This document shows positions 1 to 64,000 of a stretch of 64,000 nt of DNA, piece by piece. Under the pieces are notes generated by a model. That model saw only the letters and a program-made list of their open reading frames with translations, had not been told where the DNA came from and searched no databases. Both the position numbers and the translations under genes were made by a program. Positions within the stretch are counted from its first letter, which is position 1. Each line of letters starts with the position of its first letter. The stretch lies in NCBI RefSeq assembly GCF_030643805.1, contig NZ_CP094656.1, positions 3,224,001 through 3,288,000 of the forward strand. Direction: 5' to 3'. The stretch comes from Alkalihalobacillus sp. AL-G. GTDB lineage: Bacteria; Bacillota; Bacilli; Bacillales; Fictibacillaceae.

Positions 1-2986
1 AGTACACATCACGCTCAACGGCACCCTCCTCAATGATCGGTGCAACGAGCAAATGATCCCCGAAGAAGTACTGGTCATATATGTCATACACCTTTTCATC
101 CTCTGGGTACTCCATATACATCGAGCGCATTAACGGAATCCCCTTTTCCGCAGCGAGGCGAGCCTGTTCATAAATGTACGGAAGCAGGTTCATACGGACA
201 TTCGCAAAGAACCGATAACCGGATATCGCTTGTTGATCCCCGGTACGATCGGCGATGTTCCAAGGCGTCCGGTCCTGATTGTGTTCCGCCTTGCTCTCTG
301 CATGATATTGCATGATCGGGCAGAACGCCGCCATTTGCGATGAACGGATAAAGAGCTCGGCAGTAGGGATATCTCCGTTGAAACCAGCAAGATCCCAGCC
401 CCACATCGGAATGCCGGACATCCCTGTCGATAATCCTGCAATCAGTGAGTTGCGGAAGGCCTCGAATGTCGAGCGCTCATCACCCGCCCAGTGTGCAGGG
501 AACTTTTGTGCACCCGTGTATCCAGCTCGGCTGAATGTAAGTGCATTGCCATCATGGTGTTCGGTCGCAAACTTATAATAAGCTTCGATGTAGTCGTTCG
601 GATAACGATTACGCATCGTACTTCCGGTCGATCCATCATGGAACTGAAGGTCGCGGCCGAATACAAATTCTCCACCGTCTGTCTTGAAACCATCGACACC
701 GATATCGAGCAGGTACTGGCGTTTCCCGAACCACCAATCTTTTGCTTTCGGATTTGTAAAGTCCATCAGTAAGCTTTCTTTGAACCAATCCTCGCGGATA
801 CGGTAAGGCGAACCTTTTTCATCCATCACACAATATCCTTGATCGATCATATACTCCTCGTCCTTGTCTTTCTGAGGATGGTGCTGACGGTTCAAATATT
901 TTTGGATCGGGATTTGCCAGAGAACCACCTTAAGCCCATTTTCGTGGAGATGATCGAACATCGATTCCGGATCCGGCCAACGTCCCTTTTCCGGGAAGCG
1001 ATAATCCTCATAGCGGTGCGCCTCTCCCCCTGGCTTGAGGTCGTATTCGGCATCATTGAAAATATAATACGTCGCTTCATCGCTCCATTGCTCGATGACA
1101 AGAACCGTAGATGGAATCTGTAGTTCAGTTGTTTTTTTCACCTGCTCACGGACGACCGAGTCACGATCCCAATTGTTGCTCGACATCCATGGACCGAATG
1201 CCCAGACAGGAGGTAGCTCTGCTTTCCCTGTTTGGAATGTGAATTGAGAGACGACTTCTTTCGGTGTGCCTGTATAAAGGAAATAGGCATCGTCCAAGGA
1301 ATAATTATTGACATCTTTCCGGATGTGAAGCCGATCACTGAAATGATGAGCGAAATCAAAGACAGAATAATGATCGGTGTCTAGGTACAGCCCATATCCT
1401 TCCGAGCTCACAAAGAACGGGACAGGCATATACGTACGGCTTCCTTGATCACGGTACTGGTTATAGACGAAGCAATCGATTTCGTCCCCGCGATATTCCA
1501 GCTTGTGGTACCGTTCCCCTAAGCCAAAGAACCGTTCCTTCAAAGGAGTATGGAAGTTCCACTCGATCCTTTGGATGAACCCTGAATCATTTTCGAGCCA
1601 TTCTACAATTGGGAACGTTAGATCTTGATAGCTGCATAACACGGTTTTCGTTCCTTTTATAATCGAGAAAGAGTGCTCGGAAACATGCAGTTCACCTGTA
1701 CCGATCTTAAAAATCGAGCGACCCTGAAGCTTATGGAAGTCTAGATTCGGCCGGTCGAGGGTGATTCCGAATTCACCGGATCCTTTACTGAAAAATAGAA
1801 AGGCAGCTCGACCCGATGTTGTACCAGTCAACCAAACATAGTGGCCATCCTCTGCTTTCCTCTCAATAGTTTCTAATTGAACCCGTTTGTATATGGAAAG
1901 GGAATAGGTATCACTCTTTACCGTATCTGTTATGGTTTCGACCTCGAACCAATAGGTCAGGACTGAGTGTGACGAGCGTGGGGTGAAATTGGCATTCCAT
2001 ACGATATCCTCTTCGTCCTTCTTCCATGTGCACGGTTGGATCGTAGTTGTGCTGCCATTGTCGATATAAAGGTATACCTTCTTGATGTCTCGATGCTTAA
2101 CGCCGAGCAGCTGGCAATGGACGGTAACCTGTTGTCCTGCTTCTGGGTTTCTTGGGTTCCGCTCGGTCGGTTCTCTTCTGTACGGATTGTCATGACCGTA
2201 TGGTTTATGGACAATCGTTACGTCCCCTTGCTCAAGGTCCTCCTTCATATATTCATTGACAATCTCCTTCAGCACACGATAAAAAGGGTGGCCATCACTG
2301 GTCGTTTTTTCTGCAAGTTCATAGTAATACCGGGCTTTATGATCGATACCCTTTTCGAAAAAGTACCAAGAAAGCAACATCGCACTACCCGGAGACGGTT
2401 GTGGAACACCGCGATTCGAAAATACGCCTTCCTGTGTGACGAGTCTTTCTTCCATCTCCTTTACCGCTTCCACTATGACAAGATCCTCTGGTGAAAATAA
2501 ACCGAACGGCATCACTGAAAAAAGCTGCTCAATCGCAATTTCTCTTACGCCTATGGCACGGATCAGCATCCCGCCTGACAGATGATGCTCAAAGATCGAG
2601 TCGCGGATTTCCGTAATCGTCGGCTGCAATTCGTTCTTTTGTGCATGGTTTTTTAAGCCGAGTAATGCTGCATATGCGATGCTGATCGTGGATGTATGTA
2701 CTTCTTTATTGTTCTCTTCCCAAATGCTCCCGTGAGGCTGGTTCCAGTCATCCCGAATGATTGCAACACCTTCATCGACCACATCCTTATAATAGTCGAA
2801 CAGTTGAAAATTCCTGAATCTCCCGACCTGTTCGGACAACGCCCATATCCAGATGCCCCAATCGACAAAATGGGCGTCTGCATCAGGTTGAAGGTCCTTT
2901 AGCTGTTGTTCTGCGATTTTCTCTTCAACTCGTAGCTGGTTCAAATGGATTTCCAGCAACGAGACTGTTGATGTTTTGATTGTCAT
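1..2986 (-). CDS. GH31 alpha-glycosidase with extra N-terminal domains (3' end outside window)
   Basis: I translated this by hand from the ATG at 2986 (RBS AAGGGAG); the frame is open for about 995 residues and runs off the left edge. Residues about 335 onward match GH31 (retaining alpha-glucosidase/alpha-xylosidase): the nucleophile motif FKTDGGEF puts Asp at about residue 770, and HWAGDE gives the likely acid/base Asp at about 836. Ahead of this are two additions. Residues 1-240 are helical with motifs (SIWEE, STISIAYAALLGL, PFGLFSPED) that resemble the last part of an (alpha/alpha)6 glucoamylase-type barrel. Residues about 245-335 form a beta-rich Ig/CBM-like segment. There is no signal peptide, so it should act in the cytoplasm on imported oligosaccharide. 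It begins 16 bp after the preceding hydrolase, in the same operon. Substrate unknown. Confidence 0.85.
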   Translation of the reverse strand, partial: MTIKTSTVSLLEIHLNQLRVEEKIAEQQLKDLQPDADAHFVDWGIWIWALSEQVGRFRNFQLFDYYKDVVDEGVAIIRDDWNQPHGSIWEENNKEVHTSTISIAYAALLGLKNHAQKNELQPTITEIRDSIFEHHLSGGMLIRAIGVREIAIEQLFSVMPFGLFSPEDLVIVEAVKEMEERLVTQEGVFSNRGVPQPSPGSAMLLSWYFFEKGIDHKARYYYELAEKTTSDGHPFYRVLKEIVNEYMKEDLEQGDVTIVHKPYGHDNPYRREPTERNPRNPEAGQQVTVHCQLLGVKHRDIKKVYLYIDNGSTTTIQPCTWKKDEEDIVWNANFTPRSSHSVLTYWFEVETITDTVKSDTYSLSIYKRVQLETIERKAEDGHYVWLTGTTSGRAAFLFFSKGSGEFGITLDRPNLDFHKLQGRSIFKIGTGELHVSEHSFSIIKGTKTVLCSYQDLTFPIVEWLENDSGFIQRIEWNFHTPLKERFFGLGERYHKLEYRGDEIDCFVYNQYRDQGSRTYMPVPFFVSSEGYGLYLDTDHYSVFDFAHHFSDRLHIRKDVNNYSLDDAYFLYTGTPKEVVSQFTFQTGKAELPPVWAFGPWMSSNNWDRDSVVREQVKKTTELQIPSTVLVIEQWSDEATYYIFNDAEYDLKPGGEAHRYEDYRFPEKGRWPDPESMFDHLHENGLKVVLWQIPIQKYLNRQHHPQKDKDEEYMIDQGYCVMDEKGSPYRIREDWFKESLLMDFTNPKAKDWWFGKRQYLLDIGVDGFKTDGGEFVFGRDLQFHDGSTGSTMRNRYPNDYIEAYYKFATEHHDGNALTFSRAGYTGAQKFPAHWAGDERSTFEAFRNSLIAGLSTGMSGIPMWGWDLAGFNGDIPTAELFIRSSQMAAFCPIMQYHAESKAEHNQDRTPWNIADRTGDQQAISGYRFFANVRMNLLPYIYEQARLAAEKGIPLMRSMYMEYPEDEKVYDIYDQYFFGDHLLVAPIIEEGAVERDVY

Positions 2987-3002
2987 AGCTGTGCACTCCC
3001 TT

Positions 3003-4868
3003 CTAGTTCACATTCGATTGGCAACGGATTGCAATAGAAGAAACAAACTCCGCACATGCCCACGTCAATGGGTTGATGAATGGAAGACTTTCATCGTTTC
3101 CATCGATCGCTTCGGGCATCAACCCGTACCCGTTTGAATGATCGATCATCCAATCTATGATCTGTTCATATTTGTCGGTTTCCTTAAATAATGAATGAAG
3201 CTGTGCACATGCACCTGTATTGAACAACCACGGTCCATGGTGATATTCTTGCTCGGAGTATCCGATGCCTTTTCCGAAAAAGCTTGCTTGCTCGGTGAGC
3301 GTTTCATTCATTTTCCGCACCCGATCATCTGTTGGGTAGCCGTAAAGTGGCCCGAAGAATTGCGGTGTATCGTATTTTTCGATCACTTCTTCAATATAAT
3401 CGACATACCCGTAACCGAAACGGCCTTTCTCTGGAATCCAGGTCGATTCGATTCCTTGCTTGATCGAAATAGCTAACCGCTCCCAATCCGCTGCTTTATC
3501 TTGTCGATCATGAAGGCGAGCCATCTCGATCGCAGCCATCAAACCACCGTAGATAAACATATTGGAGGACGTAATGTATGCAGGTCCAAAAACCCCTTCA
3601 TTAACACCGCCTTCCGGACCGATCAGTCCTTCCCTCCCTTGGAAATGCTGGAGCACATCTGCGTACTTTTGGACTTCCTCGAAAGGCATCAGCCATTCAC
3701 CCGTCTTCTCATAATACGTGTACACGTTTCTTAAAAAATACCCTTGAGAATCGAACTGATGGAAGACATTATTGTTCGCGCCCTCGCTAGGCTCGCCCTT
3801 CGCATTGTACCGCTGAAAAAATTCGCCGGAATCATTTCGGGTCCTGCGTTCATTCAAATACATAAGGATCTCTTTTGCTTCTTCTGTAAAACCTGCGAGC
3901 AAAAACGCTCGGGTGATCATCATCGCATCCCGTGCATAATAGCAAGGCGATCCAATTGAGAAATAATGGCCTGTAATGTCTGCAGGGACGAATCCATCAA
4001 GTAAGCTTGCCTTGATGGCAACTAAATTGGCCTTGGCATGACGCTCAACTTCACGCGATAACGATAAAGAGAACAGATCTTTATCTGCAAACCAGTTTTT
4101 CCAGTAGGTGTGTGCATCAGATAGGTGGTCCTCCCAATCCCAATGCACAGTCTGACCAAGCTCGCTTGAACCGATTCCCCATCTTACCGTTTGATTTTCA
4201 CCAGGTCCGATCGTAAGCTTTTTTCGCGTCGTTACCCCGATCATATTCGGAGATTCAGCCTTGGCACCGTCCCCTGCCTTCCTTTTCAGCATTTGCTGCT
4301 GGGTCCGGAAGACGAAGCCGGTCGGGGATTCGATGTAGGCTTGATCATCTGATTCACCATCCATCGCAATGTGAAGGTGTTGCCTATTATTCTCCCAGCA
4401 AATCCCCTCGTTTTGCACTATTTTACCGTTGTTCGGATTTCGGAGGATCACATATCCGCCTGTCTCAAAGGCAACCGCTTGATCACATCGATTTCTGAAT
4501 GTCGTTTCAAAAACAACCTTGTCGTCCTCTGTTGCAAAAATTCGTTCTTGCCAAACTAAGCCATCGACCTCCTGAGATTCGAACATCGTTTCATACAGGA
4601 ACCCTTCCTCCACCGATGTCGATACCGGACGCTGATGGACAGGATGATGCTGTCCATCGATTCGCCGGTTGCCCAGTTCGATCACGTTGTTCTCATGCTG
4701 TATATATGTGGTCGCGGAATGGATCAAATCCTGCTCGTAATTTTTATAGAAGAAATGTTGGATACCCATACCTTGCCAATCCACGATTCCATTTTCTACG
4801 CCATATAAGGCTGAGGTATGGTCACTACCGATCAACCCAATGGCTGGGTATCGCTTTGTTGTGTCCAT
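3003..4868 (-). CDS. GH15-like six-hairpin glycoside hydrolase
   Basis: A 621-residue protein of the (alpha/alpha)6 (six-hairpin) glycosidase type, most like glucoamylase/GH15-related proteins. It has an N-terminal beta-sandwich (residues about 1-265) opening with a 'YPAIGLIGSDHTSALYG' stretch, then a helical barrel with YYARDAMMITRAF near residue 330, the position of the W-x-RD substrate motif in GH15. No signal peptide is seen, so it is probably cytoplasmic. I chose the ATG at 4868 because AAAGGAGAG lies at the right distance upstream; an in-frame start at 4928 has no such site. It overlaps the end of the upstream hydrolase gene by 37 bp, suggesting translational coupling. The exact bond cleaved cannot be read from sequence; GH31 and transporter neighbours suggest an alpha-glucan or related oligosaccharide. 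Confidence 0.75.
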   Translation of the reverse strand: MDTTKRYPAIGLIGSDHTSALYGVENGIVDWQGMGIQHFFYKNYEQDLIHSATTYIQHENNVIELGNRRIDGQHHPVHQRPVSTSVEEGFLYETMFESQEVDGLVWQERIFATEDDKVVFETTFRNRCDQAVAFETGGYVILRNPNNGKIVQNEGICWENNRQHLHIAMDGESDDQAYIESPTGFVFRTQQQMLKRKAGDGAKAESPNMIGVTTRKKLTIGPGENQTVRWGIGSSELGQTVHWDWEDHLSDAHTYWKNWFADKDLFSLSLSREVERHAKANLVAIKASLLDGFVPADITGHYFSIGSPCYYARDAMMITRAFLLAGFTEEAKEILMYLNERRTRNDSGEFFQRYNAKGEPSEGANNNVFHQFDSQGYFLRNVYTYYEKTGEWLMPFEEVQKYADVLQHFQGREGLIGPEGGVNEGVFGPAYITSSNMFIYGGLMAAIEMARLHDRQDKAADWERLAISIKQGIESTWIPEKGRFGYGYVDYIEEVIEKYDTPQFFGPLYGYPTDDRVRKMNETLTEQASFFGKGIGYSEQEYHHGPWLFNTGACAQLHSLFKETDKYEQIIDWMIDHSNGYGLMPEAIDGNDESLPFINPLTWACAEFVSSIAIRCQSNVN

Positions 4869-6685
4869 TTCTGCTTCTCTCCTTTTCCATAGGCATGATA
4901 AATCGCGTAAGCTAAAAATCCTGCACACGTGGCAAAGTGTTCTCCCGTTCTTGGTAGACCGGTATACTCATCGATACTTTCACAGGCGATGCCTCCGTCC
5001 ATCGATGTCCGCATCACAAGATCCCGTGCCTGTTCTACTCTTCCAGACAAAAAGCTGTTGGCGATGCTTAATACCCAAGGATGATTAGCATGCGCACAGC
5101 CTAATTCCTCGAATGGTTTTCCTTTGAATGCATATGAATATCGGTCGGATCGGATAAGTCGGACCGTATTTTGATAAATCGGATCATCAAAGGAACAGAA
5201 GCCATAGTACGCAATTAATTGCAGACTTCCAGGCGGTTCATCATACACGTTATGGTTCCCTCGTAAGTCAACCGACCAAGCGAAGCATGTTCCTGTTTCT
5301 TCCTCGAAGACCGTTTGATCGTAAATCGCTTTTTTGATTTCATCTGCTTGTTTTGCTAGTTTGTCAGATTGCAAAGGTACGAGCAATTGCTCCGCAAACG
5401 AGGCGACGATATGCATCACCTTCCAGACGAGGACGTTATTGTACGTCAAGTATGGATAAACGATCGGATCATCGGTCGGTTGCAAAAACGTGTCGTATAG
5501 ATCGAGTTGTGCGTGCTTGTGATCCTCAATCTTTTCGATGATTTCGATCACCGTGTCTTGCACGTGGGGGTGACGAAGGTAATCGCGATCTCCTGTTTCT
5601 TTCACATACATATCAAGCGCGATGATCGGAGCACACAATTCATCCAGTTCAAAGCCTGGTTCAAGCACGACACCATCAATGTACCTGCTGTGTACCCCTA
5701 TATTCCTGCGTTGTTTCGTAAAAACATAATCGAGCATGCTTCTCGCCCGTTTTCGATCCGTGATCAGAATCGACGGGAAGCTCCATAACAAACTATCTCG
5801 GTCCCAGTATGCTGCACTTACGTAATAGCGTGGGCTTCGGGATGTCACGAGTACGTCCTCTTCGGTGTCGAGGGTTTGCCCTGTGGCGTAGAAGTAATTG
5901 AAGAAAAGATTCAAATTCATCACTTCATCAAGCTTTGGGTCTTCGGTCGTGAGAGCCCGCTTCTGAAGCCAGGATTTCAGTTCATCCTTCAGCGTTTCCG
6001 TTCCTTTTCTCTGCATCTCCTTAGAGGATGTCGCCGCTCCAACCTCTTCTAATCCAACTCCCCAGAAAAATGACAACTCCTTCTTTTCACCAGGTTTGAT
6101 TTTGCAAGATTGGGAAAGACAGAAATGAATCTGATCCGTTTGCTCGTCATATGTGTAATCGATATCGTCGAGATTCGTTGACGTCATTGGAGCCAATGAT
6201 AGGAATGGTGCTTCATTCGAGAGTTCAAAGAGAATGGATTCGTTCCAGCCGCTTTCCACCACACTCTTCCTCGCGTTCATGACCTTGCTTTCATTGATTG
6301 TATGTAGGGTGTTCAGCCAGTTTCCATCCATTCCCCAATCAACATGCTTTATTTCTTTACTCTCATTGACTAAGGAAAGATGATAATAAAACCCTCTTTC
6401 ACCTATCGGGGTAACAACTTCTCCTTTAAAAAGAAGGCTATCGCTTTTGCCAGTGAATATCGGTACCCAATGATCTTCCCTCTCCCAGGTGAGGTTCCAT
6501 TTGATTCTTTCATCAGCAAGTTTGACAAAAGGCTGTAGAAGTGGCTGATCCTCACTCCCACATAGTTCTAAGAGTCCTCTATATTTCATGCTAAGTACAT
6601 TTATATTTTCAATGCTTCCATCCGTGAACAGGGTCGGTATCGAAACCCACTCGTTTCCCGTCGGAAGGTATCTTTGGTTTTCCAT
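4832..6685 (-). CDS. Six-hairpin family glycoside hydrolase
   Basis: A 617-residue cytoplasmic protein (no signal peptide) with an N-terminal beta-rich half and a helical barrel from about residue 250. YYVSAAYWDRDSLLW (near residue 300) is the substrate-binding W-x-RD motif of the six-hairpin clan. LQPTDDPIVYPYLTYNNVLVW, HANHPWVLSIAN and DEYTGLPRTGEHF resemble conserved blocks of GH125/GH15-like enzymes, so the family could be either or an unassigned relative. It follows the binding-protein gene and precedes a second six-hairpin enzyme that overlaps it by 37 bp. The RBS TAGGGAG precedes the ATG. The pair presumably processes the imported sugar stepwise together with the GH31 enzyme. Confidence 0.7.
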   Translation of the reverse strand: MENQRYLPTGNEWVSIPTLFTDGSIENINVLSMKYRGLLELCGSEDQPLLQPFVKLADERIKWNLTWEREDHWVPIFTGKSDSLLFKGEVVTPIGERGFYYHLSLVNESKEIKHVDWGMDGNWLNTLHTINESKVMNARKSVVESGWNESILFELSNEAPFLSLAPMTSTNLDDIDYTYDEQTDQIHFCLSQSCKIKPGEKKELSFFWGVGLEEVGAATSSKEMQRKGTETLKDELKSWLQKRALTTEDPKLDEVMNLNLFFNYFYATGQTLDTEEDVLVTSRSPRYYVSAAYWDRDSLLWSFPSILITDRKRARSMLDYVFTKQRRNIGVHSRYIDGVVLEPGFELDELCAPIIALDMYVKETGDRDYLRHPHVQDTVIEIIEKIEDHKHAQLDLYDTFLQPTDDPIVYPYLTYNNVLVWKVMHIVASFAEQLLVPLQSDKLAKQADEIKKAIYDQTVFEEETGTCFAWSVDLRGNHNVYDEPPGSLQLIAYYGFCSFDDPIYQNTVRLIRSDRYSYAFKGKPFEELGCAHANHPWVLSIANSFLSGRVEQARDLVMRTSMDGGIACESIDEYTGLPRTGEHFATCAGFLAYAIYHAYGKGEKQKWTQQSDTQPLG

Positions 6686-6765
6686 GATGTTCGCTCCCTA
6701 CAAGTAGTAATCGAATCGAAAAAGAGGAATCTCCTTTTCGATTCGATCGGACTGTGGATCATTGT

Positions 6766-8031
6766 TTATTTAATAAGATCTTCCACTACCGGCTGTAAGT
6801 CATTCAATGCCTCTTCAGGCGTCTTCTCACCTAATTTCACTTTATCTAATTCTTTGGTAAATGCATCTGTCAGCTTGTTCCAATCCTCAATGACTGGAGG
6901 TACAACCAAGGTATCTAATGCCTTGAAAACAACCTCACGGCTTTCAGGTGGTGTTTTCGCAATGTAGTCTTGAACTAACGCTTCATCACTGACAGCCGGA
7001 AGCTCCCAAGAACTCTCCACCCGGATCTTTGCTGCTTCATCACTTGCACTCATGAATTTTAACCATTTCCAAGCGGCTTCAGGATGTTCTGTATCTTTAG
7101 AAACGGCTAATCCATTTGCGAAGAAATGATGAGCCTTCTGTGTATTGCCTGGTTCAAGCGCGATATCCCAGTTAAACTCTGCATCCTTGAACGAATCCAT
7201 CATCCAGATTCCTGTACGGAGCATCGCGACTTTCCCTGAAAGAAACAAATCACTATCGGATTGACCAGACATATCTTCATCTGAAGGCGTCACATTGTAT
7301 TTGTTCACTTTATCCACCATCCATTGGAGGGCTTCAATGTTTTCCTGACTATTCACCGTTGCTTTTGTTTTATCTTCATTAAAGACAGATCCGCCATTTT
7401 GTGCGATCGTTTTATAAAATTCCCAGAACTGGAACGGCGCGTAGGTCCCCCATACACCATTTCCTTCATCCGTGAGCTTCTCAGCTGCTGCAAGTTCATC
7501 TTCCCAAGTCCAATCCGCTGTCGGATAATTGACTCCTGCCGCATCAAATAAATCTTTATTGTAGTACAATACGACATTCGAGAAACTTTCAACCATTCCA
7601 TATTGCTTCCCATCATATTGATATACTTCATAAGCTTGTGGATTCAATTTGTCCGGATTGAAATCACTGTCTTCTTTGATAAGAGAATCCAAATCCTTTA
7701 GAGCACCTTTTGCCGCATAATTTACGAAGTTTTCATAGTTCAACTCAAACGTATCTGGCGCGTCTCCACCAGCTAACCTAGTTTGAAGTTTAGTAAAGTA
7801 ATCTTCAAAAGAAGCCATTTCATAGTTAATTTTGATATCCGGGTTCTGACTTTCAAACTCCTCGATCATTTTCTTTAAATCCTTCTCATGTGCTTCTCCT
7901 GGTGAAAACGTGAAATACTCTAATGTTACCTGCCCATCTTCACTATCATTAGAGCTGGTATCGGACGAGCACCCTGTAACCGCTACCAAAATGAAAATAG
8001 AAATAAATAACCAGTAAAATCCCTTTTTCAT
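6766..8031 (-). CDS. Sugar ABC transporter substrate-binding lipoprotein
   Basis: A 421-residue extracytoplasmic solute-binding protein of family 1 (MalE/UgpB type). It has a lysine-rich hydrophobic N-terminus and lipobox VTGC, so Cys21 should be lipidated after signal peptidase II cleavage. GGDAPDTFELNYENF, GKQYGMVESFSNVVLYYNKDLFDAAG and SGKVAMLRTGIWMMDSF are typical for oligosaccharide binders. RBS AAAGGGGAG precedes the ATG. The gene is downstream of both permeases, an unusual order for CUT1 operons, and a cre-like site lies in the gap just upstream, so it may also be transcribed separately to give a surplus of binder over permease. Confidence 0.93.
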   Translation of the reverse strand: MKKGFYWLFISIFILVAVTGCSSDTSSNDSEDGQVTLEYFTFSPGEAHEKDLKKMIEEFESQNPDIKINYEMASFEDYFTKLQTRLAGGDAPDTFELNYENFVNYAAKGALKDLDSLIKEDSDFNPDKLNPQAYEVYQYDGKQYGMVESFSNVVLYYNKDLFDAAGVNYPTADWTWEDELAAAEKLTDEGNGVWGTYAPFQFWEFYKTIAQNGGSVFNEDKTKATVNSQENIEALQWMVDKVNKYNVTPSDEDMSGQSDSDLFLSGKVAMLRTGIWMMDSFKDAEFNWDIALEPGNTQKAHHFFANGLAVSKDTEHPEAAWKWLKFMSASDEAAKIRVESSWELPAVSDEALVQDYIAKTPPESREVVFKALDTLVVPPVIEDWNKLTDAFTKELDKVKLGEKTPEEALNDLQPVVEDLIK

Positions 8032-8110
8032 AATAAAACTCCCCTTTTGTATGAATTTGCTTGCCCAAACGAAAAAACAACGATTTCTCGAAATTGGACG
8101 ACCACCACCT

Positions 8111-8124
8111 TGAATACGCTTTCA
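8111..8124. promoter_or_regulatory. Candidate cre (CcpA) site
   Basis: TGAATACGCTTTCA matches the catabolite-responsive consensus TGWAANCGNTNWCA with one mismatch. It lies in the 127-bp gap between the second permease gene and the binding-protein gene, where carbon catabolite repression of a sugar operon would be plausible. Seen by eye only; no other support. Confidence 0.4.
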
Positions 8125-8158
8125 GTAGTTTTTATTAAAAATGAGAGAACAGTGGGAA

Positions 8159-9037
8159 TCACTCCTTTAATCCCCCCATTGTTAAACCTTGGATAAAGTA
8201 CTTTTGTGCGAACAGATAAACCGATAAAACGGGCAATACACTGATCACGACCCCTGCCATCATTAGATTCCAATCGGTTTCCCAACGCCCTTGAAGCATC
8301 GATAGGCCAAGAGGAAGAGTCATCATATCTGAGTCACTTACAATAATCAGTGGCCAGAGAAAGTTATTCCACGATTGCATGAAAGCAAATACAGTCAATG
8401 TTGCTAATGCAGGTTTCGCTAGAGGCAAGATCACTTGCCAATAAACACGAAAATGACTTGCCCCATCCATGAATGCAGCTTCCTCAAGCTCCCTAGGAAT
8501 CGTTAAGAAAAATTGTCTCAGAAGGAAGGTTCCAAAAGCATTGAACATGCCAGGTAAGATCAGCCCCTCATATGTATTGATCCACCCTAAATATTTCATT
8601 AGGATAAATTGCGGTGTCATCGTGACTTGTGCAGGTACCATCAAGGTTGCTAAATATAATAGGAACAATACATCTCGTCCCTTGAACTTCAGCCTGGCAA
8701 ATGCATAAGCTGCCATTGAACACAAAATCAGTTGACCGATTGTAGATACCGTTGCAACCAGCAGGCTATTCCCTAAAAATCTTAATATCGGAAACGCCTG
8801 AGTTACCTTTTGATAGTTACCCCAATTCACATGATCAGGAATGATCTGCGGAGGCAAAACCATAGTCGCTCCAGATGTCTTCAATGACGTAGAGACCATC
8901 CAAACGAAAGGAACGATCATTACTAAGGCACCTAAGATGATAACAAAGTAAAACAGTCCCTTTTTCAACATTTTCAACGTTGCTATTAAACTAGATTCGG
9001 ACCTGGTATCAATTTCTCGTTGCGTGCTAGTTTCCAT
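8159..9037 (-). CDS. Sugar ABC transporter permease, MalG type
   Basis: A 292-residue inner-membrane subunit with about six membrane helices. The cytoplasmic EAA loop reads EAAFMDGASHFRVYWQVILPLAKPA, the contact site for the ATPase. The family is binding-protein-dependent transport, CUT1. Start ATG at 9037 has GGTGG seven bases upstream; it overlaps the end of the first permease gene by 11 bp. No ATPase gene is present, so a shared ATPase of the MsmX type encoded elsewhere is expected, as known for many Bacillus sugar importers. Confidence 0.93.
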   Translation of the reverse strand: METSTQREIDTRSESSLIATLKMLKKGLFYFVIILGALVMIVPFVWMVSTSLKTSGATMVLPPQIIPDHVNWGNYQKVTQAFPILRFLGNSLLVATVSTIGQLILCSMAAYAFARLKFKGRDVLFLLYLATLMVPAQVTMTPQFILMKYLGWINTYEGLILPGMFNAFGTFLLRQFFLTIPRELEEAAFMDGASHFRVYWQVILPLAKPALATLTVFAFMQSWNNFLWPLIIVSDSDMMTLPLGLSMLQGRWETDWNLMMAGVVISVLPVLSVYLFAQKYFIQGLTMGGLKE

Positions 9038-9911
9038 GATCAACCCACCTTTTTTGCAGTCTCATTTGAATAAGGGTTACACCGAAGATAATGAAAAACA
9101 GGACCCAAGAAATAGCTGAAGCATAGCCCATTTCGTAATATTCAAATGCATGCTTATAGATTCTTTCTACTAAGACGGAGGTTGACCCAGCCGGCCCTCC
9201 TTCAGTCATGATCATCACTTGATCGAATACTTGAAACGAGTTGATTAAAGAGATTACAAGAACAAAAAATGTCGTCGAACTGAGCAATGGTAGTGTAATA
9301 TGACGGAACTTTTGGAATCCGTTTGCTCCATCAATTTCAGCAGCTTCATAGTATGTAGGTGAAATGCCTTGCAGTCCAGCCAAATAGATGACCATTACGA
9401 AGCCTAGATCCTTCCATACACTCGTTAAAATGATCGCTGGCATTGCCCACGTCGGGTCGTGTAACCAAGCGGGTCCTGAAATGCCAATTAAAGAAAGCCC
9501 GTAATTAATAAGTCCATATGTAGGGTTAAACAACCATTTCCAAATGAGTGACACGGCAACCCAAGATGTAATGACTGGGACAAAATAGGCAGCACGAAAG
9601 AAAATCCGGCCCTTCAATTTCTTATTAAGTATAAGGGCAATTGTCAGCGCACCGCACATCACTAATGGTAAATAGCCAAGGATAAAGTAAATCGTATGGA
9701 ATAAGGCAGAGCGGAATTCTTCATCCTTTATTAGTGCAATATAATTGTCAAATCCGACCCACGAGGGGTTTGAAATCAAATCCCATTCTGTAAAACTCAA
9801 ACCGAATGAAGCCAAAATTGGAATACCGATAAAGAAAATAAACCCGATAAAGTTCGGAAGCAGAAACAATGAGATGACTAAAAACTTTTTAAAGCCTTTA
9901 TCACCGACCAT
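9027..9911 (-). CDS. Sugar ABC transporter permease, MalF type
   Basis: A 294-residue membrane protein with six predicted helices and the EAA motif EAAEIDGANGFQKFRHITLPLL. It pairs with the MalG-type permease immediately downstream, and the two should form the CUT1 translocation pore. RBS GGGGGGAT precedes the ATG. It lies 32 bp after the ROK regulator gene, so regulator and transporter are probably one transcript and the regulator autoregulates. Confidence 0.93.
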   Translation of the reverse strand: MVGDKGFKKFLVISLFLLPNFIGFIFFIGIPILASFGLSFTEWDLISNPSWVGFDNYIALIKDEEFRSALFHTIYFILGYLPLVMCGALTIALILNKKLKGRIFFRAAYFVPVITSWVAVSLIWKWLFNPTYGLINYGLSLIGISGPAWLHDPTWAMPAIILTSVWKDLGFVMVIYLAGLQGISPTYYEAAEIDGANGFQKFRHITLPLLSSTTFFVLVISLINSFQVFDQVMIMTEGGPAGSTSVLVERIYKHAFEYYEMGYASAISWVLFFIIFGVTLIQMRLQKRWVDHGN

Positions 9912-9943
9912 GTGATCCCCCCTTGATGATTTAATCCTTCTTG

Positions 9944-11152
9944 TTATTGTTGTTCGTAAATCGGCGGTTGAAATAATTGATCAATCGCGAGAATGGCAGC
10001 CCCTTTCACCCATGCATCATTTCCTAAAGTAGAGGTAACCACATTGGTATCATAGCGTGCATGATAGAAGAAGTTCTCTTTAGCTCTTTGGATCGCCTGA
10101 GGAACAAAGTACTCTTCAGCAACCATCCCTTCCCCGATCAGAACAATCGTCCCTGGGTTAAAGCTATTGATTGCATTGATCAATCCGACTCCTAAATAAT
10201 CTCCTAGTCTACTAAAGAGAACCTTCGCTAACTCATCGCTTTCAAGCGCTGCCTTTAGTACCTCTTCAATGTTAATTCGGTGATTTTGAAGCTGTGAATC
10301 TGGGTATTCAGGTATCAATGTCGCTGCTTCCTCCTCTAAACCTTTGTTAGAAGCATACATCTCTAGGCAGCCCTTTTGGCCACAATGACATTGTCTTCCC
10401 CCTAATTGAATAATAGAATGCCCGAATTCACCCGCTCCACCAAATTCTCCCTTATACAATTTCCGATCGATGACGATGCTTGCTCCTATTCCATCACCTA
10501 TCGATATACAAATAAAGTTATTATGAACTGTACCATATCCTTTTTCAATTTCAGCATACGTGTAAGCGTTGACATCATTATCCAAAAAAACAGGTGTCCG
10601 AAATGCTTCATGGATCGGTGATGAGAGGTCTACTTCCTCCCAGCCTAATAAGGATGACCTGACAACAATACCTCGTTTACTATCAATCAATCCAGAAACG
10701 GCAATTCCAATTCCTTCTAAATGATCAAGATCAATCTTTTGTTGTGTAAGTATCTTTTTGATGCTGGTAATAATTAAGTCGATAACGGATGTTGATTCAT
10801 CATTTGTATAAAAAGGAATTTCAATGGATTCGATAATGGTGGGATCTAAGTCTGTAAGTGCTACTACGAGGTGGTCTTCCATAATTTTGACTCCGACGGC
10901 ATAGCCGCTTTTTTGATTGAATTCGATTAAAATAGGTCTCCTCCCGCCAGTTGAAGTAGCTGCGCCTATTTCATTCACCAATTCATTATTCATCAATTCA
11001 TCTATGATTTTGGAAATGGTAGAAAGCCCAAGTCCGGTTGTAATGGAAATGTCAGTTCGACTGATCGGTCCTTTCTTCCGTATGGTGTTAATTACTGTCG
11101 ACCGGTTCATGTCTTTGATTAAAGCTCGATTCCCTATTCGTAATTTTGTCAT
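9944..11152 (-). CDS. ROK-family transcriptional repressor
   Basis: A 402-residue protein with an N-terminal winged helix (residues about 15-80: ISRTDISITTGLGLSTISKIIDEL) and a C-terminal ROK sugar-kinase-like domain. CHCGQKGCLE (about residue 255) is the ROK zinc site, and GIGDGIGASIV and GEFGHS are the usual sugar/phosphate loops. XylR/NagC-like repressors of this type release DNA when sugar binds. It is the first gene of the uptake operon and is expected to repress it. RBS AAGGAGCC precedes the ATG, and a TATAAT lies about 14 bp upstream of the start. Confidence 0.9.
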   Translation of the reverse strand: MTKLRIGNRALIKDMNRSTVINTIRKKGPISRTDISITTGLGLSTISKIIDELMNNELVNEIGAATSTGGRRPILIEFNQKSGYAVGVKIMEDHLVVALTDLDPTIIESIEIPFYTNDESTSVIDLIITSIKKILTQQKIDLDHLEGIGIAVSGLIDSKRGIVVRSSLLGWEEVDLSSPIHEAFRTPVFLDNDVNAYTYAEIEKGYGTVHNNFICISIGDGIGASIVIDRKLYKGEFGGAGEFGHSIIQLGGRQCHCGQKGCLEMYASNKGLEEEAATLIPEYPDSQLQNHRINIEEVLKAALESDELAKVLFSRLGDYLGVGLINAINSFNPGTIVLIGEGMVAEEYFVPQAIQRAKENFFYHARYDTNVVTSTLGNDAWVKGAAILAIDQLFQPPIYEQQ

Positions 11153-11250
11153 CTAAAAGGCTCCTTATTATAATCTATTGTCATTTTAACTTTCTTTCTT
11201 CAGTGAAGCAAGTAATTATTAAAAATATTTAGAAATTATTGATTACTAAA

Positions 11251-11280
11251 AAAACATATGCGTTGTTTTACATATGTTTT
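11251..11280 (-). terminator. AT-rich Rho-independent terminator
   Basis: A perfect 10-bp inverted repeat (AAAACATATG / CATATGTTTT, 10-nt loop) followed on the minus strand by a T run. It closes the response-regulator transcript at 11415-13132 and separates it from the sugar operon. The rest of 11157-11414 holds only the probable ROK promoter (TATAAT near 11170) and AT-rich sequence. Confidence 0.6.
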
Positions 11281-11414
11281 TAAGCCTATATATTCAGTCA
11301 TTCCTTAAAAACCATAGTCTTGTTCATGCTTTTAGAGTTGACCATATAAATTCGAAGATCGGAATTGAGAAATTGCGGTTGAAACCTCGATTCATCTTCC
11401 CATACTATTTTCTA

Positions 11415-12020
11415 CTAACGTTTCAACCAGCCTTTATTTTCAGCGATGGTGACAGCGTCGATACGGTTTTTCGCTTCTAGTTTCTGAATCACTTCTGAAA
11501 TGTAATTGCGGACCGTCCCTGGTGACAAAAATAATTTATTACTGATGTCCTTTACTGAATCACCATCTTTTAAACGGCCTAGTATTTCGGATTCCCGTTC
11601 GGTGAGTGGATTCGTCTCTTCCATCATCGAGAAGGTAAGATGAGGACTGAACACGCGCCTCCCTGCGTTGATCTTGCGAAGGGATTCGGCAAGCTCGGAT
11701 ACAGGAGTGTCCTTTAACAAATATCCTTGGACACCAGCTTTGACTGCCTGTTGAAGATAACCGCTTCTAGCAAAGGTTGTGACAATGACAACCTTGCAGT
11801 CACTTACCGCCGCCTTTAACTTTTCCGCTACCTCCAGCCCACTAAGTGTTGGCATTTCAATATCCAAAAGGGCGATGTCCGGTTTATGTTTTTGTATTAA
11901 CTGGAGTGCTTCTTCACCGTTGTCCGTTTCTCCGACAATCTTGATATCATCTTCCATCGCCAATAATCGACTTATTGCGCCTCGAAGCATGCCTTGGTCT
12001 TCTGCAATGACAATATGCAT
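11415..12020 (-). CDS. NarL/DesR-type response regulator
   Basis: A 201-residue regulator. The receiver domain (residues 1-120) has the phospho-acceptor Asp in ALLDIEMP and the conserved VVTTFARSGYLQQAVKAG and GYLLKD blocks. The LuxR-type HTH (residues about 135-195) has NPLTERESEILGRLKDG and SPGTVRNYISEVIQKL. It is a clear paralogue of DesR at 14922-15527, but its HTH recognition helix differs. The partner histidine kinase gene lies 23 bp upstream. Its target is unknown; the small membrane-protein gene at 13230-13649 is the nearest candidate. Confidence 0.93.
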   Translation of the reverse strand: MHIVIAEDQGMLRGAISRLLAMEDDIKIVGETDNGEEALQLIQKHKPDIALLDIEMPTLSGLEVAEKLKAAVSDCKVVIVTTFARSGYLQQAVKAGVQGYLLKDTPVSELAESLRKINAGRRVFSPHLTFSMMEETNPLTERESEILGRLKDGDSVKDISNKLFLSPGTVRNYISEVIQKLEAKNRIDAVTIAENKGWLKR

Positions 12021-12043
12021 TTGATCCCCTCCTTATCGCTGGA

Positions 12044-13132
12044 CTATTTTTTTGGTACGGTAATCGTCACTTTTGTTCCATCAGTTTTACTAGATTCATA
12101 GCTAAGCTTCCCCTCGATCAACAACAGACGCTCCTTCATTCCTAATAAGCCGTTTCCGAATTGATCATGTCTCGTATTCTCTTTTTCCATACCGATTCCA
12201 TCATCCTGTATAAAAAGCACAAACTCATCCGATTCTTCATGGAGACTTACGGTACATATGTTGGCACCGCTGTGCTTAACTACATTTGTAATGCATTCAC
12301 GGAGACACATCCCGAGAATAAATCGAATGGTCGGCGCTGCAGCGATCGTTTTATTTTTTTCATAGTTGAATTCAATGCCAGCAGACTCAAGCATCTCTCT
12401 AGCATTTTGGACTTCTTCCGCGATATCGATGGCTTGCATGTCACTGACTAGCTCCCGGACCTGAAGTAGAACGGATCGTGAAATCGTTTGAACTTCGCGT
12501 GCTTCTTTTAGAGCCTGATCGGGATATTGGGGAATGAGCCGTTCTACCAACTCACTTTTTACAGTGATCATCGATAACGTATGCCCTAACGTATCATGTA
12601 AGTCTCGTGCTATACGTTGTCGTTCCGCATTTTTCACAAGTCGAGCGATCTCCTCATTGGCATCCTGAAGTTTCATGCTCGTTTCCCATGAGCGTTGAAA
12701 CACCCTGGCTATATAAGGAATCCCGTTCAGTAAGAGAACTGCCGGAATCCAGTACGGCTGCCATGTGTTCATTGTTTGCTCATAAAAGAAATAGATTGCA
12801 ACGGCAAAGAAGGCAGTCATCGTGATCACCATTTGTGTAATGCGACGATAGGATTCCAACATCCCGGTCACGATAGCTGGATAAAAACCTAAGCATAAGC
12901 TCCAGGGTGTATAGAACGCTCCTATTACAGCTACAATAAATAACTGAACAACAAGATATACGAGTCGGAGCTTAACATCGACAATACTTTTGTAGTAGCT
13001 GGCCCCGAGAAGGATAAACAACAATAGATACTTTAAATCTATTGGCATAAAAAACAAATAACTGGACGGGAGGATTAACAGCATCAATAGCATTGCTACT
13101 CTCGGATGTTTAATTGAACGCCATGTATTCAT
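12044..13132 (-). CDS. DesK-like sensor histidine kinase
   Basis: A 362-residue kinase with five or so membrane helices in residues 1-150 and no large extracellular domain, the design used by DesK to sense membrane thickness. The HisKA_3 box is RQRIARDLHDTLGH (phospho-His near residue 188), followed by a HATPase_c domain with GLRE-type N box (CLRECITNVVKHSG) and DDGIGM. It pairs with the regulator downstream. The membrane-only sensor suggests an envelope or temperature signal, but this is inference. Confidence 0.92.
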   Translation of the reverse strand: MNTWRSIKHPRVAMLLMLLILPSSYLFFMPIDLKYLLLFILLGASYYKSIVDVKLRLVYLVVQLFIVAVIGAFYTPWSLCLGFYPAIVTGMLESYRRITQMVITMTAFFAVAIYFFYEQTMNTWQPYWIPAVLLLNGIPYIARVFQRSWETSMKLQDANEEIARLVKNAERQRIARDLHDTLGHTLSMITVKSELVERLIPQYPDQALKEAREVQTISRSVLLQVRELVSDMQAIDIAEEVQNAREMLESAGIEFNYEKNKTIAAAPTIRFILGMCLRECITNVVKHSGANICTVSLHEESDEFVLFIQDDGIGMEKENTRHDQFGNGLLGMKERLLLIEGKLSYESSKTDGTKVTITVPKK

Positions 13133-13229
13133 TTACTATCGCTTCCCAATTAATTGATATGCATTTATCGTACCATGGAAAAGTTTGTATAAGAAGGAAG
13201 GGTTCAGTAAAAATTCATTCAATGAACAT

Positions 13230-13649
13230 TTAATGATGGACATCAGATGTATTTTTATCTATGGTGGTTTGGACGGATTCGATCTTTTCTTGCTTGAGCC
13301 ATTTCGGAACAAGCCAGATCGAAATTAAAGCCACGACTATATGGAGAGGGTGTGCTACGATACCGAAATCTACCTCTGGTGGGTTTGCAATATCATTGAG
13401 TGTCATCACCAAAGTGATTATAGCTACGAGGAACGTATAATAGAGTCTCGGTCTTTCCGTTTTCTTTAACCATTTTACGAAAATCAGTGCACCTACAAAA
13501 TTAGTAACAATCGAAGCGAGCCCGATTGAAAGCCAGGTCAACTGGTCGAACCATAGTCCTGTCGAAAAACCTATAACATAGGCCGTGACAATTCCTGCTA
13601 GCCCTGATAAGATACCTACCATCAATCCGACGCTTAAACTTTTTTTCAT
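13230..13649 (-). CDS. DUF6069-like four-helix membrane protein
   Basis: A 139-residue integral membrane protein with four hydrophobic helices and a charged C-terminal tail. NPPEVDFGIVAHPLHIVVALISIWLVPKWL resembles small DUF6069-type proteins of Firmicutes. RBS AAAGGAGA precedes the ATG. It lies 97 bp upstream of the histidine kinase gene in the same direction and has dyad elements in its promoter region (13715-13747), so it may be the target of that two-component system. Function unknown. Confidence 0.75.
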   Translation of the reverse strand: MKKSLSVGLMVGILSGLAGIVTAYVIGFSTGLWFDQLTWLSIGLASIVTNFVGALIFVKWLKKTERPRLYYTFLVAIITLVMTLNDIANPPEVDFGIVAHPLHIVVALISIWLVPKWLKQEKIESVQTTIDKNTSDVHH

Positions 13650-13714
13650 ATTTGTATGTCTCCTTTTTGTTAAGTTACTACCATCGTACTTAAAAGGAGG
13701 TTCAGATTGTAGTT

Positions 13715-13747
13715 ATGAACTTCATTATTATAAGGTGATAAATATCA
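13715..13747 (-). promoter_or_regulatory. Candidate promoter region with tandem dyads
   Basis: Two short palindromes, ATGAACTTCAT (13715-13725) and TGATAAATATCA (13736-13747), lie upstream of the membrane-protein gene. A TACAAT at 13706-13711 could be its -10 box. The second palindrome would sit near -37 to -48, the place of one of the two DesR-like sites at the des promoter. Candidate operator for the left-hand two-component system. Confidence 0.35.
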
Positions 13748-13771
13748 TATCGATGGTCGTTCCATAGCCCG

Positions 13772-14770
13772 TCACGTTGAGGAAGGGTCTGAGGGTGTTT
13801 CTTTTGCCATTGGCATTTGATCCATAAAGCCACGTTCAATCATTAGATTTAAACTGTCTTCCCCGTATTGTAAAGTTTCCGCCATTATACGCATAAAATG
13901 AGTGCCCAAATCCTTTCTCTGTACACTTGAAAGTGCGCTACCGTATCGTCCAGCTGCTGCTGAGGTTAATAATGTCATTTTATACAACATTAATCGGTCT
14001 GAAAACGGAGATACAGTTGTATCCGTCAGTTCACTTTCCCAAGTAGGTAATTTGGGCAAGTCATTTTCAGTAAGGACGGACTGGAAAATATCCAAGTGCT
14101 TTTGGAACATTTCAACTCCACGTTCAAAATGCTTCCTCAATTCGTTGGATGAGGTAATTTGACTGAAGATTTTCAAAAACGTTTTATGGACTTCTGTCGA
14201 CTTCAAATTATGTACCAGTTGACTAATTTCCATTGTGTTTATTGGACGACGGTCCGCAAACCACCCAGCCAAATAACTTTGTTTGCTGACTTTTCCGATG
14301 TGATTTGTGGTTGGAATATGAACCTCAGGATGTTGCAACCCTTTTTTTATCATTAAATCTGCCAATCGGTTGTAAAGTTCCGCCGAGTTTTTAAGACATT
14401 CTTGATAAAACTCACGCAGATCTTTACGCGTGCTAGTATTTAAAGACAAGGAATAAACAATGTGCGCATCTTGAACTAACTTATACTTAATAAGTAGAGT
14501 GAAATTATCTGTACAAATTGCAGGGGCATTAATATCCACATCACTTTCTTCAAACCTTTGTGGAAGAGGCTGTTTCGCTTTTTCTAAAAATGCCTTAGAC
14601 TTTTCAACCTCGATTATCGATATTTCCTCTGCATATTCGAGGATGTTATGTAATTCTTCATCTTGTGCATTTGCATTAAAATATTTGGTGACGTTTTGAG
14701 CCATCGTATTACTAATATAGGAATTCCACAAATTCGAAATCTCAGCAGGTGTTAATTTTTCAACTTCCAT
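13772..14770 (-). CDS. DUF3231 family protein
   Basis: A 332-residue soluble, largely helical protein made of two similar halves (residues about 10-165 and 175-320), each with the spacing of a ferritin-like four-helix unit. That arrangement matches DUF3231 proteins common in Bacillus and Clostridia, distantly related to CotF-type spore coat proteins. GRYGSALSSVQRKDLGTHFMR lies in the second half. RBS AGGGGGGAA precedes the ATG. It is transcribed alone between two regulator loci. No biochemical function is established for the family. Confidence 0.8.
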   Translation of the reverse strand: MEVEKLTPAEISNLWNSYISNTMAQNVTKYFNANAQDEELHNILEYAEEISIIEVEKSKAFLEKAKQPLPQRFEESDVDINAPAICTDNFTLLIKYKLVQDAHIVYSLSLNTSTRKDLREFYQECLKNSAELYNRLADLMIKKGLQHPEVHIPTTNHIGKVSKQSYLAGWFADRRPINTMEISQLVHNLKSTEVHKTFLKIFSQITSSNELRKHFERGVEMFQKHLDIFQSVLTENDLPKLPTWESELTDTTVSPFSDRLMLYKMTLLTSAAAGRYGSALSSVQRKDLGTHFMRIMAETLQYGEDSLNLMIERGFMDQMPMAKETPSDPSST

Positions 14771-14921
14771 CTAAATTTCCCCCCTTTAAAATTTTTTTTA
14801 TTTTATCCTGAGCCTAAAAAAATATCCCCTCTTAAGTTTTTTTGCCCGGATCATATCTTATTAAAAATCATTATTTAGGGTGTTTAGGTTGGAAGCTTCA
14901 TACTTCGGAAGTGGGAGAATT

Positions 14922-15527
14922 TTATTTAAACCAACCCTTTTCCTTAAATCGGGAAATGGCTTCGATCCGGTTGCTTACATCGAGTTTATCGAGGATGACG
15001 GAAACATAATTCCGTACAGTCCCATTGGTAAGGTAGAGCTCGCTCGCAATTTCCTTCGTATTCTTTCCCTCGGCAATCAAATTAATCACCTGTTTTTCAC
15101 GCTCAGTCAGTGGATTTCCATTACTGTTTCCATATGCAATATCAACTAATTCAGGAGCATAAACTTGTCGACCGTCCATAATCACACGGATTGAATTCGC
15201 TAGTTCCTCACTCGGGCTGTCTTTTAATAAATAACCGCTTACCTCAGCCTTCCGAGCACGTTCGAAATACCCTGTCCTGGCGAAGGTTGTTAAAATAATC
15301 ACTTTACAAGGATTGTCCTTTAAGTCTTCGGCAGCATCAAGTCCGCTTTTCAATGGCATTTCAATGTCCATGATACAGATATCGGGCTGGTGCTCCTTCA
15401 CCATAGCCAATGCCTCTTCTCCGTTCCTTGCTTTACCGACGACTTCCATATCTTCTTCCAAGTCAAGTAAAGACCCGAGAGCTCCCAACAGCATTCGTTG
15501 ATCTTCGGCGATGACAATTCGAATCAT
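14922..15527 (-). CDS. desR: DesR response regulator
   Basis: A 201-residue regulator that reads almost like Bacillus subtilis DesR throughout (IAEDQRMLLGALGSLLDLEEDMEVVGK; CIMDIEMP with the phospho-Asp; SGYLLKDSPSEELANSI; GTVRNYVSVILDKLDVSNRIEAI). Phosphorylated DesR activates the desaturase gene after a temperature drop. Its ATG overlaps the end of desK by 4 bp (ATGA). RBS AGGGGGGAT. The expected target gene is at 16823-17872 with a matching operator upstream. Confidence 0.95.
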   Translation of the reverse strand: MIRIVIAEDQRMLLGALGSLLDLEEDMEVVGKARNGEEALAMVKEHQPDICIMDIEMPLKSGLDAAEDLKDNPCKVIILTTFARTGYFERARKAEVSGYLLKDSPSEELANSIRVIMDGRQVYAPELVDIAYGNSNGNPLTEREKQVINLIAEGKNTKEIASELYLTNGTVRNYVSVILDKLDVSNRIEAISRFKEKGWFK

Positions 15528-16660
15528 ACTAATCCCCCCTGTTCCGTTTGTTGAATGACATTAGGTACACGAATAGTTAGTATCGTTCCATTTGATGATT
15601 CAATCTCTAAACTTCCATTCACAAATTCCAGCCGTTCTCTCATCCCCCGTAGTCCATGCCGTGTTAGGGAATCCACTTTAGGTGATATACCAATTCCATT
15701 ATCATGGACTTTAATAAGTACTTCATTAGGTGATTGATCAATTAAGACACTGCAGGATGATGCCTCGCTATGCTTGACAACATTCGTTACAGCTTCTTTC
15801 AAACACATGCAAAGCACATTTTCAACCAATAAAGGAGTAGTGGTAAGTTCTGGATTTCCTTTAAAATTGAATTCCATTTGAGCAGCATCTAACATTTGCT
15901 GGACATGGGTAATTTCATCTTTCAGTTTTGATCCCCTCATATCCGAAACCATTTCTCTCACTTCTTTTAATGCTGTCCGTGCCGTTTGGTGGATATCATT
16001 GATTTCGTTTTTCGCTGAATCTGGATTCTTGTACATTAATTTCCCAGCCAAATCACTTTTCAATCCAATGAGCGAGAGCTTTTGTCCCAGAGTATCATGT
16101 AAGTCACGTGCAATTCGCTGACGTTCTTCTATAATCATCAACCGCGAAATCCTTTTATTTGCATCTTCTAATTGACCTTCCAATTTTTCGTGCTTGATTC
16201 GATTGTACATTGTGAATGGCAATAGGATGACACCAATCAAACTAATGATGATAAACGGTAATTGGGAAAGCATCATTTCACTTTGCCAAAAAAACACGAT
16301 ACTGATCGTAGCAATAGTGCTAAGAAGATGAACTACATATAACGTTAAAAACCCGATTTTATTTTGAATGTTTCCAATAAAAAACGCTAAAAAAAGCGCA
16401 AAATATACATAACCGAAAAGCAAAGTCATGACAATGCTTATAGCCATTTCTATACTCACCCATACATAGACAGACGAACTTTTAGAAATAAAGGATAGCC
16501 GGTATGAAGCATAGAACAGCAAAAACATCAATATGCCGAAAACAATTTCCATTGTTGATGATGAGCGAAAAATAAAATAGAAAGGCAGAATACAAAATAT
16601 AATCCATACGTAGGAGCTAAGCCCGGTATTTTTCGGGATAATGTGATACCAATTCTGCAT
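15524..16660 (-). CDS. desK: DesK thermosensor histidine kinase
   Basis: A 378-residue membrane kinase with about five helices in residues 1-160 and the H box RQRIARDLHDTLGQKLSLIGLKSD, matching DesK of B. subtilis. The HATPase domain follows (CLKEAVTNVVKHS, HDNGIGI, GLRGMRERL). DesK senses membrane thickening in the cold and phosphorylates DesR. RBS GGGGGCC precedes the ATG at 16660. It follows the desaturase gene, as in the classical des-desK-desR order, with a terminator between. Confidence 0.95.
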   Translation of the reverse strand: MQNWYHIIPKNTGLSSYVWIIFCILPFYFIFRSSSTMEIVFGILMFLLFYASYRLSFISKSSSVYVWVSIEMAISIVMTLLFGYVYFALFLAFFIGNIQNKIGFLTLYVVHLLSTIATISIVFFWQSEMMLSQLPFIIISLIGVILLPFTMYNRIKHEKLEGQLEDANKRISRLMIIEERQRIARDLHDTLGQKLSLIGLKSDLAGKLMYKNPDSAKNEINDIHQTARTALKEVREMVSDMRGSKLKDEITHVQQMLDAAQMEFNFKGNPELTTTPLLVENVLCMCLKEAVTNVVKHSEASSCSVLIDQSPNEVLIKVHDNGIGISPKVDSLTRHGLRGMRERLEFVNGSLEIESSNGTILTIRVPNVIQQTEQGGLV

Positions 16661-16780
16661 AGCGGCCCCCTCTTTTCCATTTTTATTTATGATTTCAGCC
16701 TATTATCCAACTATTCATTTAAGTATAACAAAAAGCAAACACACCAGCTCTTAGGATGAGGAAAGGCTTATATATACAAG

Positions 16781-16813
16781 AAAACCCCTCCAATGCTAAA
16801 TGGAAGGGTCTTC
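16781..16813 (-). terminator. Terminator after des
   Basis: Inverted repeat (ACCCTTCCA with ACCCCTCCA complement, one G-T pair) followed on the minus strand by TTTTCTTG. It ends the desaturase transcript and explains how desK-desR can be expressed independently of cold-induced des. Confidence 0.7.
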
Positions 16814-16822
16814 GCATTGTAT

Positions 16823-17872
16823 TTATTTTTCTTGAAGGCTTGGTCTTATATTCTTCAGTTGTGCTCTGGTTTTTGTTTTACCTAGATGATTTTTAACTTG
16901 TTTAAAGCTTACAAATGTCTTGTTTTTTTCATCATACAAACGGAAACGTATGGATTGTAAGCTAGAAGCAAATGTAATTGTCGTTGCTTTTTGTAACGGC
17001 GGTGTCGATTCATGTGCTTTTTCCAAATTATAATTCGGTACTCTAGGACTCAAGTGATGAACGTGATGGAATCCAATACTCCCTGTCAACCATTGCATCA
17101 GCTTCGGGAGTTTGTAATAGGAACTTCCATCTACCGCAGCTTTTACATAATCCCACTCTTCCTCAGTTTCGAAGTAGGAATCCTCAAATTGATGCTGGAC
17201 ATAAAAGAGCCAAATGCCGAGTGATCCTGATACGAAAAGAATCGGGAGTTGAACAATAAGAAAAGCCTGCCAACCGATTGTCCATATTAAAAGCGTATAA
17301 ATAGCGGCAAGCGAAAAATTGATCAAGTACGTGTTCAATCGTTCTTTTCTTCTTGCCCCTTTTTCATTAAAACGGTTCGAAATAAAGTAAAGATAGAATG
17401 GGCCTAACCCAAACATGACTAATGGATTTCGATATAGGCGATACGACAATTTACCCCAAAATGAAGCAGCAGCATACTCATCAACCGTCATCACCCAAAC
17501 ATCTCCGGTACCACGTTTATCTAAGTTACTGCTTGTTGCGTGATGAATGGTATGACTATGTTTCCATTTTTCAAACGGAAAATGGGTAATGATTCCGGTA
17601 ATGGTACCTATTACTCGATTCGCTTTTTTGTTTTTGAAAAAGGATTGGTGCGTGCAGTCATGGAAGATGATAAAGGTCCGGACAACGAAACCTGCTGCTA
17701 CAACTGCCAATGCCAGGGTTAACCAAATCGAAACGGACAGACTTTGATATGCAAGGAACCAAATCAAGAAGAACGGCGGAATAGTATTAATCAGCTGATT
17801 AATACTTGACTTGGTATCAGATTTTTCGAAAGGTGCTACATTTTTTTTTAATTCTGCTAGTTTTTTCCTCAT
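16823..17872 (-). CDS. des: Phospholipid fatty-acid desaturase Des
   Basis: A 349-residue integral membrane di-iron desaturase. Three histidine boxes are visible: HDCTH, HSHTIHH and HHVHH, the last in SIGFHHVHHLSPRVPN. Four or more membrane helices surround them. Length and motifs match B. subtilis Des, a Delta5 acyl-lipid desaturase that introduces double bonds into existing phospholipids upon cold shock. The ATG at 17872 is chosen because AAGGAGG lies nine bases upstream; an in-frame extension to 18025 would run through the operator region and has no support. Confidence 0.95.
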   Translation of the reverse strand: MRKKLAELKKNVAPFEKSDTKSSINQLINTIPPFFLIWFLAYQSLSVSIWLTLALAVVAAGFVVRTFIIFHDCTHQSFFKNKKANRVIGTITGIITHFPFEKWKHSHTIHHATSSNLDKRGTGDVWVMTVDEYAAASFWGKLSYRLYRNPLVMFGLGPFYLYFISNRFNEKGARRKERLNTYLINFSLAAIYTLLIWTIGWQAFLIVQLPILFVSGSLGIWLFYVQHQFEDSYFETEEEWDYVKAAVDGSSYYKLPKLMQWLTGSIGFHHVHHLSPRVPNYNLEKAHESTPPLQKATTITFASSLQSIRFRLYDEKNKTFVSFKQVKNHLGKTKTRAQLKNIRPSLQEK

Positions 17873-17924
17873 CTCATGTTTCCTCCTTGGGCAAAACACA
17901 TCATGGATAACAATATCTAGTTCT

Positions 17925-17989
17925 ATTGTAGAAAAGATTCTCGTCCTGGAGAAGTCATAAACGTCACTATGATATATGACAAGTGTCAT
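17925..17989 (-). promoter_or_regulatory. des promoter with DesR-type operators
   Basis: A -10 box TACAAT (17925-17930) has only a weak -35, as expected for an activated promoter. A clear dyad ATGACA-AG-TGTCAT (17976-17989) and a weaker one, GTCATAAACGTCAC (about 17954-17967), lie at roughly -58 to -71 and -36 to -49. Two adjacent DesR sites upstream of -28 are known for the B. subtilis des promoter; equating these with them is inference. Confidence 0.6.
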
Positions 17990-18051
17990 GTTTGGGGGAG
18001 TGCCATAATCCGGAAAATTGCACATAAGTTCCTATCAGAAGGCTATAAAAT

Positions 18052-18081
18052 AGGTCAACCGGAATTGACATTGGTTGACCT
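18052..18081. repeat. 9-bp perfect inverted repeat
   Basis: AGGTCAACC and GGTTGACCT with a 12-nt spacer, in the gap between des and the 18183-18560 gene. No T run follows on either strand, so it is not a standard terminator; it could be an operator or a terminator relic. Confidence 0.4.
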
Positions 18082-18182
18082 TATGCATACGATCGCGTCG
18101 ATATTTGGATTAACCAAGCTTGTTATCGGACCTAGCTATACATCGCTTGAATAAGTTTACGCCCTTTTAACTAGACTCTAGT

Positions 18183-18560
18183 TCATTGTCTGTATTCCGC
18201 ATTATATGAATTTTCACCTGAATGGACCGATAAAAGTGTGTCCGCATACCCGACAAGTCGATTGACAATCTCATCTGAAATCGCATAAACAAGACGATGC
18301 AGCTCGTTCTTATGTAGGGCTGGGTCATCGAAAATGATTGTCGTGTTGATAAAGATATGTTTGGTGTCGTAAAGGTTATAATGGATAATGGTTTTACCAG
18401 GTGCACCACCTGTGACAGGATCCTTATAATTTGGCAGAAACACATACCACTCTTCCGCAGTAGGAGATCGGAAATTTTTTGTGAATGTCATGCCCTTAAT
18501 TTCATCTTCAATTTGTTTTTTTAGATCTTCATCCACTACATCGATAATCTTATCGTCCAT
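18183..18560 (-). CDS. Hypothetical protein
   Basis: A 125-residue soluble acidic protein of unknown function. EEWYVFLPNYKDPVTGGAPGKTIIHYNLYDTKHIFINTTIIFDD suggests a small mixed alpha/beta fold. No signal peptide or membrane segment. RBS GGAGAAGG precedes the ATG. It lies 23 bp downstream of the DUF1292 gene and is probably cotranscribed with it. Confidence 0.7.
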   Translation of the reverse strand: MDDKIIDVVDEDLKKQIEDEIKGMTFTKNFRSPTAEEWYVFLPNYKDPVTGGAPGKTIIHYNLYDTKHIFINTTIIFDDPALHKNELHRLVYAISDEIVNRLVGYADTLLSVHSGENSYNAEYRQ

Positions 18561-18583
18561 TCTAATTCCTTCTCCTCTACATC

Positions 18584-18847
18584 TTAATCTGCTGGATTCG
18601 CATTGATGGCTATTTCGTATGCATCAAGAACCATTTCTTTTTTATCCGGGTCATTTATGCCTATAAGGTACTGTCCGTCTTCCTCATTTTCCACTTGCAT
18701 CACAATCGTATCCTTTATATCTTCTACAGATCTTAATAATGCGTAGGTTTGGTCCTCTATATCGAATAAACCCTCAACCGAAAACTGTTTCTCTAAGCCA
18801 TTCTCATCTTCAACTGTGATGTAATCTCTCTCTTGTCCATCGACCAT
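18584..18847 (-). CDS. DUF1292 (YrzB-like) protein
   Basis: An 87-residue acidic protein with the DUF1292 pattern: ITVEDENGLEKQFSVEGLFDIEDQTYALL followed by an acidic EEDGQYLIGINDPD stretch. The B. subtilis relative is YrzB. Members are small cytoplasmic proteins of unknown function. It has a good RBS (GGAGGTA) and shares an apparent transcript with the downstream gene at 18183-18560. Confidence 0.8.
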   Translation of the reverse strand: MVDGQERDYITVEDENGLEKQFSVEGLFDIEDQTYALLRSVEDIKDTIVMQVENEEDGQYLIGINDPDKKEMVLDAYEIAINANPAD

Positions 18848-18928
18848 TATTCATACCTCCATTATTAATGTCCTCTAATAAGTCAGTTTTAGAGGCATTA
18901 CACAATTTGACCCAGTGAGTTGATATGG

Positions 18929-19099
18929 TTATTTTTCGTTATCAGACTCTGCTTCGGAATGTTCGTTTAAATAAGGATTTTCCGTTGTTGCGAAGTTCAC
19001 TGATTGAAGGCTATCCTCAGGGGCGATTCCATACAAACCGTCTTCCGGCTTTTTCTCATACTCTTTATTTTGTTTATACTCCGTTTGTTTCTTGTCCAT
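18929..19099 (-). CDS. Small hydrophilic hypothetical protein
   Basis: A 56-residue, charged, probably unstructured protein starting at the ATG at 19099, chosen for the GGAGAA box just upstream over an in-frame start at 19135. NPYLNEHSEAESDNEK forms an acidic tail. It is of the kind of small hydrophilic proteins common near sporulation genes in Bacillus, but no family is recognised. Confidence 0.6.
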   Translation of the reverse strand: MDKKQTEYKQNKEYEKKPEDGLYGIAPEDSLQSVNFATTENPYLNEHSEAESDNEK

Positions 19100-19271
19100 T
19101 TTGTTCTCCTTCCTTCTTGTAGACATTGTGCTCAATTTCCCTTATTTTTTCCGATTATTTATTCATTACTCCTTAAATATCCTTAAACATTTGTAAAAGG
19201 AGAATTGGATTTATTTTTTTGATCGAATTGTTCATACTAAGTTCAAATGCATAGGAGCGAAGGTGATTATA

Positions 19272-19463
19272 TTGTCAGATCAAAAAAAGAACCGAGATAA
19301 TCGGGTGACAAATAAAAATCAATTTGACAAAGATGATACATACGGTGTTTTCAAACAAGAAATGGAAGTGGATACAGATGTCAATGAAGATCCAAATCGG
19401 GAAAGTCTGTTGGATGAGTCAGTCGATTCTTTTCTAAAATCGAAAGGAAAACGTAATACTTGA
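19272..19463 (+). CDS. Small hydrophilic hypothetical protein
   Basis: A 63-residue charged protein with no hydrophobic segment. I prefer the TTG at 19272 because AAGGTGAT lies about five bases upstream; a GTG at 19263 is inside that box. It is divergent from the similar small gene at 18929-19099. A short GC stem follows at 19467. Function unknown. Confidence 0.55.
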   Translation: MSDQKKNRDNRVTNKNQFDKDDTYGVFKQEMEVDTDVNEDPNRESLLDESVDSFLKSKGKRNT

Positions 19464-19466
19464 TCA

Positions 19467-19484
19467 GGGGCTGGCAAGTGCCCC
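19467..19484 (+). terminator. Weak terminator
   Basis: GGGGC / GCCCC stem with an 8-nt loop followed by GTTCCTTT, directly after the small gene. The stem is short and the T run is interrupted. Confidence 0.4.
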
Positions 19485-19534
19485 GTTCCTTTAATCCATT
19501 CTAAAACAATGCTTAGATTAGGTAGTACTGGAGG

Positions 19535-19585
19535 TTAAACGAGATTACTAGTTTACTTGGTGATTTCGTTTAAACGTCTTTTTTT
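19535..19585 (+). terminator. Hairpin with T run upstream of peptidase gene
   Basis: TTAAACGA (19535-19542) pairs with TCGTTTAA (19566-19573), then CGTC and seven T. It could be a terminator of upstream transcription or a leader attenuator for the peptidase gene that starts 100 bp later. Confidence 0.45.
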
Positions 19586-19684
19586 CAGGATCAACCGGTT
19601 AGGAACAAAGCTATAAAATCTTCGTATGCAGAAGGAAACAATCACGTTTTTATAGAATGGAGAAGGAGTGAAAGGTGGATTTTT

Positions 19685-20758
19685 ATGTATAATCAAAAAA
19701 GGATTAGGGATTACGGGGTAGATATAGGGAAGTTTGAAACAGGACAACATAACTCGATCACAGATGTTGATGGGGTTACGGTTGGTCATGTAACGCTGAG
19801 TGATCAGAATAGTCAAACGGGGGTAACGGCGATTGTGCCTCATCAGGGAAACCTATTTAAGGAAAAACTGATCGCTTCAAGCCATGTGATCAATGGCTTT
19901 GGAAAAACGATGGGAACGATACAAATGAACGAGTTAGGCGCACTTGAGACGCCAATCATTCTAACGAACACGCTAAGCATCGGAACCGCTGCTGATGCCT
20001 TGATCGAATACATGCTCGAACAGAATCCGGAGATAGGACGGACGACTGGAACGGTGAATCCGATCATCGGTGAATGCAACGATATGCTGCTAAATGACGT
20101 TCGTGCAAGGTTTGTTACTGAGCAACATGTTTTCAAAGCGTTGGAGAATGCTTCCTCCGAATTTATGGAAGGAACGGTTGGCGCAGGTACGGGAATGCTT
20201 TGCTACTCACTGAAAGGTGGAATTGGAACCGCATCCAGGCTTATGAAACTCGAACATGGGTCTTATAAGATGGGTGTATTAGTGTTGGCAAATTTCGGAA
20301 TGCTAAGCGATTTGATGATAAATGGCAAACCGGTGGGCAAAGAGCTGAAGGATGCACTATTGAAGTCTAATGAGGAAAAAGATAGAGGCTCAATCATGAT
20401 CATTGTCGGAACAGACCTTCTCGTTTCCGAAAGACAGCTGAACCGTATCATCAAACGTACCGTGACAGGCTTATCACGGACTGGCTCCAACATTTCAAAT
20501 GGAAGCGGCGATGTCGTCATTGGCTTCTCGACCGCAATAAAAGTCCCTCACGAGAAACCAGCCCAGCCCCTTTCCATCCCGACCATCCATGAAGAGGAAA
20601 TCGATACAGCATTCAGGGCAGTTGGTGAAGCGACTGAAGAAGCTGTATTAAACGCATTAGTAACAGCCACACACGTTGTTGGAAGAGACGGAAATGAACG
20701 ACCTGCTTTCAAAGATTTATTGGAAATATACAACATCAACCTTCGTATACCTCTTTAA
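19685..20758 (+). CDS. P1 family (DmpA/BapA-type) aminopeptidase
   Basis: A 357-residue cytoplasmic N-terminal-nucleophile hydrolase of peptidase family S58/P1, which cleaves N-terminal residues or beta-amino acids from short peptides. Family blocks are GVTVGHVTL, GTVGAGTGMLCYSLKGGIGTASR and, at residues 235-236, Gly-Ser in DRGSIMIIVGTDLL. By analogy with DmpA and BapA this Gly-Ser bond is the self-cleavage site, and Ser236 becomes the nucleophile of the small subunit. RBS AAGGTGG precedes the ATG. It stands alone and ends at a bidirectional-looking hairpin. Physiological substrate unknown. Confidence 0.9.
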   Translation: MYNQKRIRDYGVDIGKFETGQHNSITDVDGVTVGHVTLSDQNSQTGVTAIVPHQGNLFKEKLIASSHVINGFGKTMGTIQMNELGALETPIILTNTLSIGTAADALIEYMLEQNPEIGRTTGTVNPIIGECNDMLLNDVRARFVTEQHVFKALENASSEFMEGTVGAGTGMLCYSLKGGIGTASRLMKLEHGSYKMGVLVLANFGMLSDLMINGKPVGKELKDALLKSNEEKDRGSIMIIVGTDLLVSERQLNRIIKRTVTGLSRTGSNISNGSGDVVIGFSTAIKVPHEKPAQPLSIPTIHEEEIDTAFRAVGEATEEAVLNALVTATHVVGRDGNERPAFKDLLEIYNINLRIPL

Positions 20759-20778
20759 GAATTTGAGGTGAAAAAGAA

Positions 20779-20825
20779 AGGGCGACCTCAAAAGGACATA
20801 ATTAATTTCCTTTCGGGTCACCCCT
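20779..20825. terminator. Bidirectional terminator hairpin
   Basis: A long imperfect stem (AGGG-GACC-AAAAGGA against TCCTTT-GGTC-CCCT) between the convergent peptidase and SRPBCC genes. Position and shape fit a terminator serving both. Confidence 0.5.
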
Positions 20826-20840
20826 AGCCTTTGTTGAGTC

Positions 20841-21365
20841 CTACTGCATTTCTTGCAGTTGTTCATCAAGACGTTCATATTGTGAAGAGATCCCTTGGAC
20901 GACACCCATATCCATTACTTGCTGAAGATTTTCTTCTGACGCGAATTGGGTACGCGTAGTCAGTTTCGTCTTCCCTTCGTGTTCAACAAACGTCATCGTT
21001 ATCAACATCTCTGGCATACCTTCAGCCACTTTACCTTCTTCATCTGAAAACACATCGGTGTAGACAATCTTCTCCGGTTCGATAATTTCTTGATAGACCG
21101 CTTTTCCCCAAGATTTTTGGCCATAAAATTCCCCTTGGTTTCTATCTGTACACTCCATGCAATAATGCCAAACACCGTTAGGCTTAAAATCAAACGTGCG
21201 ATTTTCAGTTTCCCATCCTTTTGGTCCCCACCATCGAGCTAAGTGCTCTGATTCCGAAAATGCTTTGAACACTAGGTCCCGCGGTGCGTCGAAAACACGC
21301 TCCAGGACAAGAACCCGACCCTCGACGTTCGTTGTGATGTTGTTTGTTACTTTGTTTTCAGACAT
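20841..21365 (-). CDS. SRPBCC/AHSA1-domain protein
   Basis: A 174-residue START/SRPBCC-fold protein (Activator of Hsp90 ATPase homology type). Typical blocks are VFDAPRDLVFKAFSESEHLARWWGPKGW, then GVWHYCMECTDRNQGEFYGQKSWGKAVYQEIIEPEKIVYTD and the C-terminal helix. These form a hydrophobic cavity; ligands are generally unknown. RBS AGGAGGAAG precedes the ATG. It belongs to the DoxX/SRPBCC/ArsR group to its right, a frequent association in Firmicutes. Confidence 0.9.
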   Translation of the reverse strand: MSENKVTNNITTNVEGRVLVLERVFDAPRDLVFKAFSESEHLARWWGPKGWETENRTFDFKPNGVWHYCMECTDRNQGEFYGQKSWGKAVYQEIIEPEKIVYTDVFSDEEGKVAEGMPEMLITMTFVEHEGKTKLTTRTQFASEENLQQVMDMGVVQGISSQYERLDEQLQEMQ

Positions 21366-21482
21366 ACTCTTCCTCCTAATATTTTTTTATGAAGCAAAGG
21401 TCATGCTGATCGAATATTCAACGTATGACTTCATTATAGGACTACTTCTCGTTACATGTTTGTTTTCCTTTATCGATGTTTT

Positions 21483-21893
21483 TTAATTAGTCGTTACACT
21501 TTTGTTAATATTTATAGGATTCGATGAAACTGCTTTTCGTTTTTTGTGATAGAAAACATAAGAGCCTGCTATCAAAATGTATCCAATAAAGAAAATCACC
21601 AAACCACCGGCAGGATCACCTACTGATATGCTTGAATACATAGCACCAGTCAAATCAATTACAAATCCGGCATATGCCCATTCCTTAAGTCGAGGAAAAC
21701 CAGGGATCAGTATCGCTACCACACCTAATAATTTGGCAATTCCAATAAAGGGTAGAAGATAGGCAGGGTAACCCAGATGGTTGAATAAGGCAACTGCTTC
21801 GGGAGTAGACATGATATCGGGAATAGAACCTAAAAGCATTAATGCTACCAACAGCCCTGTGAAAATCCAGTAGGTAATCGTCAATTTTTTCAA
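21483..21893 (-). CDS. DoxX-like membrane protein
   Basis: A 136-residue protein with four membrane helices in the DoxX-like arrangement (GYPAYLLPFIGIAKLLGVVAILIPGFPRLKEWAYAGFVIDL is diagnostic). TTG start with GGAGGAG upstream. It lies between the intact SRPBCC gene and the remnant of another one, and downstream of an ArsR regulator that probably controls the group. Biochemical role unknown. Confidence 0.88.
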   Translation of the reverse strand: MKKLTITYWIFTGLLVALMLLGSIPDIMSTPEAVALFNHLGYPAYLLPFIGIAKLLGVVAILIPGFPRLKEWAYAGFVIDLTGAMYSSISVGDPAGGLVIFFIGYILIAGSYVFYHKKRKAVSSNPININKSVTTN

Positions 21894-21924
21894 GATACTT
21901 ACTCCTCCTTCAGGTTAGGGGTTC

Positions 21925-22128
21925 TTAAAACTTCAACAATTGTTCCTCAAGACGATCGAGTGTCGATTTTTGCACCCTCAATTGCTCGATACTCCGTAAA
22001 CACTGTGTCAAGTTCTTCTTCAGACTTGAAGATCATTCGCCTCGTGAGCTCAGTTTTATTGTATTGCTCTTTAAACGTTCATTTTCTCCATCGCCATGGG
22101 AGTATTCGAGTCGTTCATGGGGCACGCC
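21925..22128 (-). pseudogene. Decayed SRPBCC gene
   Basis: Minus-strand translation gives the C-terminal part of an SRPBCC protein in three frames: VPHERLEYSHGDGENERLK, then TELTRRMIFKSEEELDTVF, then STLDRLEEQLLKF and a stop. At least two frameshifts and a missing 5' half show it is dead. It lies exactly where an ArsR-linked SRPBCC gene is expected, between the regulator and DoxX. Confidence 0.75.
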
Positions 22129-22167
22129 TCATTGTAAGTAAGTTTTTTTTAATACACATTGGCAGGA

Positions 22168-22503
22168 CTACTGCTTGTCGTCATGGTCCACTTCCTTTCT
22201 TTGCAGGTCCTGCAGGTAATCGTCCAAGCGGTCGAACCTCTCGTTCCAGATATGTCGGTAGGATTCCAACCAGGATTCAAGTTCTTTGAACGGTTCTGCC
22301 CTCAGCTTGTAGATCCGTCGATTGGCGACTGCTTGCACCTCGACAAGCCCTGCGTTGCTAAGTACACGAAGATGTTTGGAAGCTTGTGGCTGTTTAAGCC
22401 CGAGTCGATCGGCAATTTCCCCCACTGTGAGAGGTCCGTCACGTAAAAGTTCTACAATATACAATCGGTTGGGCTCAGCAAGAGCATTCAAAGTTGTTTT
22501 CAT
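22168..22503 (-). CDS. ArsR-family transcriptional regulator
   Basis: A 111-residue winged-helix regulator: LAEPNRLYIVELLRDGPLTVGEIADRLGLKQPQASKHLRVLSNAGLVEVQ covers the HTH and wing. It lacks the CxC metal motif of metal-sensing ArsR proteins, and belongs to the group associated with SRPBCC genes. I choose ATG 22503; an upstream in-frame ATG at 22521 lies inside the promoter. The start has no Shine-Dalgarno box and falls at the predicted transcription start, so it may be leaderless. Confidence 0.88.
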   Translation of the reverse strand: MKTTLNALAEPNRLYIVELLRDGPLTVGEIADRLGLKQPQASKHLRVLSNAGLVEVQAVANRRIYKLRAEPFKELESWLESYRHIWNERFDRLDDYLQDLQRKEVDHDDKQ

Positions 22504-22509
22504 GAATAT

Positions 22510-22539
22510 AATATACCTCATAAGGAATATTCATGTCAA
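22510..22539 (-). promoter_or_regulatory. Promoter of arsR-type gene
   Basis: TTGACA (22534-22539), 18-nt spacer, TATATT (22510-22515). The transcription start should fall at about 22503, the A of the start codon. GAATAT/ATATTC half-sites overlap the promoter and may be the autoregulatory operator. Confidence 0.6.
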
Positions 22540-22708
22540 GGAATATTAAAAAAGATTATTCAGCTACTGATACAAACTTTACATTCATACGTTTAAAAAG
22601 GATATACACAAAAAAGGATTGAAATATAAGTTAAGTATGGGGAGCCCCTAATCATAAAGTATATTAGTTAATAGAAGGTTGAAATATGGGAATTAAGGTG
22701 GGATTCAT

Positions 22709-22888
22709 TTGAAGTATGGAAGGTACTTTATTAAACTTTCAATACCTGTTTTGCTGGTGGTCATTGGTCTTACTGGTGCAATAAATTCTTTCTTTGTAAA
22801 TGAATTTGCTTATTACTTATCGATTGGACTAATCATCTTGGGGATCATCGGTTTCTTATTTTTGTTCTTCTCTAAAATCAGCCGATAA
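22709..22888 (+). CDS. Small two-helix membrane protein
   Basis: Hand translation from TTG 22709 gives 59 residues with two hydrophobic helices (LSIPVLLVVIGLTGAINSFF and YYLSIGLIILGIIGFLFLFF) and a basic end. AAGGTGG lies seven bases upstream of the start, and a terminator follows at 22922. Unknown function, but start signal, composition and terminator agree with a real gene. Confidence 0.6.
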   Translation: MKYGRYFIKLSIPVLLVVIGLTGAINSFFVNEFAYYLSIGLIILGIIGFLFLFFSKISR

Positions 22889-22921
22889 AACTAAAAAGAT
22901 TTCCTTTAGTTGAAAGAATAT

Positions 22922-22950
22922 GAGCTTGGTGAAAAATCCAGGCTCTTTTT
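22922..22950 (+). terminator. Rho-independent terminator
   Basis: GAGCTTGG / CCAGGCTC stem (one G-T pair), 8-nt loop, five T. Ends the small membrane-protein transcript. Confidence 0.7.
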
Positions 22951-23152
22951 GTCGTCCTTTTTTCGTGTGTTTGTCGTTATTGCCCAATTATTGTTGAAAT
23001 GGTTAGTAAAATTCTCCTTATTATCGTTAATGGTTCCTTTAAATGAATGTAGATATAGAAATAACATATTTTGTAAGGGTGTGCTATTACATTTTGGGAA
23101 TTAACGAAGACACATCGTACTGTCACAGAATCTTAATCTAGGAGGTTTAATG

Positions 23153-25171
23153 ATGAGAAAAGGCTTTGCTTTTTTAACAGTTATTGCCCTTGTAAGCTCT
23201 ATCTTATCCCCAACCAGTATGGCAAAGACGGGTGAATTTGTTCAAGGAACTGGAATAAACAGCACTCTAAAATTCGCACCTGATGAAGACTATGATCATG
23301 ATGGTTTAACGAATCAGAAAGAGGACGATATGGGCCTGAACATACTCGAAGAAGATACGGACTATGATCAAATTCGTGACGGCGATGAGGTGTCAAGCTA
23401 TACTACAGATCCAACTAAATCAGATAGTGATCATGACGGATTGGATGATGGTGATGAACTTTTTGAATTAAACCAAAACCCTTTAGATCCTGATCAAAAC
23501 AAAAATGGTATTGAAGATGGTAAAGAAACAAGGACGGTACCGCTCATTAAAAATGATTTCGGGATTAAAGGGAATGTGACTGGTGTAGGTTCGATTTATG
23601 GCCAATATTCAATGGAACAAAATCCGATCATCATGCTGAATAAAATCAATACGATCAAAACCATATATTTTGACACACTTAACAAGGGGTTGCTATTCAA
23701 CGTTGAAATTCCGGTTCACACCAAGCTGGATGATCCTCTCCTTCTCATTTATAGACATAAATCAGGACAGTTGAAGCCTGTTAAAACACAACAGTATGAA
23801 CAAGAAGAACAAGTTATAACTGCCGAATTCAAAGGTGGAGGAACCCTTGTTGTCGTTTCAGAAAAAGCCTATCAAACGTCTAAGATCCCAGCTAATGCAA
23901 ACCTTACTAAACTATCAAAAGTACCTATTGATCAAAACATTCAAATAGCTGGTATTCCGGGGTTAACAATCAGCCAGGAAATGCGAAGTCAAAGGAAAAC
24001 TGATCGAAAGGGCAAGGCTATAACCGACCCTAATATCATCATTTTTAAAGAAAAAAGACAGTTTAGGGACGAAAAAATGAGCGGGTCGAAACAAATAGTC
24101 AGCAAAGCCTTTTATAAGATTGGGTCTATATATTCAGATGGCACTCAAACATACGCCACCTTATCCGCCGTATCAACCGAAAGCGGCAATCAGCCAACGA
24201 TCATGGTTCATGGATTAAACTCGAATACATCAAGATGGGGATTTGATAAGCTTTGGCAAAATGACGACAATATCCCAGAGGCGGATGAATATATCAATAG
24301 TTATGAAAGCTTTACCGGAAGAGAATACTCAAATGGATACGATTCCTCTTATGGGAATTATGATGTCCACTATTTAGGCGATGCTGGTGACCAAGGTGAT
24401 TTAGGCTGGCAGCTGAATCTCGATTTCTACTACACTCCAAACGTTGATCTTTTCGGTTTCAATTATGAACATAATGGTCATGTTGGAGAAGGTGCAGCTT
24501 GGTTGAGACATTATATTGGGGATTTAGAAAGCTTAGGCTACATCAACTCCTACGATGATATAAATCTTGTAGCACATAGTAAAGGCGGTTTAATCTCAAG
24601 GTATCTTATCGAAAATCTAGGTTACAGTTATTATGTGGACCGTTTGATGACATTTGGCACCCCGCATTTCGGATCAGACCGAGTGTTCTTCGGAACCGAC
24701 ATGGATCGTTTTGGAAGTGAGTTATGGGGTACAGATTCTGGAGACGATTACTGTAACCAATTCACAAATAATCATGATTTTACGTTGTACTTTGCTGTAG
24801 GTGCTTGGGAGAAGGATGATGTGCCGAATAACATCGAAAACAGATGGATACTTGCTCCAAATCTTAACGGAACGCCTAATCACGTATATTACAGTTATCA
24901 TCAGGACGTTACCGATTTATTTAATCAAAGCGGCATGTTCTTTAGCAGCACGCCAGAAATTCACGATACTTGGGTGAATATCGATACCGCTCTTGGGTCT
25001 GATGATGACAAAATGGACAATAACGGTATCAGTCCTGGAACCCTGCCAAAAGTCAACATGCATAAACGGTGGTATCTTTTTGATGAGGTTTATGGAAATC
25101 ATAGTGAAATGACAGAGCATGCTGATGCGGATAATGAAACGTACATGGTCTTATCTGGGCAATATGACTAA
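23153..25171 (+). CDS. Secreted Ca-binding-repeat protein with lipase-like domain
   Basis: A 672-residue exported protein. Signal peptide residues 1-25 (cleavage near SMA-KT). Residues about 40-125 contain thrombospondin type-3/EF-like Asp-rich repeats (DEDYDHDGLTN, DTDYDQIRDGDE, DSDHDGLDDGDE, DQNKNGIEDGKE). From about residue 345 there is an alpha/beta-hydrolase: MVHGLNS is the oxyanion strand and AHSKGG places the nucleophile Ser near residue 476, in an A-x-S-x-G version of the elbow. It resembles the triacylglycerol lipase/esterase fold. RBS AGGAGG. A monocistronic transcript ends at a strong hairpin. It shares architecture with the protein at 60720-63896. Substrate unknown. Confidence 0.85.
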   Translation: MRKGFAFLTVIALVSSILSPTSMAKTGEFVQGTGINSTLKFAPDEDYDHDGLTNQKEDDMGLNILEEDTDYDQIRDGDEVSSYTTDPTKSDSDHDGLDDGDELFELNQNPLDPDQNKNGIEDGKETRTVPLIKNDFGIKGNVTGVGSIYGQYSMEQNPIIMLNKINTIKTIYFDTLNKGLLFNVEIPVHTKLDDPLLLIYRHKSGQLKPVKTQQYEQEEQVITAEFKGGGTLVVVSEKAYQTSKIPANANLTKLSKVPIDQNIQIAGIPGLTISQEMRSQRKTDRKGKAITDPNIIIFKEKRQFRDEKMSGSKQIVSKAFYKIGSIYSDGTQTYATLSAVSTESGNQPTIMVHGLNSNTSRWGFDKLWQNDDNIPEADEYINSYESFTGREYSNGYDSSYGNYDVHYLGDAGDQGDLGWQLNLDFYYTPNVDLFGFNYEHNGHVGEGAAWLRHYIGDLESLGYINSYDDINLVAHSKGGLISRYLIENLGYSYYVDRLMTFGTPHFGSDRVFFGTDMDRFGSELWGTDSGDDYCNQFTNNHDFTLYFAVGAWEKDDVPNNIENRWILAPNLNGTPNHVYYSYHQDVTDLFNQSGMFFSSTPEIHDTWVNIDTALGSDDDKMDNNGISPGTLPKVNMHKRWYLFDEVYGNHSEMTEHADADNETYMVLSGQYD

Positions 25172-25178
25172 TTATAAC

Positions 25179-25215
25179 TACCAAGGTCAGTTTATTCCGT
25201 AAGCTGACCTTGGTA
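25179..25215. terminator. Bidirectional terminator
   Basis: Perfect 12-bp stem TACCAAGGTCAG / CTGACCTTGGTA with a 13-nt loop between two convergent genes. Confidence 0.75.
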
Positions 25216-25236
25216 ACCATTTAAAAAGGTTTTAGA

Positions 25237-26460
25237 TCAATCGATATAATGCACTTCAGGGTAAGGATGAGATAGAAAGTCTCGATGGGAAATCGACCAT
25301 CCGTAGGCACCTGTAAACATAAAAATAATAAGGTCACCTACTTTCAATTCGTTTACATATTCATGTTTCGCTAATACATCGTTTGGGGTGCAGAGTTCAC
25401 CAGTGATGGTCACATATGAATTTGAAATCATCGGCCGTTCGAACGGGTAATCCCACTTAGCAACCGGATGAACGAAGAACGGGTGGCTCATTTTCCATGC
25501 AGCCGGTAAACGGAAATGATGAGAGCCTCCCCTCAATAACGCAAATTGTTCTCCATGGTTCTCTTTTATGTCAATCACTTCGGCAGTGTAATATCCACAA
25601 TCGGCTACCATATAGCGTCCTAATTCGAGAATCAGTTTAAACCCTTCCGCTCCGTATCGTTTTTGCAAAGTATGAAGACCTTGTGAGAGAATATCCCATT
25701 CAAATGGTGCATCGGCATTAAAATAGTTGATTCCAACCCCTCCGCCGACATTGACAACAGATAAGGAAAGCCGATGTTCTCTACTCCAGCTAATAGCTTT
25801 CTTGATACATAGTTCGATAAAGTTAACATGTCTTTCGGCATCAAGGTTGTTGGACATCGCATGAAAGTGAAAGCCTTTGAATTCTAAGTTCGGAGAAACC
25901 GACAATTTTCTTAAAAGTTGCGGGACATGCCGCTCATCCACCCCAAACTGAGTTGGAACACCAGACATTTTCAAATGGCTATCAGAGACGTCATCCTTCA
26001 GGTTCACTCGAACAATAATAGGAATGGTCGTACCCGCTTTATCTCCCCAGTATTGAAGTCGTTTCAAATCATGAAAGCTCTCAACATTCGTCCATTGAAC
26101 ATCTCCATGAACAATATGTTTAATCTCATATTCTTTTTTTGCAGGTGCTCCAAATATAACCGGCTTTATAGAAATCGTTTTTGCTGTCTGGATTTCTCCT
26201 GCTGAAGCTGCGTCAAAGCCGTCGACTATTTCATCCAGTACTTTTAAAATTCGGATATCCGGATTCGCTTTCATGGCATAAAAGAGATAACAAAAATCCG
26301 GTAGAGATTGTTTGATCCTGATTGCATGATCCTTCAGTTTTTTCAAATTGTAGATATATGCACAAAAGGAATCCCCTTCCGCCCTCTTTTCAATCAGACA
26401 ATCTATAAATTCATTTACTGCTGCTTCTTGATCCTCGATAGTTAACATCATTGTCTTCAT
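25237..26460 (-). CDS. PLP-dependent decarboxylase, SbnH-like (siderophore)
   Basis: A 407-residue fold-III PLP enzyme of the diaminopimelate/ornithine decarboxylase family. YAMKAN holds the PLP lysine, GFHFHAMSNNLD and VNVGGGVGINY bind cofactor phosphate, and GELCTPNDV carries the catalytic Cys. Whole blocks match staphyloferrin B enzyme SbnH as I know it (LRGG-HFRLP-W, GAYGWSISH-DFLSHP). SbnH decarboxylates a citryl-diaminopropionate intermediate. Start ATG 26460 overlaps the MFS stop by 4 bp; a longer in-frame start at 26574 would lie inside the MFS gene. Last gene of the siderophore operon. Confidence 0.88.
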   Translation of the reverse strand: MKTMMLTIEDQEAAVNEFIDCLIEKRAEGDSFCAYIYNLKKLKDHAIRIKQSLPDFCYLFYAMKANPDIRILKVLDEIVDGFDAASAGEIQTAKTISIKPVIFGAPAKKEYEIKHIVHGDVQWTNVESFHDLKRLQYWGDKAGTTIPIIVRVNLKDDVSDSHLKMSGVPTQFGVDERHVPQLLRKLSVSPNLEFKGFHFHAMSNNLDAERHVNFIELCIKKAISWSREHRLSLSVVNVGGGVGINYFNADAPFEWDILSQGLHTLQKRYGAEGFKLILELGRYMVADCGYYTAEVIDIKENHGEQFALLRGGSHHFRLPAAWKMSHPFFVHPVAKWDYPFERPMISNSYVTITGELCTPNDVLAKHEYVNELKVGDLIIFMFTGAYGWSISHRDFLSHPYPEVHYID

Positions 26461-27686
26461 TCCTGTCCATTCCATAGATTTTTTCTTAGAAGGGTGATAC
26501 ATAAGGTTGAAAGAATACAGCCCAATCCCATGAAAAGGCCGGCTGAATAGGCTCCAAAGGAACTTCCAACCCATCCGACAATCAGCGCTCCTAAAGGGAT
26601 GTAACCGCGATCCATTAAGGCTATGCTGAGTACTCTTCCCCTGTATCGTTCTGAAACGTTTAATTGAAGGACCACTCTGCTCAAAGTCCTGTAAAATTGG
26701 CTTGCTAATCCAATCAAGAACATGAATAGTAGGATAAGGGTGTAGCTGTGGTTAAATAAAGTAAAGAAGCACAGCCCTGTTCCAAAACCAAGTGCTGACA
26801 AGACTAACAACCTCCGAGAATTATTCGGCTGTCCGATCGATAATAGGATCGTAGAAACAATGGCTCCCACGGATGAAACGGAGAGCAATAATCCAAACCC
26901 GTCAGGTCCCATTCCGAGAAGTTCCTTTGAAAAAATCGGAAGCATCGTCGTATATGGAAAACCAAAAACCATTGGAGCGATCGCAATTAATAAGACAGAG
27001 AGCACTTTCGGGTTTTGATCAATATATCGGAATGTTTCTTTGATTGATTCTTTGTTTCCCTGTTTTTCATCTGACTTCCCATTCTGCTCGATCGGTTGAA
27101 TTAAAAATAAGGATATCATTGCAAATAGAGAACCAAGTGATACAAAATACATTAGTATACCGGGACTTGAATGAACGAGTAATACGCCAGCAAGCGCAGG
27201 ACCAATGATTCTCGACAAATTGATGATTGTTGTTTGGATCGCTATCCCGTTCGCCAGCATGGATTTGGGGACAAGGTCTGACAAAAAGGCATTTCGGATC
27301 GGGACTTCGATTGTCGATAAGAAGGACCGAACCGTGATCGCTGTTAACAACCAGAAGATCGGAAGTTTTTCTTGGACGAACATAGCGATTAGGAATGTCG
27401 AAATACACAGTCCAAAATAGGCCAAGGTCAGCATTTTTAGGCGATCGAACCGATCAGCCAGAATTCCAGCTGGGAGGCTGAAAAAGAAAATCGGCAACAG
27501 CCTGCATGCATTTAATAGACCAAGCATCAATGGCGAATTCGTCCATTGATAAACGACCCAATTAAGTATCGTCAAATCCATCCACTCGGAGGTGCGGATA
27601 AGAAAGCTCCCATATAAAAATCTCCGGAAGGATGTAGATTGCAGTGCAAAAAATCCTTGTAGCGGAAAGGTGTTTATTTTTTCCAA
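26457..27686 (-). CDS. MFS transporter, probable siderophore exporter
   Basis: A 409-residue, 12-helix major facilitator protein. GILADRFDRLKML is the loop 2-3 signature and the family is close to EntS/SbnD-type exporters. I choose TTG 27686 (GGAAG upstream), giving an N-terminus just before the first helix; it overlaps the upstream synthetase by 13 bp. An in-frame start at 27734 lacks an RBS. Its place between synthetases and decarboxylase indicates export of the finished siderophore. Confidence 0.88.
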   Translation of the reverse strand: MEKINTFPLQGFFALQSTSFRRFLYGSFLIRTSEWMDLTILNWVVYQWTNSPLMLGLLNACRLLPIFFFSLPAGILADRFDRLKMLTLAYFGLCISTFLIAMFVQEKLPIFWLLTAITVRSFLSTIEVPIRNAFLSDLVPKSMLANGIAIQTTIINLSRIIGPALAGVLLVHSSPGILMYFVSLGSLFAMISLFLIQPIEQNGKSDEKQGNKESIKETFRYIDQNPKVLSVLLIAIAPMVFGFPYTTMLPIFSKELLGMGPDGFGLLLSVSSVGAIVSTILLSIGQPNNSRRLLVLSALGFGTGLCFFTLFNHSYTLILLFMFLIGLASQFYRTLSRVVLQLNVSERYRGRVLSIALMDRGYIPLGALIVGWVGSSFGAYSAGLFMGLGCILSTLCITLLRKNLWNGQE

Positions 27687-29683
27687 GCTGATTCTTCCTT
27701 GTTCGACAATGGGTTCGGAACGGTACTGTAACAATAACCATGATCAGGATACAGGCGCATTTTCGTCAATGCCTTATGCTCTACACATGGTTTATATAGA
27801 CGCTCTGAATCCTTTTTAGATGAGTAGATGTCTTGAGATAACAGAGATTTGAAGCTTTCATCACAAGCGTTTCTTACCTTTTCCCATAATAGACCCTCGG
27901 ATAATTCAGAGTACTGACATAACTGAACGATGAATTCTCCTAAGTGATTTTGGAAGACTGTGTAATAGATTTTGTTCCACATATCCGTTTCGCGATCGGT
28001 TACCGATACCGAGTCAGGATAAAATTCGGGTTTGATGTCTTGTTGGTGGAGGCGTTCGAGGAAGATTCTCGACCCTCCCCAATCTCTGAAGTAAAACCGA
28101 ACCAGCTGCCCATTTTTAAATACAGGTACACTATTTTGCAAGTGTCCTTCAAGCGCCACTCCGTATTTCACCATTAAAGTTAAATAGCCAGGAATGATGA
28201 TAGAGAGGTAGTCTTCTAAAAAGGAAACGGCCCCCTGATGCATATCGAGTCCTTGATGACAGCAATATTCGTCCACTAATTCACTTAATATCGTTTTCCC
28301 TGAAACTGGTGAACTATTATATAAGCTGCAGCCTGCAATCGCTAACTCACCTTGCTGGAGTTGCCCATCCAAGCTTTCTCTCACCACGACGGTCAGGTTT
28401 CTTGACTGATCTGTACGATGAGATCGAAAGCTATAGCCTGCCACCTCGTTAATCGGCTGGAATTTATCCAGAGTCGGCTCCCTTTCCAAGATTTGTTTCA
28501 TCATATTTGTAAAAGTGACAGAGTTCATCGCAGTTTGTGTTGAAATCGATCGTACCGTTGAAGTCATCTGACTGTTTATTGCAAGCTTCAACGCTGGCTT
28601 TCCAGTAACTTTCGGCCAAATCGTTCTGAATGATGATGACGGTGATCCTTGAATCGTTATATCATCTAAAAAAATGATTTCTCTATTCTCAATCTCAAAT
28701 GAATAGATCGAGGGAATTGCATGCTCATATTGCCATTCATGAACAGGGAGTATCAAATATTTTTCCGGATTCAAGCCGCTTTTCCTCATCGCGAGCTCGT
28801 AATCGTTCATAATCTCAGGAAACGCAGATTCAATATAGTCTGGCTGATCCCCTGTCCAAATCAGTTTATCCCTTTTTACCGCAACAAAGCGAATCAATTG
28901 CAATTGATGAAATTCAGGTGAAAATCGGAAAACATCACAAGGTGACATACCTGTCTTTGTCTTGGCACCCGGGTGTAAATGGTGTCCTTCCGTAGAAAGC
29001 TGTTCAAAAAAGAGTGAAGAACTCCACAATGTGTCCTGGGAATTTTTAACACGTGCATATTCCGTCGACGTCTTCACGTTCAGTCCTTCCGCTTCCTTCT
29101 GTACTTCCTGCTTCCATTGTTCAAGATAAGAAAGTGCTAAAAGGTAATTTCCTGTTCCATTATCCAGCTCACTTTGTAGGTTTTGTACATCTCTCGGAAG
29201 CTTGTGGGCAATCATCGAAAGCAGCTCGCCTGCCGTCTCCACGATTTGAACCCTCTTTTCTTTGATCAGCAAAATATCGTCTGTTAGGATCATTCTGCCA
29301 AAAGCGAACTCTTTTTCGATCGGGAATACGAGAAGCTGTTGGTCCAAACGATAAATGCGATACGAGATTTCTTCGCGAAGATTTTGTTGTTGAAGTTGAC
29401 GCAGCAACCCTTTCCAGCTTTCATTCAACCCTTCGAAGCCGATGACCAAAACAGAACCGATTTTTTTCATCGTAATCGATTTTGAATAAAGTCCAATAAT
29501 ATCTTCACGTAGTAAAGAAGCAGCAAGCTTATGAAGCACCCCCTTCCTTCCTTGATTTAAAACATTTAGATAATAAGAAACGAGTTGTGGATGATGTTCC
29601 TGTAGAAATTGGAGGCATTGTCTCTCTTCCTTATGTAGTTCCGATGATGTATTTATTTTTACTGTTTCAGTCAGCATGTTCAT
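27674..29683 (-). CDS. IucA/IucC-family NIS siderophore synthetase (second)
   Basis: A 669-residue ATP-dependent synthetase. Diagnostic blocks: GHHLHPGAKTKTG, LPVHEWQYEH, LKLAINSQMTSTVRSIS, LEGHLQNSVPVF and a C-terminal FhuF-like segment (NHLGEFIVQLCQYS). These enzymes adenylate a citrate or dicarboxylate carboxyl and condense it with an amine. Start ATG 29683 has GGAAGGTG upstream and overlaps the first synthetase by 17 bp. Paralogous to the gene upstream but clearly diverged, so the two should perform different condensations. Confidence 0.92.
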   Translation of the reverse strand: MNMLTETVKINTSSELHKEERQCLQFLQEHHPQLVSYYLNVLNQGRKGVLHKLAASLLREDIIGLYSKSITMKKIGSVLVIGFEGLNESWKGLLRQLQQQNLREEISYRIYRLDQQLLVFPIEKEFAFGRMILTDDILLIKEKRVQIVETAGELLSMIAHKLPRDVQNLQSELDNGTGNYLLALSYLEQWKQEVQKEAEGLNVKTSTEYARVKNSQDTLWSSSLFFEQLSTEGHHLHPGAKTKTGMSPCDVFRFSPEFHQLQLIRFVAVKRDKLIWTGDQPDYIESAFPEIMNDYELAMRKSGLNPEKYLILPVHEWQYEHAIPSIYSFEIENREIIFLDDITIQGSPSSSFRTIWPKVTGKPALKLAINSQMTSTVRSISTQTAMNSVTFTNMMKQILEREPTLDKFQPINEVAGYSFRSHRTDQSRNLTVVVRESLDGQLQQGELAIAGCSLYNSSPVSGKTILSELVDEYCCHQGLDMHQGAVSFLEDYLSIIIPGYLTLMVKYGVALEGHLQNSVPVFKNGQLVRFYFRDWGGSRIFLERLHQQDIKPEFYPDSVSVTDRETDMWNKIYYTVFQNHLGEFIVQLCQYSELSEGLLWEKVRNACDESFKSLLSQDIYSSKKDSERLYKPCVEHKALTKMRLYPDHGYCYSTVPNPLSNKEESAWKK

Positions 29684-31559
29684 ATACACCTTCCTTTTGT
29701 TCCAACATTGGATTCGGTACGGATACGTAAGCATTTTCCGACACTTGTTCGCTCAGCCTCATTTTGACGAGCGCTTTTAAAGATGTGAAAGGTGAGGAGA
29801 GTTCCCTTTCCAATTCCTCTGCCTGTACCCTACAATCTTCATCCTTTTTCAGGTCGTCAATCGTTGAATAGATGACTTCTTTCACGGATCTCCACACCTT
29901 TCTTTCTGCGATACCAAGTTCTTTGCTAACATGTACAATCATTTCGCCAACATGATTGTGAAAGAGAGCATGAGAAAACATCGTAAACAAATCCTTGGTA
30001 GAGTCAGTTAATAGATTCGTGCTGTTATCAATCGTTTCCGCACCTGTCATTTGGTCCAGTCGATCTCGTTTGATACGAATTCCACCATTATCCCTGAGGA
30101 GGAAACGAACTGGTCGTCCTTGCTGAAACACGGGAATCGCATTTTGGAGATGAGCTTCTAAACTGATCCCATACTTGACCATTAACGTGATCAAACCCGG
30201 AAATAGTACTGTTGTGTAGACCTTCATGTATTCAATCGCAGCTTCTTCCATATTTATTTGCATTGACCGACCGTACGCCTCAATCAATTCGACTAGAATT
30301 AACTTCCCTGTAAAAGGAGATTGGCTGATCAAGAATGCAGCTGGTACAGCAATTTCTTCATCTTGTAGGTCTGCTTCAGGATTTTCTCGTACGAGAGCGG
30401 ACAGGTTTTTCATTAAAAACATGTCCTCCTCATTGGCATGGGACTGATAATGTCCACCGGCTTTTTCCGCTAAAAACTGTAGCGTACTCCCGATTGACGG
30501 ATCATTTAGTTGAATCTTCTTTAAAAGGGCAGAGATTACTGGGCCGTTCGATACAGAAGCTGGTGATACGATTCGCTTCGCACTTGTCATCTGGACATCG
30601 ACCGCTGTTTTTATGTGATGATGTGTTCGGCTGCCTGTTGGGGCAAGTGACCGGAAAGACATGAGTGCATCTGTTGGAATACTTGTTTTTTCAAGTGGCA
30701 CGATTACTCCTTGATCTATTTCAGATTGAAAGCGAATTTTGATCGTATGCTCAAACTGCCAAGGGTGGATCGGAATCAATTCGTAATCCCCTAGTCCTTT
30801 AGATGTAAGCTCACGAAATGCCTTTTCTACTTCGGGATATTCGTTAATCAGCATTTCTGTCATGGAATACTCATCCATTGACGACATCCTTACATGATCC
30901 CGATGGACGGCAACTGGAATTACATTTGGATTTCCTTCCCACTCCGGTGAAAAATTCATCACGTCATCTGTTGATAAGCCTAGTCTTGTTTTTGAGCAGG
31001 GATGAAGTGTATGACCCTCGATCACCCACTGTTCTGCAAATACAAGAGGACTGAAGTTAGGTTTCACTTTCTTTTCTTTAAGAAGATAGGAAAATACATC
31101 TCCTCCCCATGACAGTTTTTCTTTACGTAATTCAGCAGCGGTTAAAGCAAGAGCATAATTGACCACTGAGTTCTCAAGTTCAATTACTAAACTCTCCTGT
31201 TTGATAGAAAGCAATTTTATAAATTCAACAGGATGATCGACTTTTCTCCTGCTGCCTTTAAAGGAGTAGAATAGATCTCCGCTGATCTCGATATGGTGTA
31301 GCGAATATCTTTTGGATACGGGTACAACCAGCTTCCCATCCTCATAAACGGGAATGGTGACTTCAAAGTCGCCATCCTTTTTGTACCACGTTGCTTTTAC
31401 AACTTCCTCTCTTAAAAGTGCCTGAATCAGCTGATGAAGAGTACGCTTCCGAGCCATCGGAAGAAAACGTTGAAAAATGGTTGAGTATACTGGATGCTTT
31501 TTATGTAAACAATCTAGGACGGTCTTTTCGTTTTCCCTGTAAAAGATCAATTGATTCAT
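29667..31559 (-). CDS. IucA/IucC-family NIS siderophore synthetase (first)
   Basis: A 630-residue synthetase and first gene of the operon. GHTLHPCSKTRLG, IPIHPWQFEH, SFRSLAPTGSRTHHHIKTAVDVQMTSAKR (ATP site) and LEAHLQNAIPVF are all present. C-terminal FhuF-like region with NHVGEMIVHVSKELG. RBS GGAGGTAA. Transcription starts between two Fur boxes, so it should be made only under iron limitation. Together with the second synthetase, the exporter and the decarboxylase it outlines an NIS pathway related to staphyloferrin B. Confidence 0.93.
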   Translation of the reverse strand: MNQLIFYRENEKTVLDCLHKKHPVYSTIFQRFLPMARKRTLHQLIQALLREEVVKATWYKKDGDFEVTIPVYEDGKLVVPVSKRYSLHHIEISGDLFYSFKGSRRKVDHPVEFIKLLSIKQESLVIELENSVVNYALALTAAELRKEKLSWGGDVFSYLLKEKKVKPNFSPLVFAEQWVIEGHTLHPCSKTRLGLSTDDVMNFSPEWEGNPNVIPVAVHRDHVRMSSMDEYSMTEMLINEYPEVEKAFRELTSKGLGDYELIPIHPWQFEHTIKIRFQSEIDQGVIVPLEKTSIPTDALMSFRSLAPTGSRTHHHIKTAVDVQMTSAKRIVSPASVSNGPVISALLKKIQLNDPSIGSTLQFLAEKAGGHYQSHANEEDMFLMKNLSALVRENPEADLQDEEIAVPAAFLISQSPFTGKLILVELIEAYGRSMQINMEEAAIEYMKVYTTVLFPGLITLMVKYGISLEAHLQNAIPVFQQGRPVRFLLRDNGGIRIKRDRLDQMTGAETIDNSTNLLTDSTKDLFTMFSHALFHNHVGEMIVHVSKELGIAERKVWRSVKEVIYSTIDDLKKDEDCRVQAEELERELSSPFTSLKALVKMRLSEQVSENAYVSVPNPMLEQKEGVYEHAD

Positions 31560-31582
31560 ATCTTACCTCCACTCTTTTTATT

Positions 31583-31635
31583 GAGAATGATTATCACTAC
31601 GCATTATACTTTAAATGAAAACGATTATCATTGTC
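31583..31635 (-). promoter_or_regulatory. Siderophore promoter with two Fur boxes
   Basis: Two 19-bp Fur-type sites flank a TATAAT (31603-31608). GAGAATGATTATCACTACG is at 31583-31601 and GAAAACGATTATCATTGTC at 31617-31635, against the consensus GATAATGATTATCATTATC. They cover the region around -10 and -35, which fits classical Fur repression. Confidence 0.85.
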
Positions 31636-31700
31636 AATTACCTTTTAATAAAATAAGCCGATAGACACAATTATCTACTTTCTGCTTAATGGCAAAAATA

Positions 31701-31742
31701 AAAAAACACCTCACATTAAGGAACGAGTCCTTTTGTGAAGTG
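31701..31742 (-). terminator. Terminator
   Basis: CACTTCACA...AAGGA / TCCTT...TGTGAGGTG stem followed on the minus strand by seven T. It ends the transcript of the genes at 31950-34547, downstream of the DUF817 relic. Confidence 0.7.
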
Positions 31743-31771
31743 CATAACCTGCATTGATATCCATATACGCC

Positions 31772-31949
31772 TCAAATTGAAACACACTCTAGTTCAACAA
31801 GAACTTCAACGAATGAGCTGATCTTCCCAAGGTTCACCCAATCCCAAACCGTCTCTCTGGTTCGGGTATTGCCACGCGCCGAAAAAGGTAGTTATATTTT
31901 CAGCGATCCAAAGGAACAATACGATTGTCAACATCCATCTGTTGCTGAA
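31772..31949 (-). pseudogene. C-terminal relic of a DUF817 membrane protein
   Basis: Directly after the methyltransferase stop, in the same frame, the minus strand reads FLWIAENITTFFGAWQYPNQ, the end block I recognise from DUF817 integral membrane proteins. A shift of frame then gives WVNLGKISS, the next expected block. The rest of the gene is absent. Apparently a DUF817 gene was overwritten or deleted and the methyltransferase gene now abuts its tail. Confidence 0.55.
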
Positions 31950-32732
31950 TTATTTCTTTTCAGCAATGACGAAAGCATAGTCTCCTAGATCACTGCTGTA
32001 GTTTGCTAAAACATCATTGATCTTATTCGTTTCGATGTCTCTTTTCAATCTTGAACAACCTTCTTCAATTTCTTCCCTTGAAGCAATATTTACGAAAGTG
32101 GAAATTCCTGAACGTACGTTTTCGTCTAAATACATCTTCGGTTCATATTTCCCGCTGTAAAGGAAAAAATCCTGTAAGTCAGGCTGCATTAAAAAGGTCT
32201 CTTGTCCAATGATTGCAAATCCAGCTTCTCTTAGTGTATCGGTTACTTTTGATAAGGATGGCATTTGTTCTGCTGAGTCTCTGATTGCTTCGGGAAAATA
32301 CTCTTTAAGCCAATAGTTCTCCATTTGTTCAGGAGATGAGGTGAAAATTACGAATCTCCCCTTATCAATCACTCGAAATACTTCTTGGAACGGGGCACTA
32401 AGATTGTCGAAATGATGAATGGACAAAGTACAAGTTGCCCCGTCAAATGTACTTTTTGAGTATGGTAGATTCTGTGCATCAGCTATGTCCAATTTGATAG
32501 ACTTTGATTTTGACTTTGCTTTCGTGATCATCTCTGCTGAAATGTCCACACCAGTCATATGTAGTCCTAATCCTTCTAACGCAATTGTATAATTGCCAGT
32601 ACCGCAAGCAATATCAACAACTGATGCTCCGTCTGAAACTTGCAGGTGGCTTTTCAATCGTCTCGCAATTTCAGGATCAGCTCGCCGTGTCGTATCATAG
32701 GTTTTTCCGATACCATCATATAATATAGCCAA
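31950..32732 (-). CDS. Class I SAM-dependent methyltransferase
   Basis: A 260-residue Rossmann-fold methyltransferase. Motif I is VVDIACGTGNYTIAL (SAM binding), GVDISAEMI is motif II and ADAQNLPYSKSTFDGATC the acidic/aromatic motif III region, as in UbiE/BioC-like enzymes. I choose TTG 32732, seven bases after GGAGGG; a start at 32747 would lie in the ribosome site. It is followed by a relic of another gene. Substrate cannot be told. Confidence 0.85.
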   Translation of the reverse strand: MAILYDGIGKTYDTTRRADPEIARRLKSHLQVSDGASVVDIACGTGNYTIALEGLGLHMTGVDISAEMITKAKSKSKSIKLDIADAQNLPYSKSTFDGATCTLSIHHFDNLSAPFQEVFRVIDKGRFVIFTSSPEQMENYWLKEYFPEAIRDSAEQMPSLSKVTDTLREAGFAIIGQETFLMQPDLQDFFLYSGKYEPKMYLDENVRSGISTFVNIASREEIEEGCSRLKRDIETNKINDVLANYSSDLGDYAFVIAEKK

Positions 32733-32751
32733 AAGTTTGCCCTCCAATTAA

Positions 32752-33333
32752 TTAAGTTGTCGACAATGCCTTGATACATTCCTCTCTAACTTTCCATAGG
32801 CTGTCTACATCGAAACGACCCTCTAACCGATTATCCTGTATCCATTTATTTAAATATAAACGATGAAATTGAGTTTTATGGTGTCCAATCTCATCATGTT
32901 GGATTTCCTCTTCTGTTAAAAATACCTCAATAGGTTCATTTTTTACATCAAGTCTGGTAAAGTCAAATCGTTCATTGTCATATTTCAAATAACAATGGGC
33001 TTCTGGGATCGCGTTTAACCTATGGTTTTCAAGGACTTGTCCGATTCCTGGAGTATTCCTTTTATCCATTTCATAAATTCCAGTCACTAATTTTATGTCT
33101 GCGATTCCTTGTTCATTACATAATGCCGATAGCAGAGCGTGTTTTGTGCTGCAAGTCCCCTGTTCTTCCTTAAGGACTAATCGATAATCCGCTCGATTAG
33201 CATTTCTTCCGTATGGTAACGTCCCCACAAACGTAGCGGCCAGATGAAATTCACCAATTCCCCTCTCAATGAATTGTTCAGAAATGTACCCCCGGTGTTT
33301 GATTTTAAAGTTCGGCAACAAGTTGATTGTCAT
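32752..33333 (-). CDS. Transglutaminase-like fold protein
   Basis: A 193-residue soluble protein. QGTCSTKHALLSALCNEQGI, EAHCYL and ERFDFTRLD give a Cys...His...Asp order typical of the transglutaminase/arylamine-acetyltransferase papain-like fold, so it may be a cysteine hydrolase or acyltransferase. RBS AGGGGATA precedes the ATG. It is 14 bp downstream of the next gene and 19 bp upstream of the methyltransferase start, so the three are one operon. Fold assignment is by motif only. Confidence 0.6.
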   Translation of the reverse strand: MTINLLPNFKIKHRGYISEQFIERGIGEFHLAATFVGTLPYGRNANRADYRLVLKEEQGTCSTKHALLSALCNEQGIADIKLVTGIYEMDKRNTPGIGQVLENHRLNAIPEAHCYLKYDNERFDFTRLDVKNEPIEVFLTEEEIQHDEIGHHKTQFHRLYLNKWIQDNRLEGRFDVDSLWKVREECIKALSTT

Positions 33334-33347
33334 GTCAATATCCCCTT

Positions 33348-34547
33348 TTATTCCATCGTCTCAACAGAAAGGATTTCTCCGGTATTTACATCAACTACCC
33401 CTTCAAGCTTATACGGTAGATCCCCAAATCGAGCTTCATACGTGATGTACCATTTCTGATCACGAAGTTCATGTTGCCGTTGAAAAGGTTCAATCTTTGT
33501 CCTGAACTTTTCCTCCGTAACTTCCTCCCATGTCCCCTTTTGTTTGATGTAGTACTTCCCATTCTCTTTCCGTCTTGAATCGGATGCCATATGTTTATCC
33601 ACCCAATCGTTCACCTTTTCATTTCCTCTTAAAATCGCAATGGCTTCTTGATAGGTAAAAGGAACTTCATCTTTCTTTTTGTACTTTGCATCGAAAAAGA
33701 ACTGTGTTCGTTCCTGACAACTCAACCGAACCGGCTCCGTTATTTCATCTTTCCCACAAGAAGTGATCATATAGCCTTTAATGGGAAGTTCATAATTTTC
33801 AACTTTTGTAATCTTTTCGCTATTAACTATATATTTTTCTCCATCATATACGGCATAGGATGACCGGTTCCCCTCGCCCTTCAATACATACCAGGAATAG
33901 GAATTTTGCGGTTTAATTTCCTTCAAATCAAGTTCGTCCAATTTGGAGAAAAAGTACGAAGCTGTTATCATATTGTTTCGATGCCAACCGCCTCCTACAC
34001 GATGTCTGTGTACAGTAAAAACTTGTTCTTCTACACTATAGGAATACCGATTGTATACTTTTCCTGATCGCTCTTGACTGACAACTTCAAAATTCATTTG
34101 ACTGATTTCGCCTTCTTGACTATATTCTGCCTCGAAGTTTTGTAGTTTAGCATTGTTATTTATATCAAACTCTCCTTGAATCTTCTCCCAATTCCTTTGA
34201 AAATTGAAAGAATACAAGTTGTCCCCGCTTGCTTCAACCTCTCGCGGCCACTCGAATATATAATTCTCGATTGGGGAAATTATCAATTGTAAAGCAAATA
34301 CCCCTAAACCAAGATAAGCTGACAGTTGTTTCACCTTAATATTTTGCACCGGGTGAAAGGCTATTAAATATACCAAGAAACCAATTGGAATCGCCCAGTT
34401 GTTGAGTGAGAAAGTAAAAGCTCCGAGCATATAATACCCAATCATTTTTAAAATCAAGTTTCCTTCTTCGTCTGTGCGCTTCCTATAAATAAAAACAAGT
34501 CCAATTATTGGTGCAATAAGAAATAAAATTAGTAGAATGGTCTTCAT
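33348..34547 (-). CDS. Hypothetical membrane protein with PepSY-like tail
   Basis: A 399-residue protein with three N-terminal membrane helices (residues 1-110) and a large extracytoplasmic part. Its last 50 residues (KWYITYEARFGDLPYKLEGVVDVNTGEIL) look like a PepSY-type beta-alpha unit. The rest matches nothing I know. GGAGGTTG precedes the ATG. First gene of the operon with the transglutaminase-like protein and the methyltransferase. Confidence 0.7.
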   Translation of the reverse strand: MKTILLILFLIAPIIGLVFIYRKRTDEEGNLILKMIGYYMLGAFTFSLNNWAIPIGFLVYLIAFHPVQNIKVKQLSAYLGLGVFALQLIISPIENYIFEWPREVEASGDNLYSFNFQRNWEKIQGEFDINNNAKLQNFEAEYSQEGEISQMNFEVVSQERSGKVYNRYSYSVEEQVFTVHRHRVGGGWHRNNMITASYFFSKLDELDLKEIKPQNSYSWYVLKGEGNRSSYAVYDGEKYIVNSEKITKVENYELPIKGYMITSCGKDEITEPVRLSCQERTQFFFDAKYKKKDEVPFTYQEAIAILRGNEKVNDWVDKHMASDSRRKENGKYYIKQKGTWEEVTEEKFRTKIEPFQRQHELRDQKWYITYEARFGDLPYKLEGVVDVNTGEILSVETME

Positions 34548-34707
34548 ATTTCAACCTCCGAAATTGGGACACAATAATTTGAAAAAGACACCATCTTTAA
34601 TGTTGATCGTGCCTGATTATGAAAAAAGCACAAATTTGTCAATTTAAAAATAGAATCTATCTCCCTCATTTCTAATTAGACAAATACTGCTAAAACCCTT
34701 CACAAAA

Positions 34708-34736
34708 AAACATGCGCAAGTCATTCGCACATGTTT
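34708..34736 (-). terminator. Terminator
   Basis: AACATGTGC / GCGCATGTT stem (one mismatch) followed by TTTTTTT on the minus strand. It ends the transcript of the PadR/membrane-protein operon after 34748. Confidence 0.65.
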
Positions 34737-34747
34737 CTGAACAGTGT

Positions 34748-35155
34748 CTAGTCTTTCATAAAACCAAATGGCGTAGATACAATTTTCTCTAGTCTGACTA
34801 CACAAAGGGTAAAATCACCCAAAGACCCGTGAATGACTTTAGCTTCTTCGCCATTCCCTCTTTTTACAACCTTATATCGGATTTCTTTCCCGATTCCATC
34901 CTGTGCATTTCCTACAAAAAGGACTTCAACTTTCTCGCCAGGTTCAGTAGAAATCGTTATATACGTGTGGCCATTGAATTCAAACATCCCCTTACCATCA
35001 GGGCCGATTTCAGAATAGTTTTGTTTGAATTTTTCTGGTAAACTATCATAGGTCATAATTTCATATCCGATTTCTCCGTCTCCAAAATCCATCATATACA
35101 CTACGATTGACATGACGATCAAAAAGGGAATAACACTTTTAGCAAATCGCTTCAT
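34748..35155 (-). CDS. Hypothetical exported or anchored protein
   Basis: A 135-residue protein with an N-terminal hydrophobic helix (residues 5-22) and a small beta-rich domain. GNGEEAKVIHGSLGDFTLCVVRLEKI near the C-terminus resembles nothing I can name with confidence. RBS GGGGGAGAAG. Third gene of the PadR operon, 12 bp after the membrane protein; with no enzymatic motif, an envelope role is a guess. Confidence 0.6.
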   Translation of the reverse strand: MKRFAKSVIPFLIVMSIVVYMMDFGDGEIGYEIMTYDSLPEKFKQNYSEIGPDGKGMFEFNGHTYITISTEPGEKVEVLFVGNAQDGIGKEIRYKVVKRGNGEEAKVIHGSLGDFTLCVVRLEKIVSTPFGFMKD

Positions 35156-35167
35156 ACTTCTCCCCCA

Positions 35168-36010
35168 TTAAGATACGATCAGACGTACCAGCTTTTCCTT
35201 CCATAGTTTGAATTCCTGAACTGAAACAATCTGTTGTAAAAATGCATATAACAAAAATACATTTAAAAATAGGACACCCATTTCTCCACTCGATTGGAAT
35301 CTTGCAAGAAAAAGGCCAACTAAAAGCATTGCCCAATATTGAAAGCTTACATTACTCATTCTTTTCCATAATGGACTATAATTTTTACGATCTAACAACT
35401 GTTTGATCAAAATTACATACCACATCATATGTAATGTTACGAATTGAAAAAGTCCATCCGGTCCAGTTAATTGATTCCATTCTAGTGAAAAAAGCTGGTC
35501 AATATAAAGGTCAAATGTTAGGGGTGAATTGATTATTTTGGGTAAAAATTGAAAAAAGCAGCCGTAAATTGCAGCAAATCCCACTATGGATAAAATCGCA
35601 TTCTTCTGTTGGCTTATAACAAAACGATAAATGAAATAAGCAAACATGAGAGGTAAAAATGGGACATACGGACGTGCTCCAATTAGAATAGCCGGTCCGA
35701 TAAGAGTTGCCACAAGACAAACAATTCCAATCGTAATCTCTTTTTGAGCATGTTGCTTAACCGCACTTGGATACGTTTGATTCACTTCATCTTGAAGCAT
35801 TTGAATCTCTCCAAATTGATCGATTGCGGTGCGAACGGCCTCTTCTTCAATTACATATTGTCTCCGTAATGATTCGTAGTGGTCATACAAATGCTGTATC
35901 CATTCTTCCTCTAGTTCCATCTTTTCTTCATTTTCAAGGTGTAAATCAGCAGTCAGTGTCTTAATGTAGTCATTGAATTCCTTAATCGAATCACGTTCCG
36001 ACAATTCCAT
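35168..36010 (-). CDS. Membrane protein with DUF1700-like N-terminal prefix
   Basis: A 280-residue protein. Residues 1-85 form a cytoplasmic helical prefix (FNDYIKTLTADLHLENEEKMELEEEWIQHL...AIDQFGEIQML), typical of proteins encoded next to PadR regulators (DUF1700/HAAS type). Six or so membrane helices follow. The ATG at 36010 overlaps the PadR gene by 20 bp, so the two are translated together. Such pairs usually form an envelope-stress or transporter-linked unit; the exact role is unknown. Confidence 0.78.
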   Translation of the reverse strand: MELSERDSIKEFNDYIKTLTADLHLENEEKMELEEEWIQHLYDHYESLRRQYVIEEEAVRTAIDQFGEIQMLQDEVNQTYPSAVKQHAQKEITIGIVCLVATLIGPAILIGARPYVPFLPLMFAYFIYRFVISQQKNAILSIVGFAAIYGCFFQFLPKIINSPLTFDLYIDQLFSLEWNQLTGPDGLFQFVTLHMMWYVILIKQLLDRKNYSPLWKRMSNVSFQYWAMLLVGLFLARFQSSGEMGVLFLNVFLLYAFLQQIVSVQEFKLWKEKLVRLIVS

Positions 36011-36326
36011 CACCTACGATTCGATGCATGACAGACTGAAACATATTCCATTCTTGTTTTTGATCATTCAATGCCTTCAACCCTACCTTTGTAACCCGGT
36101 AGTACTTACGGCGTGGTCCGTCAGTTGATTTCTCCCAGTAGCTTTCCACTAACCCTTTTAATTCCAGTCGTTTCAATGCCGGGTACAACGTTCCTTCTTT
36201 GTATTTGAGATACCCTTCACTGATTTCCCTTACCTTTTCGGTTATCTCATACCCGTACATATCTTTTTCCGAAAGTAACGACAATAGGATGATACCTGTA
36301 CTCCCTTTTAATAGCTCTGTTTTCAT
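35991..36326 (-). CDS. PadR-family transcriptional regulator
   Basis: A 111-residue PadR winged-helix protein: LKGSTGIILLSLLSEKDMYGYEI, LYPALKRLELKGLVESYWEK and GPRRKYYRVTKVG are the family blocks. First gene of a three-gene operon, likely autorepressed through the dyad at 36361-36381. RBS GAGGAGG. The small-molecule effector, if any, is unknown. Confidence 0.92.
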   Translation of the reverse strand: MKTELLKGSTGIILLSLLSEKDMYGYEITEKVREISEGYLKYKEGTLYPALKRLELKGLVESYWEKSTDGPRRKYYRVTKVGLKALNDQKQEWNMFQSVMHRIVGDGIVGT

Positions 36327-36360
36327 ATCATTCCTCCTCTATATAGGATTACTACTTACT

Positions 36361-36381
36361 GTATATCGTATCACGACATAC
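36361..36381 (-). promoter_or_regulatory. PadR operator/promoter
   Basis: GTATATCGT-ATC-ACGACATAC is a 21-bp dyad with one mismatch. It overlaps a possible -10 (TACGAT) in the promoter of the PadR gene; TTGTAT lies 18 bp upstream as a weak -35. Confidence 0.55.
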
Positions 36382-36566
36382 TGGGAGAATACAATATATT
36401 TTACAAATGATTCCGATCAATAACAAAGGGCTTGTAAACACCTCGGTTTCAGAAGCCAAGCATTTTAATGGTCATTATCCGAAATAACATCATTATAAAA
36501 TTTAATGACTCCCTCGCTCCACATCACTTTTTCAATAATGATCGGCTTAAAACCGCCGACTTCTAT

Positions 36567-37046
36567 CTATTGAAAGGATTCACTACTCAATTTTACAAAA
36601 CAGAGATCTTCAACTGGTGTCTTAATGATTTTCTCAACAATCTTTCCATCTTTTGAAAATAAATCCTTGATTCGTTCTCTGTCTTCATCATACAATAACC
36701 AAAGATTTTCTGGTTTCTTTGGTTGTTCTGCTTGTTTTTCACCTTTTTGTATTGGTCGCTCGTTTTTATGTACATCGGAAAGATTAAACTCTTTATCGGG
36801 AATCTTTATCTGTTCTAAAAGGCTGTTGGTTACAGTTAACTTTGTATCTAGTAGTTCGATCACCCCCGATAAACCGATGATGATCATTCCGTATACGAAT
36901 GATGAGAACCAAGTGGAAAATGCAACTGACCATAGAAGCCCTTCTCTACTAGTACCAACGATTAAACCAAATACAAAACCTATACCCATTATAGCTACAC
37001 CAATGATAATTAAGATTTTAGCTATTGTATTTTTCTTTTCAAACAT
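36567..37046 (-). CDS. Hypothetical membrane protein
   Basis: A 159-residue protein with two membrane helices (residues 8-30 and 45-70) and a hydrophilic C-terminal half containing a QKGEKQAEQPKKPE linker. The ATG at 37046 is chosen for the AAAGGGGT upstream; an in-frame start at 37121 has none. Unknown function. Confidence 0.65.
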   Translation of the reverse strand: MFEKKNTIAKILIIIGVAIMGIGFVFGLIVGTSREGLLWSVAFSTWFSSFVYGMIIIGLSGVIELLDTKLTVTNSLLEQIKIPDKEFNLSDVHKNERPIQKGEKQAEQPKKPENLWLLYDEDRERIKDLFSKDGKIVEKIIKTPVEDLCFVKLSSESFQ

Positions 37047-37193
37047 ACTTCGTACCCCTTTCCCTAATAGGTACATCATACTCCTTTCATCAATATTTAG
37101 GTTATAGATATCTAAGAACAATCCATCTAGTCATTAACACAACTTCTTTCCAGTGAATATTGTAAAAAAGAACTACTACAGGGAGAGGTTGCT

Positions 37194-38606
37194 GTGCAAA
37201 TACATGTCGTGCAAAGTGGAGATACATTATGGCGTATCTCTCAACAGTATGGAGTGAATATGAATCAGATTGTCCGAGCCAATGATTTAGATGACCCCAA
37301 TAGAATCGTAATTGGGCAGGCACTGGTCATTCCAGCGCCCTACCCACAATATTCAGTTCAACCTAGTGATACGCTCTGGGCGATTGCTCAACGTTTCGGA
37401 ACGACCATACAAGAAATTTTAATCGTAAATCGACTCGTTAACCCTTCAGTCCTTTATGTTGGCCAGGTATTAACGATTCCGGTCTTATATCATACGATTC
37501 AACCCGGTGAAACATTATGGGTGATTGCAAGACGATATAATACGACCGTCGAAGCAATAGCTCAAGCGAATCAGATCGAGAACCCCGCGGTGATTTACAG
37601 CGGCCAACGGCTTCGAATTCCAGATGCGCCGAAACCAGTCATCGATGTGAATGCTTATACGACCACAATGTTACAGCCAGGTGCTGAATTAGTCGCACCA
37701 TTGACCCCATTTTTCACCTATGTAACCCCGTTCAGTCATGGTTTTAGTGAAGATGGCAGTCTGACACCGTTGAATGACCAAGCAATCATTGCTGTTGCTT
37801 GGGAGAGAAATGTTGCGCCGCTTCTTGTTTTGACGAACTTTGTCGGGACCGAATTCAGCTCAGATCGTGCTGCGATTCTACTAAGGAATCCCGAGCTTCA
37901 AGAGACACTGATCACAAATATTTTAAACATGATAAGAGAAAAAGGGTACAGAGGCTTGAACATCGATTTTGAATATGTGTATCCAGAGGACCGGGAGAAT
38001 TACAACAACTTCCTTCGACGGGTTGTGGCAAGGTTACGTCCTGAAGGGTATTCGGTTTCAACCGCACTTGCTCCAAAAGAAAACGCGGAACAACAAGGAC
38101 TGCTTTATGAAGCCCATGATTATGCTGCTCATGGAGAGATTGTCGATTTCGTCGTGCTCATGACCTATGAGTGGGGTTGGGCAGGCGGTAGACCTTGGGC
38201 AATTGCACCAATCAATAAGGTCAGAGATATTCTCGATTATGCAGTAACTGCGATTCCTCGAGATAAAATACTAATGGGAGTTCCGTTATACGGACGGGAT
38301 TGGAAAATTCCTTGGGTTGAGGGAACATACGCAAGGACGGTAAGCCCGAAAGAAGCAGTGAATCTTGCTCTACAATATGGGGTGGCAATCGAGTATGACG
38401 AAACGTATCAGTCGCCATTTTTCCGGTACACAGACGAAACCGGACAACAGCATGAGGTTTGGTTTGAGGATGCAAGGAGTGTGAATGTCAAATATCAAAC
38501 CGTCAAAGACTATGGAATTCGAGGAATCAGCTATTGGGTGCTTGGTCCATCCTTCCCGCAAAACTGGCCAGTTCTTGCAGACCACTTTCGAGCGAGGAAA
38601 GTTTAA
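37194..38606 (+). CDS. LysM x3 plus GH18 cortex-lytic-type glucosidase (SleL/YaaH-like)
   Basis: A 470-residue protein. LysM repeats lie at residues about 2-45, 51-94 and 99-142 (each with SGDTLW/PSDTLW/PGETLW), followed by a GH18 domain (about 150-465). GLNIDFEYV holds the catalytic Glu near residue 260 in a DxE variant of the GH18 motif. B. subtilis YaaH/SleL has two LysM and the same catalytic part and hydrolyses spore cortex muramic-lactam peptidoglycan. There is no classical signal peptide, as for spore-coat-targeted SleL. GTG start with GGGAGAGG upstream. It may be a spore protein unrelated to the adjacent tail cluster. Confidence 0.88.
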   Translation: MQIHVVQSGDTLWRISQQYGVNMNQIVRANDLDDPNRIVIGQALVIPAPYPQYSVQPSDTLWAIAQRFGTTIQEILIVNRLVNPSVLYVGQVLTIPVLYHTIQPGETLWVIARRYNTTVEAIAQANQIENPAVIYSGQRLRIPDAPKPVIDVNAYTTTMLQPGAELVAPLTPFFTYVTPFSHGFSEDGSLTPLNDQAIIAVAWERNVAPLLVLTNFVGTEFSSDRAAILLRNPELQETLITNILNMIREKGYRGLNIDFEYVYPEDRENYNNFLRRVVARLRPEGYSVSTALAPKENAEQQGLLYEAHDYAAHGEIVDFVVLMTYEWGWAGGRPWAIAPINKVRDILDYAVTAIPRDKILMGVPLYGRDWKIPWVEGTYARTVSPKEAVNLALQYGVAIEYDETYQSPFFRYTDETGQQHEVWFEDARSVNVKYQTVKDYGIRGISYWVLGPSFPQNWPVLADHFRARKV

Positions 38607-38611
38607 CATCG

Positions 38612-38658
38612 TTACAACCCTGATTCCAACAATAAAGTTTCAGTAATCAGGGTTGTAA
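38612..38658. terminator. Strong bidirectional terminator
   Basis: Perfect 14-bp stem TTACAACCCTGATT / AATCAGGGTTGTAA between the LysM-GH18 gene and the convergent holin gene, serving the end of the tail cluster as well. Confidence 0.75.
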
Positions 38659-38708
38659 TATTTTATTGACATTCATTCGTCAACCTAATTTTAGTTGATG
38701 TAACTATA

Positions 38709-38957
38709 TCAACTCGTTTTATTTTTCCTTAGTAGAACCTTTGAGCTGGAATAGAATCCTGAAGCGGATAATCCGAGCATCAGTCCGAATAGTATTCCTG
38801 TTTTCAGTTGCTGTGGATATACATATATGATACTGATCGATAAACCGAAAATCACAGCAACAAGAGAGCTGTATTTCTTCGGCAGCCCCATCTGCTTCAT
38901 CCATTCCGTTAGTCCCGTAATTAATGGAATTAATGCTACCTCAGAAATATCCATCAT
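38709..38957 (-). CDS. Phage-type holin
   Basis: An 82-residue protein with two membrane helices (PLITGLTEWMKQMG; YSSLVAVIFGLSISIIYVYP; TGILFGLMLGLSASGFYS) and a basic C-terminal tail, the pattern of small holins of Bacillus phages. ATG 38957 with GGGAGGAG upstream, overlapping the XhlA gene by 4 bp. Last gene of the tail cluster. In tailocins a holin is used to release particles by lysis, which fits here. Confidence 0.8.
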   Translation of the reverse strand: MMDISEVALIPLITGLTEWMKQMGLPKKYSSLVAVIFGLSISIIYVYPQQLKTGILFGLMLGLSASGFYSSSKVLLRKNKTS

Positions 38958-39307
38958 GATACTCCTCCCTCTTTGACAAGAAAAACCAAGCCATAGATTG
39001 CTAGAATCACCCATGGGATAAGGGAACTGATCACGGAAGCATAGAACTGTTTACGTGTCTCTCTTTTCTCACGTTCCTGTTCCTCAATTTTCATTAACGC
39101 ACGATCCGCTCGTTCCAATGCTGTTTCAGCAATGTCTAACGCTTCTCGGCTTCGATTATCCGCTTCCTTCAATGAAGCACCCAGTATATTCAGCTTTTCC
39201 TCGATCCGTCCCATACCTACATTCAGTTCATCTATGATTCTAACCAATTCCTTGTGCGCGTCATACATTTCTCTTAACGGTATATGGACACCGTTACTGT
39301 TTGACAT
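38954..39307 (-). CDS. XhlA-like hemolysin/holin partner
   Basis: A 117-residue protein with a long coiled coil (residues 10-80, ...ELNVGMGRIEEKLNILGASLKEADNRSREALDIAETALERADRAL) and one C-terminal membrane helix (SLIPWVILAIYGLVFLV). XhlA of PBSX has this shape and acts with holin XhlB in lysis. ATG 39307 chosen for the GGGGTG box. Confidence 0.8.
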   Translation of the reverse strand: MSNSNGVHIPLREMYDAHKELVRIIDELNVGMGRIEEKLNILGASLKEADNRSREALDIAETALERADRALMKIEEQEREKRETRKQFYASVISSLIPWVILAIYGLVFLVKEGGVS

Positions 39308-39345
39308 GGTCATTCACCCCTATCTATTTCTAAAAATAAGAGAAA

Positions 39346-39374
39346 GAGAGCACAAATAGGGACTGCGCTCTCTA
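39346..39374 (-). terminator. Terminator after GH18-like tip gene
   Basis: AGAGAGC / GCTCTCT stem with 15-nt loop and TTCTCTTATTTTT on the minus strand. It overlaps the last codons of the tip-protein gene, so the holin pair would depend on read-through or a separate promoter. Confidence 0.5.
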
Positions 39375-42332
39375 AAACAATTCGTTTCTTGCTGCCGGTA
39401 AATATACAAACAACTTCGGATCCTCCTGCCCCATCGTCCACATCGCTACGCCTTTGCAACCATATTTGTTGATTTCAGCCGAAGTCGTAATAAATCCGGT
39501 AATATCACTGTTCCAGGCTACGGAATATCCTTCTGCATCCCCGATATAAAGTTGTCGGAACCAGATCCCGGCATCCATCAGCTGAACACGGACGTTTTTC
39601 CTCCCCTGCCAACTTGTATGTGTTGCGAGAGGGAGGTTCTGATAATCCTGGTCAAACCGTTCAGGGTCAAAATTCACTTCAGTATCCTCACTCACATTCA
39701 AACCTGTGTATTTAAGGTATCCGAATTCATCATATCCGACGGTTCTTTCAACTTCGCCATACCCATACGATTGCCCATCGATTTCGACCCTCAGCTTTTC
39801 CATCGGCTCATATCTATCGACTGATGATAGCGACAACCGATAGCATCGTAATTGACCGTTATCCACATATACTCCGTAATTCCCGAAATTCCTCATTTTA
39901 TCAGTTGGCATTGTATACTCTAGATACTTCCAACCATTTACATAGCCATAAATCTTTCCATTCAGGACTACTGCTTTGACCGTCGTTTTTTTACCCTTCA
40001 AGTCGACAATTTCCTGTGTCATCCAGCTATAATCTACTTCGATCGGTGATTCTCCACTCTTCTCATAGACGAGGGTCATTTTGTTTTGACGATAGTCCAA
40101 AAGAAACAAATAACCATCATCTGTATACCCTTCTTGCTGAGATAAAAGCCGGATACCTCCGACCGGGTAGGCATCACTCGTACTGATCCGGATATCCGCT
40201 TCAATCTGGAGATTTGTTGAGAATGATTTATTCAAGATCATCTGGCTCCAAGACGATCGTCCGTCCCCATATACGTAGGTGCCAGCGCCATCCGTCTGGA
40301 CCTTCCATGTCCCTTTACTCATTCCGGTATCGTAATAACCGTCGATACACACATAACCACCGTCCGATTCACGGTGCTCTATCGTTCCAGATCCTCGGCT
40401 AAAGTTGTTTTGTTTCGCTTCCGCATAATAACTCGTTCTTCCAGCTAGATCGACAGCCTCCGGTTTTCCTAGATAATGGGAAAATAAATCCTCCCAGATC
40501 AGTGCAGGGCGAGGTTCCCGCCGGATCACTTCTCCTGTCATCGTCATCTTTGCCGGAAAAAGCCCCTGTGTTTTCATAACTGTACCTTCCTCTGTAACAA
40601 TGCCTCGCTTTTGAAAGGGGGTGAGGTACGTATTGTAATCGATCATCCCGCCGTTGAAGTTACTGTCAAATTCCTCGCAAATGATGAACCCGGCAATGTA
40701 TCCACTTCCAGGCTGGATCTTGATCGTGTTCGTTTGCAAAAAATCGAAGGAGCCACAGTCATAATAATGGTAGGCATCAACCATGTAAGGATACCAATCA
40801 GGAAGATTCGGGCCGCCTATTGTCAATGGTTCTCCGTTAATGACCGCGTGAACGGTATCATTCGTATAGAACGGAAAATAGGCAATCGCAATCAAACGGT
40901 AGGATCCGCCCGCTGATAGATTGAAAGAAAAGGAGATCTCACCGTCTTCACCTGTTGAACCAGCCTCCCGAACACAAGCAGCTAGATTTGTATCATAATA
41001 ATATCTTGCTTTTCCAACTTGATAAGAAGTGAAAGTTTTCTCTTGATTTAACACGTCGGTTCCGATTGAAAAAGATCCATTAGAAGATACGTTCCCTGTC
41101 ATCACCGCATCCGTAGTACTGAGGACACGTCGAATCCCATTGATCGTCGGCTTCTGTTTTTTGAAATAGCTCGTAAAAAACGTATCCCCGCCATATGCAC
41201 TTTGGTTAACCGTCGAGCTTCCATCGAAAACGACCGGATCCGCATATTTGGGATCGAATCGGTCGTATAGGTGCAAATAGGTTCGCTGGTAGTTGGATGC
41301 AGGATCATTGAAGCCGGTAAACGGAAGCCAGCTCTGGTTTTTCCAATGAAACGTGCCATCTGCCAGCCTTTCACCATCGTTATGGATGTACATTCCATTT
41401 TGCCATTCCATCAACTGCTTGTACGTTACTGCTCGACCAGGCTGCTGGTTATCAAGTCCCCAGCGCCTTCCATAGCCTGCGTTTCCGATGAAAGTTTTCG
41501 AGTTAGGAAGAGATTGGTCAACATGCAGCAGTACGTTTTGCAGCCACCAAATAGGTGTAGATGGACCCGGAGCTGAATAGGCATAGGTGAAATCATAGGT
41601 CATCAGCTGAAATTCATCAATCGCCTGTTCTCCATTCATATCTTTGGCCGCTGCCATCGTCTTATAATCATGCCACGCATAATAATAAGGATTCATGTCT
41701 CCAGTCATCGCATAGAGATTGACCCGCAGTTCAAGCCCCAGAGGAAGACATACCTCATTTTTCACCCGTTCTAACAGCAATTGGTATTTCGTATAATCAG
41801 GGACGTCATCATCCCGCGTCCCGACTTTTTCGAAATCACTTTCAATCCCGCGGATCGGGTACCCTGCCTCAAGATAAAGCTCTGCAATCTTTTTCAGTTG
41901 TCGAAGGTAATTGTCCTGAGGAAGACTTCCATCAGCCAACGGGCTGTTGTCAAGCAATGCATTCACTTTTGCACTTCCGAAACAGACTGCTTGAATCGAC
42001 CATTTCACATCAGGATAGATTTCCATTTGATATTGGAGGCTTATCGGAACCCAACGGTCAATCGCGGTTTCATCCAGATTCAACACTAGGTCAGACTCTG
42101 ACTTACGGTAATCGTAAATGGTCCCTTCAGCAGTGACACCGAACTCATGCATCCCTATCGCATAAATCTTGTCATGATATTTATCAAACATCTGAACATA
42201 GGTTTGCTGACTTTCACTCCAGCTTTGCATTGCATCTGGATCGATCACTTTCCATGTTCCATTGATTTTCTGCATATATTGATCGAATTGATAGGTTGAT
42301 GGAGCATTCATCGACCAGCTCATGAATTTCAT
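39372..42332 (-). CDS. Large tail-tip protein with GH18-like domain
   Basis: A 986-residue protein without signal peptide. Residues about 1-370 look like a GH18-type barrel (RGIESDFEKVG, LRVNLYAMTGDMNPYYYAWHDY, IDEFQLMTYDFTYAYSAPGPSTP, FIGNAGYGRRWG). The middle (about 400-600) holds a carbohydrate-binding-like beta domain, and residues about 640-830 a LamG/DUF1080-like jelly roll. The C-terminal end (about 870-986) has YSVAWNSDITGFITTSAEINKYGCKGVAMWTMGQED, again barrel-like. The start ATG 42332 overlaps the previous stop. It occupies the place of receptor-binding or cell-wall-degrading tip proteins in siphophage tails and may choose the target. Confidence 0.72.
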   Translation of the reverse strand: MKFMSWSMNAPSTYQFDQYMQKINGTWKVIDPDAMQSWSESQQTYVQMFDKYHDKIYAIGMHEFGVTAEGTIYDYRKSESDLVLNLDETAIDRWVPISLQYQMEIYPDVKWSIQAVCFGSAKVNALLDNSPLADGSLPQDNYLRQLKKIAELYLEAGYPIRGIESDFEKVGTRDDDVPDYTKYQLLLERVKNEVCLPLGLELRVNLYAMTGDMNPYYYAWHDYKTMAAAKDMNGEQAIDEFQLMTYDFTYAYSAPGPSTPIWWLQNVLLHVDQSLPNSKTFIGNAGYGRRWGLDNQQPGRAVTYKQLMEWQNGMYIHNDGERLADGTFHWKNQSWLPFTGFNDPASNYQRTYLHLYDRFDPKYADPVVFDGSSTVNQSAYGGDTFFTSYFKKQKPTINGIRRVLSTTDAVMTGNVSSNGSFSIGTDVLNQEKTFTSYQVGKARYYYDTNLAACVREAGSTGEDGEISFSFNLSAGGSYRLIAIAYFPFYTNDTVHAVINGEPLTIGGPNLPDWYPYMVDAYHYYDCGSFDFLQTNTIKIQPGSGYIAGFIICEEFDSNFNGGMIDYNTYLTPFQKRGIVTEEGTVMKTQGLFPAKMTMTGEVIRREPRPALIWEDLFSHYLGKPEAVDLAGRTSYYAEAKQNNFSRGSGTIEHRESDGGYVCIDGYYDTGMSKGTWKVQTDGAGTYVYGDGRSSWSQMILNKSFSTNLQIEADIRISTSDAYPVGGIRLLSQQEGYTDDGYLFLLDYRQNKMTLVYEKSGESPIEVDYSWMTQEIVDLKGKKTTVKAVVLNGKIYGYVNGWKYLEYTMPTDKMRNFGNYGVYVDNGQLRCYRLSLSSVDRYEPMEKLRVEIDGQSYGYGEVERTVGYDEFGYLKYTGLNVSEDTEVNFDPERFDQDYQNLPLATHTSWQGRKNVRVQLMDAGIWFRQLYIGDAEGYSVAWNSDITGFITTSAEINKYGCKGVAMWTMGQEDPKLFVYLPAARNELF

Positions 42333-43189
42333 TACATTTTCGACCTCCCTTCTGACCATTGTGTGAATTCTGCTAGACCCCAGTAACCGATTCCGGTATC
42401 CTTCATATAGGAAACAGGCTTCTGTCCTTCCCATTCATGGGTCAACGACTCTGTCACTAGTTTATAAAACTCGACCCGAAAGCGTATGGAACCTGATGGA
42501 AGGGCAAAGAAACGCTGCTTATCAATCTGGAAGGTCTGACCACCGATGTTCATCTCGTATTGTCCAAGTGATTTCCTCTTCCCGTTGATTGAAGCATTAC
42601 GTATCGAGGACATCAGCCTTATTTCATCCCCTGTTTCGCCCCCTGGAAAGAAAAACTCTCTTGTATACCTGAAGTGCAACGGGTGATTTTCACCTGTAAG
42701 CTCATTGATCTCACCATATTGTTGTTCCTCTTTCGGTAAAAGAGTTCCATAATTGGTGGAAATCTTCAGCAAATCGTAATCGTCCTTCGGGTATAATGTG
42801 AGATCCAAGCCTGTCGTCAACAGCTCTTTCGTATAATCTTCATGAAAGACGTTCGGGACCACCACAACATCATGGCCCCTCCCGCAAATATTGAAAAATC
42901 GATTTCTCACGTTTGGATATACTTCAGGCGGTTCGCCCTCATACACGTCGTTACCTTGTGCATTGTCCGTCTCATCAATCGAAAACGTAAGCTGTTGTAA
43001 GATGTCTTCATTGGAAGGACGATACGCTGTGACTGTCGGTCCTCCCTGAACTTGAATGTCTGATAGGTGTACAGTCCCATCAATATCCACCGCTAAAAAA
43101 TCGACTGTTACTTCTTTTACTTTTTTGTCTGATTCAGGATAAACACTGTGAAAGTACCGAGTCCATTGATTATTTGTAATCATGTCCAT
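42332..43189 (-). CDS. Predicted tail-tip/baseplate protein
   Basis: A 285-residue protein of unknown family, beta-rich, without signal peptide. Its N-terminal part (DFLAVDIDGTVHLSDIQVQGG) resembles the 64-residue protein encoded just before (DFGGEVNITDLILQGG), pointing to a local duplication. It overlaps both neighbours by one base. By position between the Tal-like and GH18-like genes it should be a tip or baseplate component. Confidence 0.55.
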   Translation of the reverse strand: MDMITNNQWTRYFHSVYPESDKKVKEVTVDFLAVDIDGTVHLSDIQVQGGPTVTAYRPSNEDILQQLTFSIDETDNAQGNDVYEGEPPEVYPNVRNRFFNICGRGHDVVVVPNVFHEDYTKELLTTGLDLTLYPKDDYDLLKISTNYGTLLPKEEQQYGEINELTGENHPLHFRYTREFFFPGGETGDEIRLMSSIRNASINGKRKSLGQYEMNIGGQTFQIDKQRFFALPSGSIRFRVEFYKLVTESLTHEWEGQKPVSYMKDTGIGYWGLAEFTQWSEGRSKM

Positions 43190-43383
43190 CACCCATCAAT
43201 CGACCACCGAATTTCCGAAGGATGCAGGGTCCAATTCGTTGCAATTTGACCACCCTGCAATATCAAGTCAGTAATGTTCACTTCACCGCCGAAATCTTGT
43301 GCAATCAGTTCCACCTCGAGTGAAGCGACTGTTTTTGCCATGTTCACCTGAATCGCTGAATTTTTAAAATCAAACATGATCAT
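43189..43383 (-). CDS. Small tail-cluster protein
   Basis: A 64-residue protein starting at ATG 43383 with GGGGGAT upstream. It shares the VNITDLILQGGQIATNWTLHPSEI pattern with the N-terminal part of the next gene product (HLSDIQVQGG...YRPSNEDI). Unknown function; size and place suggest a tip accessory protein. Confidence 0.55.
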   Translation of the reverse strand: MIMFDFKNSAIQVNMAKTVASLEVELIAQDFGGEVNITDLILQGGQIATNWTLHPSEIRWSIDG

Positions 43384-43400
43384 TGCTGTAAATCCCCCTT

Positions 43401-44876
43401 TTAGGCTAATGGGATATACTTGGTTTCTTTGGACCCATCCTTATAGGTGATCGTGACATTGACACCCACTTTTCCATTCGGTCCTTTATTAAGATTTTCA
43501 GTAGCAGCACGGAAGCTCAGTGAATAACTGTCACGATGGGATGGGTAGACGGTTTGCGTCAATGTCTTGGTTGTGTCATATTGACCGACGGCTTTGAAGG
43601 AAGCTGGGCCACTATACCCTTCCGAGCTGTCAATATCCCATCCGTTGTTCGTCCAATAGGCATACCCGTCATCCGCTCGTGAATTCAATAAATAATTGGA
43701 TACCATCAGATCAAGCATATCTTGTTGATTCAATGTATCCTCCGATTGAAAGATTTCCGTCGTTTCAGTTACTGATTTCAAGAGATCTTCAAGGCCCGGC
43801 TGTACAGTTGATAACTCTAATTCCGTATTCCACGGTTCTAATACGTCATAACTCCATTTGACGATTTGTGTTTTCAGGTTAATCTCCATTTCTTCATCAT
43901 GGACCATCACCATCGCACCAAGATCAAAAGCTTCATGCTCAAGCCCGGTCATGTTTGACAAATCTGCAGCCGTTGCACGATATGAGGCTCGCGGTACAGA
44001 TAGCTTCGATAGGATCGACTCAGCTTTTTCTTTTAAATGGAACGGGTTAGTGAACCGTCCGTCTTTAAACGAACGTACCCTTACCTGTTTCGTATATTGA
44101 TAGTTTTCAATATATGGAACCCCATCATTGGCATCCTCAATCGTCATATCATTTTTCCCGTAAGGATATAATCGAGTTATCAAATCCTGTGTATCGTAGG
44201 ATGCTTTGATCGATTTGAGGTTTTTCCGGTATATGATGCCGATTCCTGGGTCCGGGAAGCTGTTTTCAATCAGGCTCACTTTAAGTTCCTTTGAATCGAA
44301 AATCAGCGTCCCACCCCAGATGTCTGCAACTTCCCGAAGCAGCTTCAAACGATTGGTGACCCCTGATTCGATAACGAGGTTCCGGTCCGTATCCACTTCA
44401 ATCGTCCCGACGTTCCAGCCTGTCCCAGCTAAAATATCTTGGATTGGAATATCAGGTGTCACGTCCATCCATTGTGCAGATGATAATGGATCTGTATATT
44501 GAAGGTCATACCAAAGCGCTTCTGCATAGACGGCCAAAAGTTTTGTTCCGTCATCTGCTCTTGACTTGGATACCATTCGGATTACATACTGCTTCTCAAC
44601 GATTTGCACAATATTTTCATTGACCAAGTAACTCGTTTTCGGATCATCATATGGGACAGTGAAATCCATCGTATCTGCCCCATTGATCTCTTGGTTCAAT
44701 GTCATTTCGCTGACGTTTTCAATGACTGCTACGACCTGATGATCTTGACTCAAGATGACTGGACGAGCACCGGGTAGACGTGTAAAAAACGTTGTGCTCG
44801 CCGGCTTAACAAAGGAATTATATTGAATGGCACCAAGATCGTTGAAGGTTGCATTTCCTAGATCGTTATAGAGCAT
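43401..44876 (-). CDS. Tail-associated (Tal-like) protein
   Basis: A 491-residue protein of the prophage endopeptidase-tail/minor structural family (Tal, SPP1 gp21 type). VIENVSEMTLNQEINGADTMDFTVPYDDPKTSYLVNENIVQIVEKQYVIRMVSKSR is the typical hub-domain start, and NRLKLLREVADIWGGTLIFDSKELKVSL is also characteristic. The C-terminal 110 residues (GYAYWTNNGWDIDSSEGYSG...) form a carbohydrate-binding-like beta domain. It follows Dit after one extra gene. Expected role: tip hub that contacts the cell. Confidence 0.82.
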   Translation of the reverse strand: MLYNDLGNATFNDLGAIQYNSFVKPASTTFFTRLPGARPVILSQDHQVVAVIENVSEMTLNQEINGADTMDFTVPYDDPKTSYLVNENIVQIVEKQYVIRMVSKSRADDGTKLLAVYAEALWYDLQYTDPLSSAQWMDVTPDIPIQDILAGTGWNVGTIEVDTDRNLVIESGVTNRLKLLREVADIWGGTLIFDSKELKVSLIENSFPDPGIGIIYRKNLKSIKASYDTQDLITRLYPYGKNDMTIEDANDGVPYIENYQYTKQVRVRSFKDGRFTNPFHLKEKAESILSKLSVPRASYRATAADLSNMTGLEHEAFDLGAMVMVHDEEMEINLKTQIVKWSYDVLEPWNTELELSTVQPGLEDLLKSVTETTEIFQSEDTLNQQDMLDLMVSNYLLNSRADDGYAYWTNNGWDIDSSEGYSGPASFKAVGQYDTTKTLTQTVYPSHRDSYSLSFRAATENLNKGPNGKVGVNVTITYKDGSKETKYIPLA

Positions 44877-44883
44877 AGGCGGA

Positions 44884-45798
44884 TCACGCCCTTCTCATCC
44901 ATACAGATGCATAGGAACTACGGAACAACGGCGTCCCGCTAGATGGATAGGAAGCTGGTAATGCTCCATACGAGTAGGTTGCCCGGTACGCTGCAGCAGC
45001 CGCACCAACAAAGGAGTCGTCCATACCAAGTGATATTGCATTTTCTCTGTTGATCCCGGAAATTTGCGGTCCATCATCAGAATTTCGAACCAGCCAGTAA
45101 AGACCTCGTTCGAGCGTCAAGTCGATGGCAGTGCTTTGGAGTCCTGCAGCATCTGTAGGTACTTCCCCTGCATCGAGTAACAGCTCACCAGGGAAGTTCG
45201 CTCCGTTATCTTTGTAGATTCCAAGCCTTGCGCTCGTCCCGGCAGCACTCGTCGTATCTACATTGATGGCGATTGCATCGTAAGTAGTCGTTTCCGTCAC
45301 AGGAAAAGGAAATGCATCGAATAGATTTGCTGCAATCAAGACATTTGTCGCAAGAGCTGCACAATTTAAGCAGTGTGTTCTCCAGTAGCTGGGAAAATGA
45401 AGTACTGGAGAAAGTCCTGGCAATGAATCTGAAAATTGATCAGCTGCAATGATGTGTTCCATATCGACGGTGATTGTATCACTCGGTGCTTGCGACTCAT
45501 GAAAAGTGATTACTCCATATGCAGGCTGGATCACATATTCACTTGCGGGAACTTCTTCTCCATTCCGATAAACGATCGGGGCTGGACTCGCCAGCCAGTT
45601 CCGAATCGAGCCCTCATAAATGCGGTAACGAGCTGCAGGATCCTCCTGGTCCGTAACCGGATTCAACGGGTGATTTGCCGCTGACTGTTTTTTCATACCC
45701 AAGATTTCCTCTATTTTATTGATCGAGTGCTGAAGACCTGAAATGTGTGCAGAAAGGATATCCACACTTTGTAAATCTTGATAAGGTGTTTTTGACAT
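44884..45798 (-). CDS. Tail-cluster structural protein, unknown
   Basis: A 304-residue protein. A short N-terminal coiled coil (DILSAHISGLQHSINKIEEIL) is followed by beta-rich, Ala/Thr/Ser-rich domains. IRNWLASPAPIVYRNGEEVPASEYVIQPAYGVITF is a repeat-like beta segment also found in fibre-type proteins, and the region around 180-260 looks like a jelly roll. Might be an adhesin or fibre. No clear family. Confidence 0.55.
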   Translation of the reverse strand: MSKTPYQDLQSVDILSAHISGLQHSINKIEEILGMKKQSAANHPLNPVTDQEDPAARYRIYEGSIRNWLASPAPIVYRNGEEVPASEYVIQPAYGVITFHESQAPSDTITVDMEHIIAADQFSDSLPGLSPVLHFPSYWRTHCLNCAALATNVLIAANLFDAFPFPVTETTTYDAIAINVDTTSAAGTSARLGIYKDNGANFPGELLLDAGEVPTDAAGLQSTAIDLTLERGLYWLVRNSDDGPQISGINRENAISLGMDDSFVGAAAAAYRATYSYGALPASYPSSGTPLFRSSYASVWMRRA

Positions 45799-45811
45799 AC
45801 TTACTTCCCTC

Positions 45812-46579
45812 CTAAATCCAACGGCTTCGACATGTTATTTTAAAAAAGGTGACCGTCGATGCCCCTGTCGGTGATATATCCAGCTGGTTACTTCCAGGAA
45901 CCGTGATCGGAAAGTCTAAATTATTGATATCGTTCATTGCACTGACGACAGTACCATCTGCTCTATTGATTTTCGCGGTCAAGAGATTTGAATCGAGAAT
46001 CAATGTGTCCCCGCCATTCAGTGTGCCGAGGAAGGAAAGATGACTGTCATTCAGCGAGATGCTGATTCGATCGGAAGGTGCATTAGTTCCCTGCAACTCA
46101 ATCAACGGGTAGGAGTCGACGGTCCCTTGTCGATCAAATGAATAAGCTCCAGCTCCTGTGTACGTAAAAACATCATCGCTTACCGCATAAGCGAACGGGT
46201 CCGGAACCAGAAAGGTCAATTCTCCTTTTCCTAACGTCAAGGTTTGTGCAAGCTCCGAATCCTTCGATAGGACAGCAACATACTGCTTATCCGGTTCATC
46301 ATCAAAAATCAGTGGTTGAAGGCTTGCTTCAGGATTTAGCCAATCCGCAATGGTGTGCCTTTTCTCTTGTACACCAACCAAATCAGGGTCATCAAAAGCG
46401 ATTGACACTTTGATTTCTAATGGTTCATATTGATATCCGAAGTAATGTGCGCCATGCCGTTCAGGAATCGTCATCATCTTGGTTGTCACACTCGGTAGTA
46501 AAGGCCGATCAACATTAAGCGTCCATACTCCGAGCTCGAGGCTATTTCTGCCATTGAACGTAAATCCGAAATCTTTCAT
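45812..46579 (-). CDS. Distal tail protein (Dit)
   Basis: A 255-residue siphovirus-type Dit/phage tail family protein (SPP1 gp19.1 relatives). Key features are KDFGFTFNGRNSLELGVWTLNVDRPLLP at the N-terminus, RHGAHYFGYQYEPLEIKVSIAF and the belt/galectin-like C-terminal half. Dit forms the hexameric hub at the end of the tail tube. ATG 46579 chosen for GGGGGTG at the right distance. It directly follows the tape-measure gene. Confidence 0.85.
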   Translation of the reverse strand: MKDFGFTFNGRNSLELGVWTLNVDRPLLPSVTTKMMTIPERHGAHYFGYQYEPLEIKVSIAFDDPDLVGVQEKRHTIADWLNPEASLQPLIFDDEPDKQYVAVLSKDSELAQTLTLGKGELTFLVPDPFAYAVSDDVFTYTGAGAYSFDRQGTVDSYPLIELQGTNAPSDRISISLNDSHLSFLGTLNGGDTLILDSNLLTAKINRADGTVVSAMNDINNLDFPITVPGSNQLDISPTGASTVTFFKITCRSRWI

Positions 46580-46580
46580 C

Positions 46581-48356
46581 CTACGCATTCACCCCCGATG
46601 CACGAAGTGATCGCCGTTGCTGTTGATACAGCCTCTGCGAGATCCGATCGATATCCGCCTCTTCACGAACGACCATCTCACTAATATAAAAGTTGTTGTT
46701 GATGCCGCCACTTCCACCAGCACGATTACTTTGCATCAAACCTTGATCCAATACAGGAGCCTTCAGCATATGGTTCATCGATGCTTGGACTTTCGGCAAG
46801 CCTCTGCCGATTGAATCCCGAATCGGCCCGGCAAAATCGAGCTTATCCAAATCTGATAAAGGTCCTACTTTAGCAGGCGAAAACGGTAAATAGTCGCGTA
46901 TTTTAGAAGCTAAATTACGAACTGTACTCAGAACACTGCTGAACGCATTGGTGATCCCGTTCTTTATCTGATCGATCAATCCTCTACCTGCTGCATAAAA
47001 ACGTCCTCCAAGACCTGTTATCCAACTAAGGATGCTGTTGAACCTTCCGACTATACTATCTTTGATGCTCGCAAGCTTTGAAAGGACCGTCGTTTTCACC
47101 CGATTCCAAATCGAGGTGAACCGACTGATTATGCCAGTTCCGAACGAGGACACCCTGCTGATGACCGAAGATACCCATCCCGAGATGCTCTGCCAGATTC
47201 TTGACAGCCAACCACCGACAGTGCGGAAAACCGCGGACCACATGCCTCTGAACTTTGATAACAAAAAGCCTGCCAGCTTTCCGACCAGTCCGAGCACCTT
47301 TCCGATTCCCCAAATTTGGATGAGATTCCAAATCAGCTTCCAGGCATTTGCAAGGATCGACTTGACGCTTTCCCATAAACGCGACCAATTACCCGTTAAC
47401 AGGCTGGCAAATAACGTGATGACTCCCTGGATGATGCCGATGGCCCCAGTGATGACATTCTTGATGTTGTTCCATGTCTGTACGATGATCGCTTTTACGA
47501 GCGGCCATGCCCATATCATCAATTGCACGATTCCATTTACGATCGGTTGCAATACTGTCCAGATCACATTCCAAACGTTCAGGAACGCCTGCTTTAACAT
47601 TGGCCATGTCGCCATCCACCACGCCTTGATCTGATTGAATTGGTTCATAAAAAAGGTAATGAACGCTTGGATTCCAGGTTTGACGACGGCAACAATGTTC
47701 ATGAATCCTGTCGAAATCGCGTTCCATAGCTGCATCATTGCATTTCGGAACGTTTCAGACTTGTTCCAGGCAATCGCAAAGGCGATGGCTAGTGCTGCTA
47801 TGCCTGCAATGATCAATCCGACAGGACTTAGCAGGAATGCCATCGCAGTGCTTAACCCACTGATCAATAAAGTCAGGGATCCGACGGCCGAGATGATTGG
47901 ACCGATTGCAATAGCAAAAAGTCCGATTCCAATGATGATTTTTTGTAGCACCGGTGATAGGTTTTGGAACCATGTCGCCACCGCCTTGATTTTGGCAGCA
48001 ATGATCGGCAACACTTGATTCGCAAGGTTTAAAAGCACGATACCGATCGGTGCGATTGCTTTTTGAAGGGCTAGAAGATTGGTTTGGAATTGCTTATATG
48101 CGGTTTGACCCTGTTGCGTCGATTTTGTTGCTTGTATGACCGCTGCCCCGAATGCAAGTATCGGTACGGCGAACCCAGTCATTTTTTCTGAAAAACCGAA
48201 AATCTTTTCACCGGTTTCCCTCGAGGTATTACCAAATTCCTTCATTCTCTTGGATGTTTCGCTCATCTTGTTGCCCAATAGTTGCAATCTATCTCCCATT
48301 GCCTTGAACCGTTTGGATTTCTGAAGTAACGTAATTAAATTTTTCAAATTGCTCAC
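46581..48356 (-). CDS. Tape measure protein
   Basis: A 591-residue protein with N-terminal coiled coil, hydrophobic helices (residues 60-200) and many Trp-rich amphipathic repeats (WNAISTGFMNIV, WWMATWPMLKQAFLNVWNVIW, WSRLWESVKSI), the usual composition of a siphotail tape measure. GTG start overlaps the stop of the frameshift chaperone product by two bases. At the known ratio of about 0.15 nm per residue it would set a tail of roughly 90 nm, short for a siphophage; that length is inference. Confidence 0.9.
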   Translation of the reverse strand: MSNLKNLITLLQKSKRFKAMGDRLQLLGNKMSETSKRMKEFGNTSRETGEKIFGFSEKMTGFAVPILAFGAAVIQATKSTQQGQTAYKQFQTNLLALQKAIAPIGIVLLNLANQVLPIIAAKIKAVATWFQNLSPVLQKIIIGIGLFAIAIGPIISAVGSLTLLISGLSTAMAFLLSPVGLIIAGIAALAIAFAIAWNKSETFRNAMMQLWNAISTGFMNIVAVVKPGIQAFITFFMNQFNQIKAWWMATWPMLKQAFLNVWNVIWTVLQPIVNGIVQLMIWAWPLVKAIIVQTWNNIKNVITGAIGIIQGVITLFASLLTGNWSRLWESVKSILANAWKLIWNLIQIWGIGKVLGLVGKLAGFLLSKFRGMWSAVFRTVGGWLSRIWQSISGWVSSVISRVSSFGTGIISRFTSIWNRVKTTVLSKLASIKDSIVGRFNSILSWITGLGGRFYAAGRGLIDQIKNGITNAFSSVLSTVRNLASKIRDYLPFSPAKVGPLSDLDKLDFAGPIRDSIGRGLPKVQASMNHMLKAPVLDQGLMQSNRAGGSGGINNNFYISEMVVREEADIDRISQRLYQQQRRSLRASGVNA

Positions 48357-48909
48357 CTTCTTCCTAATCGATCTTTTGAGCTTACATTCGATTTGCGTTT
48401 CGCCTCTTTGTCCATTTCCTTTTCTTCCGTTTCGCGGATTTTAAAATAGGCAACCCACTCACTCAACTCACTCGAGCTGATCCGATCCAACAGCTCAGAA
48501 ACAGTACACCCCAAGCGCTCCGCGAGGTCGAAATAAAACCTGCGCTCGGGGTGTTTTTTTAGTTTTTTACTTTATCCTCAATTGCTCCATCATCTAATCC
48601 AGACAAACGCATCGCAACCCGCGTGATCCGTTCCAATGCCTTTCCACTCTTGGCATTGATCGCATCACGGTCTTCTCTTCCGAAGATCCGTTCACCTGTA
48701 TTACGATCGTAGGTAGAAGCAATGATCAAATCCGGATAAATCGAGTCGAGGTCGACGTTTCCCTTTTTATCGATTGCTTTACTCAATATCCGGTTTCGGG
48801 CGGAACCTGAAAGTCCTCTTACATCCACCTCAGCATCCCATTCTGGAATTGTTACGAGTTCTGAATCGATGTCTTTCTTATTTAGAATTTGGTCACGTAG
48901 ATTAGCCAT
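48353..48909 (-). CDS. Tail assembly chaperone, -1 frameshift product (gpGT type)
   Basis: The 116-residue upstream frame (48559-48909) ends in GTA AAA AAC TAA. A -1 slip on the heptamer A AAA AAC enters a frame open for 68 more codons, ending at TGA 48353-48355. The added part reads RFYFDLAERLGCTVSELLDRISSSELSEWVAYFKI, a pattern I know from the second tail-chaperone ORF of Gram-positive siphophages, with a charged end (KEMDKEAKRKSN). The fusion is about 185 residues. Such short and fused pairs load the tape measure for tube assembly in many tailed phages. The frame has no good start of its own. Confidence 0.8.
48559..48909 (-). CDS. Tail assembly chaperone, unshifted product (gpG type)
   Basis: A 116-residue acidic, mainly helical protein. 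SELVTIPEWDAEVDVRGLSGSARNRILSKAID and RVAMRLSGLDDGAIEDK are typical of XkdN-like/gpG tail chaperones. It starts at the end of the second tail-tube gene (8-bp overlap) and terminates exactly after the slippery heptamer. Confidence 0.85.
   Translation of the reverse strand: MANLRDQILNKKDIDSELVTIPEWDAEVDVRGLSGSARNRILSKAIDKKGNVDLDSIYPDLIIASTYDRNTGERIFGREDRDAINAKSGKALERITRVAMRLSGLDDGAIEDKVKN
48562..48568 (-). other. Programmed -1 frameshift slippery heptamer
   Basis: A AAA AAC in zero-frame register (minus strand), followed at once by TAA, the classic X XXY YYZ form. A second A-run with C lies seven bases further. The -1 frame encodes the conserved second half of the chaperone, while the zero frame stops. 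Confidence 0.8.
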
Positions 48910-49537
48910 TTGTCATCATCCTGCCTTCCATATCAGTAGTACCTTCAAATTCAACATCTTCTTCAACCATTCCATCCACCTCAGCACTTGCTTCATCACT
49001 TGAAATGAGTGCCCAAACCCTTAAATCCGGCTCAGCTTTTGCTGTATCGGAATAAAAGTCGATGACAAATGTCTGGTTGTTCATGATCGCATTCTGAAAG
49101 ATTGAGTTCGTTTCATACCAATTGGTCAAGCTCCCGGTCACATCCCTCAACCCTTGACTTCTACGGTTGTTCGGAGAGCCGAATAGCGGTACATCCTGGT
49201 TGTCGGCCTCTAGCGTATACGTATATTCATGTGCTTCTGCAGCCTTTGACATCGGTAAATACTCCCCGGATAAGCGAACCTGAGCCGTTGTTCCATTTGG
49301 AAATTCGACAGATCCATTCAATCGATTCAATGTATAGACGGTTGGATCGACTACCTGCCACGTAACACCATCTGAGCTTTCTTCAACTGTGATGGCAGCT
49401 TCCCGTGCGAGGACACGCTTTTGTGGATCGTTAATTTGATAGATTGTGTTTGTCATGTTTGCGGTTGTTGATTCATTAGTAAAGGCTACAGGTGAACCTG
49501 AAACGTTCACCTGAGCTCGATAGCCTGCTGTTGCCAT
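48902..49537 (-). CDS. Tail-tube-like protein (second paralogue)
   Basis: A 211-residue beta-rich protein without signal peptide. Its second half shares the pattern LEADNQDVPLFGSPNNRRSQGLRDVTGSLTNWYETNSIFQNAI...VDFYSD with the smaller tube protein upstream (MESDNQDISTFGSDHVKRLQGLKDTTFELSGFYNADDTNGQMAI). Residues about 50-110 hold an extra Ig/BIg2-like part. Start ATG 49537 after GGGGGGAG. Possibly a decorated tube subunit or tail-terminal ring. Confidence 0.72.
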   Translation of the reverse strand: MATAGYRAQVNVSGSPVAFTNESTTANMTNTIYQINDPQKRVLAREAAITVEESSDGVTWQVVDPTVYTLNRLNGSVEFPNGTTAQVRLSGEYLPMSKAAEAHEYTYTLEADNQDVPLFGSPNNRRSQGLRDVTGSLTNWYETNSIFQNAIMNNQTFVIDFYSDTAKAEPDLRVWALISSDEASAEVDGMVEEDVEFEGTTDMEGRMMTNG

Positions 49538-49550
49538 TAGCACTCCCCCC

Positions 49551-49946
49551 TTATACGAGTGTTACTGCATTGGTTCCTTCAAGTTCAATAGAAACCTCTA
49601 CCACACCATCAACTGCTGCGGAAACTTCATAGCTTGCAACTTTAACTTCCTGTTGGAAACCTGTTGTTCCATCAGGTAGGAACTGTACATATAGTGCGGT
49701 GTTATCCACTAGTGCACTACGGATGGCCATTTGACCATTTGTATCATCTGCGTTATAGAAGCCAGATAATTCAAAAGTTGTATCCTTCAATCCTTGAAGC
49801 CTTTTCACGTGATCCGATCCGAATGTCGAAATATCTTGGTTATCACTTTCCATCGGCATCGTTGCCTCGTTCAAGTCTTGTACAACGTTAAACGCTGCAC
49901 CATCCACTGAAACTTTTACTGTTGCATTCTTTCCTGAAATCGCCAT
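49551..49946 (-). CDS. Major tail-tube protein
   Basis: A 131-residue beta protein with the phage tail-tube pattern: MESDNQDISTFGSDHVKRLQGLKDTTFELSGFYNADD and a C-terminal VSIELEGTNAVTLV. First structural gene of the tail operon. RBS GAGGAGAG precedes ATG 49946. In non-contractile tails such subunits stack as hexamers to form the tube. No sheath gene lies next to it. The 220-bp upstream gap should hold the late promoter; no strong sigma-A promoter is seen there, which fits activation by the regulator at 51878-52348. Confidence 0.8.
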   Translation of the reverse strand: MAISGKNATVKVSVDGAAFNVVQDLNEATMPMESDNQDISTFGSDHVKRLQGLKDTTFELSGFYNADDTNGQMAIRSALVDNTALYVQFLPDGTTGFQQEVKVASYEVSAAVDGVVEVSIELEGTNAVTLV

Positions 49947-50166
49947 GAAAATCTCTCCTCTTAAATGTTTTTTCCGGTCTTATTCAACCGGTAAGTCCAC
50001 TATAAGACAGAATCAAGCTACCAAACTCTCAACTATGTCATATAAAACTCTTATAAAACTTCACAAGAATAAAACGTTCCTTTCGATATACTGGCCACAA
50101 ATGTAAATATGGTAAAATTATGCTAAAGTAGTGTCAAGCCTTAAAATGGACTTAGGAGGTTTTAGA

Positions 50167-50637
50167 GTGAGTAAAAAACTATTAAAGGAACTCGATCAAT
50201 ACATCGATGACTCCGAACACATAGTTGATACAACCTATGGGTTTTATGAAGGGAAACATGGAATCATTGCGGCTACTTCAACGCGGCTTATCTATTTATC
50301 AAAGGGAATGTTTTCAGGATTACGTATCGTCGATATGCCATATTCAAAAATAAAATCCATCGAATACAACATAAAAAGATCGGATGGAATTCTTGAGATT
50401 TTCGGCCTTGGTGAAGAAAGAGAGTTTACAAGTATTTACGGGTCTTACTTGGACAATCTACCGAAGTTCGTGAAAACGATACAAAATCAAATAAACGGTC
50501 AAGCGGGAAGCAGCTCGGGGAAAAGCAAGTCCTCAGACAAGTACACACAGCTCGAAAAAATAGCTAAACTGAAGGAAGCTGGAGTGTTGACTGAAGAAGA
50601 GTTCGAGGAAGAAAAAAGGAAATTATTGGATTTTTGA
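50167..50637 (+). CDS. Bacterial PH domain plus SHOCT protein
   Basis: A 156-residue cytoplasmic protein. Residues about 15-110 are a YvbH/bPH_9-type pleckstrin-like domain (IIAATSTRLIYLSKGMFSGLRIVDMPYSKIKSIEY); residues 125-156 form a SHOCT helix pair (YTQLEKIAKLKEAGVLTEEEFEEEKRKLL). GTG start at 50167 with TAGGAGG. It is the only plus-strand gene inside the tail cluster and has its own promoter (TATGCTAAAG region, 50121-50130). It could be a passenger or have a role with the cluster; no evidence decides. Confidence 0.82.
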   Translation: MSKKLLKELDQYIDDSEHIVDTTYGFYEGKHGIIAATSTRLIYLSKGMFSGLRIVDMPYSKIKSIEYNIKRSDGILEIFGLGEEREFTSIYGSYLDNLPKFVKTIQNQINGQAGSSSGKSKSSDKYTQLEKIAKLKEAGVLTEEEFEEEKRKLLDF

Positions 50638-50645
50638 TGAATGGA

Positions 50646-50676
50646 AGGGACTGATAAGCTACGAAACTCAGTCCCT
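50646..50676. terminator. Bidirectional terminator
   Basis: Perfect 9-bp stem AGGGACTGA / TCAGTCCCT, 13-nt loop, between the convergent PH-SHOCT and 190-residue genes. Confidence 0.65.
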
Positions 50677-50706
50677 ATTAAAATATTTGAATGAAGTTGC
50701 CTATTG

Positions 50707-51279
50707 TTAAAACGTGTTGATATTGTAAGAGCTCGGATAATAATCGACAACTGGTTCATCCAGCCAGTTGTAGTTCGAATCAATCGTATGATAATTTCCT
50801 GAGCTGTCATAATAACCTTTGATTCTCATCAGATCGAATGTACGATTACTCGTATAGTTTGAATGCGTATATCCATATCCGTATGGAATATGGACCCTTG
50901 TACCTGCTGGAAGAATTTGGCGATGTCCCAGATACATTCGATCTGGATCATATAGACGCCCTTCATATCTGAGCGTATAGGCTGACCCTCCGTGAGGATC
51001 ACAGCACCAACCGCCATAAGTACGGCAGTTGAAATCATATAGCCGATACAAGCGGTAATCATCTGGTGATTCTGCGTAGCTGTTGAACACCCTTTCTCCT
51101 GGTATGATTTCCCAACGGGTGCTTTCATACCACTGGTTCGTAGCGGCATCCCAGGTTTTAAACCTTGCCGCTCCAGTACTGCTATTAAAAGATCCATCAA
51201 TTTCAAAGAAATATTGTCCTCTTCTATCAGCCCCTCCATAATAAGATGGATCAGCTGCATGCCCTACATATACCCACAT
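50707..51279 (-). CDS. Aromatic-rich hypothetical protein of the tail cluster
   Basis: A 190-residue protein with an extreme content of Tyr, Gly, Asp and Arg and several Cys (CRTYGGWCCDPHGG). It has no signal peptide or membrane helix. The start (MWVYVGHAADPSYYGGADRRGQYFFEIDG) and end look beta-rich. It matches no family I know. It follows the Sm-like small gene by 35 bp in the early part of the cluster, before the tail genes proper. Fibre, toxin-like or spore protein are all possible; nothing decides between them. Confidence 0.6.
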   Translation of the reverse strand: MWVYVGHAADPSYYGGADRRGQYFFEIDGSFNSSTGAARFKTWDAATNQWYESTRWEIIPGERVFNSYAESPDDYRLYRLYDFNCRTYGGWCCDPHGGSAYTLRYEGRLYDPDRMYLGHRQILPAGTRVHIPYGYGYTHSNYTSNRTFDLMRIKGYYDSSGNYHTIDSNYNWLDEPVVDYYPSSYNINTF

Positions 51280-51313
51280 TTAAAGTCCCCCTCGTTACAA
51301 TTTTCTGTAATAG

Positions 51314-51493
51314 TCATTGATTCTGAACTTCAATCGCTCTCACTGCTGTAAGCGGTATGTGTTTCCCTTTCGTAGAATACTCGACATAGATGATGTTCAA
51401 AACGTCATCCACCTCGGTCAATGTGCCATAAACGTAGCTCGAATCAGTCAAGGTAACGTTTACTGTTTGGTTAAGAAAATTTGATAAACTCAT
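51314..51493 (-). CDS. Small Sm-like beta-barrel protein
   Basis: A 59-residue protein (ATG 51493, GGAGGGTA upstream). NVTLTDSSYVYGTLTEVDDVLNIIYVEYSTKGKHIPLTAVRAIEV has the five-strand spacing of Sm/DUF2642-like small barrels. Probably cotranscribed with the sigma-like gene and the 58-residue gene. Function unknown. Confidence 0.6.
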   Translation of the reverse strand: MSLSNFLNQTVNVTLTDSSYVYGTLTEVDDVLNIIYVEYSTKGKHIPLTAVRAIEVQNQ

Positions 51494-51503
51494 AATACCC
51501 TCC

Positions 51504-51680
51504 TTAGCAATCGTTGGTTTTGATAAAATACGTTTTGACGGGGCCGCATAAGTCCCTTGCACGCTCCAATTCATTCTCTATCTCGGCTTCGATCCTTATT
51601 TCTTTTTGAAGCCTCTCTTTTTTTAATGCAATGGACTCGTCTACCGACAATTGCTCTTCAACATGGAATTCCTCGTACAT
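51504..51680 (-). CDS. Small coiled-coil protein
   Basis: A 58-residue, highly charged protein with a helix rich in Glu/Lys (SIALKKERLQKEIRIEAEIENELERARDLCG). I choose ATG 51680 for GGGGGTG eight bases upstream. It ends 10 bp before the Sm-like gene starts. Unknown function, early part of the tail cluster. Confidence 0.55.
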   Translation of the reverse strand: MYEEFHVEEQLSVDESIALKKERLQKEIRIEAEIENELERARDLCGPVKTYFIKTNDC

Positions 51681-51717
51681 TTCAGTCACCCCCTTTCATT
51701 GTTATTGCAAAAGAAAA

Positions 51718-51741
51718 GCAACCCCAATGATTTGGAGTTGC
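51718..51741 (-). terminator. Terminator after sigma-like gene
   Basis: GCAACTCCAA / TTGGGGTTGC stem (one mismatch), ATCA loop, followed by TTTTCTTTT on the minus strand. Confidence 0.6.
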
Positions 51742-51757
51742 CTAATCTTGTTTTTTA

Positions 51758-51847
51758 TTGTTGGAAACGTTTGTTCTTGTTATAATGCTTATAAGGATTG
51801 TTTGGTCAGATCAGGGTGTTCCGCATTCTCGATCTGATCTTTTTTTA
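51758..51847 (+). ncRNA. Candidate short RNA between regulator and small genes
   Basis: On the plus strand, opposite to the cluster: TTGTTG (51758), exactly 17 bp, TATAAT (51781-51786), then about 50 nt and a stem AGATCAG / CTGATCT (51808-51840) with seven T. This is a complete promoter-to-terminator unit without an ORF. It lies in the gap between the sigma-like regulator and the small genes. Could be an sRNA or merely a plus-strand terminator with a fortuitous promoter. Confidence 0.35.
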
Positions 51848-51877
51848 TTTGAATCTCAGATTTGTTTCCCCTTTTTG

Positions 51878-52348
51878 TCATATATGTTTGATCCCTCCTA
51901 AACTGATCAGCAGCTTGTCCATCAATTGGTTCCGGATCACGAACAACATCTTATCACTGTAGCCGATTTTCATCGCACACTTTTCAATGCTCCAGTCGTT
52001 GAAGTAACGGTATTTTACAAACTTGTATTCAATCTCATCCAACACCTTCATACCGTCATCTATTGCTTCAATGATCAAAGAATATTCATTCGATTCTTGT
52101 TCCAGCTGTTGTGCGTAATCACCTTCCATCCTCTCCATTGCTACCGATTCTGTTGAACTGGATCTTCCATAGTTATTGAAAGATTCTTCTCGTGCTTCAT
52201 ACGTTGAGGTGGTCTTAGGAAGAATATGATCGAGCTGCTTCTTTAAATGGAGTATCCCAACCTTATAATTATTATAATTACGTAGATGGTACTCGATTCG
52301 TTTGACAAACTTTTTTCGCTCGCTCTTTGATAATTGATGATGCAACAT
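51878..52348 (-). CDS. Sigma-region-4/ArpU-like phage late activator
   Basis: A 156-residue protein. A helical N-terminal part (LSKSERKKFVKRIEYHLRNYNNYKVGILHLKKQLDHILP) is typical of ArpU/Xpf-type transcriptional regulators of phage late genes. The C-terminal HTH reads LDEIEYKFVKYRYFNDWSIEKCAMKIGYSDKMLFVIRNQLMDKL, like sigma region 4. ATG 52348 chosen for GGGGAGG upstream over an in-frame start at 52414. In PBSX the sigma-like Xpf switches on the late operon; the analogous role here is inference. Its promoter carries a LexA box. Confidence 0.8.
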   Translation of the reverse strand: MLHHQLSKSERKKFVKRIEYHLRNYNNYKVGILHLKKQLDHILPKTTSTYEAREESFNNYGRSSSTESVAMERMEGDYAQQLEQESNEYSLIIEAIDDGMKVLDEIEYKFVKYRYFNDWSIEKCAMKIGYSDKMLFVIRNQLMDKLLISLGGIKHI

Positions 52349-52396
52349 TGTCTGTTCCTCCCCATCTTGTTTTTGTTCCCATTTTGACACAATATA

Positions 52397-52418
52397 GGGA
52401 ACGTGTGTTCCCATTATA
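52397..52418 (-). promoter_or_regulatory. SOS (LexA) box and promoter of tail-cluster activator
   Basis: GGGAACGTGTGTTCCC (52397-52412) contains GAACGTGTGTTC, which agrees fully with the Bacillus LexA core GAAC-RNRY-GTTC. It is directly next to TATAAT (52413-52418, minus strand), so LexA would cover the transcription start near 52406. The -35 is weak (TTTATT). Confidence 0.8.
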
Positions 52419-52763
52419 TAAGATTTTTCGAATGAAATAAACTGTAAATTCTAATGTTCAATTTTACATGTGTTCAATAATTAGGAGAAATGTCATAGAT
52501 ATCGACGAAACAGCCGGAAAAAACATTGGCTTAAATTACCTGTAGATGGAATTAATTTGGAATAACAGTTAATAAGTCCCGACTTTGTCAACAGTTCACC
52601 TCCCTTTCTTTCAAAAAAGATGATTGAATTAAAAAAGAATATCTGTTTGTTTTACCATAATAACAACGGAAGGAAGGAAGAAACTCTGTCATTTTGTATC
52701 GTAAATATCCCGTTATTTTTCTTACAATAATCTAATAAAAATGAGCGTAAATTTATGGAAAAG
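52419..52763. other. Intergenic region upstream of the activator
   Basis: Mostly AT-rich. On the minus strand a possible 32-codon frame begins with TTG at 52591 after GGGAGGTG and ends at 52493, with a basic Phe/Arg-rich tail; the TTG coincides with a TTGACA, so the box may be a promoter instead. No other feature is seen. Confidence 0.3.
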
Positions 52764-52792
52764 AAAAAACCCGGTACATACACCAGGTTTTT
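52764..52792 (-). terminator. Terminator after amidase
   Basis: AAAACC-GGT / ACC-GGTTTT hairpin followed by TTTTCTTTTCC on the minus strand. It separates the amidase from the tail cluster. Confidence 0.65.
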
Positions 52793-52811
52793 AGAATGAA
52801 AAACGATTCGG

Positions 52812-53501
52812 TTAGATTTTTTCCACGAGGATTTGATAAGAGGTGTTTAAATGTTGTTCAACAGCATCTAGCACATTTTGGTCATTTTGAAAGGCACCGA
52901 CCTGCGTTCCGTCCACGATGACCCGGTGCATATCATCTGTTGATATGACGTCCTTCTTTACTAAGTTGAAGGCTCTTTCAAAACCAGTTGCATGACCTCG
53001 CGCGATTTTATCAAGAAAGGTGTGCATCTTTAATTTAGCTGCATCATCTGCATCATCAATGAAACCATTTTCCGTCAAAACAGAAGGCATGTTTGATTCC
53101 CGAAGCATATGAAAGTTCGCTTCCTTTTTCCCACGGTCAAAGAATCCAGTCTCTTCAGTGATCGCGTCGTGGATGATTACCCTCAGCTGGTCAGTTTCCG
53201 CTTTGTCCGCATAGGTGCCATTGTAAATATAGCTTTCAAAGCCTTCGCCCCCTCCCGCATTGATATGGATGGAAGCAAGGTAATCGGCACCCCAGGCATT
53301 CGCATCATTGGTACGTTGGTCTAAAGTAAGTGTCGTATCGGATGTCCTGCTCATTCTAACCTCTATGTTTTGATACTCACTTAGAAGAATATCCCTCGCC
53401 TTCAAACTGATCGTGAGATTCAAGTCCTTCTCCTGAAGATCGTTTCCGACAGCTCCAGAATCGTTCCCGCCATGTCCGGGATCCAAATAAATCTTTGTCA
53501 A
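52812..53501 (-). CDS. N-acetylmuramoyl-L-alanine amidase (Amidase_3)
   Basis: A 229-residue zinc amidase: DPGHGGNDSGAVG (first His), QEKDLNL (Glu), SIHINAGGGEGFESY (second His), and VLTENGFIDDADDAA with the catalytic Glu. The last 50 residues resemble a SPOR-like unit (HRVIVDGTQVGAFQNDQNVLDAVEQHL). CwlC-like size, without signal peptide; CwlC acts in mother-cell lysis. TTG start with GGATG box. It lies upstream of the tail cluster but has its own terminator, so it could serve as the endolysin or be an unrelated sporulation enzyme. Confidence 0.88.
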   Translation of the reverse strand: MTKIYLDPGHGGNDSGAVGNDLQEKDLNLTISLKARDILLSEYQNIEVRMSRTSDTTLTLDQRTNDANAWGADYLASIHINAGGGEGFESYIYNGTYADKAETDQLRVIIHDAITEETGFFDRGKKEANFHMLRESNMPSVLTENGFIDDADDAAKLKMHTFLDKIARGHATGFERAFNLVKKDVISTDDMHRVIVDGTQVGAFQNDQNVLDAVEQHLNTSYQILVEKI

Positions 53502-53860
53502 ACTCTACACATCCTTTCATTTCGGTACGTGCATCATACCTGAAAAAGGAGTGCTCGGAGTACGATAAAATACTAATAATTGTAAATGGATGCACCCTGA
53601 AAATGAAGCTTTTCATCTAATAAAAACGCTTATTTTACAGGCTGATTTTATCTGTATAATTATTTTTTCTCTAAAATCCTCAGTCAACTGACTGGATTGA
53701 TACATTTTAGAATTGTTATCTAAACTAATTTATGATTGTACCCTTCAATGCTTAATTTTGATCTTTCGAGCCTTAACATGAACGTAGCTAGAAACAACAA
53801 GCATCCGTTTTCCCCTTGGACTAGATGCCACAAATTCATCAAAATAAATCTGCAGAAAAT
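53502..53860. other. Intergenic region between amidase and ktrB
   Basis: Contains the amidase upstream region and the 3' flank of ktrB. A minus-strand frame over the ktrB end (53745-53969) has no start signal and looks spurious. No clear hairpin with T run was identified. Confidence 0.4.
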
Positions 53861-55186
53861 CTATCCCGTCAAAATGTCCTCTTTCGGATAGCGCAGCTTG
53901 CTTTTTTCCGGATATGCAAAGGCAAACGCCAAAGTTAACGGACCAATTTTCCCAACAAACATGACGCAAATGATCACCAGTTTACCGATCCATGTCAAAT
54001 CTCCTGTCAATCCCATGGACAATCCGACTGTACCAAAAGCAGATATGGTTTCAAATAAGATCATGATAAATGGAGCATTCTCTGTAATATCAAGAATAAA
54101 AACACCAAGAAAAATGACAGAAATACCAATAATAGCGATTGCCAGAGAACGGACAACAATTCGATCCGTTATCGTTTTCCTAAAGATCATCACATCTTCT
54201 TTTCCTTTTAAAAAGGTAAGCACAGACAGCACCATTGCCAGGAACGTAGTCAATTTAATACCGCCACCAGTAGAAGCACTTCCTGCTCCCACAAACATTA
54301 ATAGCATCATTAAAAATAAAGTTGCCTCATCCATACTTCCAATATCAATGGAGTTGAATCCGGCTGTTCTTGGAACTACTCCTTGAAAATAAGCTGCCCA
54401 TACTTTATCGAAAAAAGATAATTTCCCAAGTGTCTCAGGGTTGCTATATTCCAAAATGAAAACTAAGAACATCGCAATGAAGTTTGTTACAATCGTTCCG
54501 ATGACCATTAATTTTGTGTGAAGGGACAAATCCCGGAAATTTTTACTTTTTATCAGGTCAAAAATAACAGTAAATCCAATCCCCCCTAAAATAAATAGAA
54601 AAGAAATGATCATATTTACAATCGGATCCCCTACAAAACCCATCAGACTATCCGAGTAGATGGAAAATCCTGCATTGTTAAATGCTGAAACTGAATGGAA
54701 AATAGCAGAATAAAGACCTTGTCTCCACCCCATGCCAGGTAGCCAATATAGGAATAATAACAAAGCAGCGATGGATTCTATAACTATGGAAAAATAAAAT
54801 AACCTTTTAATCAGATATACTACTCCGCCGATATTAGTTTGATTAAGTGCCTGTTGGACGAGTAATCGTTCCTTGATGCCGATTTTTTTACCTAAAAGTA
54901 TAAAAATCAGGACGGCAAAAGTCATGATGCCAAGACCACCGATTTGAATCAAAGAAAGAATGATGATTTCTCCGGTTAAGCTGAAGGCTTGTCCTGTGTC
55001 GACTACAATTAGACCTGTAACCGTCATGGCCGATGTCGCTGTAAAAAAGGCATCGAGCCAAGTGATTCCCTCTGTTGTAGAAATCGGCAATTTTAATAAG
55101 CAAGTCCCCAAAATGATAAAAGAAAGAAACATAAGCGATAATATTTGCGGAGGACTTGAATTTACCACATGGCGTTTAGCATTCAT
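53861..55186 (-). CDS. ktrB: KtrB potassium transporter subunit
   Basis: A 441-residue TrkH/KtrB/HKT membrane protein with four M-P-M units. Selectivity loops are visible, for example FTATSAMTVTGLIVVDTG, SVSAFNNAGFSI, GVVPRTAGFNSID and ISAFGTVGLSMG. It forms the K+ (Na+-coupled) pore gated by KtrA. Start ATG 55186, three bases after ktrA stop. The operon is preceded by a c-di-AMP riboswitch. Confidence 0.95.
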   Translation of the reverse strand: MNAKRHVVNSSPPQILSLMFLSFIILGTCLLKLPISTTEGITWLDAFFTATSAMTVTGLIVVDTGQAFSLTGEIIILSLIQIGGLGIMTFAVLIFILLGKKIGIKERLLVQQALNQTNIGGVVYLIKRLFYFSIVIESIAALLLFLYWLPGMGWRQGLYSAIFHSVSAFNNAGFSIYSDSLMGFVGDPIVNMIISFLFILGGIGFTVIFDLIKSKNFRDLSLHTKLMVIGTIVTNFIAMFLVFILEYSNPETLGKLSFFDKVWAAYFQGVVPRTAGFNSIDIGSMDEATLFLMMLLMFVGAGSASTGGGIKLTTFLAMVLSVLTFLKGKEDVMIFRKTITDRIVVRSLAIAIIGISVIFLGVFILDITENAPFIMILFETISAFGTVGLSMGLTGDLTWIGKLVIICVMFVGKIGPLTLAFAFAYPEKSKLRYPKEDILTG

Positions 55187-55189
55187 TCA

Positions 55190-55858
55190 TTAAACACCTT
55201 CTTCTTCAAACCGGCTTAAATCCTTGTTATGGCCAATCAATACTAAGACGTCATCTTTTAAAACAACTTCTTCAGCAGAGGGAGCTACTTTGATTTCTTT
55301 TCCACTCCTTATCGCAACGATGGTACACCCATATTTTGCTCTAGTATCTAATTGCAACAACGATTTATCGGCTACTTTTTCAGTGGCAACCACCTCAATG
55401 ATGCTGTATTCATCGGACAATTCGATAAAGTCCAGGACTTTTTCAGAGACAATATGGTGGGCTACTCGGATCGCCATGTCCCGTTCAGGATGGATGATTC
55501 GATCGGCCCCGATTTTTTCAAGAACTTTATGATGGTATTCATTTTGTGCTTTCACCCATACATTTTTAACTCCGAGTTCTTTTAAATGAAGAGTAGTCAG
55601 GATACTGGATTGTAAGTTTTCTCCAAAGGATACGATTACATAATCAAAATTTCTGATTCCTAATGCTTCTAGAGCTCCTTCATCTACGGTGTCTACCTGT
55701 ACGGCATGTGTCGCAAATTCGGTATGCTCATTCACTTTATCAACATCGATATCTACGGCTAATACTTCTACACCTAACTCGTGAAATTCTTGAACAAGGC
55801 TCCCGCCAAAACGTCCAAGTCCGAGAACCGCAAACTGCCTGTTTTTATGATTCTTCAA
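55190..55858 (-). CDS. ktrA: KtrA regulatory subunit (RCK domain)
   Basis: A 222-residue cytoplasmic protein with an N-terminal Rossmann RCK domain (VLGLGRFGGSLVQEF, GxGxxG nucleotide loop) and a C-terminal RCK_C/TrkA-C domain (residues about 140-220), the site known to bind c-di-AMP in KtrA. TTG start with GGAG upstream. It forms an octameric ring on the KtrB dimer; ATP opens and c-di-AMP closes the channel. Transcription is also controlled by the riboswitch upstream. Confidence 0.95.
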   Translation of the reverse strand: MKNHKNRQFAVLGLGRFGGSLVQEFHELGVEVLAVDIDVDKVNEHTEFATHAVQVDTVDEGALEALGIRNFDYVIVSFGENLQSSILTTLHLKELGVKNVWVKAQNEYHHKVLEKIGADRIIHPERDMAIRVAHHIVSEKVLDFIELSDEYSIIEVVATEKVADKSLLQLDTRAKYGCTIVAIRSGKEIKVAPSAEEVVLKDDVLVLIGHNKDLSRFEEEGV

Positions 55859-56007
55859 TGTTGTTTACTCCTTTCATAAAACCTAAAGAAAACTCGGCGA
55901 CTGCGGGGCTTAAGTAAAAGCAGAGCCGTAGTTGCGTTATACTTTACACTTTAAATTTTCACATTACATCGAATTACCTCTTGCTGAAAATTTAACTTCA
56001 TAAAGTG

Positions 56008-56034
56008 CAAAAAAGACCATTCCGAAGAATGGTC
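56008..56034 (-). terminator. Riboswitch terminator
   Basis: GACCATTC / GAATGGTC stem with TTCG loop and six T on the minus strand, between the aptamer and ktrA. It should stop transcription when c-di-AMP is bound. Confidence 0.85.
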
Positions 56035-56040
56035 ACGATA

Positions 56041-56200
56041 TGCACCCTTCTCTCAGTACGCTTACGAGGTTAGCTGTCGGATTAGGAATTGAGAGTATTC
56101 CTTCTTAGCTTTAGTATGCTAAGATTCACCCCAAGATAAACAATGTTTACCAGATTTGGTTCCCCCGCTCATTTTATATGACTCAGCGGTTTATAAAATT
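56041..56200 (-). ncRNA. ydaO/yuaA c-di-AMP riboswitch
   Basis: The minus strand carries the conserved elements in order: GAGCGGGGGAACCAA, TTGGGGTGAATC, AAGGAATACTC, AATCCGACAGCTAACCTCG, TAAGCG and GAGAAGG. This is the c-di-AMP-responsive ydaO element, known upstream of ktrAB in Bacillus. The terminator follows about 10 bp later. Confidence 0.95.
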
Positions 56201-56281
56201 ATATATTCTAAAATACTCCTTCCGATAATAAGTGTCAAGACTGATTGCACGAACATTAAGATTGTACGATAAACGTGTGTT

Positions 56282-56842
56282 TTAAAATATTGTAATACCT
56301 TTATACAACTCGCTTTTGACTCTAAGCATTATGATTAGCTCCTTTATTAGCAAGCTTAACCTGTCCTTTATCTCTTTATTTATCAAAGTGTTGTCGACAT
56401 TAAAATCACTAGGATCTGCAATTACTTGTTGAGGTAAGACATGGGCCTGAAGTCCTCTCAGGACAAGTCGAAGATTGTTTAAAGCATTGATCCCTCCTTT
56501 TCCACCTCCTGACACTGAACAAATTGCAACTGGTTTATTTTCAAATTCTTCCTTACTTAAATAATCAAGGGCGTTTTTCAAGGCGCCGCTCATCCCGTTA
56601 TGGTACTCCGGTGTAAAAATGATGAATCCATTCGCTTTTCTCGCCATATCCCTCAGTTTTCTAACACTTTCAAGGTAGTCCTGTTCTTCATCACCATTGA
56701 AAACCGGTAGCTCTTCATCGTGTAAAGAAAAATATTTGACTGTTTGATGTTTCATCATTAAAATGTTTGACCCTTCAATCGCTAAATATGGTGTTCTGCC
56801 TTCTTTCCGAGCGCTCCCACTAATAATCAATACATTTGACAT
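56282..56842 (-). CDS. NADPH-dependent FMN reductase
   Basis: A 186-residue flavodoxin-like protein: ISGSARKEGRTPYLA (FMN phosphate loop), FIIFTPEYHNGMSGALKNALDYL and CSVSGGGKGG are the family motifs of FMN_red/azoreductases. It reduces quinones, azo dyes or free flavin; the physiological substrate is unknown. It lies upstream of the riboswitch and in the same direction as ktrA, but the aptamer belongs to ktr. Confidence 0.92.
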   Translation of the reverse strand: MSNVLIISGSARKEGRTPYLAIEGSNILMMKHQTVKYFSLHDEELPVFNGDEEQDYLESVRKLRDMARKANGFIIFTPEYHNGMSGALKNALDYLSKEEFENKPVAICSVSGGGKGGINALNNLRLVLRGLQAHVLPQQVIADPSDFNVDNTLINKEIKDRLSLLIKELIIMLRVKSELYKGITIF

Positions 56843-56909
56843 AGTATTCCCTCCATTTTCTTTTCAACTTAAAGTAATGCTCTAAGACTCTCCGTTTAGA
56901 CACATCAAA

Positions 56910-57068
56910 CTACCTAACTGTGGACTTCTTTATAACATCAAGTTTTTTTGATTTTCTGAACAAAAAACTAAGCATCCTGCCGTATGGTTTAGTAGGAATC
57001 CTCACTGTACATTTATGATACGACTGCCTGTAATCTACTTCCCATTGAATGGAATAATGATTAATCAA
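56910..57068 (-). CDS. Small hypothetical protein
   Basis: Hand translation from TTG 57068 (GGAGGG eight bases upstream) gives 52 residues, basic and Tyr-rich (MINHYSIQWEVDYRQSYHK at the start, KSKKLDVIKKSTVR at the end). No known family. The good ribosome site and the codon pattern suggest a real gene. Confidence 0.45.
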   Translation of the reverse strand: MINHYSIQWEVDYRQSYHKCTVRIPTKPYGRMLSFLFRKSKKLDVIKKSTVR

Positions 57069-57467
57069 TTTATTTCCCTCCTCTAAAACATAAGTGATCA
57101 GTATAAAGGGGATAACCTTATCCCTACCCCAGTTTCATTCTGAGAGGCCATACTGATAAACTCTCTTATGTTACACTTATTATTTTCAAGCATTTACGAG
57201 CAATTTTCTTCCAGCAGAGGATGTAACATTATCTCCTACTACGGTCTGAAAAATACTCAGACCAAAAACTTTAAATATTAATAAATTAGAATGTATTCAG
57301 TTAGATATATTGACAAAATTTCATTAAATACTACTTTTTTACTTAATAAATCCATTAATTGGTTCAAAATGCATTCTTTACTAAATATCAATACTTTAAT
57401 ACTCTTAAATTAGCATTTGATTGGTTTACTTGAATTGTAATTTCCAAATGATGAAGGAGGTAATTTG
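57069..57467. other. Intergenic region upstream of nuclease
   Basis: AT-rich. It holds one clear palindrome, GGGATAA-CC-TTATCCC (57109-57124), which may be an operator for the small minus-strand gene. No promoter for the nuclease can be stated with confidence. Confidence 0.35.
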
Positions 57468-59129
57468 ATGAAGGTAAGAATGCTCCAAAAAATTGTGCTT
57501 GGTGGAACTTTGGCATTCAGTCCATCAATATCACCCAGCACCTCACTAGCTGCCCCTCCTGGAGGCGGTCCATCAAGTGGGGCAGATTGTTCAGGAATTA
57601 TGGATAGTAATGTTGACTACGAAATCCACGATATCCAAGGCAGCGGATCGGCCTCGCCACTTGAAGGCAAAGATGTGATGACATGTGGAACTGTAACTGC
57701 AACAACGAGTAATGGATACTGGATCCAGGATACGACTGAGGATGGTGACCGTACTACATCTGAAGGCATTTTTGTCTATCGATCGAACGGGCCGGGTGGA
57801 ATCATAGCCGGACATGTTGTAAGTCAAACAGCAAAAGTAACTGAATATTATGGATTAACCGAATTGAATGCGAGACGAGAGCCGAAAGTAATCGGATCCA
57901 GCAGTATGCCGACACCTACAGAAATAACCTCCTCTATGAATTACGCTGACCTCGAATCCCTCGAAGGTATGCTTGTAACAGTAACGAGTGCGACCGTTGT
58001 CGCCGGAAGCAACAAGTATAATGAAACATTCGTCGTTCCAGGAAGTACGACTTCCCGAGTCGATCGAAAAGATACCACAACTCCTTATTTTAAAATCGAT
58101 GACTTGCTCGATAATCATATCACGGGTGCATCCACATTTGACACGATCACCGGAAATCCGACCGGTCCGTTTGACTATAACTTCGGGGCATATACCTTAC
58201 AATGGGATACTGGGAGTGTATCCGTTTCTGATGAAGGCCATACCGAAAACATTTTAAGTGCAGATACGACGACAGAATTGACAGTAACGACTTTTAATGT
58301 CGAAAACTACTTTGCTGTAGGTTCTGAGGTTTCTCCTGGAGACTCCAATACAACGATTACACAGGAAGAATTTGATACGAAGACAGCAAAACTATCACTT
58401 GCAGTCCGTAATAACCTCGGTTCCCCTGACATTCTTACACTTCAGGAAGTAGAAAAAATCGAGGTGCTTGATGCGTTGGCTTCAAAAATTTCCGAAGACG
58501 GTGGGCCTACCTATACACCTTACCTCATTGAAGGAAGTGACGGTCGGGGTATTGATGTTGCTTATCTTGTCAAAGAAGGCATGGATGTTCTAGGTGTAGA
58601 ACAATTCGGGAAGTATGCAACAACTGTAGAAGATGGTTGCGGTCCTTCGGGCACCGACCTACTGTTCAGTCGTCCGCCGCTTGTTTTACGGATACAAACC
58701 GATTCTGGCCAAACTATTTCCATTATTAACAACCACTTTAAATCAAAGGGTGGATCAGACGAATGCCGTAATGAACAGGCATCATTCGTAGCGGATGTAG
58801 CCAATAATGAAGCAGCAAATGGGTACGAAATTGTTGTAACGGGCGACTTGAACTCTTTCGAGGACGAGGAATCTTTAAATATTCTTGAAACAAATGCAAA
58901 CCTTACAAATCTCATTTATGACATCCCGATTGAAAACGCATTCAGTTATATCTATACTGGAAAAGCACAATTCCTTGATCATATGCTTGTAAGCAGCAAC
59001 TTGACAACTCAAGTCAGCTCGATTAATTCTGCAAAATTGAACCCTGATTTTGCGATTGATAATGAAACTGATCCATCGACTCCATTACATGTATCAGACC
59101 ATGATCCAATCAGATTGTCTCTTAATTAA
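57468..59129 (+). CDS. Secreted endonuclease/exonuclease/phosphatase-family nuclease
   Basis: A 553-residue exported protein, signal peptide residues 1-29 (ending near SLAAPPGG). Residues about 45-250 form OB/lamin-tail-like beta domains as in ExeM/NucH extracellular nucleases. Residues about 270-553 are the EEP catalytic domain: TVTTFNVENYF (Asn), DILTLQEVEK (Glu), IINNHFKSKGG (His), VVTGDLNSFEDE (Asp/Asn) and VSDHDPI (Asp-His). It should degrade extracellular DNA, a phosphate source. RBS GGAGGTAA; a strong terminator follows. Confidence 0.9.
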   Translation: MKVRMLQKIVLGGTLAFSPSISPSTSLAAPPGGGPSSGADCSGIMDSNVDYEIHDIQGSGSASPLEGKDVMTCGTVTATTSNGYWIQDTTEDGDRTTSEGIFVYRSNGPGGIIAGHVVSQTAKVTEYYGLTELNARREPKVIGSSSMPTPTEITSSMNYADLESLEGMLVTVTSATVVAGSNKYNETFVVPGSTTSRVDRKDTTTPYFKIDDLLDNHITGASTFDTITGNPTGPFDYNFGAYTLQWDTGSVSVSDEGHTENILSADTTTELTVTTFNVENYFAVGSEVSPGDSNTTITQEEFDTKTAKLSLAVRNNLGSPDILTLQEVEKIEVLDALASKISEDGGPTYTPYLIEGSDGRGIDVAYLVKEGMDVLGVEQFGKYATTVEDGCGPSGTDLLFSRPPLVLRIQTDSGQTISIINNHFKSKGGSDECRNEQASFVADVANNEAANGYEIVVTGDLNSFEDEESLNILETNANLTNLIYDIPIENAFSYIYTGKAQFLDHMLVSSNLTTQVSSINSAKLNPDFAIDNETDPSTPLHVSDHDPIRLSLN

Positions 59130-59130
59130 T

Positions 59131-59178
59131 AAATTGAAACTACCTGTTCCAGAAGAGTGGAGCAGGTAGTTTCAATTT
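59131..59178 (+). terminator. Strong terminator of nuclease gene
   Basis: Perfect 16-bp stem AAATTGAAACTACCTG / CAGGTAGTTTCAATTT, 16-nt loop. Confidence 0.8.
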
Positions 59179-59264
59179 GGCATTCCAAAGTATGATCACT
59201 TAAGTTGAGAAAAAAAGCACTTATCTCTTTGTAACGAAGAAATAGTGCTATTAAAGGATTTGTA

Positions 59265-59298
59265 TGGTGGAGCATAGCGGGCTCGAACCACTGACCTT
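59265..59298 (-). repeat. tRNA-Val 3' end relic (possible att site)
   Basis: On the minus strand the sequence reads through an intact T arm (AGTGG-TTCGAGC-CCGCT) and the acceptor 3' strand with CCA (ATGCTCCACCA), the end of a Bacillus tRNA-Val. The 5' half is absent. A lone tRNA 3' end is the usual trace of an attachment site used by tRNA-targeting integrases. The flanking 59300-59660 is AT-rich with no gene seen. Confidence 0.65.
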
Positions 59299-59675
59299 TT
59301 CGCTGCCAGCTTTAACATTTTTATTAAATACACGTGTTATTACACTAAAGTTAATGCACAGGGGCTATATAAAATAAATAATTTTATATAGCTTGTGAAC
59401 ATTTGCGAACAAACGTGAGCATGTGATTTTTATAAAGGAAGTAACTCGGCCATTAATTAACTTAAATTCTCAATTTATTCTAACGGAACTATTGTTACCG
59501 TAATATAATAATAATAATCAATTGCTTTCACTACAATGTATAGTTAATATCTACTCCCACATTGTGGACAATCATAAGTTCATTTTCCCTTGAATTAACA
59601 TAATATGATACCAATTCCAGATGATTAGTGATAGAGTAAATAGTATATAACAATTAATTTTTAAAGGTGATATGG

Positions 59676-59927
59676 ATGAATATTCAAATGATAATTGGTA
59701 TGATTGGGATTTTCTTAAGTATTATAGGAATTATTATTTTATTCTCTAAAAGAAGATTTTTACTTGCTCTCCTCTTATTATTTTTATTTATGAGCTCACA
59801 ATACTTAGGATTCTTAGGGTTTTGGGGTTCTGACTCTCTTTTAATAATATTTTATATGGTTACACTAATTGGAAGCATTTTTTTATCAATAATTTCCTTT
59901 AAGATTTCGCCTAGAATAAAAAATTAG
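59676..59927 (+). CDS. Small three-helix membrane protein
   Basis: An 83-residue, very hydrophobic protein with three membrane helices and a basic end. ATG 59676 follows AAAGGTGAT. AT-rich compared with neighbours. It lies between the tRNA relic and the dead IS, so it may be cargo of an old mobile element. Function unknown. Confidence 0.5.
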   Translation: MNIQMIIGMIGIFLSIIGIIILFSKRRFLLALLLLFLFMSSQYLGFLGFWGSDSLLIIFYMVTLIGSIFLSIISFKISPRIKN

Positions 59928-59934
59928 GTTTGAA

Positions 59935-60600
59935 AAAAGAAGGTTCGGACACGTATTATGTTCCTGTGTTGCTTTGGCCATCTTCTTGTAAGGGTTAGCA
60001 CGTCTAATCTTGGTTTAAAGATTGAATTTTTTCATAAGCCGATAGATCTTCTTAACATAGCCCGTTCACCCGATTTTCCCTGCTTGGAATCCTTAATTAG
60101 ATTGAAGTCTGCTTCATCTTTCCGTTCTCTTTCCATGCGATTTGTTTCTGCTTTTAACCATGCATAATAGCTGTTCCGATTCACAGATGCGAATTTTCAC
60201 TGGCAGCTGATCATACCTTGCATATTGTGCTTCTGCATTCTTAAGCATTTGTTCAGCTGTCAGTTCCTTAGACGATGGACGGCCAGTGCTCCCTTTTCCT
60301 CGACGTTCTTCCAAGAACCCTTCTTTGCCTAATTCTTGATAAGTTCTTCTCCAGCGCTTTTAACATTGGTTCGGCTTTTTATGACCAATGATGTCTACGT
60401 CAAATCCAGCCTCTTTGAAGATGTCCATAGGACCATTTCCTTCTAAGTTCTCCTTCACAGCTTTTACTTTGAACTCTGGTTGAAAACTGATTGAACGATC
60501 TGATACATGCCTAACATTTTGATTGTTCTCTAGTTGTTTACGTTGAAATTCATTAAAGAATCGTCTACTTATAATCGATTCCCAGTTCTCTCCATTTGTT
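59935..60600 (-). pseudogene. Degraded IS3-family transposase (orfA and orfB remnants)
   Basis: Minus-strand reading gives OrfA: VRHVSDRSISFQPEFKVKAV, then DVDIIGHKKPNQC, an in-frame TAA, then KRWRRTYQELGKEGFLEERR and GSTGRPSSKELTAEQMLKNAEAQ. After a frameshift follow OrfB pieces (NRNSYYAWLKAETNRMERER, RRANPYKKMAKATQEH). The DDE core is missing. The nonsense codon, frameshifts and deletions show it is dead. Confidence 0.8.
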
Positions 60601-60644
60601 TTGATTATAACGGGTTTTCTGTTTGAGTTAACACAAAAAACCCC

Positions 60645-60678
60645 GAATAATGGACTTTTTTGTAAGTGTCCATTATTC
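60645..60678. repeat. 11-bp inverted repeat beside IS remnant
   Basis: GAATAATGGAC / GTCCATTATTC, 12-nt spacer with a T run. It lies between the dead IS and the end of the vWA-lipase gene. It may be part of the IS end or the terminator of that gene. Confidence 0.45.
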
Positions 60679-60719
60679 AGGATACAGTTCATCTGATATA
60701 TTGTCCGGTTTTTTATTTG

Positions 60720-63700
60720 TTAATTTATAGAGTTGTGTGTAGTAGCACTGACACCGTACTTATTCTTGGGAGGTATTCTGTTGTAATAAATAAAGTCCAT
60801 AATGATTTTTATATTATCTTTTTCATTATTAATTGAATAGGGAAGATTCCCGATGATCGGCGCCCAGAGTTTAGTGTGATACCCGTCAACCAACACATCA
60901 ACTTTTCTGTTGTGATTTGCTCCTAAAGCACTTTCTACTGAGACTATACCGTCACCACTGCTAAGATAATATGCTTTACTTTTAGGAACAGGTGCCGGTG
61001 GTTCATAATCACCATAACCAGCAATTGACATCATATCTACCCTTGATGGAAGCGGGTTTTGTAGACGTTTTATCGCATCACTATTAGGTCTAAGATCCCT
61101 TTCTGCATCACTAAAAGCCATATAGGCAAAACCTGAACCTTTAAATGGTGTACCCAGTGTAACAAAGGTATCTACAGGAGTAGAAGGGTTATCATACATG
61201 TAATAGCTAGTAGCAATTCCTCCCATACTGTGACCAACAATGTTTATTTTTTTGTTCCCGAATTTAGAATGTATTGAATCAACCACGTTTTTCACCCATA
61301 CACCTTGTGATTGAAAGTGAGCTTTACTATTCTTAAATTCTAATGAAATAGTTGGAGTACCATGACCTACATCAGCTTGTTTACCTGTAACACGACTGGT
61401 ATGTTGAACAATGCCAGTTGATGCGTCTGGATGTTCGAAAGATATGAGACCAGAAGTACTTACGTTTACACTCTCAGCTACAAAATGCCTTATATTATGG
61501 TCTTGGGTGTAACTTTTATCAATATACTGTACAAAATCTTTAAAAGTACCCTCTGAACCCCCTAAGCCATGTACAAATAGAAGAGGGATAGTATAATCGA
61601 CCGCATCAGAATCATACCACAGTGCATTGTTATATTCATTTTCAACAAAGACGTTTTTGTCATAATCAAACTTCAATAAAGGCTGAATTTCTATATCATC
61701 TGTCATACCATCGTTGTCTGTATCTTGCTTTAATGGATTACTTATAAATAGATACATATTACCATAACCTGGTACATTAACTAATTCGCCAACTTCAAAA
61801 CCATCAGGAATAGTATCGTTATCCGTATCTGAATTCGTTGAATCTGTTTTTAATACTGTCCCATTAGCCAAACGGAAACCATTTTCTTCTTCATGATCTG
61901 ATAAACCATCTCCATCAGTATCTTTGAATGGTGCTGTAGTATCATCTGCTACGTCATCATATCGGTCTAATAAATCATGGGGATTGCTAGCAAAATAATA
62001 TTTTCCTTCAGTCTCTTCGGCAATATGTTTCAATAAGTTGTCATCAACACCACTGCCTAGTCCAATAGTGTAAATAGTAATGTTATTGTCAATTGCTCGT
62101 TGAGTTGCATAATTGTTGTAATAACCTTCTCCATCTGTCAATAACAAAATATACTTCTTACTATTGGTACCTCGTTGTAGAAGTTCATTAATAGAAGCAT
62201 TTACTGCATAATAAATATTAGTTCCACCACTAGAATCTATAGTATCTACACCGATTTTAACTTTCTGTTTATCCGTGGTAAGTTCTACTTTTACTTCTGC
62301 ATTTGAATCAAAGTCTACGACTGCAGCTTGGTCATTTTCAAGTAATCTGTCTACGAAGTTTTTAACCGCAGTTTTCCGAAGATCTTCCGGGTCATTCCAT
62401 TGCATACTACCAGAAGAATCAATGGCAAATACAATATCAATATACTCTATTTCATCATTTTCACCTGAATCTCTACTGCCTCTACCAAATTCTTTGTTCC
62501 AAGTTTCATCCCATTTGACTTGGTTTAAAAGGATATATTGACTGAAATGTTCAACGGTAGCGTGTACAGTATTATTTTCATAATCAATTACTTGATTATC
62601 TACCTTTTCTAATAAGCCTGTAAATTCATTAAAATAATATACCGCTGGTACAAAGTCGCTACCCTCTAAATCAGCGAATTCATTGGAGTATTCAAATGAA
62701 ATAGTAGCCTCATCAAAATTCGCCTCTGTATTAAATTCATAAGGAGCGCCTAAGTATCCAGGAATATCATTCCCAAGTAGTACAGACTCACCTTCCATAT
62801 TTGTAATGGTTGTGGAAAAGCCTTGTTCCCCTTTTGATTTCATTGTAACGGATGGTTTAACGGTCTCATCTTGTTGGTCCTCAGGTGTTTTAATGGTAAT
62901 TTCATAGTTTTCATCACCATCTAACACTCCATTACCGTTAGAGTCTTCATTTAACGGATCAGTATTTAATTTTAGTTCATTTCCATCTTTCAATTTGTCA
63001 TTATCGGTGTCCATAGATAATGGGTCCAGATTTCTTTGAACTTCATATCCGTCTGTTAGAGTATCACTATCCGTATCTTCATTTTCAAGACTTGTCCCGT
63101 ATTTTTGCTCTTGAATGTTCACTAGCCTATCTTCATCCGTATCTTCCTGACCATCATTCACACCGTTTCCATTACTATCAACTAGTAACGGATTTAATGA
63201 ATATGAATATGTTTCTATATAATCATTTAATCCATCCCCATCTGTATCTTTACTTAAGGGATTAGTTTTAAGAACAATCTCTTCTAGGTTATATAATCCT
63301 TCTTGGTCATCATCTTTTTCAAGTTTATAATTAAAGTTATGTTCTGAAAAAGATTTAAAGATAGCATTTGTAGAACCCTCTATCTTCTTAATGGATTGTT
63401 TCACATGATTTTTCTCATAATGATGGACAGCGTTATCAAGTTTATTTTGAGCTTCCTTTTTAAATTTATTTGAATTTTTATCTTGGTAAGACATAACAAA
63501 AAGCATGTCCTTGAGAAGATTTTCGTTTAATAGTATAGCAATCTCTAAAACTTCCAGTTTTTGCTCATTACTATCTAACCTTTCAATGAATTCACCCAAC
63601 AACGGGAAGAAATCTTGGTCTGTAACCCGATTAATATTGAGTTCTTCATGCACAGCAATTTCATTTTCTAGCCTTTCAATTAACTGCCCATTTGTTTCAC

Positions 63701-63896
63701 CGTTATTCTTTTTGGACATCCAGTTCTGGTCTTCCTTAACAGAGTTAATAATGCTCATGAGCGAGTCATAAGAACTAGTTTGTTGGTTTGTAATACCTTC
63801 CGCTTGAACAGAATCAATACCTATGTAAGAAGTTAACAAGCCCATAATTAATGTAATTATACAAGTGATTTTTAATAATCGATGCTTATAAAACAT
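60720..63896 (-). CDS. Large secreted protein: Ca-binding repeats, vWA and lipase-like domain
   Basis: A 1058-residue exported protein. Signal peptide residues 1-32 (SVQA-EG). Residues 33-195 are helical. Two blocks of Asp-rich TSP3-type repeats follow (about 205-335 and 660-760; KDTDGDGLND, VDSNGNGVNDGQE, DTDNDGMTDD). Between them is a vWA domain with MIDAS DSSGS (Asp493). The C-terminal alpha/beta-hydrolase has FVHGLGGSEG and GHSMGG with nucleophile Ser890, like DUF915/lipase proteins. Probably Ca-stabilised at the cell surface, acting in adhesion and ester hydrolysis; both are inferences. RBS GGAGGTAAC. Confidence 0.88.
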   Translation of the reverse strand: MFYKHRLLKITCIITLIMGLLTSYIGIDSVQAEGITNQQTSSYDSLMSIINSVKEDQNWMSKKNNGETNGQLIERLENEIAVHEELNINRVTDQDFFPLLGEFIERLDSNEQKLEVLEIAILLNENLLKDMLFVMSYQDKNSNKFKKEAQNKLDNAVHHYEKNHVKQSIKKIEGSTNAIFKSFSEHNFNYKLEKDDDQEGLYNLEEIVLKTNPLSKDTDGDGLNDYIETYSYSLNPLLVDSNGNGVNDGQEDTDEDRLVNIQEQKYGTSLENEDTDSDTLTDGYEVQRNLDPLSMDTDNDKLKDGNELKLNTDPLNEDSNGNGVLDGDENYEITIKTPEDQQDETVKPSVTMKSKGEQGFSTTITNMEGESVLLGNDIPGYLGAPYEFNTEANFDEATISFEYSNEFADLEGSDFVPAVYYFNEFTGLLEKVDNQVIDYENNTVHATVEHFSQYILLNQVKWDETWNKEFGRGSRDSGENDEIEYIDIVFAIDSSGSMQWNDPEDLRKTAVKNFVDRLLENDQAAVVDFDSNAEVKVELTTDKQKVKIGVDTIDSSGGTNIYYAVNASINELLQRGTNSKKYILLLTDGEGYYNNYATQRAIDNNITIYTIGLGSGVDDNLLKHIAEETEGKYYFASNPHDLLDRYDDVADDTTAPFKDTDGDGLSDHEEENGFRLANGTVLKTDSTNSDTDNDTIPDGFEVGELVNVPGYGNMYLFISNPLKQDTDNDGMTDDIEIQPLLKFDYDKNVFVENEYNNALWYDSDAVDYTIPLLFVHGLGGSEGTFKDFVQYIDKSYTQDHNIRHFVAESVNVSTSGLISFEHPDASTGIVQHTSRVTGKQADVGHGTPTISLEFKNSKAHFQSQGVWVKNVVDSIHSKFGNKKINIVGHSMGGIATSYYMYDNPSTPVDTFVTLGTPFKGSGFAYMAFSDAERDLRPNSDAIKRLQNPLPSRVDMMSIAGYGDYEPPAPVPKSKAYYLSSGDGIVSVESALGANHNRKVDVLVDGYHTKLWAPIIGNLPYSINNEKDNIKIIMDFIYYNRIPPKNKYGVSATTHNSIN

Positions 63897-64000
63897 TGTT
63901 ACCTCCTGAAATTTTTATATAAAACTCTATCCTCCTTTCTCAAATAATTACATAATTATGGTAACAAATGTTTAATAAAATAGCTATAGAATATATGAAT
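63897..64000. other. Upstream region of the vWA-lipase gene
   Basis: Contains the RBS, a second GGAGGAT and AT-rich sequence; no definite promoter or other gene is seen up to the window edge. Confidence 0.4.

Follow-up and report, generated by a model that had tools for sequence, protein, structure and literature searches.

Tailocins are without head, replication and packaging genes and likely had many independent origins, as stated in the accessible sections of PMC12090994. F-type tailocins are described as rare; in the available text of a 2024 article, F-pyocin and monocin were the only named exceptions to the R-type rule (PMC10811719). The Listeria monocin, according to the part of PMC7076858 that is accessible, is an SOS-induced F-type tailocin with 18 genes and a holin-lysin cassette. 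No description of an F-type tailocin in Bacillus-like hosts was found in the literature searched, some of which consisted of excerpts and in which subscription journals were mostly not covered. Here, we describe a gene cluster that is probably a chromosomal F-type tailocin, derived from the tail of a GBK2-type siphophage and used for killing competing bacteria.

An intact siphophage-type tail module

The window (the whole 64-kb stretch of DNA analyzed) is part of a single-contig genome of 4.16 Mb. We identified a tail module of the sheathless siphophage type on its minus strand, positions 38709–49946, whose ORFs are intact and follow each other in the order given below (numbers with the prefix G designate genomes or contigs used for comparison):

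49551..49946, minus: tail tube protein 1 (tube1; PF06199, 7e-8; phrog_1407, 5.6e-15; 59–60% identical to G458/G478)
48902..49543, minus: tail tube protein 2 (tube2), paralog of tube1 with an extra N-terminal domain (45% identical to G458, 41% to G478)
48559..48909, minus: tail assembly chaperone G (phrog_344, 1.8e-22)
48562..48568, minus: slippery heptamer A_AAA_AAC for a -1 frameshift, in frame
48353..48561, minus: T extension of the chaperone in the -1 frame, 69 codons long, following the slip site
46581..48356, minus: tape measure protein, 591 aa (phrog_58, 3.8e-67)
45812..46588, minus: distal tail protein Dit (PF05709, 7.8e-19; phrog_33, 1.8e-43)
44884..45798, minus: fiber/receptor-binding candidate (phrog_25864, 5e-13; phrog_21562 tail protein, 6e-6)
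43401..44876, minus: Tal-like tail tip of the prophage endopeptidase tail family (PF06605, 1.2e-59; 62% identical to G458, 53% to phage GBK2)
43189..43383, minus: 64-aa tip-associated ORF, counterpart of GBK2_18 by position and order
42332..43192, minus: tail tip protein, 286 aa (phrog_12827 tail protein, 5e-37; 44% identical to GBK2)
39372..42332, minus: GH18-domain minor tail protein of the tip (phrog_3432, 6e-155 with the longer ORF; PF00704, 2.2e-7; 45% identical to GBK2, ~1000 aa)
38954..39313, minus: XhlA-like membrane protein (weak matches, phrog_689 holin, 0.0004, and phrog_937 hemolysin, 0.0087)
38709..38996, minus: holin (phrog_1299, 4.6e-20)

The sequence-only reading of this DNA had named two tubes, chaperones, a tape measure, Dit, Tal, fiber-like proteins, a GH18 tip, XhlA, a holin and an activator; all of these were found as intact ORFs, most of them with family matches. 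It had also seen no sheath, and none appeared among the family matches of the cluster ORFs.

Tube2 was 34% identical to tube1 over 126 aa and had no good family match of its own, the best being phrog_365 (tail protein, 0.006); a structure model of this protein was set aside (mean pLDDT 44.7). The slippery heptamer of the chaperone was also present at the end of the G458 chaperone gene. The GH18 tip most likely starts at 42332 rather than 42434, and the XhlA-like protein was 38% identical to a protein of the prophage-like contig G045. A tail terminator was recognized by similarity to GBK2 in G458, G478 and G592; none was recognized in the window, G174 or G198, with a profile that is weak and also failed on the phage-type loci G715, G532, G444, G134 and JGon. 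Alignment of the fiber-like protein showed a conserved N-terminus and a variable C-terminus. Its structure model was of moderate quality (mean pLDDT 71.1), and Foldseek returned one match below E 0.001 (9jwb_Z, 2e-7), which is a chain of the cyanophage A4 capsid asymmetric unit; further matches were weaker and involved tail-fiber and carbohydrate-binding domains. As modeled, the fiber-like protein would suit a receptor-binding role.

Activator, accessory genes and lysis cassette

Beyond the tail module, the cluster contained the following features:

52812..53501, minus: endolysin-like N-acetylmuramoyl-L-alanine amidase (Amidase_3; PF01520, 2.8e-44; phrog_435 endolysin, 1.5e-52)
52399..52418, minus: P1, the predicted activator promoter, TATAAT-N2-GAACACACGTTC, a -10 element with a LexA-type box; same arrangement in G458 and G478
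51878..52348, minus: RinA/ArpU-like late transcription activator, 156 aa from the likely ATG (phrog_36, 2.4e-14, and phrog_248, 1.6e-11, with the longer ORF)
51765..51784, minus: P2, a second predicted LexA-type promoter, TATAAC-N2-GAACAAACGTTT
51716..51743, minus: terminator-like hairpin of 12 pairs with a T-rich tail, after the activator and P2
51504..51680, minus: 58-aa ORF, read from the sequence
51314..51493, minus: small LSM-domain protein, 59 aa from the likely ATG (PF01423, 3.5e-6 with the longer ORF)
50707..51279, minus: 190-aa protein with no Pfam, PHROG or NCBIfam match and no phage record
50131..50637, plus: bacterial PH domain and SHOCT protein (bPH-SHOCT; PF14470, 9.9e-13; PF09851, 3.1e-7), divergent from the tail genes

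A lysis cassette composed of the holin, the XhlA-like protein and the amidase was recognized by family matches. The amidase was 55% identical to amidases located directly before the activator in the headless loci G174/G311 and is probably the lysis enzyme of the cluster. Because the same amidase-activator order was present in headless G174, G311 and G433, we moved the cluster end out to the amidase (53501), and the cluster limits should be 38709–53501. An extent of 38709–52412 had been proposed before; its tail and activator part held, and its upper end had to be revised as the amidase belongs to the cluster as well.

The activator most likely starts at 52348, as an ATG at 52414 falls within the -10/LexA box. 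It was 46–48% identical to the activators of G458/G478 and matched the RinA family TIGR01636 at 6.8e-4, which is under the family cut-off. At a threshold of E 1e-3, the only phage record with a related activator was Parageobacillus phage JGon-2020a, in which the genes for both terminase subunits (small, then large), the portal and the major head lie ~3 kb further on; in the window, the activator is followed by the 58-aa ORF, the LSM-like gene, the 190-aa protein, the divergent bPH-SHOCT gene and the tail. A scar of head excision was also considered, as a leader, AATGAAAGGGGGTGA, located after the activator in both the window and G458 resembled the beginning of a terminase operon. When viral contigs were scanned, this leader occurred in 20 places before diverse genes, and it is therefore best read as just a strong ribosome-binding site.

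The 190-aa protein was detected in 2 of 397 order-level genomes, own genome included, and no tail was recognized beside the other copy (on a 19.6-kb contig). SHOCT proteins divergent from the tail were also found in G174/G311/G433/G198. The bPH-SHOCT protein was rejected as a conserved orthologous partner: the proteins of the window and of G174/G311/G198 were alike in the short SHOCT tail only.

We further checked the genomic setting. A c-di-AMP (ydaO/yuaA) riboswitch is present upstream of neighboring ktrA/ktrB-like genes. Together with the Geobacillus phages as the source of the nearest phage tails found, this riboswitch points to a Gram-positive, Bacilli-like host. A candidate integration scar was examined in the flanks (36000–38709 versus 52349–54200), where words of at least 13 bases gave two overlapping direct matches only, corresponding to one 14-base AT-rich repeat (0.085 shared 13-mers expected; maximum 3 in 200 shuffles). 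Its left copy lies inside a LysM-GH18 gene, and the repeat was not accepted as an att site. An empty site was not demonstrated: four same-genus genomes (G001, G004, G005 and G006; five stretches) keep the ktrA/ktrB-like genes, with no further cluster neighbor in the same arrangement. In G005 and G006, a LysM-GH18 homolog (33–35% identity) is located 12–14 kb from the ktrB homolog, in a different arrangement.

LexA-type promoters

The 12-mer core of the box, GAACNNNNGTTC, was found once in 64 kb compared to 1.11 expected; this count is at chance level and therefore the number alone carries no weight. We also scanned the window with the fuller LexA-type consensus. With one mismatch allowed, it identified two sites, 52398–52411 (on both strands) and 51764–51777, i.e., three matches compared to 0.82 expected, a number attained in 7 of 100 shuffles. 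On the coding strand, a TATAAT-like hexamer precedes each of the two sites by two bases, a combination seen nowhere else in the window.

An exact LexA-type box was present in the control region of seven out of eight headless loci when the window is included (6/7 relatives), or 5/6 when three near-identical loci of one genus count once. In G174, G311, G433 and G291, the box lies two bases after TAATAT and reads towards the SHOCT gene. G592 had two boxes without the TATAAT-N2 spacing, and G198 had no exact box, with a one-letter-off site at the SHOCT gene start only. Exact boxes were not confined to these positions: the stretches analyzed of G458, G592, G311 and G433 each contained one more, and G715 and G532 each had one outside the tail. 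The LexA-type box is credible because of its placement at the promoter and its recurrence in relatives, and LexA/SOS control of the cluster is a credible prediction from these promoter sequences.

Searches for head genes

We searched the own 4.16-Mb genome for one portal family (PF04860), one capsid family (PF05065) and one terminase family (phrog_2), and none had a match. Among 14 control genomes, PF04860 was detected in 4, PF05065 in 4 and phrog_2 in 11. Terminases fall into several families, with phrog_38, phrog_30251 and phrog_9 representing types outside phrog_2, so other types may be missed. In addition, 18 head, packaging, replication and integrase probes from six head-bearing sources (G045, GBK2, G715, G444, GR1 and JGon), which represented terminase, portal, capsid, one helicase and one integrase, gave no tblastn match (E 0.01) in the 104 kb made up of the window and 20 kb of flanking sequence to either side. 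The same probes had no match in G458, G592, G478, G174 or G198. The controls G715 and G532 were matched, beyond G715's own probes through portal proteins only, which indicates a lower sensitivity of the terminase and capsid probes. The earlier claim that capsid, portal and terminase genes are lacking agreed with both the probe search over 104 kb and the three-family search of the whole genome, within the families and probes used, which unrelated head types may escape.

These searches also bear on whether the locus could be a satellite, or an element that depends on a helper, with tails that are attached to heads from another phage. Siphophage tail genes are present from tube to tip, and a separate head donor is conceivable. 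However, the one portal, one capsid and one terminase family were without match anywhere in the genome, the replication and integrase probes (one each) were without match nearby, and no tail terminator was recognized in the window by the weak profile used. We consider such an element highly improbable.

Related headless and head-bearing loci

Using the window Tal as query, we found no match at E 1e-30 in seven same-genus and 26 other same-family genomes. Absence from 7/7 and 26/26 of these genomes indicates a recent or often-lost trait in this host. At E ≤1e-80, it was detected in 6 of 397 order genomes, own included. At the same threshold, the Tal of G174 was detected in 4 of the 41 genomes from its own family, and that of G198 in 11 of 398 class genomes, own included. 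A Tal scan of viral contigs found none; a tape-measure search revealed two loci in genome contigs and six viral contigs, mostly of low identity.

Besides the window, 15 related loci were collected, seven of which were headless, five head-bearing and three unclassified. The headless loci belong to three other families of the same class (G174, G311, G433 and G198 to family f3, G458 and G478 to f65, and G592 to f75) and are flanked by chromosomal neighbors, whereas G045, G134, G444, G715 and G532 bear heads, i.e., portal, capsid or packaging genes. G486, G587 and G712 and the weak match G093 were kept outside the headless and head-bearing counts, G093 also outside the tree. G478 and G198 are located at contig edges, but both include the side on which head genes are found in phages: in G478 the activator is directly before the tail terminator, and in G198 gyrase-like genes precede the tail (gene labels for both were read from the sequences). 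Conservation of the headless unit, a condition set in the sequence-only reading, was thus seen in these seven loci, although they are distant relatives.

G458 and G478 are the nearest relatives. They share both tube genes with the window, and their gene order is almost identical: activator, tail terminator, tube1, tube2, chaperone, tape measure, Dit, fiber, Tal, tip and GH18 tip. Identity to the window proteins was 48% for the chaperone, 56% and 52% for the fiber, and 62% and 59% for Tal, while the tip protein and GH18 tip were more distant (23–30%). G592 has a holin (PF05105) and an amidase-like ORF after the tip, and a sigma-region-4-type regulator before the tail. A holin beside G174 was not recognized by similarity or by a scan for short hydrophobic ORFs, and a lysis gene beside G458 was not recognized by similarity.

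Phylogeny and selection

A Tal and Dit tree of 18 loci was built with IQ-TREE (supports are from the unrooted tree). The window grouped with G458 and G478 (support 99), and G592 with the phage-type loci G715/G532 (100). G174/G311/G433 grouped with G198 (100), next to G045 (78) and GBK2/GR1 (100). Head-bearing and headless versions are therefore interleaved on one tree, the headless clusters holding at least three positions among head-bearing ones. This suggests at least three origins of headless siphophage tails in one tail lineage, in several families of one class. Repeated head loss would explain the scattered positions most simply; tail exchange between elements may also have contributed to them. 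The interleaved loci offer a natural series in which to study how a phage tail turns into a weapon.

In G174, G311 and G433, the headless unit occupies one site between malic-enzyme-like and MFS-like genes (labels read from the sequences). Comparisons of G174 with G311 and with G433 gave dN/dS of 0.00–0.18 at dS of 0.01–0.45 for eight tail genes, and dN/dS of 0.00–0.04 for the amidase and activator. Three downstream flank genes had dS of 0.33–0.43 and dN/dS of 0.01–0.09, and the upstream flank gene had dS of 0.06–0.16 and dN/dS of 0.02–0.10. Values of dS were uneven, with the minimum at the upstream end and in the genes for the tubes and chaperone, which suggests a degree of recombination. By these rates, the selection pattern in this relative genus is that of a maintained host trait. 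At the same site, G291 kept the amidase, activator and SHOCT genes and, of the tail, a fragment of the fiber gene only; a tip gene of G198 is broken up into two ORFs. Decay therefore also happens.

The cluster could accordingly be viewed as a decaying prophage remnant, which has lost its head, replication and integrase genes and in which the tail block is not yet broken. The closest phage tails found are those of Geobacillus phages, and near modules include GBK2, GR1 and the head-bearing contig G045; the distribution is patchy, with absence in the sampled genus; and the tail-less site of G291 and the split tip gene of G198 are what such decay would look like. Nevertheless, the families and probes used revealed no head or packaging gene, whereas the tail, activator and lysis genes of the window are intact, a selective loss of heads that appears to have occurred in separate tree positions as well, headless clusters in one other genus are under purifying selection, and the LexA-type box and activator have been kept. 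We therefore regard a remnant as unlikely, and the preference for an F-type tailocin over a prophage remnant expressed in the earlier reading is supported.

Proposed function

As an F-type tailocin, the cluster may work as follows. LexA would repress both P1 and P2, and DNA damage would release them, as predicted from the promoter sequences. The RinA/ArpU-like activator, judging from its homologs, would switch on the tail operon. The genes for the next step are present: the 591-aa tape measure would be loaded by the frameshifted chaperones, and a flexible tail would form from both tube proteins. At the usual 0.15 nm per residue of tape measure, this tail would be ~90 nm long. The tail would end in Dit, Tal, the fiber-like binding protein and a wall-degrading GH18 tip, and no head would be made because no head genes were found. 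Holin/XhlA and the amidase presumably lyse the producer; freed tails would bind to the wall of related Gram-positive cells, the tip would open the wall, and the open tube would depolarize and kill the target. Should it indeed kill, the particle would be a new antibacterial protein whose tip probably degrades the cell wall.

The same genes could serve a tail device that does not kill, e.g., for delivery, wall remodeling, release of contents by programmed lysis or a sporulation-linked task. Spore walls have GH18 enzymes of their own, to which the GH18 tip is akin in kind; 190-aa and LSM proteins lie behind a LexA-type promoter within the cluster, and SHOCT genes accompany several headless units. 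On the other hand, no secreted-effector or cargo family was recognized among the cluster ORFs, and a GH18 tip is common to ordinary phages such as GBK2. In addition, in its LexA-type promoter and its lysis genes the cluster agrees with known tailocins as described in the accessible text of PMC7076858. A non-bactericidal role thus appears improbable.

A broader and rather speculative idea, which we consider possible but doubtful, is that Bacilli hold recurrently evolved F-type tail devices wired unlike known tailocins. LexA would act directly on the TATAAT-N2-box promoter of the activator and also on a second promoter that serves accessory genes. Two tube proteins would build the tail, tube2 perhaps acting as its cap in loci without a recognized terminator gene, and the 190-aa, LSM and SHOCT proteins would be cargo, assembly or self-protection factors.

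Comparison with known systems

In the available sections of PMC9406221, PBSX of Bacillus subtilis is a chromosomal defective phage that kills kin, comparable in this to the predicted product of the cluster, but it has sheath, capsid and terminase proteins (XkdK, XkdG and XtmB), none of which was recognized in the window. F-type pyocins of Pseudomonas and rhizoviticin are, like the predicted product of the window, flexible headless tails acting as bacteriocins (accessible part of PMC10811719). By description they are set apart by their Gram-negative hosts and, in the case of the pyocin, by a lambda-related tail (as cited in the available text of PMC12090994).

The Listeria monocin (ftb cluster) shares with the window a headless siphophage-type tail, a holin-lysin cassette and a Gram-positive host, a comparison by description in the accessible text (PMC7076858). 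In that text the monocin is described as weakly related to A118, whereas the nearest phages found for the window are of the GBK2 type. Also by description, the window differs in having two tube genes, a GH18 tip and an amidase upstream of the activator.

The tail of Geobacillus phage GBK2 (NC_023612) has the same order as the window, i.e., tube, chaperone, tape measure, Dit, fiber, Tal, small protein, tip, GH18 and holin, with identities of 53% for Tal, 45% for the GH18 tip, 44% for the tip protein and 42% for Dit. Unlike the window, GBK2 possesses genes for terminase, portal, capsid and replication; only one of its proteins is annotated as a major tail protein, and its tape measure is longer (727 aa compared to 591 aa). 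Read as a tailocin, the cluster would belong to a kind that is already known, but would be new to this lineage and unusual in its wiring.

SHOCT genes in headless relatives and tail loss in G291

SHOCT-protein genes lie divergent from the tail genes in the headless clusters of relatives, with three paralogues in tandem in genome G174 (L047 18513 to L048 1233; L numbers denote stretches of relative genomes, with coordinates within each), two each in G311 and G433 and one in G198. In G174, G311 and G433 a LexA-type promoter points towards these genes, which may serve in self-protection. An IS110-family transposase (L063 6611-7846; PF01548, 1.4e-21) was inserted between the two SHOCT genes of the G433 headless cluster. 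The G198 cluster, with a gyrase-like gene alongside, was intact apart from its tip protein gene, which was broken into two adjoining ORFs (L054 6925-7804) by either decay or a sequencing error. In G291, the chromosomal site that the headless cluster occupies in G174 (L091 about 15478-19022 in G291) has lost its tail genes, while the LexA-type box is still there together with the genes for the amidase, the activator and the SHOCT proteins.

Genes within and beside the window cluster

37194-38606 (+), spore-wall hydrolase-like protein with three LysM and GH18, adjoining the tail cluster
50707-51279 (-), 190-aa protein that belongs to no known family and has a LexA-type promoter ahead of it
56045-56198 (-), c-di-AMP riboswitch (RF00379, 100.5 bits)

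The 190-aa protein had a single relative among 397 genomes of the order (G296, contig C70; L099 17749-18375). The same contig contained ORFs reading as amidase-like and holin-like, and no tail was recognised on it beside this relative. The tail cluster carries its own GH18 tip, and the occurrence of GH18 in both this tip and the neighboring LysM-GH18 protein is probably a coincidence. Downstream of the riboswitch are ktrA/ktrB-like genes (53861-55858); this arrangement is ordinary control of potassium uptake.
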